Shown here: positions 1 to 64,000 of the stretch, in pieces
Layout: every line of letters starts with the position of its first letter
How positions within the stretch are numbered: position 1 is the first letter of the stretch
DNA from: Camillea tinctor
Lineage: Eukaryota > Ascomycota > Sordariomycetes > Xylariales > Xylariaceae
DNA: 64,000 bases
Direction of reading: 5' to 3'
Assembly (NCBI GenBank): GCA_022578605.1
Contig: MU394107.1
Span: 1-64,000, forward strand
Notes under the pieces: model-generated
The model's database searches: none
Seen by the model: only the letters and a program-made list of their open reading frames with translations
What the model was told of the DNA's origin: nothing
Translations under genes and position numbers: made by a program

Positions 1-95
1 CCCTAACCCTAACCCTAACCCTAACCCTAACCCTAACCCTAACCCTAACCCTAACCCTAACCCTAACCCTAACCCTAACCCTAACCCTAACCCTA
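1..95. repeat. Telomere repeat tract (CCCTAA)15
   Basis: Fifteen perfect CCCTAA hexamers (1-90), then a partial CCCTA. This is the C-rich strand of the TTAGGG telomere shared by filamentous fungi, reading 5' to 3' into the chromosome, so base 1 is at or close to the physical end of a left arm. The tract ends abruptly with no degenerate units. Confidence 0.98.
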
Positions 96-1065
96 TACTT
101 GGTTTGCTTCTTTGCGTGATATATATATACACTTTTACAGTTTTTAGTTTTTAATAATTTATATAACTATTGATAAGGGTTTTTTTTAAGTTAATAAGTT
201 TTAAATATTTATTATATAAAATTATTTTAATTTTATACCTTAATAAACTTTAAAATACTATTAATGTAAAAAACTTTAATTTAATATAGATTATATTTTA
301 AATTTTTTAATAATTTGCTTTTTTTTATGCTGTAAATTAATTATATAAAAGCTAATTGCGTAAAGGTAATTTATAACGGTTGGTTTTTTAACTAACCGTA
401 ATAAGTTTATATTAATAAAAGTATAGTGAATTTTTAAATAATAAAAATAATAAGTTACGTATAGTAATGTTAGCGTGTTGAGTAATTAAGTTGTAATTTA
501 AGCCGCCGATTTTTTTAACATAAAAACCGGCGGGCTATATATATACAAATGAAATATGGCGTTAACTACCGTTAACGGTAGTTACAGCTATTATCGTTAA
601 TGGCCTTAACATTATCGCCTTACTAATTACTCCTCCTGTCTTGGCTTCCCTGGCTGGAATGCTTAGCTAATAAATGTATGATGGTCTATGCGTATGTGGC
701 TAAGTTAGGCCGTAACATAATTAGCATATGTTTTTTATATCCCACACTTTATCTATGTTAGTTGTATTATAAATGATAACTAAAGGCCTTAAGGCTCTAG
801 TTATTTCATATAGCCTTAATTATCTCATATGGCTTTAATTATCTCAAGGGACTATAAAAGGGTTGTTAACGCTTTGAAACCCTCAACTAGATAGTTCCCT
901 CTTTAAAGACACTTAAATACACCAGTCTCCAACCCTTTTGTTTGTCATTATGTTTTTTCCTTTTTACGTACGTACCAACAATCTATACAAATTATTATTA
1001 ACCATATACTTATGCATGTAGCTACCATTATACAAAAATAAATAAATTCACATAGCTTCTCTATT
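96..1065. other. AT-rich subtelomeric relic, no gene
   Basis: Very AT-rich, with long A/T runs and stops in every frame, most extreme at 110-480. I see no coding exon and no trace of the telomere-linked RecQ helicase found beside many fungal telomeres. The composition would fit RIP-mutated repeat sequence, but no intact relative is present for comparison. Around 780-855 a short motif (taattatctcatatggcttt-like) is repeated about three times. Confidence 0.7.
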
Positions 1066-4000
1066 TTATACAACACACAATTTCCTTAGGGTTCGTAGCT
1101 CCACAGGTCCTATCAGGCCAAATTCTTGCCAGTCCTCCTCCGTGTAGTACGCTGGTGTCTCTGGGCCGGAACCATAGCTAAACACTAGATCGACGTTCGC
1201 TTTTACGGCATTAAACAAAGAGGTTGTGACTTGAACCTTGAGATTGTTATTTCCATCCACGATGAAACCAGAGATATCCACCACGGGGTTCGTCGGGTCA
1301 ACAGATGGGAGTTGTTGTTCGTTAATCCAAGCTCTCAGAGTATGTAGTACCGGACCGAAATCAATCATGGCCGCCATCTGATTATCTGTAGTTATATTAA
1401 ATGTGGTTGAATATGTCCCGACTCCGCTAGTATGCTCTATCCCCCGAATGTTCGTCCATGGTGTGAGATCGGCCAGTCTGCCAATATCGACAGTGCTAAT
1501 ATTCCCTTCTACTGCATCATTAATGGCGGATGGAGCGTGGGCATCTACTATGAGATCCCAGGGCCCTAAAGTTGTTTTATACTGGTCTGAAGAATTGGTT
1601 GAAGGGATAAAAACCCGTGTCCCATTACCCAAGGCCACCCACCCCTCTGAAGAGTTAGTCACCCAAGCTTCAAAGCATTCAGTACGTTGAACGACTTCAA
1701 TATTGGAAGAGTGGTTTGTAGCGAACACTTCAGTCTGTTTCTGGGCAGATGAAAACGCAATGATAGTTGTTTGATTCGATCTCAATCTGATCGATGTCGT
1801 GATGCCGGTCGAAGTACTCTCGTAAACTGTTAATGGTATCTGGTCCCCATTCCATGCGTTCAATACAAATGGGCTCGAGTTGGGATGGACAGAAAAGGAC
1901 AGGATAAAAGAAGAATCGGCACCACTGTTATACAAGTATACGAAGTCGCTCTGAGTCTCGGTGTCGGATGTCCAAAATGTATAGAGGCCAGATGCGTCAG
2001 GACTGCCTTGAGTATTAGTGCGAGGTACTACTCCGTCCTCGGAGAGAACAGAGGCGGAAAATTCATCAATGGTAAACGTGTGCACAACATCGTATTTCAA
2101 CAGTTCCTCCATATTTGCCGAGACATCTTTCTGACCAGTAGTCCCTATTGTTTTGTTAGGGACGGCCCCAACAACGTAGATAGGTAATCCGTTGCGTGCA
2201 AAGTCAACAAGTGCCGCAGAGGCCTTCGGCGTGATCTGTGTTTGATTGTAGATGACCATGGCCTTGTATCCGGGCCCACCAGGAGCAAGTACACCATCAA
2301 CAACTACGGCATGGTCAGATATCAGATTTTCTGGCCCTAGGTATTCAAATGTATACCCTGAGTATTGTTAGCCTGAGACAGAGATATTTGGACATATTGA
2401 GTACTCACCAAATGCGTTCATGTTACTTTCGGGGTAGGCACCGACGCCAAATCGATATGGAATCTCGAAGTAATAGAATGCAATATCTAGTTTAGGGACT
2501 CCTCGCTGCATTACCATTGAGTTCCTTGCCGAATACAACATCAGATCATCGAGATGTTTCCACGCTGGCTGCCTATGATTCCACATTTCCGAAAATTCAT
2601 ATTGAAAAGGGGTAAATCCGGGCCAGTTTGTGCCCACATACTCTCCGCTGTAGGCATAGCCGTGAATAACCATGGAATTAACTCCAGTAGCAAAAGAGCC
2701 ATCAAATAGATTTTTCAAAGCCGGTACCCTCACTTTGTAAGCTTCCCCACGAACTGCACCAACTTCCGTTGATATCACGTTACGGCCTGCTAGATGAGCC
2801 GCACCTGTAAATTGACGATACTCATTGATGCTCTCAGAGAAGCCCAATGACTCGAGCTCCGGAACTTGAACATATTGAACAGCCTGAGTCTAAACCACAG
2901 TACCGCTTCAGGTTAACGCGAAGAGTCTCGTTTGAACTTCCAAGGAGATTAAGTGGCACAAATAACTTACCATGTCGATAGGCATGTTGTACCCCGGTTG
3001 ATTAGATAACTTGAAACTTTTTGATGACGTCCAGTTTTTGTAGTGCTCCAAGTACTCCAAGTACCCCTGACCAAGCGCTGTTTTATAATCCTGTACGTAT
3101 GGCCCTCCATCTATTTCGTATTCCCCCAAAGTGTACGTGACGTTGTATGGAGATAGAAGACCGCCCCACGAATTTGTAGCATGGAAAAGAATAGGTAGGT
3201 ACTTATTAATTCTGTAGCCATGAATAAGCTCGAAGCGAGACGGGAGGTCGCTAGTCCATGGTAGAGCCGCTTGCATTTCCATGCTGTCCTCCCAAGCTTG
3301 AAAGCTAGTCAGTGATAACTAATATGTGGATAACGCGAAGGTACTGCTTACCATACTCGCCAACCTTTTCAACAAGAGAAAATATATCATCAGACAGAAT
3401 TTGTTGATCCCAGAAGTCCGTCACTTTCTTAGCGCCGCTTTGACTCCAGTGGTCCACAATCCACGAGCCATTCCCAAGAGTGGTTGTGGCATTCGCAACA
3501 GAAGCACAGCTCCTCTGATTTGTGTAGCGCTCATAGATACCAAAGAGTATCCAAGTTCCATTGCCTTCGGGAGCAGACCATGTAATGTTGCCCTGGTTTG
3601 TAAAATTCGTCAAATCTGTCAGGCTCGTCTCATCAAGTATGGTCGTGTAGTAGTATCCCTCTCGCAGCATATTAGTGACGGCTCTTCCAGCTACCACAGC
3701 TACAAGCTTGTTTGTTCCCCACAGCTCTAGATCATTCATGAATCCCATAATCTGATTGAACTCGATGTTAGGCGCTGGAATAACCCCGGCGTAAGTCTCA
3801 CCAGACTGTATCGTTATGTTTCCGTATACAAGCTCCTTAGCTAGGCCTAGAGTCTCGACGGTAGAAGGCACCCCGGCACCTTGGTTAGGACCAAGAGCAA
3901 AATCAAACATTAGTCCCTGGGCTACACTTGCATTCAACGCCGCTGATAATACATTTTTGAATGCTTCCGTGCCAAAGCCATATATTGACCAGTCAGTAAG

Positions 4001-4295
4001 CGCAGGACCCAGGCCATAGTTGTAGAATGGGAGAAACTCAAGACCCCCAGCTCCTACAGAAGCAATGGAGTCTACATCATTGATGACGGACTGTAAAGGC
4101 ACTGAAGCATCGGGAAGCCTGCTGGTACTTAGTGGAATCTAAGACAAAGAAGAAAAATTCTGTAAATACATACCAATACCGGAATTTAGGGCGATACTGA
4201 ATCGGTGGGCTATTGAAATCTTCCACTGCAACCGGAGAAGATAGACTAGGTATTGCTGCTAGACTACTAACTACCAGAAGCTGTGAAATATTCAT
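1066..4295 (-). CDS. Secreted GH106-like glycosidase (putative alpha-L-rhamnosidase), 995 aa
   Basis: Five exons: 4295-4174, 4118-3352, 3296-2971, 2889-2409, 2357-1066 (2,988 nt, in frame). Exon 4 could start at 2883 instead. The N-terminus is a signal peptide (MNISQLLVVSSLAAIPSLSS). After it come FRYWLPDASV, GAGGLEFLPFYNYG and DFALGPNQGAGVP, which I associate with the large fungal secreted family placed with GH106 alpha-L-rhamnosidases; about 1,000 aa is usual there. The last third (for example TTFNITTDNQMAAMIDFGPV) is beta-rich, like a carbohydrate-binding or jelly-roll module. Many N-x-S/T sites fit secretion. Expected role: release of terminal rhamnose or a related sugar from plant or microbial glycans. 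It is the first gene from the telomere. Family assignment comes from remembered motifs and could be a neighbouring clan; exon structure is firm. Confidence 0.75.
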
Positions 4296-4426
4296 TGTTT
4301 ACCTCTTCCTGTGTCAGTCTCCTTGAAACTGATGACTAGATGAAGGCTAGGTTGAGGTCCTGACTTGAACAGTTAGAGTCCATTGTGAGTAGCAGTGATT
4401 GCGTCCAAGTCAACGTTCAAACCTAG

Positions 4427-4435
4427 CCTTTTATG
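4427..4435 (-). promoter_or_regulatory. TATA-like element upstream of the GH106-like gene
   Basis: On the minus strand CATAAAAGG lies 132 nt before the ATG at 4295, a reasonable distance for a fungal TATA box with a short leader. Sequence match only. Confidence 0.35.
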
Positions 4436-6535
4436 CGAGGTGCATGATATGCGAAATTGGACATTATAGACCGAACTGCGTAATCAGCTTCTGCTAGCCG
4501 GTTACTACCCTCGGCACCTCCTCCGACTATGATTACCGATGTGGAAAACTGCTCCAACTGTGGGCATGTACACATCATATCATATGGCAATTGTGGAAGC
4601 AGTTGAACCTAATGATCCTTGAAGTTGTTCCTTCTATCGCGCTAGCTCTATGAATCCATGTTTACCCCGACTGTAAGCAGTGGAGCTGGCAACGCCCAAA
4701 GAGAAAGGGGGTTACAGTCTCGGCGAGAGGTCCGCCGAGGATTTTATTATAAGACTTCTGGTTAGGGAGAAATGTAGCTATACCATAGACAGACGCACAG
4801 GACTCCAGAAAATATTTATCGATGATATGAGGAAATTCTCCCCGAGCTATAGGGGAGGGAGAATAGCTCGGATTCTACACAAATCATGATTCGAAAGTTA
4901 TATGGCATAGCGACTATCACAGAAAGATGACTAGCACTAACCATGCTCTGTATAATGATTCTAAGAATGCCCCATCATAGAGTACTGGGATAAAATTCTG
5001 ATTCCACTAATCCATTATTCGACAACGCAAGCAACACTTCTCCTGGACAGCCGGCTCCTATTTAGTGGCCGGGGTTGCAGAGGCGTAACCTGGTTCCTAG
5101 ATTGCGGGGTTTGCAGATCTTTTTGACCTGTGTGGGATTCCCTGTACCTGCGCCAAGAATGTACACCTGGATCAACTAGATACAGGAGGCGTCGCTGACG
5201 CTCGCAACAAATGCCTTCCGTTGGGCTCCATAGAGCTTAGCCTATCCTAGTAGGGTTTAACTTGTTGTCCCCCAGACCCCACTTAACAAGCCCCATTCCT
5301 TAAACGGAAGGCATATGGGGTTACCACCCCACTATACGGTACTACACTACTACTACATGTACATATATACCGGGCTTACGCCCTCCTCTAGACTCTCTTC
5401 TGGACTAATATACTTCATCATTTCCCTCACCTATCGTCTCAATCCAATAGAGATATTACAGGGACTGGGCTGCATGGCTCGACAAATTAGGTTACCGGTA
5501 CTTTGTACTCGGTAAGTGGAAGAAGTGGAGAGGCTTTTAAGATGTTAAAAAAGTGGCCCTTCTAAGTTCAAGGGAGGTGGGTTGGGAGGGGAAACTAAAA
5601 ACGAAATAGGATGAGGTGTAGCTGAAGGCCGTATATATAAACCATCCTAGGTTATGATTAGAATCGCTGATTTCTAAACAATACATGCCCATCTCCTTTA
5701 GTCACGGACCGTTCCCATTTGTCCCGGATCAGGGTCTAGGCGAGAATAGAACTTATATCATAAGGGACCAAGTAAGTGCTTAGGTAATCAATACGTTGTT
5801 GTACGAGGAACTGACTACAACTATGGATGTCCCTATTACCTATATTCAAGTATCTTTCTTTGTTCCTTCCTAACCCCTGACAACTTATATTGCGCTCAAG
5901 TCTACGATCATCTGTCCTAAAGTTATGCTATCTAACGAGGCCACCCTGGTGGTTTAGCTAGCTTCATAAATTAAAATTTAGTTCTGCCATCCGAGGACTT
6001 TTTCTATACATTAGCTCTCTCTTAAAGTAGAATAGGGACAGGAATTAGTCTCCCTGGAGGTGAGACTTAACATTAGTTTTGTTAGCATTAAATGATGACC
6101 AAGAGTTCGTAGTAGGTTCCTACAACGACTCGGATTTGTGTACGGACAGAATTAATTCTATATAAATTTGTCTTGTTGTGTGAGTTCCGTGGCAGGTCGG
6201 ATTGGTGTTAGCATTTTACATTAGCTTACCTAGGTAGTTAGAAACAAACTCCTATAAGCTAAGGTAGATAGATATAAGCTTTAAATTAAGTAGGCCTTAA
6301 TTCTTGTTATCATAACCATAGTTTAAGATATGGTGAGCTAGTAGCAAATCAACTGTATTATATGACGTATGGGGTATAGCCTGGGACCAGGGTCCTAGAT
6401 GGATATATATAGCCCCATACATAAGGGCCCTTGTATTTACATCCCTTCCTCCCCCCTTCCCCCAGAGAGCTATGTCGTTACATATTACCCTCCTTGCAGC
6501 CTATTTACAGTTTCTGTTCTCAGGAAAGCAGGCCC
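4436..6535. other. Gene-poor spacer with one decayed LTR
   Basis: About 2.1 kb with no credible exon: the ORFs are short and lack homology I recognise. It holds the LTR remnant at 5310-5449. The stretch around 5030-5300 is more GC-rich and may be an older repeat, but no second copy is obvious in the window. Confidence 0.6.
5310..5449 (+). repeat. Decayed solo LTR, TGTTGG family
   Basis: From ATATGGGGTTACCACC to CTCAATCCAATA this follows the solo LTR at 16409-16552 (read on its minus strand) nearly base for base, sharing the CACTATACG, CCCTCCTCTAGACTCTC and CACCTATCGTCTCA blocks. The TGTTGGA start is altered and no target-site duplication is clear. It ends in TA where an LTR should end in CA, which a C-to-T change explains. 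Confidence 0.75.
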
Positions 6536-7896
6536 TCAGACATCATCGCCTGTCCAGGTGCCATCTGCATCGTCCATCATAGCCCATAAGGACCGCGGAC
6601 TCAAACTCATGCACAGTTTGGGGTAAAGCTCGCACAAGAGGGAGTCTATTGATACTTTGAAGTGTCCTGGGTATCCCTCAGACTCACCGACCTCTGTTAC
6701 ATCAACAGAAACAACATAAGGTGCACTACTATCATCCTTGTCGTCGCTAAGGACCGAGTTTACCACCCCAGCATCGACCAAAAGTAGAACGCTCATCTCG
6801 AGGCCCGCAGCAACACCCCCCTCGCTTTTGGCATATTGGAAATGTCTGAGTTCGGTTCAGTATAAGCAGGTGAGATCAAACGCCTGCTATAAATAACTTA
6901 CATTCTAGCTTCGTCTAGACTCGCGTCTTCGAGGCGCGGATCCTCTATCATTTTGAACTCCAACATCTCTTTGATCTTATCAAGGCCGTCTCCGGTCTCG
7001 TGACTGAGTTGTGCATCACACGCAGCATCGAACTTCTCCAGAAACTGCTCCCAACGACTATCAGAGCGATAATAGGTTCGGACCATAACAAACCCCCAAG
7101 GGGGAAAGCCCTCTCGTTGCAGAGTCAGAACTAAGGGAGATGGACTCTCCTCCGCCGTTTTAGGAGCTATAGAAGCAGAAATCTGTAGTTGAGTGGCTTC
7201 ATTGCGAGCTTGTATGAACCTGTTGAGATCCTATCCATTTAAGTGAGCGAGCAAAACTCATAAGCAGGCTGAAGCTCGCGTTCGAGAGGATCACTAACCT
7301 CTCCTGGGAGTTGCGACAACAATTCGAAGCTGGGACAGATTGCCTGTTCTGTTGTCCAGCCAGCAGGTATATAGCTTGGAGGGCTTGTCGGCAGTTGATT
7401 GCATTTTTGGGCTATCCGGGCAGTATCAGCTACTTGTCCAGCAGCCCATAGTCGCCGTTCCTATTTTGCCAACAGTTATTGACAATGAGCTAACAGCCTT
7501 TAGGCTAATCTTAAGTTCTTAAAACGCACTTCTTCCGGCAGCTTGCTGATAAGATTCAAGTCCAAGCCTCTTGCTTGGTTAACTGTCCACCCAGATGGCA
7601 CATAAGATGGAGGGGTAGGGGGTCTCTCATTGGCTTTCCTGAAATCCTGTCGAAGCTCAAAGAACTTTGTGAACTCAGAGGAGGATGGGAATTTACTAAT
7701 AGCGGTCCAGAGGCTTGTGCGTTCCTTGACTCAGGGTCAGTGATATAAACATAAATACAGTTTGATGAAGTCTGACTTCGTCTGGAAGCTGACCAAAGTC
7801 GCTAAGAGTGAGTGCCTGAACGCGGTCGCTACTCCAGCCTGGTGGGAAGGCGATGCGCGCCCACGGTGGGCGGGTGTCGGCTTCCGGCTCTGACAT
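6536..7896 (-). CDS. Unknown protein of three tandem LPxE exon modules, 371 aa
   Basis: Five exons: 7896-7777, 7724-7530, 7460-7299, 7230-6902, 6845-6536 (1,116 nt, in frame). The first three encode variants of one module: FPPGWSSDRVQALTLSDF-GQLPDE, YVPSGWTVNQARGLDLNLI-SKLPEE and YIPAGWTTEQAICPSFELL-SQLPGE. In each, the intron falls directly after the LPxE glutamate in phase 0, so the module was copied as an exon. The unique C-terminal half begins near FPPWGFVMVRTYYRSDSRW and is rich in acidic and aromatic residues. I see no signal peptide or membrane segment. I do not recognise an enzyme family. The frame is open throughout and all four introns have consensus ends, so it looks intact. Confidence 0.75.
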
Positions 7897-8266
7897 TTAA
7901 GATCTTTGCGTCAATGGTTTGTATGGGCAGTTGTAGGCGATTTAGAGCAAAGAGATTAAAGTACTGTGGTTTTGGCCTAAAAGGAAATCCAAGCAAGGTG
8001 AAGGGGAGGCAAATAATGTGTTTATAATCAAAGCTGGCCGCAGAAAGGAGGGTGTAAGAAGCTTGGAGTACAAGGGCCGCAAGGCGTTGGCTGCAAGTAT
8101 TTATGTATTGATGAGTACCTACTTAATTAAGGTTACCTAGGTAGATAACCTGGACTACAATAACATAATCTATTTATGTACTAATCGGGTTAGTTCATAA
8201 CCAAGATATACATAACCTTTTACTCGTCTACTAATTGCATAAACCTTCCTCCAGGCCTTAAAGATC
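7897..8266. other. Short spacer between unknown gene and LysM gene
   Basis: 370 bp holding the 5' flank of the module gene and the 3' flank of the LysM gene. Around 8110-8150 is an AT-rich stretch with a tacctaggtagata motif that recurs in other spacers. No gene seen. Confidence 0.6.
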
Positions 8267-10162
8267 TCACTGTGACACCCCTATGCAATAATAATACCCA
8301 GGCCATATCACACAATTGGTACCTGTGTCGGGATTCCACTCCTGGAATTTTGCCACATCAATCCCGGCATTGTTTGCGATAAGCCAGCAATAATCCCCAT
8401 CGGCCGCCAGGTAAAACTTAGTACATCCCTCCACCATATTAGTCGGATATGGCGTAGGCGTCGTGATGGGTGCATTAGTCGTCGAGGTCGGTGTGGTAAC
8501 CGTCATCGTGGATGGATCGGAACGTGGTAACGCGTCGACGCAGTAGCTGTGTTTTCCCCATAGAGGGTCAGTAAGAGATTATGATGATTTTCTAATGATA
8601 TAAAGAGCGAAGATGTTACTTACGCATCCCCGGGAATGATATTGGTACACTCCGAATTCACGCCCATGTTCCATGCTAGGAACTCGGCCATCGTTATCCC
8701 GTAGCTAGTTACTATCTTGTAGCAAGTATCACCCTCCTGCACCACGTACCATACGTAGCAGGCTCCAGATGCCCCTGCATCCGTCGGTGCCGGTGGGGAT
8801 ACCGTCGTATAGAATGTGGTAGTTGGTGTGGTCAGATTCCAGTTCTCCGTGGGCCATACGCAGTACCACAGGTCCGGTATCAGGTTGCCGCAGCTCTCGT
8901 CTATGGAAGGGTTTATGGCTTGGAATAACGCCAGGTCAATGCTGTTTTTGAGTGCGATTATCTGGCAGTAATCCCCTAGCTTCACTTGATAGTACTTTCC
9001 GCAATTAGTAGTCGTTCCTAATGCTAGGCCACCGGCCGGAGGAGTGACGGTCGCGGTGGCGTAGCTGCCCGTCTGTGTCGACGTAGCGCCTGCGATTGTT
9101 GTGCCGTTGTATACTTCTCCTCCAGGAAGTGATATGCAGATAATGGTTCCAGAAATCAAATTAGTGCACGTCGGGTTTAACGAAGGGTTATAAGATAGCA
9201 CTTGAGTGAAGGTGATGCCGTGAGCCGCGCTGATGCTGTAGCAAGAATCATCTGGTTGAACTGTGTGTGTGCTACTACACTTCTCTGGCATACAAAGAAC
9301 CTGGCCGGCTTTCAAATTGGTGCAGTCTGGGAGAATGTTGTTTAGAATAATTAAAGATCCCGAGGCAACCCCTTGTGCTGCAGCAATAGCACTACAGTTT
9401 TCGCCTTCATTAACCGTATAGGTATTTCCTGACCAGCACGATGAAGCGACGGTGTAATTATCATTGTATCCAAACCCTCCCGTTCCGTTGGTCTCGGCTG
9501 GCTGTATCGCTGTGGGATAACTGACGCCGCAACGAGCTTGAAGATCATCCCACTGCTCAGCCAAGTCCTCATCGTAGTTACTGTACGACGTAGCCTGTAT
9601 CTGTTGGCCGACAGCTAGCATACACGGAGAACAGGCTTGGTCCAGACTGAGATCAGCAACTGTGGCCCGGCCAAAGTTTAACAAGACTTCTAAAGGCGAA
9701 CATCAGTTACAACCGTGCAAGGGGACCTTAGTTTTCTTTTCTGTCAGATTGAAACTTACGAGTGCAGTAATCCCCAGTAATTGGGTCCTTCAGGCAGGTC
9801 ATGTTGTAGGTAGCCTCTAAAACCTTTCCAAAATACGAATGAGGCATTCCTTCCCACGGCAGGGGCTGATCTCCGCAGCTCGATCCGACGTATGAAATAT
9901 ATGACTGTAGAGATGACGAGCATTCCTCCGTACAGACATATTGTTGAGTTACGTTATCCAAGCCATACTCGTCCGCCTGAGCTTGAACCTGAATGTATGG
10001 ATCGCAATCAACATCAGACTCGATCGCACTGATGCAGGCATTCGACAAGGTAGACGTTGAGCTGTTTGCAACTGTGCCTGGCTCGACAACAGTCAACGTT
10101 GCAACACTTTGAACTACTAGAAAAGAGGATGTAGCAAAGAAATTCAGGAGCTGCCAAGACAT
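8267..10162 (-). CDS. Secreted five-LysM chitin-binding protein, 582 aa
   Basis: Three exons: 10162-9760, 9689-8624, 8546-8267 (1,749 nt, in frame). A signal peptide (MSWQLLNFFATSSFLVVQS) is followed by a Cys-rich N-terminal region without LysM. Then come five LysM modules, starting YTVNEGENCSAIA, HTVQPDDSCYSIS, YQVKLGDYCQIIA, WYVVQEGDTCYKI and FYLAADGDYCWLI. Each ends in a CxNL/IxPG-type turn and is joined by Thr/Pro linkers. LysM binds chitin and N-acetylglucosamine oligomers; fungal secreted versions shield hyphae from chitinases or bind released chitin fragments so that they are not sensed. It is divergently paired with the chitinase at 10792, an arrangement known for LysM genes beside subgroup C chitinases. 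Five modules is at the high end. There is no catalytic domain. Confidence 0.93.
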
Positions 10163-10791
10163 CGTGATGAGGAAACTTAGAGTTCAGCAATGAATGAGCC
10201 GATAATATAGCTTTGTAACGATATTTTAAAGCCGTCTACATAAATATCTTCCAATTCAATTTTGATTATGGTGAAAGGGCTAGGTCTCTTCTGTGTGGCA
10301 CAGCAAAAGCTCTAGATTCTCACTCAAGGATTGCCGCAACCCCTCCCAAAGACCAGAGATCCAATCATATCAATCTATTTTAATACATACATATAACAGT
10401 CAACCACATCGAACCATATCATTGCCTCATTGTTGGTATTCCTTGATTAACCTGATATCCTCCTTCCTCATTTGTCTCACTAAGCGTTATCTTTGATGTT
10501 GTAAGATGACATGAAGTGTTGGTTATAACTTCATGTATCATCACTTCGCCTTATACGAGGCTAAACGCTGTTATTTTATATGCCTCATGACTGCATTGAT
10601 GCTCAATAACTATGGCCCGGGTAACCGAAGAGCTTCGGGAAGAAGTTACGGCAGGCTTCAAGACATATTAACTATCGTAAATGCTCGCTTGAATGAGAAG
10701 GCTAGGAGAGGGGACGAACTTATAATTCCAATGAATGTTGCTCTCTCTAGATCAATACATCCTTCTAACTCTTCACGCTATTCTTTTAACT
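10163..10791. promoter_or_regulatory. Shared divergent promoter of LysM and chitinase genes
   Basis: 629 bp separate the two start codons, and nothing in it reads as an exon. Both genes must take their upstream signals from here, so co-regulation is likely (inference). No TATA element stands out for either gene. Confidence 0.55.
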
Positions 10792-13700
10792 ATGTTGCTT
10801 ATATCGTTTGATAGGTTCTTATTGAGTCTGTGTCTTGCGCTAGCTGGTTGGCTCTATAGCACAGCCGTAGCTCAAGATGACTACACCTGGTATGTCCGAT
10901 CTCCTCGTGAGAGTTTCCTGAGGATGAATGTCAATAGTCATGAGGGCTTTATGAATACGGCAATGGTTCACTCGAGTTTTGCTGTCGATAAGGTTCTCTA
11001 CTGATTGCTATAATCCATCTCTTACATCATACAGTACAAAATTAACAACTTACTTTAGTGGCCCTGACAGACCATGTAAGCTTGGATGCTGCTCTAACAC
11101 AGGAGTATGTGGCATGGGACCTACGTTTTGTGCAAAAGGAAATTGCACAAGCCAATGTGGCGCCAAGTCTGACTGTGATCCTGGCTGGGGGGCAGAATAT
11201 TCTTCTGCTGAGAACTGCCCCTTGAATGTCTGCTGTAGCGAGTTTGGGTTCTGTGGGTGACTCCGCAATCATCTTGCAAGACCAAAGCACTGTATACTGA
11301 GATGTACCTCATCTAGGTGGCACTACTGAAGCCTTTTGCGGAGACAACAAGGTGAAGAAGCCGTCTTGTAGTGGCAGTAGTTCTAATCAGCGAACTATTG
11401 GTTACTATGAAGGATGGTCCATCACCCGAGCTTGCGATGGCATGTACCCGGAAAACATACCTGTTGGCGCTTACACGCATCTAAATTATGCCTTTGCTTT
11501 TGTGGATCCAGTGTCTTTTGCTGTAGCTCCAATGAGCGAAACAGATAAGGACCTTTGGCCAAGGTTCACGAGGCTCAAGGAAGACAACGCAGGGCTGAAG
11601 ACTTTCATTTCAGTCGGAGGCTGGACTATGAATGACCCTGACCAGCCAACTGCTAGGACATTATCTAACCTTGCGGCCTCCCAGGACGCTCAGCAGAAAT
11701 TCTTCAAGAGCCTCATCTCCTTCATGACAACTTATGGGTTTGATGGTGTTGATATTGACTGGGAGTATCCCGTGGCAGAGGAACGAAGTGGTATAAAGGA
11801 AGATTTCACCAATTATGTCGTCTTCCTACGGAATCTCAAGGCCACGTTTGCCGCAAGTGGTCATTCGTACGGCCTAACCATCACAGTTCCCTCAAGCTAC
11901 TGGTATCTCCAACACTTCGATATCGTAGAGATCGACAAGATCATCGACTGGTTCAATGTCATGACATATGATCTCCATGGAACTTGGGACTCTACTATTG
12001 ACTCCCTTGGACCGAAGGTTATGGCGCACACAAACCTCACAGAAATAGATATGACTATGGATCTATTCTGGAGAAACAATGTAAGTACCTAGTCCAGTAC
12101 ATCACTTATATGAAGGTGGCTTACAGCTATAGCTTCTTATTCAGATTGATCCGGGTCATATTGTTCTTGGGCTTGGTTTTTACGGACGAAGCTTTACCCT
12201 TTCTGATCCTGTGTGTAAAGTCGCTGGCTGCGGTTTCAGTGGTGGAGGAAAGGCAGGAGAGTGTACGAATAGCGTCGGAACGCTGTCATTCGTTGAAATC
12301 CAGAGACTTGTTGATGCAGGAGCAGATATCACACTGGACAAAGATGCGGCTGTGCAGATCGTGACTTGGGACAATGACCAATGGGTATCGTACGACAATG
12401 AGGAGACATTCAAAATGAAGTTAGATTACGCTAATAAACTTTGCCTTGGCGGGAGCATGGTTTGGGTATATCACGCTTTATTCTTTGGTTTTCCACGCTT
12501 TGAAATCAAGTACTGACTAAGGTCACCTTCAACGCATCTAGGCATCTTCAACAGATGATAGTCTCGGCACCGCTGCCGAAGCACTATCCGCAACAACAGG
12601 GAAAATTGCTTTATCTCTTAAGGCAACTGATAAGTCAGCGGATACATTTTCACAATGTGCATGGGGCCAATGCGCGCCCAAGGGCAAGACAACCTGCCCT
12701 GCTCAACTGTCGGCAGCGCAGTTTGCTAGCGGCAAGGGGAAGGGTAATATCGGCTTCTATAATGACTGTAAAAAGGGTGAAGAGAGAGCATACTGCTGCC
12801 CCAAGGACGATGTGCCTACCTGTCAATGGCGAGGGCATGGTATCAATTGTTCGAACGAGAAATGCACCGAGGGCGAAGTTGAAGTTACAACTAACGTCGG
12901 GGGCTGTTTTGTTGGCCACACCAGGCTATGTTGCTCTAGAACCTCTTCTGACTCGGCTATTGGGACCTGCAAGTGGGAAGGCGCATCACCATTCTGTTCA
13001 GCCAATCCGTTCACCTCTTATGGATGTGATGAAAGCGATAGGGAAGAGCTTACATACAGCACCTATGGGGCTGGTGGCGAGAATCCCTGCTGGACAGGAT
13101 GGAAAAGCATCTGCTGCAAGAAACCTGTTGTCTTTGAGGGTTGCAGATGGTATTCAAACTCTCACTGGTATGCTCCATGGACATGCGACGCTGGCTGCCC
13201 ATCTGGGAAAATGGCCCTCGCTACAGATCCGTCAAACTGTTCTAAGGGTGCGCAATATTTATGCTGCAACAACCCAGTCAAAATTCCAGATAAGCCTGAC
13301 ATCAAACTGGATTTCTGCTATTCTACAGAAGGTGATTTTGTGGAAGCATCCGAGAAGGATGACGGGCCTTTAAATAGCGATGACATCCTGGAGCTGTGGT
13401 GGTATGAAGATAAATGCTTTTCGATCCCAAACACAGCCGATCCGTCGGTTCAAAAGAGGAATAACGACAATAGCTTGGGGTTGCCTCAAGTCAATGCCTT
13501 CGATAGAAGCGAAATTGTCAAGATATATACCTCAGATGACCAATTTTTCGAGGTCACACTTACAGAAACCTGGGTCCAGGACTTGCTGGACCATAGTGTT
13601 ATTGCACCACCTATAGAGAATACGCTCTGGCAGAATGAGAACCTCACTCTTGGCAGGCCCGAGGGTAACAATACCCTCGAAGAGCGTAACAAGAGCAGAT

Positions 13701-14907
13701 ACTCTAAGATATGTCGGCCTGATAAGGCTGTGATCAACAGATTTGCATCGTCGACATATCCTGGTGTGAGTTCGCTGGCATCATCTCGACTTGTTTTCAA
13801 TGTTGGCACGCAAGGTATCTGTTTTGGGACGAGTCTTGCAACAACAGCCCACAGTGCCCTTGCGGCGGGACTGAAGGTTGTCGTGGAGCATGGTAAGTTT
13901 AGGATAAAGAGATATTGAACTTAAAGCGTTTGAGATACTGACGTTTAGGCCCATTTAGCAACCGAGTTGCAGACACCGAAGGCTTTCATTAACAGCCTCT
14001 TAGCTGGGAAACTTCCAAGCGGAACTACAGGCTTTAATTTGAGATATAACGTTGAATCCATCTTTAGGTCTGGTGGCTATTTTGACTCCGATTTGTCCAC
14101 TTTGGTATGTTAGGACGTGTATTTAAAGACTTCACGCTTTGACTAATAAGCATATAGAACATAGCACACATCTTCCCTAGCGAATTGCCCACAACTAAAG
14201 TTTCTGATCTTTTCTTCAAATATCTTGGAAGTTCTTGGTACACCGAAAATTTGCAGCTCTTAACAGCTAAGGAGAACTCTCTGAAAGGGGCTATATGGGG
14301 CTTATTTCCAAATATTAACGCAGATGGAAAATGGGATAAAATGTCACCTACAACTAAGCTTGTGAGGCTTGCCATTTCTCTGAATCGTGTGAGGGAAAAA
14401 GCTAACAAAGCACCAGGATGCATTGTGGCGCATAAAAATTGTCATAGACTACATGAATTCTAACGAGGTAAAAGCCGACGGGTTTGTGTTTTATTAATGG
14501 AAATTTCCTCCGTGCTTATTCCTCATCCAGGTTCAAAGGTCCTTCGATATCACTCTAACCAGGCTGAAGTCTGTTCTGTCAGTTTACCATAGTCCCAATA
14601 TATGTGTGAATAGACATCGTATACTAACAATACCAGCGGAGCTCTGGATAGTGTACTCCCAGTCACGGGGACAGGCTTATCCTTGGAAGACGCTTTGACT
14701 GCATATTACAAAGACTTCTTCCAGACCATGCAAGACAATGTCGTTAGTTATGTGAGAAAAAGGCTCCCTGATATGATTCAGTTCTGGCAGAGTACCCAGG
14801 GGCAGAACCTTCACGGAGCCTCTGCCGCGGGAGGTGTTGCAAATAGGCTACAGGCCTTCCTGGCTCAAACTACAACATATTTAGAAATTAAAAATGCGTT
14901 TATATAA
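10792..14907 (+). CDS. Killer-toxin-like GH18 chitinase (subgroup C), 1145 aa
   Basis: Ten exons: 10792-10889, 11059-11252, 11317-12080, 12145-12465, 12542-13892, 13959-14104, 14158-14361, 14417-14467, 14531-14568, 14637-14907 (3,438 nt, in frame). An in-frame ATG at 10735 is an alternative start. Order: signal peptide ending near STAVAQ; two Cys-rich CBM18 (hevein-like) modules (CGPDRPCKLGCC; NVCCSEFGFCGTTEAFCG); GH18 domain with FISVGGW and the catalytic D240-GVDIDW-E247; repeated Cys-rich modules (GTCKWEGASPFCS, GCRWYSNSHWY); and a long C-terminal region like the alpha subunit of yeast zymocin, rich in helix and without Cys. The family makes secreted endochitinases thought to open target cell walls. 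It shares its promoter with the LysM gene. The small exons 8 and 9 (51 and 38 nt) rest on splice logic, including branch sites GCTAAC and TACTAAC; without them the frame breaks. Confidence 0.92.
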
Positions 14908-15254
14908 ATGTGCTTAAGTTATAAAATGCAAAGTCAGGGGGTTCAAAGCATGTTTTATGTGATATTTAGCTTTAAATTAACGCATTTAATACATTTAATT
15001 AATTTTTGCAATATTTACCTAGGTATATTATATGTGTTTTTAAATGGTATAATTTATGCTATTTATGACGTTAAGCGCAGCGACCACCAACTTATTAGAC
15101 CGACGGGCGCGCAATGGCCTCTTTTAACAAAGGGATATTAGAATTTCATAGCCGACCGCTATGAAACCTATGGTGGTATATATAGTCAAGTTAGCAACAT
15201 CTCCACGGTCGCCGACCGTGACAATTATAAATAATTTTATTAACAATAAAAACT
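14908..15254. other. AT-rich spacer with a decayed repeat
   Basis: 347 bp between the chitinase stop and the P450 relic. On the minus strand 15069-15125 reads GGTCTAATAAGTTGGTGGTCGC, which pairs with a similar block at 47538-47590, so both are copies of one dispersed repeat. Around 15148-15225 is a palindromic stretch (gccgaccgctatgaaac; ggtcgccgaccgtgac). No gene. Confidence 0.5.
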
Positions 15255-16345
15255 TTATTTACCTGTCCTTGCAGGCTTTTAACCAATATTTCCATAGACG
15301 TATCTGGTGTTAAGTCCATAAACCGCCTTGACTCTGTGGGCCGCTCCTTTCCGCCCTCGGGGAGCTTCATCTCATACCTAGTAACTAGACAAATGAGGAT
15401 CAGTTTGATAGTAACGTCAGCCATGAAGCGTCCCGGCCAAGCGTGCAAACCTCCGCTCCAGTCGAATACGTCTCCGGCCGTGGATGCAAATTGGAACTTG
15501 CTCGTGTCAAAACCGGCACGGTGACTCAGCCATCGGTTGCCGTTGAATGTGCTGGCATCATTTAGTAAGGTACTATCGGGATCTATATTGTAGCGCAGGT
15601 TAGGGAAGGACAAGACAATACCGGTAGGGATGCGTAAGCTATCTTTAGACGTGTATGGAGATATGGCTACGCGTTGGACCGTAGCTACATCGTGTACGTG
15701 TATGCCAGTTAGTTGGGATGTGACTCGAAGGCCTGGAGTGTGGATGCACGAGGGAAAGTGTGGTGAAATCAGTGGTCTTATCACTTACCTTCTTGGAACG
15801 GCTTCATGCGCAGCGTCTCTTTCATAAACGAATCCATCACTCTGAGTTCACCAAGTGCATGACGCGTCCACACGCGAGAGGTCTTGAGTTATTCCTTTCA
15901 AACGTGCTCAATTTCGTCGCGGATTTCTTTCAGCGCGCCAGGCGTGCTAGCAGCTAATCAGGCTGAGAAGCGACTGAAGTGCGATGAACGAGGTGCCGCG
16001 CATGGACGCAAACATAACGATAAAAATGTTTTGCAGTCTCGTCCGGTGTAACAATCTTGCCATTCGCGCGGTGTCCATAATCTACTAAATAAAATCATCA
16101 TGCTTTTTGGCGCCGGCGCCATGGACCGCGTAGGCGGCTTGTCGAGCCTCGAGCACAGGGCGTACGAGCTCCGCCGCCTCACGACGCGCCTCATTTACCA
16201 GAGCCACCTCTGGAGTCAGATAGTAGGCGGTCCAATAAAGTATGGGGTAATACTTCTTCCGAATGGCGCCCTAGGTAAGCACACGAGTAATGTACTTCAT
16301 CGAAATGGCAGGCCAAACCTCACAAAGCTCTGTGCCAACCATAAC
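15255..16345 (-). pseudogene. Cytochrome P450 pseudogene, RIP-like stops and no haem cysteine
   Basis: Minus-strand frames give successive pieces of one fungal P450: MVGTELCEVWPAISMKYIT; YYLTPEVALVNEARREAAEL; HDDFI followed by two stops where QW is expected, then IMDTAR; a frameshift into GKIVTPDETAKH; GALKEIRDEIEHV; two more stops; MDSFMKETLRMKPFQE (the ExxR helix); a plausible intron (about 15789-15687); then TVQRVAISPYTSKD, SFPN, FNGNRW. The haem loop reads SGGLHAWPGRFMAD, with Trp replacing the invariant Cys ligand. Stops TAG-TAG for QW, and TAA where a Gln codon is likely, are C:G to T:A changes. The N-terminal membrane anchor is missing beyond about 16345, close to the solo LTR at 16409. 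It cannot make an active enzyme. The parent clade is uncertain. Confidence 0.88.
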
Positions 16346-16408
16346 GCGGGCCAACATTTAGGAAGCTAACCTGTCCACGACAGGGCCAGCTTAGGTTACA
16401 ATTCCGTT

Positions 16409-16552
16409 TATTGGAGTGAGACGATAGGTGAGGGAAAGGATGAAGTGTATTAGTCCAGGAGAGAGTCTAGAGGAGGGTGTAAGCCCGATATATATGTACA
16501 TATGGTAGTAGTGTAGTAACGTATAGTGAGGTGGTAACCCCATATTCCAACA
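16409..16552 (-). mobile_element. Solo LTR, TGTTGG family, TSD CCGTT
   Basis: On the minus strand the element starts TGTTGGAATATGGGG and ends CACTCCAATA, 144 bp, flanked on both sides by CCGTT (16404-16408 and 16553-16557). The 5-bp duplication and TG start mark an LTR retrotransposon reduced by LTR-LTR recombination. The last two bases are TA rather than CA, consistent with a CpA to TpA change. It lies just past the truncated end of the P450 relic. Other copies are at 5310-5449 and around 47654-47764. Confidence 0.88.
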
Positions 16553-16557
16553 CCGTT

Positions 16558-17717
16558 ATCATAGGTTGGCATGGTATGTATTATCAACACTCAATAAAAA
16601 GCACACGCATTTATTTTTAAACTAAAATTAGGAGGTTTGCCCCTCGATATCTACTATTGGCGATACCCTAACCATCGCCTTTATATCACATCATCTTGCG
16701 GACGAAGTTGTTAAAGTGTTGGTCTCTGTCATAGCCCCGTAGCGAATTGCTGGCAGGATACATCCCAATAAGATAACGCGTAATTCTAGGTGCCGGACGT
16801 AACACTGTGGTCTTGATCGCTAACAAGCCTGGTTGATATCATATACAAGGCACACTATACCTCTATGCATCACCTAGAAGAAATAGAGACATACAAGTTA
16901 CATAATGCAGATCCAGTTTTCTAGACTATGGGGTACAGAAATGGACGTTCAAGCCTCGCTCTCTCCGAAACGGAAGACCGCACAGAAGGCGGTAGGATCT
17001 AACAAAACCCGGTGCGATAAGTGGATCATATTAACACCGCTACAGTAAGTCAACAACATAGAACTTACTTCAATTCACTGCGTACCTAGTAGTAATTACC
17101 TACTAGGTAGGTAATAGTCACTAACCTAAACGTGTTGAGCCTAGGTCTCTCTTGGCAATAAGCACTACGTCAGGCCAAAGGATACAGGGTTCCCCGCTCT
17201 AATGTCAACTGATTTCCTGCGAGAACTACGTTCTTATTATACATATGGTATACATGATGACGATTGGGTGGTACTAGATGCTGCGCTGAACCTTGCAGCA
17301 GTCAGCCTTTTATTAAGCCCGATGACCAGTTACCGCCCCTATCAGGTAATTTGCCGTCCTAACTATCCCAGGAATCTTCTTTGAGCTTGTCTTGTTTCTC
17401 CTCCAGCCCCCCTTTCAATAAGCCTCATTCTTAACAAAAGGTAGTTTGCCAATATACGTCTCATTTTAAATAAGCAGTAGAACGGAAACTTAGCATGATC
17501 ACTGACCAGTTAACTGATAATGCGCGACTATTCCCATGTAATAAGTTGTTGGCACCCATCCCCCCCTCCCCCGGTGGGCATTTCCCTTACACATTTATTT
17601 GATACTCCAGAAGTACATTAAGTTTATTTTCTCATTTTAGCAGATAATAATTAATTCAAATTTTCAATCGAGGGAATTTCCGTATATTTTCTACCTATGT
17701 CGCACTTATGATATATA
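16558..17717. other. Spacer before GMC oxidoreductase, no gene
   Basis: 1.16 kb with no credible exons. Tacctaggtag-type palindromes occur near 17085-17115 (gtacctagtagtaattacctactaggtaggta). The last few hundred bases are AT-rich promoter-like sequence for the gene at 17718. Confidence 0.55.
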
Positions 17718-19995
17718 ATGAGGCCGTTAATATACTGTTCTCTCTTTGGGGCTTTTTCCTATGCTCAGTAAGTCCAAGTCCCTAATCAATCTATCAAAAA
17801 AAGTGGATAGTTTCGAGATCTATTTTGAGAAACTATAGAATAATACACTGTTAATATCACTTTTTCTAATTTGCTTAAAATATCTCACTTATTCGAAAAA
17901 TGGCTGATATTATGCAGGCGACCCGAAGGAGGATTCACGTACCCAGTCAACCCAGAGCAGAACATATTTCCGCCAAACGGTGAGACCTATCCTACAACTG
18001 GACCCATACACAACTCGACCTATGACTACATAATAGTTGGATCAGGCGCCGGTGGTTCACCGCTAGCCGCTCGTCTTTCCCAAGCTGGATTCAGCGTCTT
18101 GTTGATAGATGCTGGGGAAGATTACGGAACAGAGCGCCAAGTCCAGGTTCCTGCTCTCCATCCATTTGCGTCCGAGTATAACCCTATACGCTGGAACTAC
18201 TTTGTCAACCATTATGAAGATGAAACTCAGGCGAAGCGTGACAGCAAGATGACATACCTGACACCGAAAGGTGATTATTATATCGGACTATACCCACCAG
18301 AAGGATCCCAGAAGCTGGGTGTCTTGTACCCCCGATCAGCCGGGCTAGGCGGCTGTACTGAACATAATGCCTTAATTACTATTCTCCCGAATGACAATGA
18401 CTGGAATCACATCGCCTCTATCACAGGGGACAACTCTTGGAAGGCTAGCAATATGCACAAGTATTTTGAGAAGCTGGAGGCTTGTCGCTACCTGCCTAAC
18501 AGTGTTACTGGGCATGGTTTTAATGGTTGGTTGAATACCAATCTCACGCCTTTGAGCTTGGTTTTAGAAGACTTGAAATTGTTGTCTCTTGTAATTGCCG
18601 CAGCTACAGCTATGGGGCAAAATCTCCTGGGAAAGGTGATCAATACTATAGCTGGCCTCCTCGAGGTACGTATCTTCTAGTTCAAAGCCTATACTGTAAT
18701 TTCACTGCAGTATGAGTGATGTTTTCTGACTATCGTAGGTATTAACGCTGGATCTAAACAACGATTTTCCCAACCGTGATCACGGTGAGCTGCTGTATCA
18801 AATTCCCCTGTCTATGACCTTGGACTATGTGCGATCCTCTCCTCGCGCCTTAGTCCTGGACGTGGTTAACTCTGTCAATGACGATGGGAGCAAGAAATAT
18901 AATCTCGACATCGCTCTAAATACGCTCGTAACTAAGATCAACTTTGACACCTCCGGCTCAACGCCGAGGGCTGTTGGTGTAGACTACCTTGTAGGCAAGA
19001 GTCTTTACCGGGCGGATACGCGATCTTCACCATCCGATGAGACCGGCGTTCTGGGAACTGTGAATGCACGACGTGAAGTTATTCTGTCAGCCAGCGCGTT
19101 TAATACGCCCCAATTACTGAAACTTAGCGGTGTGGGGCCGTCGTCGGAGCTCCGCTCATTCGGGATCCCGCTAGTACGGGATCACCCAGGTGTGGGTGGG
19201 AACCTTCAGGACCGATATGAGGTGGGATTCGTGGGTAAAGCGCCATCGAATTTTTCTATAACCCAGAAGTGCACATTCCTCGAGGGCGATGGCGATGATC
19301 CGTGTTATGACCAGTGGGAGACGCAGTTCGGTGCTCTCAAGGGAACCTATACGACCAATGGCATTGCATTTGGATACATACATCATTCATCGGTGGCCTC
19401 AGGGGAGGGCGACGACCCTGATATCTTCGTGGGTGGTGCGCCAGCTCTGTTCGATGGCTACTACCCAGGATACTCGGTCAACGCAGTAGCTGACCGAAGT
19501 ATCTGGACCTGGTTGACCCTTAAGGCGCATTCTCGCAATAACGCAGGCACCGTGAATTTGACCTCGGCTGACCCCCGCGACACACCACACATTACGTTCC
19601 ATTCGTTCCTCGAGGGTGTTGGCGGCGAGCAGGACCTGCAGGCGGTGTATGAGGGTGTGCTCTATAGTAAGAAGGCATTTGATGTGCTTGTGCCCCTCGA
19701 CGGGGCTTTTGAGCAAGTCTGGCCCCCAAGCAACTTATCGTCGGAGGAGGAGTTAAAGCAATTTATACGCGATGAGGCTTGGGGTCACCATGCAAGCTGC
19801 ACAGCACCCATCGGCTCAGATGATGATCCTTTTGCCGTGCTGGATGGGGAGTTCCGCGTACGCGGCATTGAGGGATTGAGGGTTGTTGACGCGTCTATTT
19901 TCCCAAGAATTCCAGGCACCTATATTGTCCTTCCTATCTTTATGGTTAGTGAGAAGGCTGCGGATGTCATCATTGCCGCTGCAGAGTTATCTTGA
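17718..19995 (+). CDS. Secreted GMC-family FAD oxidoreductase, 684 aa
   Basis: Three exons: 17718-17767, 17918-18665, 18739-19995 (2,055 nt, in frame). The small first exon supplies a signal peptide (MRPLIYCSLFGAFSYAQ) that splices in phase to RPEGGFTYPV. The FAD Rossmann motif YDYIIVGSGAGGSPLAARL has its GxGxxG at residues 58-63. GLGGCTEHNALI is the flavin-site loop, FNTPQLLKLSGVGP is the second GMC signature, and AWGHHASCTAPIG carries the active-site His; the C-terminus PGTYIVLPIFMVSEKAADVI closes the FAD fold. The glucose/methanol/choline family oxidises alcohols or sugars with O2 or another acceptor. The exact substrate cannot be read. The sequence is closest in style to the fungal choline-dehydrogenase-like secreted subgroup. 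No disruptions. Confidence 0.92.
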
Positions 19996-21500
19996 AAACG
20001 GGGCGCATAACGGCCAGTGCGTATATTATGGAGTTATGTCTGGGTCTTCACATTGACACCCTCATCCTTTCGCTCCGGTAAGCGAGTGATTATCGAAAAG
20101 TGGAAGCTGATTTCTTAAATCTTGTGTATTAGTAGCAGAGGTTAATGGACAAAACGCTGTCTAGGGGGGAATACTATTAATTTACTACTTCGGAACGGGA
20201 TTTAGCAAGGTAGGAAGTTTAGTTAAGAAAGACAGACAGTAGCCTTAAAGAAAGTGCGGCGTGTTTAGGAACGATGTGATAAATTTCGCCTTTCCATCCG
20301 TTTGATATAATCAATAGTCAAAATGCCACGGACCATACAAATGAGCTAATAGCCATGACCTATTAGCGTTTGCTTTGGCTTGACATAAATTTAGATACTC
20401 TGAAGACGTTGTAAAGCGAGGGCACACCAATATCTAACCATGAAGCTTTGCTATGAGCTGCGTCTAACTCTTCTCTCGAAGGCGAATTGAGAATTTGCAT
20501 GAAAAAGTTGCTTGATGCAAGACTATAATGAATAGAGTTAGCAAATTCCGCATTATTGATTGTCTATTTGCTTCTCGTTTTTGCGGCAAGCCTTTAGATG
20601 ATATACTATTCTCGTAAGAGAAAGCTACCCTTGAAATGGATATCACCGGATCAAAGAGTCTCGAGGGCAGACTTTAAAGATGATATGAAAGTATTTCTTA
20701 CTAACACAATTCAGTACGCGAAGTTACAATAGGGAAATGGTAGCTCACCACAAGGGTTGATATGATATTGATAACTAGGTGCAGGAGAAAGTTGACCTGC
20801 GAAACTCCATTCTCATCACAGTGCCCCTCATATAATAAATATACTTCTTGTATACTACGAAGGCAGGGGCCAAAAGTCTGCACCCTTCGGTACGCACGAC
20901 CTTATTTGCCAAGGATGCCAAGGACCAGAATCAGCTGTTGCTAGCCGAAAACCAGCTGCAAGTCTAGCTCTGCTATAAATATAGCGTCTTTACTGCAAAT
21001 ACCCACTATAGATTAATGAAGATTAGTGCATATGCTTTATAATTATAAAACTGTAAATAGTGGCTAACTTAATTCTAACTCTTTACAGCTGTTATCAGCT
21101 GCAACTAAAGCCTTGGCTATCTTGGCAAATAAGGTCGTGCGTACCGAAGGGTGCAGACTTTTGGCCCCTGCCTTCGTACTTACACGTAGAGATACGGTGA
21201 TACAACAGCTTAGTAGAATCGCACATAAAAAGACAAGCAAGACGCAATTAACGACAATAGCATGTTTCCAGCTGGAGGAAGTACCTCCTAAAAATAAGAT
21301 CATTAAAGAGGCGGACATCAACTGGGTGAAGTCGTTGTGAACACCGGGAAAGGGGCGGAAGGGATCGACGATTCACATTAATTGATGTTTAAAAGAATAT
21401 ACCACCTTAAAAGCATATAAAACTTCACAGACTGATAGGTACTACTCATCACGTGATAGCAAATACGCACGGATCATATTGCGCACCTCGGGTCCACTAG
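19996..21500. other. Spacer containing a long inverted repeat
   Basis: 1.5 kb without a convincing gene. It contains the 68-bp inverted repeat arms at 20856-20923 and 21111-21178. A 75-codon open frame at 21113-21340 runs through the right arm; I do not recognise it, and it may be a transposon relic. Confidence 0.5.
20856..21178. repeat. Inverted repeat, 68-bp arms, 187-bp loop
   Basis: The left arm 20856-20923 (tacgaaggcaggggccaaaa...) is the reverse complement of 21111-21178 apart from three adjacent mismatches near the inner ends. The arms are GC-richer than their surroundings. Homology stops sharply at both outer ends. The element has no LTR-like or obvious transposon termini, so its origin is unknown; an inverted duplication or the remains of a foldback/MITE element are possible. 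Confidence 0.8.
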
Positions 21501-21596
21501 TACTGAATTGGCAGATCATCCCCAGCCACTCTCTTTTCTTCCCTTCCATCCTTTCCAGCAACTCGGGCTTCTTCACTACCTAAGCATCATTCACCA

Positions 21597-21666
21597 TTGT
21601 ACCATCATCATCACCACCACCACCATTACTATCACCATCATCATCATCATCATCATCATCATCATT
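21597..21666 (+). repeat. ATC/ACC trinucleotide microsatellite
   Basis: Imperfect (ATC)n with ACC units, purest at 21632-21665 (eleven or so ATC). It lies in the presumed promoter or 5' leader about 0.5 kb before the start codon at 22180. Confidence 0.9.
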
Positions 21667-22179
21667 AAATATATTTTCTCTTATCTTACATCGACTATAT
21701 CAATAAACACCCCAGAGCTCGCTTCTTTTTCCGATAGATCATTTTTTTTTCCCTACTTTGACACTACACATCGTGTACTCTATGCTTCACCACAGGTCCA
21801 GTTAGTCCAAAGGTATCCGCTACAAAGGCGTATGCGGGTGGCCGCACACGCTTGCTTGCGCCATAGCTCTCTCCGGTCGCGCTCGTTATTCGGAACCCAG
21901 GCCAAATACTATCATTTCTTTACCGGCTTCTACTCATCGAGTACGCTCCATGAAAGAACCGGGGCCTGGGCAAGGGGCATTTATGTGTCGCCTGCCCCCG
22001 ATCCGGGTGTTGACCGTGTGTTGCTATGGTTCGGGCTGAGCGTGTGGGGACGACGATGCCGACCAAGTCGACTATCCGATCCATCCCCTCCTCGCTGCCT
22101 CCATCGTATATCCATTACCCCCCGTCCCCATCTACTGACTCTTTTGCTTTTATAGGTCCGTTTCCTCCGGTCGTTGCGT

Positions 22180-22770
22180 ATGGCCGATAAGTCGACCGAT
22201 GACAAGATTCACCTCAACGATGCCCCCGCCGTAGTGTCCTGGCTTAGCCAAGATGGCCAAGTGCGCTACCTTCACGATGCAAAAGCCAAGTCGGCCATCA
22301 CGTTCGAACTCTACCACGATCCTTTATCTAAAACAGCCTTCTTCAAGCTACGCGCATCCTTATCCTTGAAGGATCTCAACAAGTCGAGGACGCGTGTGTT
22401 CCTCTACATCCACCCAGAACGTATCGAATCCCTAGCGCTTGATGAAGACGACTCCTTAGCTGCAAGTTTTTTAGATGCGACTACAATATGCATGCGCTTC
22501 AAACTAGCACGACCGGCCGCTTTCATTGTTCCCCAAGCTGGTCTGGCAGCCGGGAATAGCAGCTCAGGTCAAATCCTCGACTGCCTACGTGCGCTCGCGA
22601 GCGTCATGGATTTCGCCGTTCATCTCCCGAGTACTGTTCTAGCCAAGTCATCGCTGGTATTAGTCTGTGCTCGTGCCAGCGAGCATCGACTCACCACCAT
22701 GGCTAAGCATGCCGATATCACTGGCTTATACAACGGAAAAGGGGGCATGGCTTGGTTCGCCAATGATGCC

Positions 22771-22801
<31 letters not shown>

Positions 22802-23524
22802 GCGATACTACTTCGATTTCAGAACCCAGTCTACCATCGTATGCAGATGTAGTGTCTATTCCTCAATCATCTCCATCAGCCCCGGAAGGTAAGGTCGCCT
22901 ATTATATCCCAGTTTAAGGCTCCATTTTTCCTGTTCTCTTACTGATTAGCAGCTTTTGTAGCATCAGCCTCTTCTAGAAAGCGACGTAGAACCGACTCTG
23001 ATGTGGGCCAGGATGAAGTTGGTCTAGAGAAGGAGGGTTCATCATCCAAAGTCTTGCATCATACCCCCGAGCTACAAGAGCGAAATCTGGTCTATCCGGA
23101 AAAGGTGGGACAGGTGATTGAAACCCTCAGGTCAAGGCTAGGGTGCGCCCAAACAATGCAGCCTCATTTTGATGAACTGCGGAGCCAGGTAGAGAAAACA
23201 GAGCAGATAATGGTTCAACTAAGGAATGAAGTGCTTGATGCTCTGAAGATACGGTCTACCTTGCCTACGCTAGAGAGTCGAGTTAAGAAAACAGAAGAAG
23301 TTACTCAAGATTTAGAGAGCGAGGTGGCAGGGGTTCGTGACACTGTTGCGAATAGAGAGGATCTCATAGATTGTCAATTGGACGACCGGTTCGACGCCAT
23401 GAAATGGGATTTAGAGAATAAAATAAGTGAATATGTAGAAGAACACGTAAAGGAGGCGGTGCCGCAACTTGTAAAGGACTACTTAGGAAATACGAGTATA
23501 TCCTTTCAAATTAATGATGGTTAA
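22180..23524 (+). CDS. Hypothetical protein with poly-Asn tract and C-terminal coiled coil, 423 aa
   Basis: Exons 22180-22888 and 22962-23524 (1,272 nt, in frame). Acceptors at 22950 and 22953 are also in frame, so three NAG sites could give slightly different proteins. A pyrimidine-rich TTTTATAG just before the first ATG suggests a 5' UTR intron. The N-terminal ~190 residues (DAPAVVSWLSQDGQVRYLHD, SRTRVFLYIHPERIESLAL) form a globular domain I know only as a recurrent fungal hypothetical. A run of about ten Asn encoded by an AAC/AAT-type repeat (22770-22800) links to a basic SSRKRRR patch (possible nuclear signal). The last 150 residues are heptad-like and charged (FDELRSQVEKTEQIMVQLRN). No signal peptide or membrane segment. 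Function unknown. Confidence 0.75.
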
Positions 23525-24573
23525 TGAACATTCTCAAAGAGTTTTAGGTTCACTTTTCCTGAGCGTTAGGTCTCTCCAGGGCCCCGCTCTTCATGTGTGA
23601 AATCGATTCTGAATGATCTCTGTACCTATGGATTTAAATAAATATATATCTATAATCGGAAAATATAATAGACATGTATCTAGACAGGCAGATAACAATT
23701 CAGCGGCACTCGGAAGGTATGATACTGCATATTAACATATAAAAAGGTATGACTATCATATACTTGAAAATCATCATATTCAACCCACCATGGAAAGGGT
23801 TCATTGGTGAAGATGATATTATCTAGTCCCAAGTTTTGATGGTTTCAACTGTTGATGGAGTTGGCCTGTAAATTTGCATTATTTTAGCCGGGTTGCTACG
23901 CACTCTCTCCTGGACTTATACACTAATCATACTCCTCGCAACGGTCCCCTGTTATTATCAGGTAGAAACTCGAAGGTGGGAAGTTAATGCTGAAACTAGG
24001 GTTCGGGAGTCTAGGAGGAGTTGTCACAAACCACCTGATCATATAATCTGCAGTATCTAGATAGGAATGATCACATACTGGCTTTCACCGAAGTCAACAA
24101 ATAACCATTACTTTATCTTTGGCTACTTTGAAGTTATTTACATACTTATCTTGGTGCCGTAGTGGTAGAATAAACAGACTACAAGCCTTGTAACTTTAAC
24201 GAGTCTTGGTAACCTTGACTAAATGTCTTTTAACTACCAGGCGCAGGGGCTTAAGAAGTAGGTATACATAGATTATAATATGCCTATTTCGGGATAGTCG
24301 AAAAGAGACCGATGAGTGGAATCTGGAAATCTTGAAAGGACGGTGAGCATGACTGTTTACCCAAAACTAGGTTCTGGGGATCTATCTCTGCTAAATAAGT
24401 CGGTCTACGTGTCACAGGTACCGGCCGTAAGTGTCAGGGAAGATCTGCTCTATTAGACCAATGAGGTTATTCATAGAAGCGGGGTAGCTCCGATATAAGG
24501 ACAGCCATAGCCACTACATGCTCCTCAAGCTTATTCTCTTCCCTTCAACTAGTAACTACCAAGTCCAGTTACG
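23525..24573. other. Spacer, no gene
   Basis: About 1 kb, AT-rich at 23630-23770. Near 24152 a TGCCGTAGTGGTAGAAT stretch resembles a tRNA A box, but no B box or cloverleaf follows. Nothing else recognised. Confidence 0.5.
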
Positions 24574-26044
24574 ATGAGAGAGACCGAGATGAGAGATATC
24601 GAAGAACTTTCCCTCCCGGAACTACGAACGTCGGCCAGTGGTGGACGAGATGCTTTCACTGACGAACAGAGGGCTGAGATTGTGGATCAACCCGACTTGA
24701 GGCAGCTAGAATCAAGAAGGACAAAGCTCTGTGTCCTCATAGGTTCTGGGATACTTCAATTACCAATATGGGGTACGTTTGAGCACATGTATAGATAAAA
24801 CCACCACTCACGCACATGCAGGCTTTGCTATGAGTTATGGTGTATTTCAAGAGTACTACTTCGACAACTGGACGTTAGAAGGGGATCGAAACACCACTGG
24901 TGTAATCGGCACCACAGCTAATGGTGTCATGTACCTATCTATGCCTTTACTCTTCGCGCTATTCACTAGACATTGGGCTCATCGGCGCCAGGTCGCCGCT
25001 TTCTGTGGCATAGTTATCGCTTGCGTCAGTTTCTTCCTATCTGCTTATAGCACCACTGTTTGGCATTTGGTCGTGACTCAGGGCATCACATCTGCGTTGG
25101 GTTGTGCTCTCATTTATAGTCCGACTACGCTGTCTCTCGGCGAGTGGTATACTACAAGCAACCGCGCTTTAGCTTATGGGATTGTTTTGTCCTGCAAGAA
25201 CATTGTTGGGACTAGCTGTCCATTCATGCTTCGAGCCTTGATTGATGCCTATGGCTACAAGACTACCTTAAAAGCCTGGACCGCAATTCTAGGCGGAACC
25301 AGTATCTTAGCTATCTTTTTGGTACCGACCCATCCCTCAAAATTATCTATACACAGAACGAGATCTCGAAAAATCCCCTGGTATTTTCTCAAACACAGAT
25401 CTATCTACTTCTACAGCCTTGCTATTATTTTCCAAAGCTCTGGTTATGGTATTCCACAAACCTATTTGAGCACCTATGCGAGAGATATCGTTCTCTTGTC
25501 TCAGACATCAGGCACTCTGATGCTGGCTCTCTTCAATGCACCCGGCATCATTGCTTCCGCCTTCTTTGGATGGCTGAGTGATAATAAAAGAATCAGGCTC
25601 TCAGCCCAGGCCGTCGCCGCAATTCCACCTGTTTGCTCCGCCCTGGCTACATTTCTCTTCTGGGGCTTGACTACGCAGGGCGGTATTGGCCTCCTCATAC
25701 TCTTCTCTATAACATTTGGATTCTTTTCCAGCGGCTATAGCGCCACCTGGGGAGGAATGCTCAAACAGATGGAGAGCGAGTCTGCTGAGAGGAATGAAGC
25801 AGTAGATCCAGGAATGCTCTATGGTCTCCTCAATGGTGTTAGGGGGATAGGATACGCAAGCGGTGGGATTGCCAGTGTGGGGTTACTAAACGCCGGGACT
25901 ATATCAGTTAGTCAGCGCTTTGGTTATGGAACCTCTTACGGGCCCCTCATCCTCTTCACAGGACTTTCTTCGCTCCTTGGAGGCTGGGTTGTTCTTTGGA
26001 GATGGAACCCTAAAAGACTCTTACCATTAGTGTCAGGAAGTTAG
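24574..26044 (+). CDS. MFS transporter, monocarboxylate-porter-like, 473 aa
   Basis: Exons 24574-24772 and 24822-26044 (1,422 nt, in frame). A hydrophilic N-terminus of about 55 residues is followed by roughly 12 hydrophobic segments. The first, ending LPIWGFAMSYGVFQEYYFDN, is the F-x-x-YGVFQxYY pattern of fungal monocarboxylate-porter-type MFS proteins. Others include VMYLSMPLLFALFTRHW, LVVTQGITSALGCALIYSPT and LMLALFNAPGIIASAFFGWL. A basic cytoplasmic loop (HRTRSRKIPWYF) separates the two halves. Expected at the plasma membrane carrying a carboxylate or small metabolite. Given the neighbourhood it could export a secondary metabolite, but it lies 5 kb outside the phosphonate genes with GH31 between, so that link is speculative. 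Confidence 0.9.
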
Positions 26045-26256
26045 GTTGTGCTACAAACAACCTCGATTTATAGCTCCGAAGGACTCGAAAACCTAAAGTG
26101 ATAAGATGAATAACAATATTTCATACGAATAATTCAATATATACTTTTATCGCTGTTAGTATTGATAGCCATAGCTAATCCATTCCTCTAAGTCTATGTA
26201 CAGAGTTTAATGAACAGCACTCTCGGTAACTCTATGCCAGGCATCTTGTTCTATGC
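26045..26256. other. 3' flank of the MFS gene up to the solo LTR
   Basis: 212 bp of AT-rich 3' flanking sequence that ends in the left TATGC target duplication (26252-26256). No gene. Confidence 0.6.
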
Positions 26257-26505
26257 TGTGAGAAGGGGTCATAGCTTGGAACAATAGAGTCATATTCAAC
26301 TAATAATTATCTTATGGTCTCAAGGAGTCTTAAGGTTCTAAGTTCTCTTAGATCCCATTGTGCTCCTATTTATATACATACATTATGGCCTGAGGCCGCT
26401 ATCCCATTGTCCAAGTTGGTCATCTGTACATTCTCCATATGCAACCATGACCAATTAAGGGTATCCATCTTTACTAACAAGTCTTGGGAGTGTCTACGTA
26501 TGACA
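26257..26505 (+). mobile_element. Solo LTR, TGTGA family, TSD TATGC
   Basis: 249 bp starting TGTGAGAAGGGGTC and ending CTACGTATGACA, flanked by perfect TATGC (26252-26256 and 26506-26510). A second copy of the same family, in the same orientation, is at 45170-45417 with a different duplication. TG...CA ends and 5-bp TSDs identify LTR-retrotransposon solo LTRs. Confidence 0.92.
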
Positions 26506-26510
26506 TATGC

Positions 26511-27384
26511 TGCGTTATTTTGTATAGGATTGAACAATTTAAATCTAGGAAGAAATTCAGGCATAACTCTAAATACTTCACCGCTCGAACCCAAACTGCC
26601 ATCAGTATTAAATATATGGGCTACCGTCATATTTCCGCGAGCTTTATGGGGGGGTTCTGTGCAGGACCGTCTTACTTCCTGACAATTTCACTCCTTTGTT
26701 ACCTATTTCCATCATCATCATCACACTTGACGACACTCCCAAGACTAAGAAAACTATATTACGGGGCACCTAGCTCAATCATTTGAGGCGACATTATTCT
26801 GAATTAGGAGACTAAGGCTATGCCGACATGTATTAGTATCTGAGATTATATCTTAAGAAAACTGATCTTTCCTTCAATGTTAAATTAATCTTCTGAGCCT
26901 CTTATGTTTCACACTATAATCCTAGATACAATGCACAGTGGCCTTTCATTCGTGCACTCGAAAATTACAGTTGACGTTATTCTGGTCCAAGATAATAGAT
27001 GGCAAACACGCATAGAGCATTACTGAAACACTCAAAATCACGTTTCAATTATTCTCAGGCTTTTTGTACACGCCAACATAATCTGGAGATCAGGTCAAAA
27101 TGTACTACCATGAAAATATTCAGATGGGGAAGTTTGAAGTCATGAACAGAGACCGAAGTAGTTTAGTAATGTTCTTGCAATCCGTATTGAGAACCGATAG
27201 ACAAATGTTGTTATGAGGGAAATCAGAACTGTAGCTATATGGGACACGATTACTTATACCCTGAAATATTTCCTGTTCCATATACTCAATGATACGACAC
27301 GAACAACATTATTTTAGCTTCGAAGACCTTATAATATATAATTACATCAATTGCGATGAGTCTACCCACCCATCAACGTTGTCC
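26511..27384. other. Spacer downstream of GH31, no gene
   Basis: About 870 bp, AT-rich with short ORFs only. It contains the 3' flank of the GH31 gene. Nothing recognised. Confidence 0.6.
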
Positions 27385-30300
27385 TCAGTATGTAAGAGTC
27401 AGCTGGAAGCTTCGTTCGAAGGCGCCATTTGGGGTATACTCTGCCAGATCGGTAATATAAACAATTCCATTACTATATCCTAGTTTCGGTGAAGTTTTAT
27501 TGTATTCCATGCTGTCAGTCATAAATTGAACTCCCAGAGGCTCTGTTTTCAGACCAGCAATGGTGATATTAGCGAGTGGTGCAGCAGCATGATATGTGCC
27601 ACTAGTGGACACCTGGAGTGTTTTATTATTATAGGTGAACTAGAGAGAGATTTGTTAGCGATAGATTGGCCCATATCACCGCTAGGTGCGTAACCTACAG
27701 ATACAATCCTGGTGGCATTGGGTAAAAGGCTGACACCATCATCAAGGTACACGGTTCCCTCAGCATATTGGTTATCGTCTAAAGTAGCCAGGAGTGAGAA
27801 GGGATTGTTTCTAGTAGCCGTAGTAGTGTAACCTGGTTCTTGGAGTGTGAAAATACTACCACCTCGGGCATGGACATTTATGTGTTCCAATGGAGCACTC
27901 AGGGTAACGTTTTCTTGAGGTCTAGCGTGAACCTCCTGTAAGGTGTACCAGTCATACCATCGCGTGCCTTCTCCGATCCCGGGGAATACACCTCGAACAG
28001 TTTCGGAGTTAGGAGTAAGCACTGGTGTAATAAGAAGTGAGGGCCCAAGCAGGAACTGTGAGTAAGTAGTTTTCAAAGTTTCGTCATTGGGAAACTCCCA
28101 CGCAAGAGCTCGCATGACAGTGTCACCTTTAGTATGAGCATAGTAAAGCAAGGTATACATGTAGTTGAGGAGACTGTACCTCACAGCCATGGCTCGCCGA
28201 GAAGCTTCGGCAACGGAAGACCAGACATATGCTTCTTGAGAAATGGTTCCTCCCATGTTCTGGTTGCGATAGAAGGGAAAGAATGCCGCCAACGCCATCC
28301 AGCGTGAGCAAAGGTCAAAATCAGTGTTGTGTGTGTAGCCGCAAGCATCTACACCAAACATCGGAATACCGGCCATCATATGTGTTAGGGCGTGGGAGAT
28401 GGATAGGAACATGCTTCCCCATGTAGATGTATTATCTCCACCCCAATGCGAAGAGAATCGGCCACTACCAGCAAAAGTGCCACGAGCCATACCGAAAGGC
28501 CGTCGACCCGGGAATATTGTAAGTAGAGCCTCGTATGTTGCATTTGCTACTTGATACCCAAATAAATTGTGCATCTCATACTCAGTGGTATTTTCAGGAT
28601 CACTATGTGTAGCATCTGGTGAAATAGTTCCTTTAACCAAGGCGTGTCCAGCCTGCACACTATACCTTCGTTAGTGACTCTCAGTCCCTAGCATATGAGA
28701 GAGGAGCTTACTTATTAATAACATAAGGGGGGTATGTAAGATTTCTTAAGCCAGGCGTAGGATCAGTACGCCCCAAGGTAGTAGTAGTAGCCGATGGAAA
28801 AGGTGTTGTGGTTTGCAGTGCAGATGACTGAGAAGCAGCGGCTAGGCTTACAGAAATAGCATCAGAACTATTGCGAACACTAAACCCCTCCGGATACCCG
28901 TAATCAACGTTAAGATATTCTCCGGGGATCAACAATGGTACATGAACCGGATTGAGATCCAGCTTGCCGTCTCCGCAAGAGCCTACGCAGTAAGAAGCAG
29001 GTTCGCTTAGGTCGCTCAAAATACCATCAAATGGAATCTGGTTGTGCCAGGTGATAAGCTCATTTGTCCACCATGACTGAGATGATGGCAACATAAAGTC
29101 TCCCCAAACGACAAACCCTGGCCAGTTGTTGCCGGTGTAATAATCTCCTGTGTTAGGGTTCCGAATAAATGTTTCCAGCTCGGCACCGCGCTGGTAAGGG
29201 CCATAAGCATCGCTAGCGTTATTGGGGTTTGAGCGATATATGTTGGTCCAAATAAGCGGAACATAGTATTGGTTATCTTCGTGTAATCTGTCAATCCACT
29301 TCGCCATTTCATCAACCGGGTAGGTGACTGGATTATTAACAAAGCTGCGATAGCCATCAAACATGTCAAAATCAGACCATATCCCTTCAAGCGGAATGTT
29401 GGCAGTCTTGTAATTATCAACAACCTGTTGGATCATTGATAGATTGGTGTATCCTAGGCGACACTGGTGGAAACCAAGTGTCCAGAATAATTGCATTGCA
29501 GGTAAGCCGACGCAGCCAGAATGGTATTGGCGAATAGTATCCACGGCAGTCGATCCACCGTATTCGTTCTGGCCGCTGAGGAAGTATAAGTCGATACTAC
29601 CACCAAGTGTGCGATAGGTGATGGTGTTGTTCCGCAGAAGCCATTCCTGACCATGGGCATTGCGTGCATACACCCCATGAGACGTTGTATTACTGTCAGG
29701 ATGATATCTACTTTCTTGGTAGAATGGATGAACACCATATATATTACCGTCAACAGGATTTCCAGAAGTGATACCAGCATCACTGTTCCAGAATGTTTGC
29801 GTGTAGTTCTGGCCAAGATAGAAGTCATGTATATTCTCAGCTACACAAGCAAATTAGTATGTATCTATACTAACTCAAATGACTTCCCTTAACGTACCTA
29901 AGCCATACACGTTATAGTCCTTGATCATGTTGGTCACTACCTCAAGAAACTGATTTTCATAGACGAGAACATGACCAAAGGTAGAGAAAAGATCCTCCCC
30001 GTTAGACTTCCGAGAGATTTTGAATTGGAAGCTTGGTGTATTGCTAAAACACTCGTTACTTCTTCACATATGAAGCTTGCGAATGGCAGCTGCTGGACGT
30101 AGATTTAGCTTACCTCCAATCAAAACTCAGATCGCTACTTGATGAAGTAGTATTGCCATCCCATTCAGGCGTGGGAACAATTGAGCTTGACAGAATATAT
30201 TGACTCGTATTCTGAGCAGACAGATATTTGGGGTATATCTTGACGTTAAGTCGTTCCTTAGTCTGATATTGAACTTTGAGAATCAGATTTTCAATATCAG

Positions 30301-30620
30301 TGCCACTTGATCGGTTAGTAATTCTGTACATTGGTTATAATCAAAAAGACGTACAATGCTTGACAATTAGGCCCAGCAAGGGCCAAATCAGCTGTTAGGC
30401 CTTCAGCATTTTCAACAACATTTGAAGCCTCGTAACCTGGGCACTTCTGTGGATCCGGGGCTTCTGAATCGTGAATTGTAGGTGTTAAGCTAGGAGCAGC
30501 ATCAACCTGGGGGAGAAGAGAGTATGTTTGCTGCACAGAAACTGTCAGCGATGGAGCCTGATTGCTCTTGACAATAGACGCTAATGCCAGTACTGTTGCT
30601 ACACGGGCGAGAGAGGTCAT
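27385..30620 (-). CDS. Secreted GH31 alpha-glucosidase, 982 aa
   Basis: Six exons: 30620-30355, 30305-30114, 30043-29898, 29840-28712, 28659-27699, 27639-27385 (2,949 nt, in frame). The N-terminus is a signal peptide (MTSLARVATVLALASIVKS), then the conserved CPGYEASNVVENAEGLTADL. GTDIENLILKVQYQTKERL leads to the beta-sandwich. The (beta/alpha)8 barrel has SDFDMFDGYRSF, the nucleophile in DGILSDLSEP (Asp478; usual form WIDMNE), the acid/base in SSHWGGDNTSTW (Asp653), and the GVDACGY...CSRWMALAAFFPFYRNQN substrate-site block. It should release glucose from the non-reducing end of maltose, starch fragments or related alpha-glucosides outside the cell. Many N-glycosylation sites. The nucleophile strand is somewhat divergent (LSDLSE), so specificity may be shifted within GH31. 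Divergent from ppd across 0.7 kb. Confidence 0.94.
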
Positions 30621-31343
30621 TGTAACTTTCTCCCTAGAAGATGATCTAGCAAGACGAGACAGGGTGAATTAAGTCGAATCTTACCGTCATGGTGGCTTGT
30701 GTGTCCCTTATTAACTTTTCGACGGCACTTGCATTTTAAATTCCAGACAAAGATAGTTCAAGTAGAAGTTAGTACGTTGAAAGGCTCCATCCTATTACTG
30801 TGCTAACCGTTCCATTCCCCGATCCCATTCCCGCTAGCAAACTGAGGCCTGATCTCTAGAAAATAGACCCATAGTGAATTGACTATACCAAAATCAAACA
30901 GTCGGGTCTTCCGAGTGGTACTTGCATAATCTGGAGGCCAGGATTTTATTATGCAACCCGAGGGGTCTCTTTAAATATGTCCCCTCCGGTATTAATACAC
31001 ACACGCCTGCTCTCGCTATGCTCACGGCTAGTATTACGAATTGCAATATCCCCACTCTCCAATTCATACCATACCTCACGTAATCATCCGTTACTTCGGC
31101 AATTTTAGATTGGCAGCTATGACGTGCTGTCTATGAGAATCACACGATATACTCCTTCATAGAGAATCTAGCATATGAATGAAGAGCTCTCTATAAATAA
31201 GGTCTTTTCTTTTCAAGGTCAATATATGTATATCTATACTCATAAATCGAATTATAAATTAAGATTTTAATCTGTCTGTATTGGAGACGTGTTTCTCTTG
31301 ATATATTTCACGGCCTCCAGATTATTCTTTATTTCGTATAACA
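30621..31343. promoter_or_regulatory. Divergent intergenic region, GH31 / ppd
   Basis: 723 bp between the start codons of GH31 (minus) and the phosphonopyruvate decarboxylase (plus). No exon seen. The half near ppd is AT-rich and carries a TATA-like element at 31192. Confidence 0.55.
31192..31200 (+). promoter_or_regulatory. TATA-like box of the ppd gene
   Basis: CTCTATAAATAAGG is a close match to a TATA box, about 150 nt before the ATG at 31344. This leaves room for a leader of about 100 nt. Confidence 0.45.
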
Positions 31344-32564
31344 ATGGCCCTTATCGATCCACACTTGTTCTATGAACAAGCACTTGTAGGAAATGGCATC
31401 ACCCATGCTTTTGGAGTCCCGGACTCTTGCTTGAAAGGGCTCTTAAGCTATCTTTACGCAACCAAACATGTCCCAGAACACATCGTCACAGCAAGCGAAG
31501 GTGCTGCTGTTGGGATTGCCGCTGGCTACTACCTTTCAACTCAGAAGTTGGCAGTAGCATATATGCAGAATTCAGGTCTCGCCAATTCTCTTAATCCGTT
31601 GCAATCACTAGCTGCGAAAGAAGTGTTTGGCATCCCAATCCTGCTAGTCATAGGATGGAGAGGCAGACCCGGCGAGCACGACGAGCCAGAACACCTCTTG
31701 GCCGGGCCATGCACGCTGGAAACTCTGTCAATAAACGGCTTTCCTTATGAGGTGATGCCGGACACCCTCCCTGAAATCACGCAGGTCATTGCAGGCCTAG
31801 TCAAAACTGCTAAAGAAGGGCATACGCCCGTTGCCCTTGTCGTTCCAAACCACAGATTCGCGGAATACCGTTCCGATGGGGCTATCCAAAATGGTGCAAA
31901 TGGTACTGCGTATGGAGCCTTAAGGGGAACTGCGTCTAAGATATGCAGAAACCCTTCAAGGGTGGAGGAGTGGCGATCTGCCGAAGAAAGCCTTCCCTTG
32001 TCACGCGAGCAAGCTATTCGTTGTGTGATCAAGCAGCTCGGCAAGGCAGACGTCACTGTATCATCTGTTGGTGGTAATAGCCGTGAGATATACATGATTC
32101 GCAAGGAAAATGGAGAGGACCTATCGCGCAGCTTCTTGTCTATCGGCGCCATGGGTCACACATACCCGCTCGCTTATGGTGTCCAGATAGGTCATCCGTT
32201 AGGACGAATCTTCTGTGTCGAAGGTGATGGTTCGTTCTTGATGCATGTTAGCAATATTGCCGTGCTAGCTGCCGAAGCCCCGTCGAACCTGGTTCATGTT
32301 GTGATCCACAATGGCATTCACGCTTCAACTGGAGGTCAGGGGATACCCATCGACACGAATAACCTTCTATCACTGGCTGGAAGCTTGCCCTATAAGCAGA
32401 AGTTTTTCGTGGACACTGCTGAGGGCTTATTTCAGGCGTTTGAGTGGGCTGAGAAAAGCACTCTGATTGTTGTAGTAGTTAACCAGTCAGTTAAGAAGAC
32501 ACTACCTCGTCCATCAGAGCATCCATTCGAGTTGAGAGACGCATTCATTTCTAGTTTTACTTAG
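31344..32564 (+). CDS. ppd: Phosphonopyruvate decarboxylase, 406 aa
   Basis: Single exon with an ATG in a clean ACAATGG context. A ThDP-dependent decarboxylase: N-terminal MALIDPHLFYEQALVGNGIT, HAFGVPDSCLKGLL, the catalytic-Glu region ASEGAAVGIAAGYYLST, VAYMQNSGLANSLNPL and LLVIGWRGRPGEHDEPEH, and C-terminal ThDP/Mg site GDGS (294-297) with the paired Asn in VIHNGIHASTGGQ. Length and motif set are those of phosphonopyruvate decarboxylase rather than of larger pyruvate decarboxylases; the close relative sulfopyruvate decarboxylase is usually split in two subunits. Reaction: phosphonopyruvate to phosphonoacetaldehyde plus CO2, which pulls the unfavourable PEP mutase step forward. No signal peptide, so probably cytosolic. 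The PEP phosphomutase lies 7 kb downstream, which strongly supports the role. Confidence 0.92.
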   Translation: MALIDPHLFYEQALVGNGITHAFGVPDSCLKGLLSYLYATKHVPEHIVTASEGAAVGIAAGYYLSTQKLAVAYMQNSGLANSLNPLQSLAAKEVFGIPILLVIGWRGRPGEHDEPEHLLAGPCTLETLSINGFPYEVMPDTLPEITQVIAGLVKTAKEGHTPVALVVPNHRFAEYRSDGAIQNGANGTAYGALRGTASKICRNPSRVEEWRSAEESLPLSREQAIRCVIKQLGKADVTVSSVGGNSREIYMIRKENGEDLSRSFLSIGAMGHTYPLAYGVQIGHPLGRIFCVEGDGSFLMHVSNIAVLAAEAPSNLVHVVIHNGIHASTGGQGIPIDTNNLLSLAGSLPYKQKFFVDTAEGLFQAFEWAEKSTLIVVVVNQSVKKTLPRPSEHPFELRDAFISSFT

Positions 32565-33484
32565 AGTGATGCAGACCTTGTCATAGGTGGTAGATGTATG
32601 AAACTCAAATAGTCTGAATAAAGTGTCTAGCAAGTGTGTAAGAATTTAACAACTCCAGGTTGTGCGTCTAGATTGCGTAATTTGTTTAGCACATGACTCC
32701 TCGATGAGTAGCAGATATGTATTTACTCCTCAAGAACCTATCCATACCTAGGTAGGTTGCAATGAGAACCTGAAGATAGATGCATGTGATGAATTTTCGA
32801 TTGATGTGTCTGAGTTAGATAAGAAAAGGCTAACCTAGTGTAGTTGCATACGAGAGATCCATCTATCTTGGTTTTCCTATCTGACTAATCAGAATTATAG
32901 TCATGATCAGGCAGTTCAGGAGAAGTTTCCTGTTAATCAATGCAGCACCACCAGACTCTATCTTTGATCTAGGTTAGCTAGCCACCATTAGTTTCCTCTG
33001 TCTCCACTGTGCATGGACTGGCCATCACCACCCCATGCGGTGAAAAGCTTGTGCATTTATCCTTGTTAATGATCTACATACCTGTTGAAGGCGTATGCGC
33101 TAGATAGCCAGTGCGTTTCAACGTGCTAACTTTGGTATTTACATAAAATAATATTCCGTGTATACCATATATATCTTAGGCATTCAAGCATATTCAAGAA
33201 TATCCTTAGTTTATACGTTTTAGTGAATAACCCCCAATATGCATTCTCATTGTTATCACATACTCTTGTTCAGCACTTGCACTAGAAAGACCGTGCGATA
33301 GGCTCACCTTACTATTTTCTTGGAGTGATGTGATATCTATAAACTACCTAGTCCGAACCAACAATCGTTCGACTTCCGTCTTTAACGAAATGTCATGAGA
33401 ACTTACGAGTAAATTATCTTTCAATAATTACTAAATCTTCCAACCAATATCAAAAATTTCAAAGTCAGCTCTTATAGTTTCAAC
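32565..33484. other. Spacer between ppd and the aldo-keto reductase
   Basis: 920 bp, AT-rich. A tacctaggtaggtt motif occurs at about 32746, similar to those in other spacers. No exon or repeat copy seen. It must contain the ppd terminator and the reductase promoter. Confidence 0.5.
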
Positions 33485-34542
33485 ATGATTCCTAAACGAA
33501 CGACAAAAATACCTATTATTTTTGGTGCGATGACATTCGGTAGAGAAGGTGTGTGCGCTGTCAAATTTTCAGAATCTTGACTAATTCACTTTTAGGCGTT
33601 GAGCAAGCTCGTGTTCATGATTTAAAGGATGCTGGCGCTATGTTAGATACTTTCAAGAGATTTGGCGGCAGAGTGGTTGACACAGCCCGAGTATATGGCC
33701 AAGGTTCCTCAGAAGAATACCTAGGGGAACTAGACTGGAAAGGCAGAGGCCTTGTTGTTGACACCAAACTATACCCCAACATAGCCGATGGAACCGGCAG
33801 CATGACCCACTCCGCCAATGATCTCCGCAAGTATCTCAATGAGTCTCTTAAGGCATTGAAAACGGACAAACTCGATCTTTGGTATCTCCACGGCCCAGAT
33901 CGAAATACTCCATACGAAGAAACCTTCCGAGCTTGCGATGAGTTGTACAAGGAAGGCAAATTCAACCGACTCGGCCTGAGCAATTACATGGCCTGGGAGG
34001 TTGCGTACATTAGCGACATGTGCATGAACAAGGGATGGATCCGCCCAACTGTGTACCAAGGAGTATACAATGCTATCCATCGGACAGTGGAAATGGAGTT
34101 GTTTCCTTGTCTTCGACACTATGGCATTACATTCTACGCGTTTAGCCCACTTGCCGGCAGCCAACTTACTGGCAGGTATAAGCGTGATACCCAGGACGCA
34201 AACATCGAATCAATGTCTCGGTTTGATCCAAACACTTTTCAAGGACAGAAGTATAGGCGGCGCTTCTGGAATGACACCATTTTTGACGCACTTGATGTGA
34301 TAACAGAAGCAACAGAGAAGCATCAACTAACACAAATGGAGGCTGCACTGAGATGGATTGTTCATCATTCTCAACTAGATCCCGAGCGAGGAGATTCTGT
34401 AATTATTGGTGCAAGCAACCTGAGGCAACTCGAACAAAACCTCGAGGCCCTGGAGAAAGATCCTCTACCAGATGACGTCTTAGAAGCTCTTGATAAGGGT
34501 TGGGCGATCACCAAGGGTATTGTGAAGAATTATTGGCATTGA
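33485..34542 (+). CDS. Aldo-keto reductase, AKR7-like, 336 aa
   Basis: Exons 33485-33548 and 33596-34542 (1,011 nt, in frame); the short first exon gives MIPKRTTKIPIIFGAMTFGRE. Catalytic tetrad visible: Asp50 (RVVDTARVYG), Tyr55, Lys79 (VVDTKLYP), His120 (LDLWYLHGPDRNTPYEET). GKFNRLGLSNYMAWEVA and YNAIHR are typical of the AKR7 group (aflatoxin-aldehyde and succinic-semialdehyde reductases). C-terminal DSVIIGASNLRQLEQN binds the NADPH phosphate. AKR7 enzymes accept small anionic aldehydes. Next to ppd, a natural inferred role is reduction of phosphonoacetaldehyde to 2-hydroxyethylphosphonate, replacing the Fe-dependent alcohol dehydrogenase of bacterial pathways. Family certain, substrate inferred. 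Same strand as ppd, 0.9 kb downstream. Confidence 0.92.
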
Positions 34543-35310
34543 TTCAAGGAAACGATAATAAAGGTGTTAGGTGTTAGTAAGGAACAAAAAAGGTTCTTAG
34601 ACATAGGTAACAGTGACATCCATAGTTGTAGTCAGTTCCTCGCACAACAACGTATTGATTACCTACGCACTTGCTTGGTCCCTCGTGACAAAAGGTCTAA
34701 TTGTCACTACTTTCTAATAGCAGCTATCTTGGTCATGAGTGGCCGGGCAACGGCTATAGTAGTCACTGTGATGATGTACAGGAAAATAGAATTGAATTAT
34801 TACTTATAGCTATAAACATCCATATAGTCTATGTATATATGATATGTCACTCCTCATGATCTAGTTGTCTCCAAATTCGACTATTTCATGTGTTCCAGCT
34901 TGAAACGAGAAAGCTAAGGGTTTATTGTACCCAATTAGATAGTTCCGTCGGTCTTATAATTGGTACAATTGCAATTCAATAGGTTCTTAACGACCCTTTG
35001 GAGAGCTCTATTATATCGATAAAACGACTTGTTTGCAACTTACCTTCTATTTGATGTGCAGTCAACTAAAGACGCAACGTAGAAGTTAAGAGAACGGTTC
35101 TAGTGTAAATGTTTGACTAAGTTGAAGGTCTTCATCATAAAGGTCTTATTGCAGAAGGAATGACTAGGAGTTAACTATCTGAACTGTTCCGCAAAAATGG
35201 AGTACTAAGTTGTTCTTGAGATACCAAGAGTTCAATACTTTGTATTTATTCGGTTGCTACCAAGCAATAATCATACCTTCTTGTGCTCGAGAGCACCGGC
35301 ATAATTCGTC
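34543..35310. other. Convergent spacer between reductase and dioxygenase
   Basis: 768 bp between two convergent 3' ends. AT-rich, no exon recognised, no repeat copy in the window. Confidence 0.55.
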
Positions 35311-36732
35311 TTATTCGGCATGAAGCAACACTTTCGCTGGGCGGTCATCTACTTGGACACCACCCCTCTTCTTCCAGTCGCTATCATGGTAAGGCAATTT
35401 CCAGCCTCCCTCACTTTCGGGCGTTGAAAGCCAAAGTCGAAGCAGGTGCCGGCGTGGTGCCGGGGCAGGATGGTCCTTGTAAGCAGTCCTAGAGTGGAAT
35501 AGGTGATTGTTGGTTAAGAAATGGACATCTCCAACCTCAAGAACATTACGAATTGACTCCTGTAAACATAGCTTGTCAAAATATTCGATAGCTTCAGCTT
35601 GTGCTTCAGATAGCGGAGGGATTATGCCCTTGTCAGAGAATCGGCGAAGGGATCTGACGTAGTTGGGGTCGAACCTGAGAATCAATGTGTAAGTATTTAG
35701 TGATTACAAGCTTGTAAAGGAAAAACCATGGCCTTACTTTGAATAAACTCTCCCGTTGTCTCTTTCAATATAGTATATGGCACACCGAATGTAATCTTCC
35801 TGGCCAGTGCTTACTTCTCCCTTCCGGTCAAAATACCAGATGGGCTTTGCAAGTAACTCAGCAATATCTGGACGCTCAGCTTGCATAATATTCCAGACAC
35901 GGTGGCCTGAGACAACATCATTCTCGCCGCCCTCAAGAGCAGTGTTGAGGCAAAGTAGTCCCACTATATCGGCTGGATCGGCATGGAAGGTTTGTCTAAA
36001 GGCAAAGGGGTAAGTATGACTTGAAGGATTACGTTAGAAGATTGTATATAATACCTTGCCGTAGTTCGATACAACCGAACCTTGTGGAAGTCTGCAGGGT
36101 TCTCTCCTAGGTCTTTGACATGACCAAGGAGGTGGCCTTTACCATTCTGGCTCGTGATATGACCGAAATGCGCACCCATTCCCATGTATGCAGTGGCAGA
36201 CTTTTGCAGCCCCCATTCCTTCACAGGCAAACCTTTAAACAAGGTAAAGCCCTTACCATTGATCAAGTCATCACGAACTTCCTGGAGGTATACAGCCATC
36301 TTAGGTAGTGGAAAGAACTCCTGTTGGGATAGATATTAGCAACTTGTGCGACCCAGTGGCTATACAGTCATATCAATCATTGTAGGCTGCCTGTACCTTG
36401 CTCATTTCGGTCAAGGACCGGCCACTTGCGAGGTATTGCTCAGCTGCTGTGCTCAGCTCCTCAAGTTCTTCCTCGGTAAAATAATGCTTCCACAGGGCTT
36501 CCTTTTCAGCAGATCCCGAAAAGTCATCTTTAGTCCAGGCTGTAATGCCAGCTATGACCTTTGGGAAATCGGAATAGGGGCGTATTTCTTCGTAGAGAGG
36601 CGGTTGTTGTCCTGTGGTTTTGATGCCATCGGGAAAACTCGGTGATTTTGGCTTCAGCTCAAGCTTGGTACGAAACTCAGTCTTGGGAAGTTGAGAATAT
36701 TCCACAACTGCTTGAACCAGCGTAGAACTCAT
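35311..36732 (-). CDS. Fe(II)/2-oxoglutarate dioxygenase, TauD/TfdA family, 407 aa
   Basis: Four exons: 36732-36397, 36320-36055, 35995-35738, 35674-35311 (1,224 nt, in frame). The first ~110 residues are a fungal-type N-terminal extension (ITAWTKDDFSGSAEKEALW, FTEEELEEL). The double-stranded beta-helix follows: GKGFTLFKGLPVKEWG, GAHFGHITSQNGKGHLLGHV, metal ligands His205 and Asp207 in RQTFHADPADIVGLLCL, distal His347 in NNHLFHSRTAY, and the 2-oxoglutarate Arg in RRHLLRLWL. These enzymes hydroxylate, desaturate or cleave small acids, including taurine, sulfonates and, in some bacterial pathways, phosphonates. In this block a tailoring or cleavage step on a C2 phosphonate is plausible but unproven. 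No signal peptide. All key residues present. Confidence 0.9.
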
Positions 36733-38412
36733 ATTGACCTTTCCAGTACTATGATGGAAGTGATAAGAGTAGGAGTAGGGTGTTCAACCAGGTGTAAATG
36801 TTATTGAGTAATGGACGCAAAATCAAGGTAAGGTACTCATATGACTACTTTGGAGCGACAAGCTAGTTAGAAATAGTAGCAATCATGGTAAAGCGTGTAA
36901 TGTTTTTATACAGTTGGAGGCCTCTTGGGGTCGATTTACTGCCCCTTGGAGCATGTGGGTGAGACGAAGATTGGGGCATGATCATACCTCCTATCTAACT
37001 TGGAGATTCTCCTTTCGAAATCTACCTACGTGAGGGGAAACTATGGCTTGCAGCCCGAATAGCACCCTGAGGATATTGAGGTTTCACCAAGCTTCAATAG
37101 CTTTCCTCATCGCTGCGTCGATAGGTTTCGCGATTTTAGCATATCCAGCCTATTCTTGTGCCACCCCCTTAACAGAATATCGAGTCTGCTAACCTTATGG
37201 GCCCATATCATGCCATGGAGGCGCTTTTCTGTTCTCATCCCTCTACGCTAACAGCCGCAAAGCTTGGTACTTGTCCATGTTAACAGTTACATTACATCGT
37301 TGCATGCCTCGGAACCAGACTCGAGTATACTTCGGTGCGTAAGCTGTTGCCAATATCAGGACTATGTGAGTGGAGAAGATCCTAGGGTACCAGGACCGGA
37401 GTATAACGAGATGGGGCACGAGATAAAACGTGCGCCAAGTCAGCCCGATCGGAGGGATAGAGGGCTTGGGTTGCAATGAAAACGTGACATCCTTCTTCAT
37501 ATATCTATGCATTCATGTGTTTACATACATGCAAGTTGCGAAACTAATCGCTGTGCCACCTGATTTATCAGGATTAGTTATGTCCCCTAACCTTAACTCC
37601 CCGGAACCCTCACGCGAACACTTTCCACTTCTAAACTACCGGCGTCCTGTGCCCGAAGTTCTAACGCAGCGCTAGTGGGATTCCCCGGATACTTAAGTAC
37701 CCGAGAACACGTCATCCCCGCATTTGGTCGCTGTGGGACAGCACGGCAGCATCCGCTCTCTGTAGTGAAAAAGCAGGAGCAGGGGTAACCCATGCCTAAA
37801 CCTTGCCGCAGCCGGTCCAAGATCCTTCTCAGATACCATTGAAGGTGGAACAAGATATCCTATAAAATGATCATCAAGGCATTACTAATGTGACAGGGGA
37901 AGAGATAGTAGTTTTACTTCGTTAACTGCAGGCGATTTTATTGGATAACTAGGAACCTATATTCTCCTCACTTTCTAGACTATACACTGACCTTGTAGTA
38001 TCTAAGTTAGTGGAGTGTGTGCTCCGTAGCTAGATTTCTATTCATTGTTCGTCTACCGACTCAACCTTTGTTCGCGGTGTATCCCGTAGCTCCAATTTTT
38101 GCTGGATGGAAAAGTGATTCTATCTCTCTTTGGCAAAGTCGCCATCTTCTCTTCCCTCGTTTATATTATCCAGAATAAGGGCTCCCTCAAAATTCGAAGC
38201 AAATTGCTTAACCTAGTACACGTCTATACGAACTATATGCCAAGGTGTCCCACATTGATTACGTTTTATGTAGTTCGTATGACAACCACTTAAAAGTCAC
38301 CATTTAATTGAGGCTTGTTTATACATCTCTTGATTGGGTTTCTCTACTCAACTTTCTATAGGCTAATCACAGCCTTCGGCGGAGAATAGCATCGTTAATA
38401 AAGGGTTTGACT
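36733..38412. other. Spacer between dioxygenase and pepM, no gene
   Basis: 1.7 kb with only short unrelated ORFs. The GC content is higher at 37240-37800, with no homology I recognise. This region holds the 3' flank of pepM and the dioxygenase promoter. Confidence 0.5.
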
Positions 38413-39621
38413 CTATCTATAAGGAATCCGGCTAACAAGCCCCGCTACGGGGGCCACCTGTTGTGCGTTGATCTTGAGCAGTTCTTTGACTGAGATGATA
38501 CGCGTATCGGCCTCGCAGCCCGCTAACTCTCCTTCTAGCAAATCATTGACTGTTGCTTGGATATTGTCATATGCGCATGTTTCTGCCACAATCCTATACA
38601 TCCTGGCTTCCTTGCTCTCTTCGCCCCAGTAGCTCCGTTCCCTGAGCTTCCTCAGCAGGCAACCGTAGTTGCGCGCCTCGATACATGCAAGGGCCTCCTC
38701 ATCATCGGCGAATAGATCCGGATTCTGCGCTAGAATCTTATCCGAGATGGAGCTCACGGCGCTGATTTTGGCACGCATCAAATGATTGGCATAGATGATG
38801 ACGTTCGCGCCAGCGTTATAGAGGACCTCTTTGGTGGTCTTTGAGTAAGCTGTCGGCACAACTACTAATGGGGTGTGCGGATCGATGGCACGGTACTCGC
38901 GCAAGAATTGAAGGACTTCGTCGGGAGACTTGTTCTTTGAATGGATCATGATAGCGTCGACTCCCGCCTCTCGATAAGTATTAGCACGTTGCAAGGCGTC
39001 TTGTAGAGCATTTTCGCATGACTTCCTCTCCTCGATGGGGTCAGTCTTGGAGATTCTGCACGTGAATGATTCAATTCGTGCCGTGATCATAATATCGCGG
39101 TCACCGCTAACGGCTTTAAATGCGCGGATGACATCGGCAAAGTCGTGCATATCAGCCTGTCTTTGAGATCCCGAGGCATCCTCAAGCGAGTTGACCTTTT
39201 GTCCAGGTGCCGAGATAGCCTTATCTTCAATAATGACCATGCCGACGCCGACAAGTGATAGGAGCCCAACCAAAGCGGGAATATCAGATACGTTGCCACC
39301 ACTATCAGCATCAAAGGCGGCACACAGGGAGCGTTTATTGGTTGTCCGCTTCAAATCGCCATTCAGAGCAAGAAGAGATGCTCTTTGTAGAGGAGAAATC
39401 ATCTCAGTATCGGGGATACCGAGGTACGTAGTCTGACAGAGACCACTGTACCAGATACCATCGAACATCTGGCCATCTTTGCCGACAGCATTTCTAATGA
39501 TTTCAGTAGAAGTACGGTCATGTGTTTCACATAGTGAAATTCGACCATTAGTCTGGGCAAGCAATGACCGCACAGAAGAAGATGATGGCATAAGGACCGG
39601 TTTGTTTTGAATCAAGCCCAT
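38413..39621 (-). CDS. pepM: Phosphoenolpyruvate phosphomutase, 402 aa
   Basis: Single exon. The ATG at 39621 is chosen; the frame is open further upstream but has no ATG. Isocitrate-lyase-superfamily barrel with PEP-mutase hallmarks: FDGIWYSGLCQTTYLGIPD, AAFDADSGGN (Asp104, Asp106 for Mg), VIIEDK (132-134), MITARIESF, DAIMIHSKNKSPDEVLQFL, PLVVVPTAYSKTTKEVL and VIIYANHLMRAKISAV. The DAIMIHSK and VVVPTAY blocks separate it from isocitrate and methylisocitrate lyases. Reaction: PEP to phosphonopyruvate, forming the C-P bond. The gating loop is EDK-X9-NS rather than EDK-X5-NS, a four-residue insertion that keeps a Lys two residues before NS. A C-terminal ~110-residue extension (YGCLLRKLRERSYWGEESKE) follows the barrel. 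Cytosolic. Confidence 0.9.
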   Translation of the reverse strand: MGLIQNKPVLMPSSSSVRSLLAQTNGRISLCETHDRTSTEIIRNAVGKDGQMFDGIWYSGLCQTTYLGIPDTEMISPLQRASLLALNGDLKRTTNKRSLCAAFDADSGGNVSDIPALVGLLSLVGVGMVIIEDKAISAPGQKVNSLEDASGSQRQADMHDFADVIRAFKAVSGDRDIMITARIESFTCRISKTDPIEERKSCENALQDALQRANTYREAGVDAIMIHSKNKSPDEVLQFLREYRAIDPHTPLVVVPTAYSKTTKEVLYNAGANVIIYANHLMRAKISAVSSISDKILAQNPDLFADDEEALACIEARNYGCLLRKLRERSYWGEESKEARMYRIVAETCAYDNIQATVNDLLEGELAGCEADTRIISVKELLKINAQQVAPVAGLVSRIPYR

Positions 39622-42600
39622 TTTCGTTGATTTTGAAGTTTCGAGAATTTTACTTGAAGGTGAATTATTCAAGGCGTGTGTGGGTGCTGAAGAAGGGTAG
39701 AATTTGTCATTGATATTTAAGTCATGAAGTCAGATGGGTGCCGTTCATTGATGTATTTATTTTCACCGTCTTTATACATCCATCCAGGGACAATATATGT
39801 TTCGACCTGCTTCAGACCTCCCAAGTTAGTCTCTGACACAGCTTCCGGTATATCGCCGTACAAGCTCTCCCATCATGAGCGACCGTCATTCTCTACTCCT
39901 GGCCCGTTCATTGTCATGGTGTCGCATGCGTTATTGCCTCATCGGCCATTTTGATAAGAGTAGTCCCGCGTAGCGGACCCCACCATTATTGGTAGTTTCA
40001 GGGTCATGGCCATGATTAGATGCCTATGTGTCACCATGCTGCATAAGTGAGAAGTAGAAAGTACGCTGCTTTGTAGGAGAAGAGGTCGAAAAAGATGTGT
40101 TTGACGGCGAACATACCCTAGATTGGTAATGCTCATCAGAGGAATATTAACATATCCTATGTAAGCGATAAACCGTGCTGATATATCTTCATACTAAGGC
40201 AGTATAGTAACATATCATCAACTCGTGTGCAAGGCTTCCTTTTCGACTTAGTCTCAGCAATCCATACAACCTTGGCTACTGGGTTTACATGCAGGACTCG
40301 AATAGCTATCTAACATACTTTTCAATTGTAGAAATCCTTACTATTCACGTAACAGATAGCCAGGAGAAAGCGCCTTGGGTAGACTGCATCAATATCGTAT
40401 TATTTCGGTCGGATGGAACAACATCCTTGCTGGATTTCAAGACTACGTCTGTTTACCCAATGCTGTTTATCACTCAAGGGTCAACCTGGGCCTACTAAAT
40501 GTGCCTGTGCTAAAAGCTTCATGATCCTTCCAGGGATCTTACCACAGTCTGGACAATGCCTAGCTTTCACCCATCTCGAACCCTTGGAGTAGGGGGTCTC
40601 GTGTTTGATGGGCTACTGGGTTGTGACGACCAACTATTTGACCAGCCAGTAATTTGATGTAAACGGAGATACTGTACTTTAGAAGGTTGCACTGCATTAT
40701 TTTCTAACTATACCGCTAACCAAGAATTTATAGATAATGCAGCTACAGATGTCACGTAGGAGGTTAGCTGGGGCTGATGAACTTCCATGGAGACGTGTTT
40801 TGGTAACATGTGATACGTCTACTAAGTAAATAAATACCTGTATTCAATTTCATAGATAGTTCTCAATTGATGCATATAAGGATCTAATAATTAAACTCAT
40901 CACGCATGCAAGGTCCCTTAGTTCCTAAAAAGCTTGACAATCCTTCTTACAAGACAAGCTTTTCCCAAGCTTTCTTGGCTCTCTGCAGGCTTTCCCGTCG
41001 GATACTTCTCCGGTTTTTTGTAGATTAAGCAGTTGGTCTATCCATTGGATGGTTATGCATCCGGCATTAGTTCCCTCTTTCAGATGCTGCAGGGTGGGGA
41101 TGCCGGGGTGCTGGTCAGCCCAATATATCTACTTAACCCTGGTTTGTAGAGACGGAAACACGCCGCTTTTGAATCGCCGATTCTACTAATGATTTTATAA
41201 TCTCATTTATAACACATGTACATTTCCATTACCATATATCTATCCACCTACTTAGCGTCACTTTACAAGCACGTTGATGTCTTGTCATTAGTGCACCTTG
41301 ATATGCATGTATGGCCTGTTACCCGCGGTACAGCTTCTCCATAGGGACAAGACAATTATCATGCCCGCTACAAGGGTGCTTGAGACCCTGCTACAGAAAC
41401 CGTCTTGTTTCGTAGTCTGGCACCATAGTGGAAACACGATTGTCATTGAAGGGAGGAATCGGTCCTATCGAAGAAGTGATCCAGATCAAGCTCTGCAGCG
41501 GGAGCCCTTGCTGCATCTTACAAAATTGTGAAGCTATATCATTCATCCTTGTTGAAGTATTCAAAACGCGGATTGGATATCAGACTGTTAAGACAATTGG
41601 TGGGAAAGCCACTTGAGATAGCGACATATGGACTTTTTCCTCTTAGTGAATGCTACCTTACCCTGCATGATTCGTTATACGCTAGAAATATAATTCAGCT
41701 TTGCAATATTGCACCAATGCAGCTTTAGGGGGTTTAATTTGTTGGTGCGTATTCAATATTCAGACCTAGCTGTAAGTGGTCATTAAATGGTTTGGACATG
41801 GTTGGTGTTCGCTGGACTGTCCTCCCTTCTCAAATGATATGTGAGTCTTCAGGGGTAGGTAGAGGATAAAGAGTTCTAGTTTGATTAGTAAATTGTTTAC
41901 TGCGTCCTATGGTATTTTTCTGTGTATCCGTGGACCTTCCAATATAATAAATTCTCTGTACCTACTGAACTTTCGCCGATTTAAGCGAAATTATTACCTT
42001 CAGGCAGCCAGTAGGGCCAATATTCCCTTCATAAACTATATGAGAAACCCCGTTTATCGGGATAACGACTTTCTCAACCCACTTAACATCATGATAATAC
42101 CTTACCCTACACCTAGGAGTGCGTATAGTGTTCTCGGGATGTGGGGAACATATTTTAATAAACTATGTTCACCCCTCCCTTGTCTCATGTACATGGAAAA
42201 AGATGGAGAACATGTACCTAGTGTAGACTGCGCATCCTGTAGATAAGACACATTGTAATTATAACGTAAATTAATAATGTGCATCTTTGAAAGCATGACG
42301 GCCAACTTCGGCAAGTAGTTTACGGGGGTGATAAGTTTCCTTATCTGACTAACCAGGATGAGTCAGCCCACCAACTTACGAGACCGTTGTTAAAATAAGG
42401 TTTAAATGTGGTAGGACAAGCGAAGATCAGCGGGGCCACTAAGCCCGCCAAGCCTTACCGTTATATCCCGGTCCTTGTGACTACTACAGAAAGCTTATTT
42501 TTTGTGTATACTACTCCCTATCATATCGTCTCTGTTGCAACACAAATGTACGGGGTGTACGTACTGTGGGGTTTCTCGGTGTTTCTATACCTATACACTG

Positions 42601-42940
42601 ATCTAGGAAAAGCCGCTGTAGCCCGATTGGACCCCGGAGATCATTTCTGCGGAAACGCTTGACTAACCCTAGGGGAGAAATCCCGCATGCATAACTAACT
42701 TAGCAGGTTCGGAGCACTCTGCCAGTAGATTGAGTAGAGCTGTCCAAACGACTCGGGGGTTCGTCAAACCTGTTTCCTCACGCGCGCGGACCCCTTGATA
42801 GGGCTTTATCACCTTATTATACTGGAAGATATTGACTTCCAGCTGCTGTATAGGTAGCATCAGTCCTTGTATGGTTTATAACGAACGGCGATCTGCTTAC
42901 TCACTCACCGAAGCTGAATATGAAATCCATCTTTATGGCA
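39622..42940. other. Gene-poor 3.3-kb spacer
   Basis: No convincing exons in any frame. The ORFs (for example 40289-40498, 41298-41616, 42408-42662) are short, lack recognisable motifs and do not join by consensus introns. No LTR ends with target duplications were found. It starts with the pepM promoter and ends with that of the second GMC gene. No pathway gene is visible here. Confidence 0.5.
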
Positions 42941-42948
42941 TATAAAAG
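42941..42948 (+). promoter_or_regulatory. TATA box of the second GMC gene
   Basis: TATAAAAG lies 61 nt before the cap-proximal ATG at 43009, implying a short leader. Good match to consensus. Confidence 0.5.
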
Positions 42949-43008
42949 CACTATGAAGATGTAGAAAACTACGAAACGTTACGGCTTTCATTCATCGTCA
43001 AGACCATC

Positions 43009-45035
43009 ATGATGTTACGCCTCTCTGTCCTTTCTACTTTACTGTCTCCTGCGCTCGCCGCAATTCTTTCACAACTTTCCGGTGGACGTCTCACTGGCAA
43101 CTCATTTGGTATCGCTGGCCTTAATGCCACCTATGACTATGTGATTGTTGGTGGCGGAACTGCAGGGGCTGTCGTAGCCGCTCGGTTAACTCAGAATACC
43201 AACGCTTCTGTGGCATTGGTCGAAGCCGGAAGCTTTTATGAGCTCAGTAACGGCAACTGGAGCCAACTACCCTACTGTAGGTGTTTTCTTAATCCACTCA
43301 CAAGTTGTAAATGATTTTAACATACGCCAGGGTCTCAGCAATGGGAGGGCCCCGACTCAGACGATTGGCAGCCCCTTGTTGATTGGGGTTATCAAACCGA
43401 GCCACAGATTGTGAGTCCTGTTCAAATCTCCTGTAATGGACTAGGTAGTCAAGTCAGTTGCTTACTGAGTGATATAGGGAGGTAAACCGATCCACTATGC
43501 TCAAGGTCGGACACTTGGGGGCAGCAGTGCTCGTAACCAAATGATGTACAATCGACCGACTAAGGGCGCCTATCAACTTTGGGCCGACATGGTTGGTGAC
43601 CAGGCGTATACTTGGGACAACATGATTCCTTTTCTCGAGCGAAGCATGCAGTTCTCTACAAACGCTGCACACAGACCCGCAAATGCCACACCACACTATA
43701 ATGCATCCGTATTCTCAGAGACAGGAGGGCCACTGCACGTCAGTTACCCAGGATATGTCTATCCTATTGCTTCCTACGCCAGTCAAGCCTTCTCTTCTAT
43801 CGGCTTAAGTGAAATACCAGGATTCACTACTGGCATTTTGCAAGGCTGGTCATGGTGGCAGTTTACAATTGATCCCAACACTGGTACTCGTAGCTCTTCT
43901 GAAAGTTCGTTCCTAGCAGAAGCCTTAGGTCGGCCAGGTCTGACAACCTACGTCAACTCTATGGCGAGGAATATTGTATTCTCCAACAACACTGCTGTTG
44001 GTGTGAATATCACCAACTACGGCCAGCAACCATTTACCCTCACTGCTCGCAAGGAGGTTATTGTTTCTGCAGGGTTCTACAACTCTCCTCAACTGTTGAT
44101 GGTATCTGGTATAGGACCTAAAGAGACACTAGACAAATTCAACATCCCAGTTGTATCTAACTTACAAGGGGTGGGCCAAGCAACTCGAGATTCAGCTGCA
44201 ATCAACGGGCCGATTTATGAGATCGAGTCAATATCATATGGCACTTGGCAACAGCCAGCCATGTTAGAGCAGGCTATCCAGATGTATTACAACAGTAGCA
44301 GTGGGCCAATGACGAACATTGGTATGGATATTGGAGCATATGAAAAACTCCCGGCTTCCGTCCGAGCAAACCTGAGTACTCAGGCGCTTAAGGACCTAGC
44401 AGACTTTCCGTCCGACTGGCCGGAAATCGAGTACATGTTAGAGGGTGTTGAAGCACTGTCGCTCAAGGCCGACACAAGCAAGAGCTATGCTACCATCAGC
44501 ATCATAATGACCGCAACAACTAGTCGTGGAAACATGACTATCCGCTCTGCGAGCAATCTGGATCCGCCTGTTATCAATCCGAATTGGTTGCAGAATGCCA
44601 CAGACCGTGAAGTAGCCGTTCAAGCTTTCAAGCGTGCTCGTCAAGCCTGGAAAGCAATTCCGATCAGTGTTGGTGCAGAGGTTTTTCCTGGTGCTAATGT
44701 CACCTCTGATGCTGATCTATTGACGGCGATCGAGCAGAATCTTGTCCCTACTCACCACGGAACTGCATCTTGTAAGTATTCTTCGTGAAATCATTTTTTT
44801 CCTTTTTTTTTTTACGAAACATCAATATTGATAATATGCAGGTGCAATGGGAAAGGATGGAGATCCTACCGCAGTAGTCGACTCGAAGGGTCGTGTTTTC
44901 GGCGTGCAGAATCTGCGAGTGATCGACTCCTCCAGCATGCCATTTACACCTCCTGGACACTCGATGGGCCCTACTTACGCCCATGCTGAGAAGTTGACCC
45001 AAGATATTTTAGATGCATACTTGTCTAGTTCGTAG
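43009..45035 (+). CDS. Secreted GMC oxidoreductase, aryl-alcohol/glucose-oxidase-like, 611 aa
   Basis: Four exons: 43009-43276, 43331-43410, 43478-44771, 44842-45035 (1,836 nt, in frame); a second ATG follows at 43012. Signal peptide [23 protein letters not shown] motif [19 protein letters not shown] (GGGTAG 48-53); [20 protein letters not shown] is the flavin loop; [14 protein letters not shown] is the second GMC signature; the active-site pair is in HHGTASC and [16 protein letters not shown]. This architecture is that of extracellular alcohol, aryl-alcohol or sugar oxidases, including fungal secondary-metabolite oxidases. It lies 3.4 kb beyond pepM and could finish a pathway product outside the cell, but equally may be an independent wall- or lignocellulose-related oxidase. 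Intact. Confidence 0.93.
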
Positions 45036-45169
45036 GTAGCTATTGAGTTTCAATGTTACCTACTCATATATCTGTCCGTTATATACTTCTAAGACGAAAG
45101 CCTTTAAGCTATACACGTGTAATCAGACTCCGGTATACGGCAGTCTTCAACATTTATAGATATAGGAAT

Positions 45170-45417
45170 TGTGACAAGGGGTAATAGCTTGGAACAATAG
45201 ATTCATATTCAACTAATAATTCTCTTATGGTCTCAAGGAGTCTTAAAGATCTAAGTTCTCCTGGATCCCATGTCGAGGATAATGCTCCTATTTATACACA
45301 TACATTCTGGCCTGAGGCATCTATTCTTTATGCACGTTGGTTTATCCATACAAACATAAGCATGACCAATACTGCGAAACAGGGTATCATATATCTTGGC
45401 AGTGTCCACGTATGACA
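45170..45417 (+). mobile_element. Solo LTR, TGTGA family, TSD GGAAT
   Basis: Starts TGTGACAAGGGGTAATAG, ends CCACGTATGACA, 248 bp, with perfect GGAAT on both sides (45165-45169, 45418-45422). Same family and orientation as 26257-26505, with many substitutions and small indels between them. Confidence 0.92.
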
Positions 45418-45621
45418 GGAATTGATAAATATATGTGAACATTATCGCTTTTCTCTCATTTATACTTATGTCACTGCTATAATAGTCACTTTTGGTTGGG
45501 TGGCGAAGTACTCATGTTCATACAAATAAAAAGGAAGAATCGGTGGGAAAATAAAAGATATCGTCATAAGGGCAAATTTACCTGCACTGTCTCTGACTTA
45601 TGAGCTTTATACCACACCATA

Positions 45622-45788
45622 TGTGGGGGATGACCCCCTCCACACAAGGCTCAGGGCACAACGGAATATATTGCCGTGCTATGGAGCTATACGTGTGTGT
45701 GTGTGTGTATGAGAGAGAGAGAGAGCTAACGATGAAACCCAAAAAGGGGACTAAATACTAAGGCCTGCTGAGTCATTATAACGTAACA
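45622..45788 (-). repeat. 3' LTR of the TRIM-like element
   Basis: The downstream LTR in element orientation, 167 bp, same ends and length as the 5' LTR. Confidence 0.9.
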
Positions 45789-45799
45789 ACCCCTCCCTC
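45789..45799 (-). other. Polypurine tract of the TRIM-like element
   Basis: GAGGGAGGGGT sits directly before the 3' LTR on the minus strand, as needed to prime plus-strand synthesis. Confidence 0.75.
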
Positions 45800-46260
45800 A
45801 AAATGAAGCCATCACGTCCTCGTGATGCCCTATGGCCTTGCCTCTCCATGGTGTCAACACGATCCGTTTTCCAGTTTCGGTGCCTACTCGGTCCCCTTTC
45901 CTTCTCGACACGTACTCCCTCTTATATAAGGGTAAAAACACCAGTTCAAGGTGGCCATGAGGCCCGTAATAGATGGGGATGTTGATTGGAGGTTAACAGC
46001 CGTTGGTTGTAAGAGCTTGTTAGGGGTTGGTTCGAGCCGGGTCTTAGCCGCTATGGAGGGTTTTTTTCTTCTTCTTTCTCTTTGCCATCGTGATAGATGG
46101 TTTTAATGTTGTTGTTTTTGTTGTTGTAGTAGTGGTTGTGGTTGTAATTGTGGGTATGGTTGTTATAGTGGTGGTTGTAGTGGCAGTAGTAGGGGTCTCA
46201 ACAGAGGACCAGGGCCAAGAGGGCGACCGACCGGGTTCTCGTTGCCAGAACAAACAAGAA

Positions 46261-46277
46261 ATAAGGAGATGCTACCA
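46261..46277 (-). other. Primer-binding site of the TRIM-like element
   Basis: TGGTAGCATCTCCTTAT abuts the 5' LTR. The leading TGG would pair with a tRNA 3' CCA end; the priming tRNA is not identified. Confidence 0.65.
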
Positions 46278-46444
46278 TGTAGGGGATAACCCCCTCCACA
46301 CAAGGCTCAGGGCACAACAGAATATATTGCCGTGCTATGGAGCTATACGTGTGTGTGTGTGTGTATGAGAGAGAGAGAGAGCTAATGATGAAACCCAAAA
46401 AGGGGACTAAATACTAAGGCCTGCTGAGTCATTATGACGTAACA
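46278..46444 (-). repeat. 5' LTR of the TRIM-like element
   Basis: The upstream LTR in element orientation. Compared with its partner it carries TA for TG at two sites (on the plus strand), typical of RIP-type or deamination change. Confidence 0.9.
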
Positions 46445-46449
46445 CCATA

Positions 46450-47537
46450 TTTGTTTTCAGAAAGTGATCCGGTGATAGGCAATGCACTGATAGTTCACTG
46501 GGAGTCCTAGAACTATTAAAATAGCCAATGAATACTTTCACTGATTATGTGATCCTGTAAAGTTATAACGACATCAAACACGTCCTATCACATGCGGAGC
46601 GATGAGTAGACTTAGCCCCCCTTGTTTTATTAAGTATGGGTAATGCTTACGATGCAATGATCCTTGTTGAAACTAAAAATTATGAATTCGTTTTTTAGCC
46701 TTTATAATGCTTGCTTCTGATAATATGCATCTCAGGTTGTGATGCTGCAGTGGTGGCGAGAGTCTAGTATGTGGCGTTTCGCTAGCTATCTCACGGCGAG
46801 AGATGTGGAGCGGAAAGGAGGTGTCGTCTCATCTATTCGCAACATGTGACCGGATTTATTTTTTACTAACCTCCAAACAGTTGCGTGACACTTGATTTTA
46901 CATTGACACAAACCCTAGGATGTAAGGTATACTGTTGTCTAGTTTAAACCGTAGTATACCATACATAATTCAACGGAACGTAAAAGCTGCATTAAATATT
47001 GTCGTCAATATTGGTCTTTACGCAGCAGACAATGTGCCGTCAATATGTCCATAGTCAGCCTTTACCAAATACAATAAGCTACAGAAATAGACACATTATA
47101 AAAATTATTAAATTACTGCATGAAAAGAGTGTTTATTAATAATAAGGGTCCAGAGAAAGGTTATTTAATGAAAAGTCATTAATGAACAAGAGATATAGGA
47201 GAGCCCCTGGCCTAAGGTGTATGACGCTGTGGGGGACTAAAGAGTGTAAGCCCTTGTCGACGACACCTAATCATTGTACTATTTGAATGGCTAGAGTTAG
47301 AAACACAATGATAGTAAAGTAATGAATCAATCTCCATAGTAACTATAACCATGAATAAAGTTAAAATCAAAACTTCTTCTGTCGTAAAAAAAACGGATAT
47401 TTATATACACATGCATAGTACTCTATGATTCGCGGTGCCCTTAGTCCTGAATACTTTAACACATAAAATAATATAAATTATCTAGGCACTGAGGCAAGCA
47501 GGCGTCAAAAAATACCCTACATGGGACATTGGGGATA
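46450..47537. other. AT-rich spacer, no gene
   Basis: About 1.1 kb, especially AT-rich at 46970-47200 and 47280-47480. No exon, no matching LTR pair. Probably decayed repeat sequence. Confidence 0.5.
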
Positions 47538-47764
47538 GCGACCACCAACCCACTAGACCAACGGCTCTCAATGGCTATCCGACAAAAGGATATTATATAC
47601 ATGTAGCAGTAATATGGTACCGTATAGTGGGGTGGTAACCCCATATTCCAACACGGTATTATACTACTACTACATGTATATGTATAACGGTTCTACGCCC
47701 TCCTAGACTCTCTCCTGCACTAATACACTTCATCATTTCCCTCATCAATTGTCTCACTTTAATA
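47538..47764. repeat. Composite of two TGTTGG-family LTR pieces in inverted orientation
   Basis: On the minus strand TGTTGGAATATGGGGTTACC starts at 47653 and runs to about 47600, then into GAGAGCCGTTGGTCTAGTGG (a repeat also present at 15069-15125). On the plus strand 47654-47764 is an LTR fragment (cggtattatactactactac ... gtctcactttaata) lacking its first ~35 bp, matching 16409-16552 and 5310-5449. The two pieces abut head to head, giving an imperfect palindrome around 47624-47690. No TSD was found. Confidence 0.65.
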
Positions 47765-48187
47765 ATTTATATTACGGTAGCATTGCAACCATTATGGGCT
47801 CTCTAAGAGCAAATAATTAACAGAACTAGGTTTTCTACATGATTTCACCGGTACACTGCTCTAGTAATAGCCAGATAAATCTTCAATATATGACTCCTCT
47901 GACTACGAGTAATCAATGACTATTACAATGAATGAAGGGTATACCTAAGTCGTTGAAAAAAAGAACTACAAAGTCTCGAACAAGGAATAAGAAAAAAACC
48001 AAGTTCAAGGTCTAAGGGTGGTGTCAATACGAAGAATATAATCTGGTGTTCACTACTTGTATGCAAAGAAGTGTAGGTATAGACACCTGCTAGTTGGCTA
48101 CGTGGTAAGGCAAAATGAATGATAGAAATAACAGGGAGTGTCATGAGCATCTGGTTGTTGTCTTGACCTGTTCTATATGAACGAGTC
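47765..48187. other. Spacer at the 3' side of the GST-like gene
   Basis: 423 bp with short unrelated ORFs. Nothing recognised. Confidence 0.5.
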
Positions 48188-49111
48188 TCACAGCGACATC
48201 ATTTCTTTCATATCTTCAACGGGGCCCATTGAATGATCATACCGTGTGGGCCTGCCATGCATGACCTTCTCCCAGATCGGGGTTTTCACTTTAGCCTCAG
48301 CCCAAGCTCGCAATTCCTGAGGAACAAGCTCAGAATTTCCAGCCTCAATACACCGCATGGAGAGCGGAAGGAGATGACTATCAAGAGCGGTGGGGCCCAC
48401 TTGGGGGCCAAAGGTCCACTCCTCAGCATTGTCATAAACACCGCTCTTCTTGCGGTGCTCAATAATCTCTGCGAAGATAGCTTGTAGGTCTGTGCGAGCT
48501 TTGATTACGACTTCGGGTTGAAATGCTTTAGCGTTGATCTCATTATGACTAGGTGGTGTGTCAGTAGCAGCAGTAAAGGGCCGTAGCACTAAAAGATGCC
48601 AGATGGATGATCACAAGAAGGCGTACAATTTGAGCTTGGCTTCAAGGGCGGCGCGATATTCAGGGCTGATATCAGTCCTCTTGAGAATATCCTCTACAGG
48701 TGAAGGATTGTATTTTATCATCTCTGCTGTAGGATTCCTGTTGCTAATTGACAAGCCGGGTATGGCATGCATTCTCTGAAGGAGGTTCCTAATGGTGCTG
48801 GCATGTTCTGCCGGCAGCATTGCCGGGTAGTGCTTCTCAGCCAAGTGGAGCGAGATAGAAATACTGTCGGTAAGCGGCCTCTCGAGGACGTTACCGGTCA
48901 TGGCTGGAACCTGGCCTTTGGGGTTCACCTTAAGGTAATCCTCCGTCAGATTCTCATTTTTGCGATGATTGATGAAGTGAAGAGTGATCTTTTGGGGTGG
49001 CTTGGCGTCCTTGGTCGTAGGCCCTAGCTGGATAGTGTGACGGGCCATCATTGAATAGAGGGAGAATGGGGAGGAGTAGAGAATGTACTCTGCATTATTG
49101 AAGTTGGCCAT
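48188..49111 (-). CDS. Glutathione S-transferase-like protein, 281 aa
   Basis: Exons 49111-48627 and 48548-48188 (846 nt, in frame); intron of 78 bp. The intron must end at CCTAG before 48548: the nearer TTTTAG would break the frame. The N-terminal thioredoxin-like half has ILYSSPFSLYSMMARHTIQL, KVNPKGQVPAMTG (the cis-Pro turn before betabetaalpha) and PLTDSISISLHLAEKHYP (the glutathione gamma-Glu Ser/Asp region is DSISI). The C-terminal helical half (KARTDLQAIFAEIIEHRKKS, VGPTALDSHLLPLSMRCIEA) resembles fungal GST-like proteins of unknown substrate. Cytosolic. It might detoxify a reactive product of nearby genes, but it is 8.8 kb from pepM across a retroelement patch. Confidence 0.85.
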
Positions 49112-51281
49112 CTTGGTGGAAGTTAAGATTGATCTGCTTAAGATAAACGCAAACAAAAGCAACTGTATATTTAGAAAGCGTAAAATATCGACAGTGGTTA
49201 TAATACTTGAGCGATTGGTAATGGGAAAGCTGGCTAGTCTAAATAAGTTGAGAAGTCAGGATGGAGGCAATAAAACATAAACCCGAGAGGGGGTGATGGA
49301 AATATGGAATACAAGCTGGGGTAAGCAGAGCAAGGGGTAGCAGTCGACCGTCAACCGATACCTATCCTAACCATGATTCCATACATGCGCACATTGCATA
49401 CAGTAGAATTCAAACCCGTTACAAATATTTACCTTTAAGTGTGTATATCGAATAGAACGATGGGTGAATATGCCATCTGCTAGTTGAAATATGCAAATAA
49501 TGCTCAATTTATCATCGCGGGATTTACGATGGCAATATTGTTTTTATGACAATAATACCTCATATACCTATCAGTAGCATAAACGTTCCTTCAGTTTTGC
49601 TGACTAGAACATATCGTGAGACATGAATATTATCAACTTAAATTCCAAGCTACTAAACTTTTGGGATTCTGATACCCTTTTCTTGGCAAAATCAATTTCT
49701 CCATAGTGGGGCAACCAGCCGGCGTACCGACTATCGCACGACATGATCGTGGGGAAATAAGCGTCCAAGGCAGAGTGAAAATCTGAGACATTTGCCCGAC
49801 TTGCACATAATGTGGACCAGTACCAACAACATAGCACCAGACAGTGCTGTACTCTACCTAGGTAGGCTAACTAGAAATCTTTCTCCGTCCACCGACCAAT
49901 GAAGATTATCCTTATTCATCTAACGTCAACAACACTGCCTACCCTGTTCAAGTAACCATGAATGTACCAGTTATTGATAAACCAAAGTGATAACTATGTA
50001 AAATATATACATCAAGATGAAAAGTGATTTTATTGGCTTCATTTCACTGTTTCAAGTTGTTACGTGATGTGGTTACTACAGTCCCTATTAATGATATACA
50101 TACTTAAGGGGGTGGGTGCATTGTTCGGTACATTGAGGCGAGCTTGTGGATGGAAATAGAATTATCACACTAGCCTATGAGCTATATTAGAATCTCAGTT
50201 ATCAGAGGTGCAACAACTTGCTACTAAGCCAACGTCACAAGGAATGAGACATTATAGGTTACATGGTAGTGCGTACCTTGTAAGGGATTGAAAGACTGCT
50301 TTAAGGTATAGTGATGGCTTCCTGCATGAAGACAACGCGATTACCTAAGCCGTCGCTTGGCTCTCTGGGTGTACTTAAGGATCCTAGCTCTGTTTATATA
50401 ACAAGCTCAAATTTTGCATCTCTATATAAAGTCTCCAACATTATCTCTACTGATAAGAGGGCTGTTCAACTACCCTCGTAGGAATATACAAGTTGTACTT
50501 GTTTAGCATACTCCTGCAACGATTCCCCTCCAGTTATTTACCACTCTGCCATTACTTACTCTACTAAATGGACTCATCTTATTGGATCATCCCTTACTTT
50601 CTGGTATGACTTTTCAAGACGTTTTCACTTGCGTCTCAATCTCTAGTCGCAAAAGCTCTCTCGCAGTAAACAAAGCAGGTCGAAAGCAAACATAGGTTTA
50701 CACTGTTCAAGCTACGCGGAGGTCGGGACTTCAGTCGGGTAACATCAAGCGGGTTACGAGGACCATTATCGCGATGTCGTAGCGTGATAGACCAGGGTAT
50801 AGAGATACATAATCACATTGCTAGGCTAAATAGATTCACATTCATGGGCTCGAAGCCAAGTCAACCGCAAACCATTCGCAAGGGCCATTGACAGCTTTAT
50901 CATACCATTTCAGTAGGTAACGACGGTTCGCGTTAACTTCGAGTAGTATAGTAGCCATATCCTTCGTATTATATTCTGCTCCTTCCGATTATCCGTACGA
51001 TCTCACTCGATGTTTTCCGCTCACGGGATCCGGTAACGTTGCAATGAAGTTGGCAAGCCCAGTCCGCGCCAAGCATTGCGGGTCCAAAAATGCCACTTCA
51101 GGCAAGTCGATAGACAGATTGAAGACCCTAGGAATACGAGAAAACGGATGTTAGCAATACGAGGGCCTAAAGTCGACATCTCACGATGAATTATCGATAT
51201 ATAATAAGCTTCTGATGCGGAGAAGGATCGTTGATAGGACGCTGTACAGTTTCTACCCATTCTCATCGTGAACTTTTAACA
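49112..51281. other. 2.2-kb spacer, no gene
   Basis: A 77-codon ORF at 49837-49604 (minus) has no recognisable motif or exon partners. The remainder is AT-rich with stops in all frames. No repeat with defined ends found. Confidence 0.5.
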
Positions 51282-54200
51282 ATGCGGGTGAGAAGCACAT
51301 TGGTAGCGCTCGTTAGCGCCGCGAGCATCACCCCCACAGCTGGGTTGAACGACACTAACAACGCCAACCCCAGACGCTACATTGTAGAACTCAAGTCGCG
51401 CGCTTACGGAGCCAAAGTTGTGGATAAGGTCGCGAGCCTTCCGGGGTTTCGTGTCGTGAAGCAGTTCGACTCTGATCTCTTCCCAGCCGTCAGTGTTGAG
51501 TGTGATGGTGAATGTGCTAGCGATTCCATTGCGACAGCATTGGATGATGATGATGGCGATGAACCTGTGGTTGCAACAGTGTACAAATCTACGCCAGTAA
51601 GGGTTATTTCGCCCTACGCCGAGGGTGAATTGTATAGCGACGATGCCGCAGCAGCGAATTACTCCGTTCATGGTTCGACTGGTGTCGCAAGACTCCATGA
51701 GCTAGGCATCATCGGAGAAGGTGCTACGGTGGCTATCGTAGACAGCGGCGTACAGTACACTCATCCAGCGGTAAGTTTTCCTTCTAGGTCTGGAGATTTG
51801 CTCCCTACACATGCTGATCGAAACTAATATACTATAGCTCGGAGGCGGAATTGGACCCAACTTTACCGTTATTGGGGGTTACGATCTGATTGGTGATGGC
51901 TGTGCGTCAAAACATGAATATACCGTTATATGGCCATTGCTCTAACTATCTATAGCGTGGCCTGAAACTCCTCCTGCACCGGACAATGATCCGATGGACC
52001 AACTTGGGCACGGCACGCACGTAGCTGGGATCGTAGCTGGAAAGAGCGAACAGTAAGTTGACGACTACCGTGCCCGCTAATGAGGAGAAACTTCTGTTAA
52101 TCTTGATTAGATTTGTGGGTGTTGCCCCAGGCGCCAAGATCCTCTCATATAAAGTCATTTCCAGCCAAGGTTACTCCAATGAAGAGACTGTCATTGAGGG
52201 GTTCCTTAAAGCATTCGAATCAGGGGTACGTGTAACTATCGACTATTTCGAGTTGAACCGTCACTTACATGAATTAAGGCCGATATCATCAGCGCCAGTC
52301 TTGGGGAAACCAGTGGCTTCACAACTAACGCCTGGGCTGTAGTAGCCTCGCGAATGGTTGAACAGGGAGTGTTCGTCTCTATCGCCATAGGCAATGACGG
52401 GCAAGACGGACCGTTCCTCTCAAGCAATGGTGCTTCTGGCATTGATGTCCTAACAGTAGCCGCGGCTGAGCCAGGAGAATTCCCTGCCCAGGGCTTCAAT
52501 GCAAACTTTTCTGCTGAGGGAGAATTGAACCAGACTCAAATAGCCTATGTTCCAGCAACCAACCCCTTTCCAAGTACCATCCTCAGTTGGCCTATCAAGC
52601 CCCTAACACTTAATACATCAGTACAAAATGATGCCTGTGAGGCTCTCCCAGCTGATACCCCAAGCCTGGGTGGTACCGTCGTTCTTGTACGAGTAGGGGG
52701 CTGCTCTGTTTCCACCAAGTTCGATAACCTCGTGGCCTTTAATGCGTCTAACATACTCTTTTATAACGATGACGGGCCGTATGTAAGCCCTGTGACTGGG
52801 AGAACCACCGCTTTGACAGGAGCTATCGAAGCACGTGCGGGAGAGGCAGTCATCGAGGCTATCCTCGCCGGCGGCAACGTAACTGCCTCCTTTAATGTTG
52901 ATACTGCTCACTATGTAGGCTTATACAATGCCGGTGCCGGTCGCCCAGCACTATATACCACCTTCGGCGGCACCTATGATCTGGCTCTCAAGCCCGACGT
53001 CGCCGCACCTGGCAGCAAGATCTTAAGTACCTATCCAACGAATGCGTATAAAGTTCTCAGCGGTACTAGCATGGCCACTCCATACATGGCGGGTATTGCA
53101 GCCCTCTGGGTCGGGAAATATGGTGGTAGAGCCGCACACGGGCCCGAGTGGGCCCGGCAATTGGTCGCCCGCATGACTTCGACAGCACGCGCAGTACCTT
53201 GGGCGGATTGGACAACATCTGCGACAGACTACGGCTTCTGGGCCCCTACCACCCAAGTAGGCGCCGGCTACGTTGATGCTCTCAGAGTGATGGACTACGT
53301 AACCGAGATTGGCTTTTCTGGTCGCAAATTTGAGCTTAACGACACAGCTCATTTCAGTGGGACTCATTCTGTCGAAATAACCAATACGGGAAGCAAATCT
53401 GTCACATACAACTTCGCACTCCAGGACGCAGGCGGGTATGAAGCGTATACACCATCAATACCGGGCCAAACACAGTTCTATATCCCGAGGATCAAGTGGT
53501 ATAGCGAGCTGACGCCTGTGGAAATGGCTCCCGGTGTGGTGATGCCCGATGGCGATTTGACACTTGGCCCTGGCGAGACTAAGACTGTGGAGTATGCTTT
53601 CCTTACTTAGATTCATCTTGCATGGTTTTTTCAACTTATTTACACTTGATACCACAGGTTCACGTTCACAGCACCACCTAGCCTCAACGCCACCAACCTC
53701 CCTATATACAGTGGTAAGATCCTTATCAGCGGTAGCAATGGCGAAGAACTCGGTGTCCCTTACTTTGGTAAGTTCCTATATGATGTAAGTATAGACTTTA
53801 GGATCACTAATCAGTTTTTTTAGGGGTTGGAAGCGACGTTAGAAAAACAATTGAGAGTGTCTGGGACCATGGAGCCAACTTTCCGTACTTATTCTCCGGA
53901 TATAGCGGGCCGCGACTAGATGCCAAGTCAAAGTATGTGAATGTGGCATTATGAGAATTTAAAATGTATAAGGGTTAACTAATTCTTTTCCTTTATAGTT
54001 TCACGTTCAATTTGACGATACCAGAACAGGACTTCCCCCACTTCAATACGCAGTTGTTATGGGGTACAGAAGAACTTCGCTGGGATGTAAGTACACACAC
54101 AAGCTATCATCCGCAGAAAGACATAGTAGCTGAGGAACTTGAATGTAGATTTTTGATGCCAATTATACCGAGGCCGACTGGTCCTACCCCCCGGTAATTG

Positions 54201-54543
54201 GACAGAAGGGTTATATTGGCTCCGCGACGAGCTGGAACGACACAGGTTCTTCCGGCTGGTTCACACCTGGAGAAAATAGCGAAGACGCCATCTTCCCTTT
54301 CCCCTTATACGATCAGCCGCGAAACAAGTGGGGTATATACTACTGGCTGGGCCGTTTTGCGAACGGGTCACATATCCAACCTGGGGATTACAGGCAAGTG
54401 GTTTACGAATTATCTATTAATGATACAGAACTGACTGGTGCTATAGATGGCGCATTGCCGCCCTGAAGCCGTTCGGAGATCGCGAGCAATCAGGGGACTG
54501 GGATATTTGGGAGACCCCTGACATAACAGTCTTGCCTTTGTGA
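51282..54543 (+). CDS. Secreted subtilisin-like serine protease (S8, with PA and Fn3-like domains), 908 aa
   Basis: Ten exons: 51282-51770, 51838-51901, 51956-52052, 52111-52225, 52279-53591, 53658-53767, 53824-53932, 53999-54086, 54149-54393, 54447-54543 (2,727 nt, in frame). Signal peptide MRVRSTLVALVSAASI, an I9-like propeptide (RRYIVELKSRAYGAKVVDKV), then the catalytic domain: Asp154 (VAIVDSGVQYTHP), His206 (LGHGTHVAGIVAG), Ser519 (LSGTSMATPYMAGIAALW). A protease-associated insert (VLVRVGGCSVSTKFDNLVAF) lies between His and Ser. The C-terminal ~300 residues are a beta-rich Fn3-like region as in minor extracellular (Vpr/C5a-peptidase-like) fungal proteases. The last intron begins GC (GCAAGT) rather than GT. 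Role: extracellular protein breakdown. Convergent with the helicase gene. Confidence 0.93.
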
Positions 54544-54979
54544 CGGTTCATTTGATGAGAATTTACTATTCGCAACGTATATCGTTTATTGGATCCCATC
54601 AAGCAAAACTAGCATTATGTTGATGAATGAAATGAAGACGCTCCTGAAATATACTATATCTCTACACAACCCTTGTGGATATAGAGTTAACAATATTCTT
54701 TTTTGTGATCGAGGTTGAATACCTTGGCATGGTCTAACCTAGAGAGTAATGTTGATTTTTACAGAAAGGTATTAAGTTAGGTTTCTTACTAGGCACTAAA
54801 CTGTTAAAACTAACCCATGCAATTTTCTCTTGGGGTGGTTTTTCGCAACGTTATAGGAGACCTATCTGTTTTCTAAGCTCATTCTACCATTTTCCTCCAG
54901 CCATTGACATGTCCGCTGCATAGATATCCTAAACAGTGGGTGCACTTAATCCCCTTAATCCCTCGCCTCCATCTTAAGT
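54544..54979. other. Convergent 3' spacer
   Basis: 436 bp between the stops of the protease and the helicase. AT-rich, no exon. Confidence 0.6.
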
Positions 54980-57900
54980 CTAAGCCCAAGTCTTCTTAAA
55001 CTTCTCATTAAACTCTTCCTTCAGATATGAGAAAGCCCTGAGGACATTGACCAGGCTCTTACCTTCCCCAGAACCCTCCCAAGTCGGCAGGCTCGCTGTT
55101 GTTTCCGTATCCGTCATAGAGGGAGCAAAAGGGGGAGGGGACGAAAGCGACGAGCTAGCATACCGGAAACTATTCTTACTCTCCGGGCTCATCATTTCGT
55201 CCTCCTCGGCGTCATCTCCCGAGGAAATGGTGCCATCATCATCCTCCCAAGAGTCAAGAACAACCTCCTTTTTCTTCCTTGCACTAGTTTTCTTTGGTGT
55301 AACCGGTGCTGTGGTCGTGCCATATGTATTATCGCCAGTACCGGGACGCTTATCTATATTAGACTCCTGGCTACGCTCGTAATACGCGCCGTCATCAGGG
55401 TTCTCAGGCGCTTCTTGCATGTCCAGTATGTCCACGTCATCCAGTCCCGCGCCGCCCCCAATGCCGCCAGCACTATCCAATCCCACGAAATTCGTCAAGC
55501 TCGCTACCACAGTCGCAAGAACTAGCGAGAAATCCTTCAACAGGAACCACACATCGCCTTTCTTGATTCGGTTGTCGCGTGTCAGGGCTGTGAAGTCGCC
55601 CGTAATAAAAAAGTTGTATAGATATGCGTTCAGCGGGGTTGCCTCCCTGTCGTGGGGCCAGACGCGCATGTGCGGCACAACGGATTCTTCCAGGAACACT
55701 CCGCTGCGGATTCCCGAGCACAAGTCATGGATACTCTCAAATGTGTCGGTGCGGCCCGAGAGACCCGCAAACGGGGACCGGAGGATCGGAGGCGGGTGCG
55801 CACCGGGGTTGCCGAGGATGCTGTCGATAAGGTCCGGTTTCTCGGGACCGACAGCTATGCCAGTCAAAGGGAGATGGCGATCAGGTGGGAGGTGCGCTTT
55901 CTCGATGTAACTCGCAGCATAGCTCTTGAAAGTCTGGAGCGTCTCCTCGTTGTGTTGGATGAGCAGACGCTCGGCGTCTTCGGGGAGGCGTGGGAGGACA
56001 AGCGAAGAAGTAGCAATATCGACACCAGGATTATATTTTCGCAGGCTTTCAACGGATACATGACAAAAAAGGTGTGCCATTACTAATACTAATGTTCGTA
56101 GGGTCTCAGTGCGGTTTTTGTCAATTCGCGAGCAGAGCGTATGGAAGTAACCGCCTTTAAGGAGAGAATGGAAGGCAAACGCTGCGTTCTCGGTGAAGTA
56201 GAGATGTCCTATTAACCCGGCAAAGTTAAGGGGTTTTCCGGTTGCTGATAGGAGGTGTTGTCTTCGGAGATACTCAATCGAAAACCGGAGATGATGCCTG
56301 ATAGCCATTTTTGCTTCGGGGCCGCCGAGATAAAGGCGATTATGAGCCAATAGACATTTGAACAGATCAACAGCGTATGTGGAGTTTCCATCTGTAGTGC
56401 TACTCGCGGTAGTAGCATCAATGAGCCCAAGTATCCGGAGAACTAGTGTGGTTGATAAGGGAAAATGTCCTTTGAGATCGGGTAGACGTGATGACATCAA
56501 TTCAAAGGCTCTCCGTAGCCTAATGTCACCACTAAACACGACATTCCCTAAAAGGTCAAACCCTCGCCGCCCAGCACGTCCGGATGCTTGGCGGTATTCC
56601 AAGGGTGTAAGATATGCAGAATCGCCGAAAAAAGCCACGCTCTTACACGGCATGTTGATACCTAAAGCGAGTGTGCCAGTCGCTATTACGGCAGTTAAGA
56701 ATCCCTTACGGAAAAGCATCTCAACTACTTGTCTGTATCCTCGGTTCATCCCGGCATGATGAACCCCTAGACCCCGTTCCAGAGCAGCAATGAATACCGG
56801 ATCAACATGCTCATCATCGAAATTCTTCATGATCTCCTGGAATTCAGATTTTGCTAACTTCGAATTGTCCGCAAAGCTAAAATTCGAGTGTGGGCCGTCT
56901 GGGTCGAAGCTCTCCCAGAGGCTAGATTCGATGCTGGCTTCTTCCTGGATTCTCTCATCTTTTGTGAGCTTTCTGGTGTCCTTTGCCAGCTTCCTCTTCT
57001 CTCCAGCTCTCCACAGTTCATACTTCTTCATAGTCTGAGCCCACTCTTTACTAGACTCTTTCCAAGTCGTCTCAGCTGATTGGAGTTGGGATAAAACGCA
57101 TCTTAATGCACGCTCACATTCGATACGGTCATAGTTGAATAAAATAGCCGGTAACCCATTATCCCTCCGTAAATCGACCAGGAGTGGGAGCACTGAGGTT
57201 CCCATTGTCCGAGTCGGCTTTGATCCTTTGGAAGCCTCGTTGTCTTCGCTTGGTTGGTCAATTTTATTAGGCTCACTCTGGGTGTTTGCTTTCCTAGTGA
57301 GACCTAGTCTACCAAGCTCTGCACGGATTTCTTGAAAGGGTGACTTCGTGTCCTGCATCCAGTCACTGATGGTGGCTTTCAGTCTCTGTATCCACGCTAA
57401 GACATCAGACTTGGTCAGGATGCCAGAATGCCCTCCCACTGGTGGATCTAGGCTAGAATCAACAGAAAACCCTTCTTTCTGGTGTTTCTTCATACAGGTC
57501 CATAGTGTGAACGCATCCCGTGGCTCGAGACTAATCTCGTTAAGGTCAAAGCCAACCCTACAAATACATAGTTAGCATATAAAAAAGATTATTGTTTAAA
57601 TATAAAACTAGCGTACCTATTGATTGTCGCAGCAATGGGATGGATAAACCGGAATGAATCAGACCCACCACCCCGATCCAGTCCTGGCACCGGAAACCCA
57701 TGGAAGGAGGTAAGGCCGTGGAAGTCAAATTCCTTTGCGGGCACGTGGAAAAATACTCTAAGATCTGAGTATCTTGAGTGATGTTGAATCATCTCTAGAT
57801 CAAACCCCTTTGACTTCTGCGACGCCTTCAGCCACTCATAGAACTCCTGGGGGTTCCCCACTGTAGCAGACAGTGCAATGATGGGGCAAGGAGCCATAAG

Positions 57901-60900
57901 CAGGAGCTGTTCCCAGATCAAACCGTCATCGGCCTTTCCAATGCAGTGAACTTCATCAAATATGATACGCTTCACACGATGTGACCATGAATTGGGGCCA
58001 ACTGAATTGGAAGGCGAAAGTAGCATAATTTGTAAGACATGCGGGACAGTCACTAGAACTTGACAGCCGGTTGGGTTATTGGTTCTGGTATCTCGAGTAT
58101 GTATCGCCCATACGGATCTCGCGGGGCGGTCATACGACTTTTGAAATCGGGCCTGTATTTCAGCGGCAATTTGGTTCACCAGAGCTTTCGTGGGAGCTAC
58201 GTAAACAAGTACGCCGTCGTCATCAGCCTGCAAGATCTTTTTCATCGCGTAGAATGAGATGAATGTCTTGCCGGAAGAAGTGGGAGCAACTATAAAGAGA
58301 CTCTTGTCGTTGTCTATACCGTCAAGAACGGTACGCTGCCATGCATCAGGGTCGAATGGCACACGATGATCCTTCTGAGAATCAAAACTTCGCTCAAGAT
58401 ATGGCCCACAATATTGCAATTGGAAATCGTTGGGTTTTCCTGATATTTTTATAGGTGTCACATCGTAGCCAATACGAAGGGGGAAGCATAGAGGCCGTGA
58501 TATTAATCCATGGTTGTCACCAGCCAAGATGGAGATCTTTAGTGCTGCTCCAATCGCTTGTAGTGCTCCAGACATTTCGCGAGTCAATCCAGCCATTTTA
58601 CATGTCTCGAGACCATGATTAAAAAGTAATCCTGCCATTTCCATAGCTATATAGGAGAGGTTAGGTCATGTGAATATGTATCAGCATTCTAATCGGAACG
58701 TACCTTGGATGTTTTTTGACGGATCAAGGCTAAAAGCCCAGGCTTTGTATATAATATCACAGATGTACAATGAAATTTCAGCCTTGACTCCAGCGGTATT
58801 CTCTTTCAGACTATCGAGTAGTTTGGTTGCTTTATGATATCGCTTGATAGCATCTGGTTCATTGTTGAACTCTTGGCTGCGGACCTTCCAGTTAGCTAGA
58901 GCCGTAGTGGCCTTTGCTTCATCTTTCCGTCGTTGTATTGCTCGAGCTTCCTCCTGTGCTTTCATCTTACCCCTGTTGGTAGACAGATGTGCCTTCTTCC
59001 CTGTCATGGAGTTGGTTATCAATTTCACAGTGATTAACTAATACAATCAAAATATGAATGAGAAAGGAAAAGCTTAAGTAAGCCTCTAATATGTATAGGA
59101 CAATCATGGGGGGATGTACCAAAGCTTGCGTACTTACCTTTCATATATCCACTAGAAGACACAGGCTCACCATTCATCCCCGTATGCTGTGTGCCAACCC
59201 CCAATGTTGAATTTTGTTTAGGTTTCACAATAACTTCAGGGTCAATAAGTTTGCCTGTTGCGCTGGTAAGACTGGCTGAATATGCCAAGATATCCCTCAT
59301 GAACCTCTGCATTTTTCTACTAGCAAAGAACCCAGGCTTCTGTGGTACTCGTTTGGGATCAAGAAGCCGTCTAGCGTTGTGCCAATGCGAAAGCTCTGAG
59401 AAGACTCTGCTCTCATCATGACTCGAACTACTATCCACAACATCGAGATTTATAGGCTCAAGGAACTCATCCAGTACTGCAAGGTTGAATGACATAACCG
59501 ATGCTTGGGTGAAACCAGTATGTGAAGGCAGATTATTCGTCGATAACGCCATAGGGGTTAGAAACGTCTTGTGTTCAGTGAGGACAACCCCGCTTTGTTC
59601 TTCTACATACGTAGCTAGTCTCTTCGCCTCATTAAGTACGGAATGAGGTAAAGGACGACCTTCCAGAACGTGTGAGTACATTGACAAGAACAATCGACCA
59701 TCGAATAAGTCGAAAAGATCCCAATCTGTAACATGAAGCTGCGATACGATCATGCGTGAGCTGAGAGCCCTCATTGCCTCCTGGCAGAAGAGTTCCATGA
59801 ACGAGTTCGCACTTTTCACTGCGGTTGCTGACATAGATGGGCTCTGGATATCAAGGGACCTGTCCGATAAATTGGCAAGTCGCATTATAGCGGTATGAAT
59901 AAGCAGAGCAGCTGAAGCAAGAACGCAATCGTCGCTCGGATTCATCTGCAACAATTTAGAGAGGATGGCTATTATGAGCCGTTCTCTTAGGGTTATTCCA
60001 GAGTATGTGACGTTCTCATAGTCAACTACGATCGAATTATTTCCAACTTGAGAATTTCCCCCTTCCGTGCTAGATGGAGGCAAGGCGCGGAAGACAGGGC
60101 CATGGGTAATCATAGTAGCAAATACCTATTTCTTGTCAGCTATTCTGATCATAGAATTTGGAAACTTGATCATGAAATTAGAGTCTGGTATTATAAATAT
60201 TTTAGATTGCCAGACATCGGCTTTAGTGACGAGGTGTCTTCATCAACTTACTCTAGAGCTCTGAAAATCCACGGTATGAATGAGGCCTATACTGAACTCG
60301 TTGCAAAGGAATCGGTGAATCATATAGAGAAACATCTCCTGTTCGCGCGATGGGCTTTGATGTAATGCATTTCCATCATGGCAAAGCAAATATAGGATAG
60401 CATTTTTCACCATCCATGAGGCAAAGGCAGGAGAGCCACAGGAGGGGAAACAGAGCACGAAGTGATCACCATTCTCATCTTGGTTCATGAACCGTTGAAG
60501 ATGTTGAACAAGGATAGTTCTCGTGAGTAGGTATTTGTATCTCCTGCTCTTGGGGGCTGTATCGGGGACACAGAGTTCCCGGTGGTCGTCAAAGAATGCG
60601 ACCCGAAAATTGCAACCACGCGACTTCAGGTTATTAAGGAATGCTTCCACGGCAAATATAGCATGGAGAAGCTGGAATCCATCTATACGAATGCAGGAAT
60701 TAACATGCCGACTCAGACCATAGTATACACCTGGATACCTAGACACGGCCCCAGGCAAGGTAAGAGAGGGGTGTTTAACTTTACCTTCAAAGTCTACACG
60801 AGAAGAGCCAATACAGTGTAGGATCAGAGAGTCGCCGTGGATAAGGAAAAGCTCCTTGCCGCCATAGTCGCCGACAATGTCGACATGACGCGATCGCAAG

Positions 60901-60953
60901 ACTGCATACCAGCGGGCTAGGCGCTCACGCCTTTTTTCGCCGTCATCTGCCAT
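54980..60953 (-). CDS. DDX60/Ski2-like DExH-box RNA helicase, 1864 aa
   Basis: Five exons: 60953-60252, 60125-59138, 59000-58704, 58646-57617, 57557-54980 (5,595 nt, in frame); start ATG in MADDGEKRRERLARWY. The N-terminal ~780 residues are a conserved fungal extension without known catalytic motif (KSRGCNFRVAFFDDHRELC). Core: Walker A APTSSGKT (Lys789), APTKALVNQ, the DEVH box (893-896), ALSATVGNP, GVHHAGMNRGYRQVVE, VIATGTLALGINMPCKSVAF and motif VI QASGRAGRRGFDLLGN. Between the two RecA lobes is a charged Lys/Glu insert. The C-terminus has an acidic, Ser-rich linker (SWEDDDGTISSGDDAEEDE) before a final conserved VNVLRAFSYLKEEF. Architecture and length match DDX60-type helicases, relatives of Ski2 that act on RNA; in mammals DDX60 aids RNA sensing. 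Fungal function unknown. Cytoplasmic. Confidence 0.94.
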
Positions 60954-63900
60954 GATTGGATAGTCGTTACAAAGGAGCACTGGATGAAATGAAGACGAGG
61001 TAGGAAAGCAGTCATAAGGAAATCCCAAAAGAAAGAAATATATTATCTTGGGGCCTGAGTGATGGCCTGGTTGCCTGAGCATCTGGGTGTCTGGGTATCT
61101 GTCATCTCAACCCAACCGGGCAACATATCACATTCATATTTGCTTATGTATCATATATACATGTTGACAGACTGCATTGATACTCTTTCTAGGAATCCTT
61201 GGCATGGCGGGGTATGCTAAGCCGTACACCTCGTCCTCACAACTGGTTGGTGTTGGTTGGTCAGGAAGGAAAGTTGAGATATGATGGGGATAATACTCGA
61301 AATTATGTATGTAGGTTACTCGACGTGTTTCCGGGACGGCTCGAGGGGTAGGCGCCTAGTATTGGCTTTTGGGGTGAATACGTTTATTACGGATGACCGG
61401 GAAAGACTGGGGCTGTGTTGGTTGAAATCCCGATGGTAGGTCCATTCATCTCCGTATGACAAACGACAAACGCAAGCCGGCAGCCAGCGTCACACGGTGG
61501 TGGAGTGGGGCGTCGTATTTAGGTAAGGAATATCATTCAGAGCCTACTGGTGATAAATGCAGGCTGTGAAATCGGATGCCCTATTGCAACCAATTACAAC
61601 CTGATCGACATATCAGGGAAGAGGACAAGAATGGAATGAAAGGCTAGGTAAGCACTTCTCAACAAAAGACTTCTTTTATAACATGGCAAAGGATGCCAAG
61701 ATTTACAGATGGTATAATATAAGTATGTAGGTGTTCTTGATATGAATTCCTTGCACTTTTCGGATTAATACTGGAGGCTTGGATGCATACCGTAACTGGA
61801 CTTAAATTAGCTGAATGTACTTAGATAAAAGGGGGAAAATGATACTTGAGATAATTCAACGCAAGAGTTTAAAAGGTTATTGCAATTTTACATGTAGCAT
61901 GATGTAGGTAACCACGGCACTATAAATTCATATTGCATTACCTTTTCTCCCTCACAGTAGGTCTTCCAACCCACCCACAAAGTATGTAGATACATCATTC
62001 ACACCTATAATCAATTCGAAGGAACCTTTATCATGGAAATCTGTTATCTCTACGCTTGGATTGGTTTTAAGTAGGTTATATTTTGTTTATAAAAGCTTCA
62101 ACCTAACATCTACATTCATCTTTGCTAATAATGGTATTTTCCAGTATTGAAGCTAGAATTCTCTATAGAGCATTATGGTACATTAATGAGTTATCACTTC
62201 CAAATACTCTAACCCGCCATTCGAATTATCGTGTGAAGTTTTTCATGAACAATTCTCAATATCACACCCTCCTGGGTAGATACCTAGCCTCTCGGGCACG
62301 ATATCCATTTAGACGTATATGGAAGGGGTTGATCAGAACATCCCAACCCTGACTTGGCCCCCATATTGGGTGCTTTCGGAAGTTGTCAGTGTGAGGTTAC
62401 TAGGAAAAACCGAGGCTCGTGCCTAGAGACGTAACCCATCCCGTGGATTCACTTTTTTAGCTGGTACTGTCGGGGTTCACATCTATGTAGGTAGTGGACT
62501 ATATATCTCTTTCACGCATTATTGGCATATTTGGTGTTTGGTTCGTGGATTAATAGATCACATTCGTATATAAATTACGCTACCGCGGGAACCCGTCCCG
62601 ACTCCTGAGTACTGTGCGGTGGTCGGTAGCCTGGTGGTAGTTCATGCAGCCCGACTTCATAGTTTCAGGTGCCTAACAACGAAATGGATACCATGTACTT
62701 TGGCAAAGTCAAGTATCTAAACCGAAATCTAGGACAGTGTCAGACCCTCTTTTTGGAGGGTAGTTCAGTATGGGTTACGGCATAACCCTTTCTTATAGTG
62801 TATATTCTTATCATTTCACCGGCGGGAAGAAACTCTTCTGAAACAGCCAATGCCCTTTAATTTCCACCGAGGCCTCCTCTTAACTATCAAGTAGCATGGC
62901 AATATTTATTTTCCCTTTGGTGGATTGACGATAATAGGTTATAGGTGTTTGTAGTGTAGGTATGATTACCTAGACAAGTACGTACCTTTGTAGTTATGGT
63001 GTAGGGAAAGTATCAGGTAAATTACGCAGGCAGACGTGAAGTTTTGTATATGTGCATTCATTCATTTACTCTATATTTGTCCGATGTTTAATGGTGCGAC
63101 ATCAAAATCACCCGGTACCTGTACACTAGTGTAAAAACTGTGAAAACAGTATTATGTAGTTTTGAAGTTAGTGAGTATAACAAACCGGTGACTTCTAATC
63201 TTTTTGGATTCCATTTTTTAATGTGGTAATTTTGTATAATTATTAGTAATACAGAAGAATAGAGGGAGGTAATTTTTTTTTCTGTTTCTTTTCAGCTTGT
63301 TCCATTGCGCGTCCTTATATGTACACTAACCTCAGCTACATTAATAAGCCTTTTCGTGTAATAATTACGGAGTAATCGATAAGATACATACTATGTACCT
63401 TGTGTAGGGAAAGGTACCTAACGTTAGCTCTACAGTAAAGGATGTATGAAAGTATCTAATTTATGTAACCTTCTAGCAACCTTTCTAAGCGAATAGAGTT
63501 GCGTTAGGTGCATATCTATATTTACCTATGCATGGATGGTCGATCAATCAATGTCCCTCAATGCAACGAATCTCTCTTCTCTCTCTCACACACACACTCT
63601 CTCTACCCCCCCCCCCCCCCTTTCTCCCTCCCTCCTCTTTTTCCTCCGACTATCAAATAACAACAACATCCATATTAGTCCATCGCATCCAAGCAAATCA
63701 ATCGATTTTCAAAACGCATCGACCCGACACACCGCCCTCCTCTATCTGTCGACCCTCGCGTAAATCCTACAAGGACCATTAGTTAAACAATACTCGGTTC
63801 TATTCTATACCTACCATTCCTCCCCGACCGTACACCATCTTCACCTCTTCATCCTGGTCCTACTATATCGTCTTCATCCCCTGTATTCGCCTTTTATTTT

Positions 63901-63993
63901 TTTATCCCCCCCCCTCTGCCTTCTCGCGAGGCCTCCATCTGATACCCAACCTACTATCCTAGCTGGGTTCATCCCATTGTCACATTTCGCACC
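60954..63993. other. 3-kb spacer ending in a pyrimidine-rich leader
   Basis: No credible exon from 60954 to 63500; ORFs are short and unrelated. From about 63567 to 63920 the plus strand becomes strongly pyrimidine-rich (CT, CA and a run of about 16 C at 63606-63621), typical of promoters and 5' leaders of well-expressed filamentous-fungal genes. This suggests a gene starting at the right edge. Confidence 0.55.
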
Positions 63994-64000
63994 ATGTCGT
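63994..64000 (+). CDS. Possible start codon of a gene cut by the window edge
   Basis: CGCACCATGTCGT has a good fungal start context (CACCATG) and follows the pyrimidine-rich leader. Only seven bases are visible, so the product is unknown. Confidence 0.35.

Follow-up and report, generated by a model that had tools for sequence, protein, structure and literature searches.

A probable four-gene phosphonate cluster of the fosfonochlorin type in the Xylariales fungus Camillea tinctor, with a proposed pathway

What might a Xylariales fungus make with genes for a phosphoenolpyruvate (PEP) mutase and a phosphonopyruvate decarboxylase that share 8.3 kb with a reductase and an oxygenase? The stretch of DNA analysed here (the window, 64,000 nucleotides) lies at the very start of a contig of 291,943 bases, in a genome of 44.7 Mb and 154 contigs. 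All four genes, at 31344-39621, are intact. A preliminary description, made from the sequence alone, had placed an intact ppd, AKR7-like reductase, dioxygenase and pepM in this interval, and the full reading frames and exons, the domains and the lengths of relatives bear it out. On the plus strand, ppd (31344-32564) is a single exon encoding a phosphonopyruvate-decarboxylase-type TPP enzyme of 406 aa (TPP-enzyme N and C domains), and the AKR7-like aldo-keto reductase (AKR; 33485-34542, 336 aa, PF00248) consists of exons 33485-33548 and 33596-34542 around a GT..AG intron at 33549-33595. On the minus strand lie a FrbJ-like TauD/TfdA Fe(II)/2OG oxygenase of 407 aa (35311-36732, PF02668), with exons 36732-36397, 36320-36055, 35995-35738 and 35674-35311 and three introns of 76, 59 and 63 bases, all GT..AG, and pepM (38413-39621), a single exon encoding a PEP-mutase-like protein of 402 aa (PF13714) of an apparently fungal lineage. 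These predicted lengths match those of relatives, namely a pepM of 402 aa in Biscogniauxia mediterranea, and an oxygenase of 407 aa and an AKR of 336 aa in Talaromyces pinophilus.

None of eight small open reading frames between or beside the genes has a Pfam match at E<=0.01; four of these lie inside the span, in agreement with the earlier statement that it holds no further gene. The position near a telomere is also confirmed, as 15.8 copies of (CCCTAA)n occupy positions 1-95 and the cluster lies 31-40 kb from the chromosome end, its nearer side ~31 kb away. The flanking genes, comprising an MFS carrier (24.7-26.0 kb), a GH31 gene (from 27.5 kb, its upper part called by eye), a GMC oxidoreductase (42.9-44.8 kb, its first exon called by eye) and a GST-like gene (48.2-49.3 kb), look unrelated to the phosphonate cluster. 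Across the four 700-base upstream regions, no common promoter word was found above chance (one 7-mer; control mean 1.03). A sigma-70 style promoter scan was discarded as being without meaning in a fungus.

We consider it likely, from the sequence, that the four genes form a fosfonochlorin (ffn) type of phosphonate cluster, a kind already known from antibiotic-making moulds. Fosfonochlorin is made by a PEP mutase route, and the ffn gene set, as we take it, comprises pepM and ppd with a reductase and an Fe/2OG enzyme, all four of which the window has. According to Gama et al. 2022, the substrate of FfnD is reportedly 2-hydroxyethylphosphonate and its product epoxyethylphosphonate, with the reductase acting before FfnD. 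The Fe/2OG-dependent FfnD is described as catalyzing epoxidation with retention in fosfonochlorin biosynthesis (PMC10764440), and the MIBiG entry for the fosfonochlorin cluster is given as BGC0002670 (PMC13388484). Fosfonochlorin is reported from culture filtrates of four soil fungal strains, including T. flavus (PMC4749520), and genome surveys describe phosphonate or fosfonochlorin regions in fungi, Fusarium among them (PMC10455376, PMC13117560, PMC6099105, PMC13169696, PMC12213878, PMC12072968), so that the cluster does not stand alone. One report describes three strains of F. avenaceum in which fosfonochlorin was undetected, and its authors question an older report (PMC4237347). The likeness to the ffn system (BGC0002670; FfnD) is one of gene content and description: it is fungal and has an Fe(II)/2OG enzyme, as here, relatives of the window genes occur in Talaromyces, and Fusarium has relatives of pepM and AKR. 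The window gene order is unlike that of the T. islandicus locus tags. The gene identities, the gene order and the opening of the pathway given in the preliminary description are supported, but it missed the link to the published ffn biosynthesis and BGC0002670. A search for phosphonate literature on Biscogniauxia or Xylariales found nothing on-topic, as judged from the search listing. The locus places a compact, predicted four-gene C-P pathway in a Xylariales fungus.

We infer all the reactions of the proposed pathway, and rest them on the genes, their intactness, residues, neighbourhood and fold likeness, which were observed directly. PepM would isomerise PEP to phosphonopyruvate, and Ppd would convert this to phosphonoacetaldehyde, a decarboxylation that would pull the unfavourable PepM step. 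This start, also put forward in the preliminary description, is supported, and both steps very probably run as proposed. The ppd product scores 310.2 bits against TIGR03297, slightly below the curated cut-off of 312.5, spanning model positions 1-358 of 360. Across the 44.7 Mb genome, pepM and ppd each have a single match and yet lie ~6 kb apart, and their grouping is therefore above chance. There is good reason to expect that AKR would then turn phosphonoacetaldehyde into 2-hydroxyethylphosphonate. This compound is the probable substrate of the FrbJ-like oxygenase, which would take a hydrogen at C1 and either close the epoxide, giving epoxyethylphosphonate, or hydroxylate; epoxide formation seems somewhat the better reading. 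To reach fosfonochlorin (chloroacetylphosphonate), the epoxide would have to be opened by chloride and the product oxidised, by genes elsewhere or by spontaneous chemistry. The four genes agree with the first part of the fosfonochlorin pathway, and fosfonochlorin itself can be put forward as the end product only tentatively, as a rather doubtful candidate.

No genes for late steps in fosfonochlorin formation were recognised beside the four. For halogenases, PF04820 was the sole family searched; it has no match in the window and a single 46-column match in the genome, at C131 (23.5 bits, cut-off 21), and the model is not specific, with five of 14 control genomes also passing. The preliminary description had seen no 2-aminoethylphosphonate transaminase, and a PhnW-type transaminase has no match in the window; the genome, with exons scored singly, gives two weak matches of 46 and 30 bits, far under a cut-off of 400.8 that none of the 14 control genomes reaches. 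On this ground a free small phosphonate is favoured as the predicted product over a phosphonolipid head group, in line with the preliminary description.

At the oxygenase the proposed pathway could take another course. The PF02668 match of this enzyme (32.6 bits, cut-off 27) was obtained with the reading frame of its final exon, and of the iron triad the HxD motif is found at residues 205-207, with the distal His invariant in 33 aligned relatives. In the PDB, the only sequence matches at E<=0.001 are FrbJ and 7n7v (TtnM), and FrbJ ranked first in a fold search with a model of the T. pinophilus orthologue, a weak model (pLDDT 68). FrbJ (PDB 5eqn) is the phosphonate hydroxylase of FR-900098 biosynthesis. 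A dehydrophos enzyme hydroxylates 2-hydroxyethylphosphonate to 1,2-dihydroxyethylphosphonate, and were the window oxygenase to do the same, the end product would be non-chlorinated and other than fosfonochlorin. We regard this outcome as unlikely, if well worth keeping in mind: FrbJ and TtnM, the nearest solved relatives in sequence and fold, are both hydroxylases, and late genes were not recognised beside the four. Both proteins are bacterial, have different substrates and are 22-26% identical to the window oxygenase group in fold alignments. The Fusarium evidence leans the same way as the hydroxylases. Although orthologues of pepM (68-72% identical) and AKR (76%) are present in Fusarium among the listed matches, no Fusarium oxygenase is found among the best 120 of 3702 matches, and if Fusarium has FfnD, it may be a different protein from the window oxygenase group. 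Weighing against hydroxylation, the neighbourhood matches are in Talaromyces, the genus of the reported fosfonochlorin source T. flavus (PMC4749520), and an epoxide-forming Fe/2OG enzyme has been published for fosfonochlorin (PMC10764440). The locus provides material for deciding between epoxide closure, which we prefer, and hydroxylation as the reaction of this oxygenase group.

The identity of pepM bears on whether any C-P bond would be formed. The protein scores 130.8 bits against PF13714, above the gathering score of 31.5, and 217.5 bits against TIGR02320, below the curated cut-off of 319.55. The motif EDKX5NS, which is reported to separate PepM from its relatives (PMC6697681, PMC12723261), is absent from it, and the lid instead reads EDK-X9-NS. 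We compared 120 PepM homologues, the best of 2932 matches, the named rows that we recognised being ascomycetes. EDKX9NS is found in 118 of them and EDKX5NS in none, the two exceptions being P0072, with ten residues, and P0042, with EDR and SS. In contrast, the lid of bacterial and archaeal PepM is four residues shorter, with five residues in all 79 prokaryotic pepM loci (78 NS, 1 SS), a non-random set chosen by two peptide patterns outside the lid and so not selected for it. Ascomycete PEP mutases, among the 120 homologues examined, appear to belong to a fungal lineage overlooked by the EDKX5NS motif; as used in bacterial genome mining, it would reject every one of these 120 best matches. This fungal lid variant is one of two additions made here, the other being the possibility that the cluster has passed from one fungal class to another.

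Lacking the motif and falling below the TIGR02320 cut-off, the pepM product could be some other member of the isocitrate lyase/PEP mutase superfamily, either a C-C lyase or a phosphonopyruvate hydrolase, that would form no C-P bond. This is very improbable. EDK is retained, as are 14 of 14 catalytic and lid residues, including the lid Lys and Asn, at positions that we take from the mussel PEP mutase, and 12 of the 14 are invariant in 20 rows. Phosphonopyruvate hydrolase has Thr at the position of the mutase's Asn. PEP mutases rank above hydrolases and lyases by sequence and by fold, the best matches being those of Streptomyces and mussel, and in a Foldseek search with the pepM model (pLDDT 81) the top 13 matches are all PEP mutases. 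Furthermore, ppd is close by, and it is the genome's next-best PF13714 match that bears KRCGH, a lyase-type signature. By EDKX5NS the window protein is not a PepM, but from its context and residues it should act like one. Its closest relatives are fungal, with identities of 94% in B. mediterranea, 78% in Talaromyces and 68-72% in Fusarium, and 57% for a row from F. culmorum; the window and B. mediterranea proteins are sisters in the pepM tree (support 100/99). By this one gene, which may itself be mobile, the fungus would probably stand close to Biscogniauxia within the Xylariales.

In order to judge the neighbourhood in other fungi, locus tags and contig sizes were used for homologues of pepM, AKR and the oxygenase. 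In T. islandicus the tags are AKR PISL3812_04805, pepM 04807 and oxygenase 04808; in T. rugulosus, AKR 08543 and pepM 08545; and in P. longicatenatum, pepM 006384 and oxygenase 006385. For T. pinophilus, AKR TCE0_044r17304 and oxygenase TCE0_044f17309 were found, with pepM absent by name among the listed matches. The pepM and oxygenase of C. rosea both have a longest contig of 175,512, the equal size being read as the same contig, and on the same reading a metagenome contig of 24,978 bases carries both pepM (P0021) and AKR (P0250). Because pairs or triples of pepM, AKR and oxygenase adjoin in Talaromyces, Penicillium, Clonostachys and a metagenome, the grouping is not due to chance, and the relatives checked, by tags or by contig in several fungi, leave the preliminary description unrefuted on this point. 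It is thus most improbable that only pepM and ppd are linked, with an aldehyde-detoxifying AKR and a taurine-type dioxygenase as accidental neighbours, for while both families are large in fungi and have paralogues in the same genome, the cluster AKRs and oxygenases form clades of their own that hold rows from the fungi where tags adjoin pepM.

Among the best 120 of 3702 oxygenase matches, identity to the window protein is 92% in T. pinophilus, 89% in T. islandicus and 87% in P. longicatenatum, with C. rosea at 75% over 90% of the query and a metagenome row at 93% over 61%; the remaining listed matches are 55-65% identical. A tree built from 40 selected rows puts the window oxygenase in a clade of six rows (SH-aLRT 100) outside the common ascomycete TauD, with which a paralogue from the same genome (C2:100963-102178) groups. 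That paralogue belongs to the same family and is 54% identical to the cluster copy, and the common type differs from the cluster type at 25 substitutions and five gap positions, 30 positions in all at which four cluster proteins agree with one another and at least 90% of 28 common TauDs differ from them.

Several comparisons suggest that the cluster moved between fungal classes, although the trees disagree. Identity between the cluster oxygenase and the Eurotiales cluster copies is 87-92%, while the C2 paralogue is 65.5-67.9% identical to its Eurotiales relatives, in a comparison with seven rows (two Aspergillus, two Penicillium, Penicilliopsis, Thermoascus and Rasamsonia). An AU test rejected Sordariomycetes as a single clade in the AKR tree (p 0.025), but not in the pepM tree (p 0.33). 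The oxygenase tree joins the window protein to that of the Sordariomycete C. rosea (SH-aLRT 90), a sequence of just 343 aa whose branch is longer. The alternative to transfer, a cluster evolving slowly and lost often, may hold instead. PepM phylogeny is described as departing generally from organism phylogeny (PMC12723261), and a strict combined search for literature on fungal phosphoenolpyruvate phosphomutase, phosphonate and horizontal gene transfer found none.

Taken jointly, ascomycete PEP mutases may form a lineage of their own, its lid exceeding the bacterial one by four residues, so that EDKX5NS misses fungal producers, and the ffn-type cluster of the window may have taken in a copy of the common ascomycete TauD, turned it into a phosphonate oxygenase and passed as one block between Eurotiales and Xylariales. 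This combined reading, made less probable by the pairing of the window oxygenase with Clonostachys rosea, falls a little short of an even chance. If the cluster did move between fungal classes, it offers a small model for the spread of C-P antibiotic genes in fungi. A recent bacterial origin was considered and rejected: the prokaryotic pepM sequences are at most 41% identical to that of the window, and no AKR or oxygenase homologue was found at E<=1e-6 in the 79 prokaryotic loci, several of them short. In 73 of these 79 bacterial and archaeal loci, ppd lies near pepM, as it does in the window.

The pepM gene (38413-39621) carries the lid motif EDK-X9-NS, and the same lid is found in 118 of 120 PepM homologues, these being the best 120 of 2932 matches. 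At this position, EDK-X5 is present in all 79 prokaryotic pepM loci examined. Filtering on EDKX5NS, given as diagnostic of PepM in PMC6697681 and PMC12723261, would leave out the fungal PepM lineage. The cluster oxygenase shares 54% identity with the common ascomycete TauD, which is also present in the same genome (contig C2, 100963-102178).

Oxidation of a hydroxyphosphonate could in principle be performed by an alcohol oxidase, for which the GMC oxidoreductase on the outer side of pepM (42946-44785) is a candidate. However, an apparent signal peptide, judged by eye, makes this protein look secreted. FosA opens the epoxide of fosfomycin, and on this model one might guess, purely speculatively, that a glutathione transferase from the GST-like gene ∼9 kb from pepM (48191-49255) could open a toxic epoxide.

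Elsewhere in the window, a divergent pair close to the telomere (8620-13918) comprises a LysM protein gene, assigned by Pfam, and a chitinase-like gene, recognized by eye only. A P450 C-terminal stretch lies on the minus strand at 15191-15784 (PF00067, 28.4 bits). The subtelomeric stretch 54980-61106 holds a gene, apparently split into several exons, for a helicase whose PIN-like domain is of the DDX60 type.
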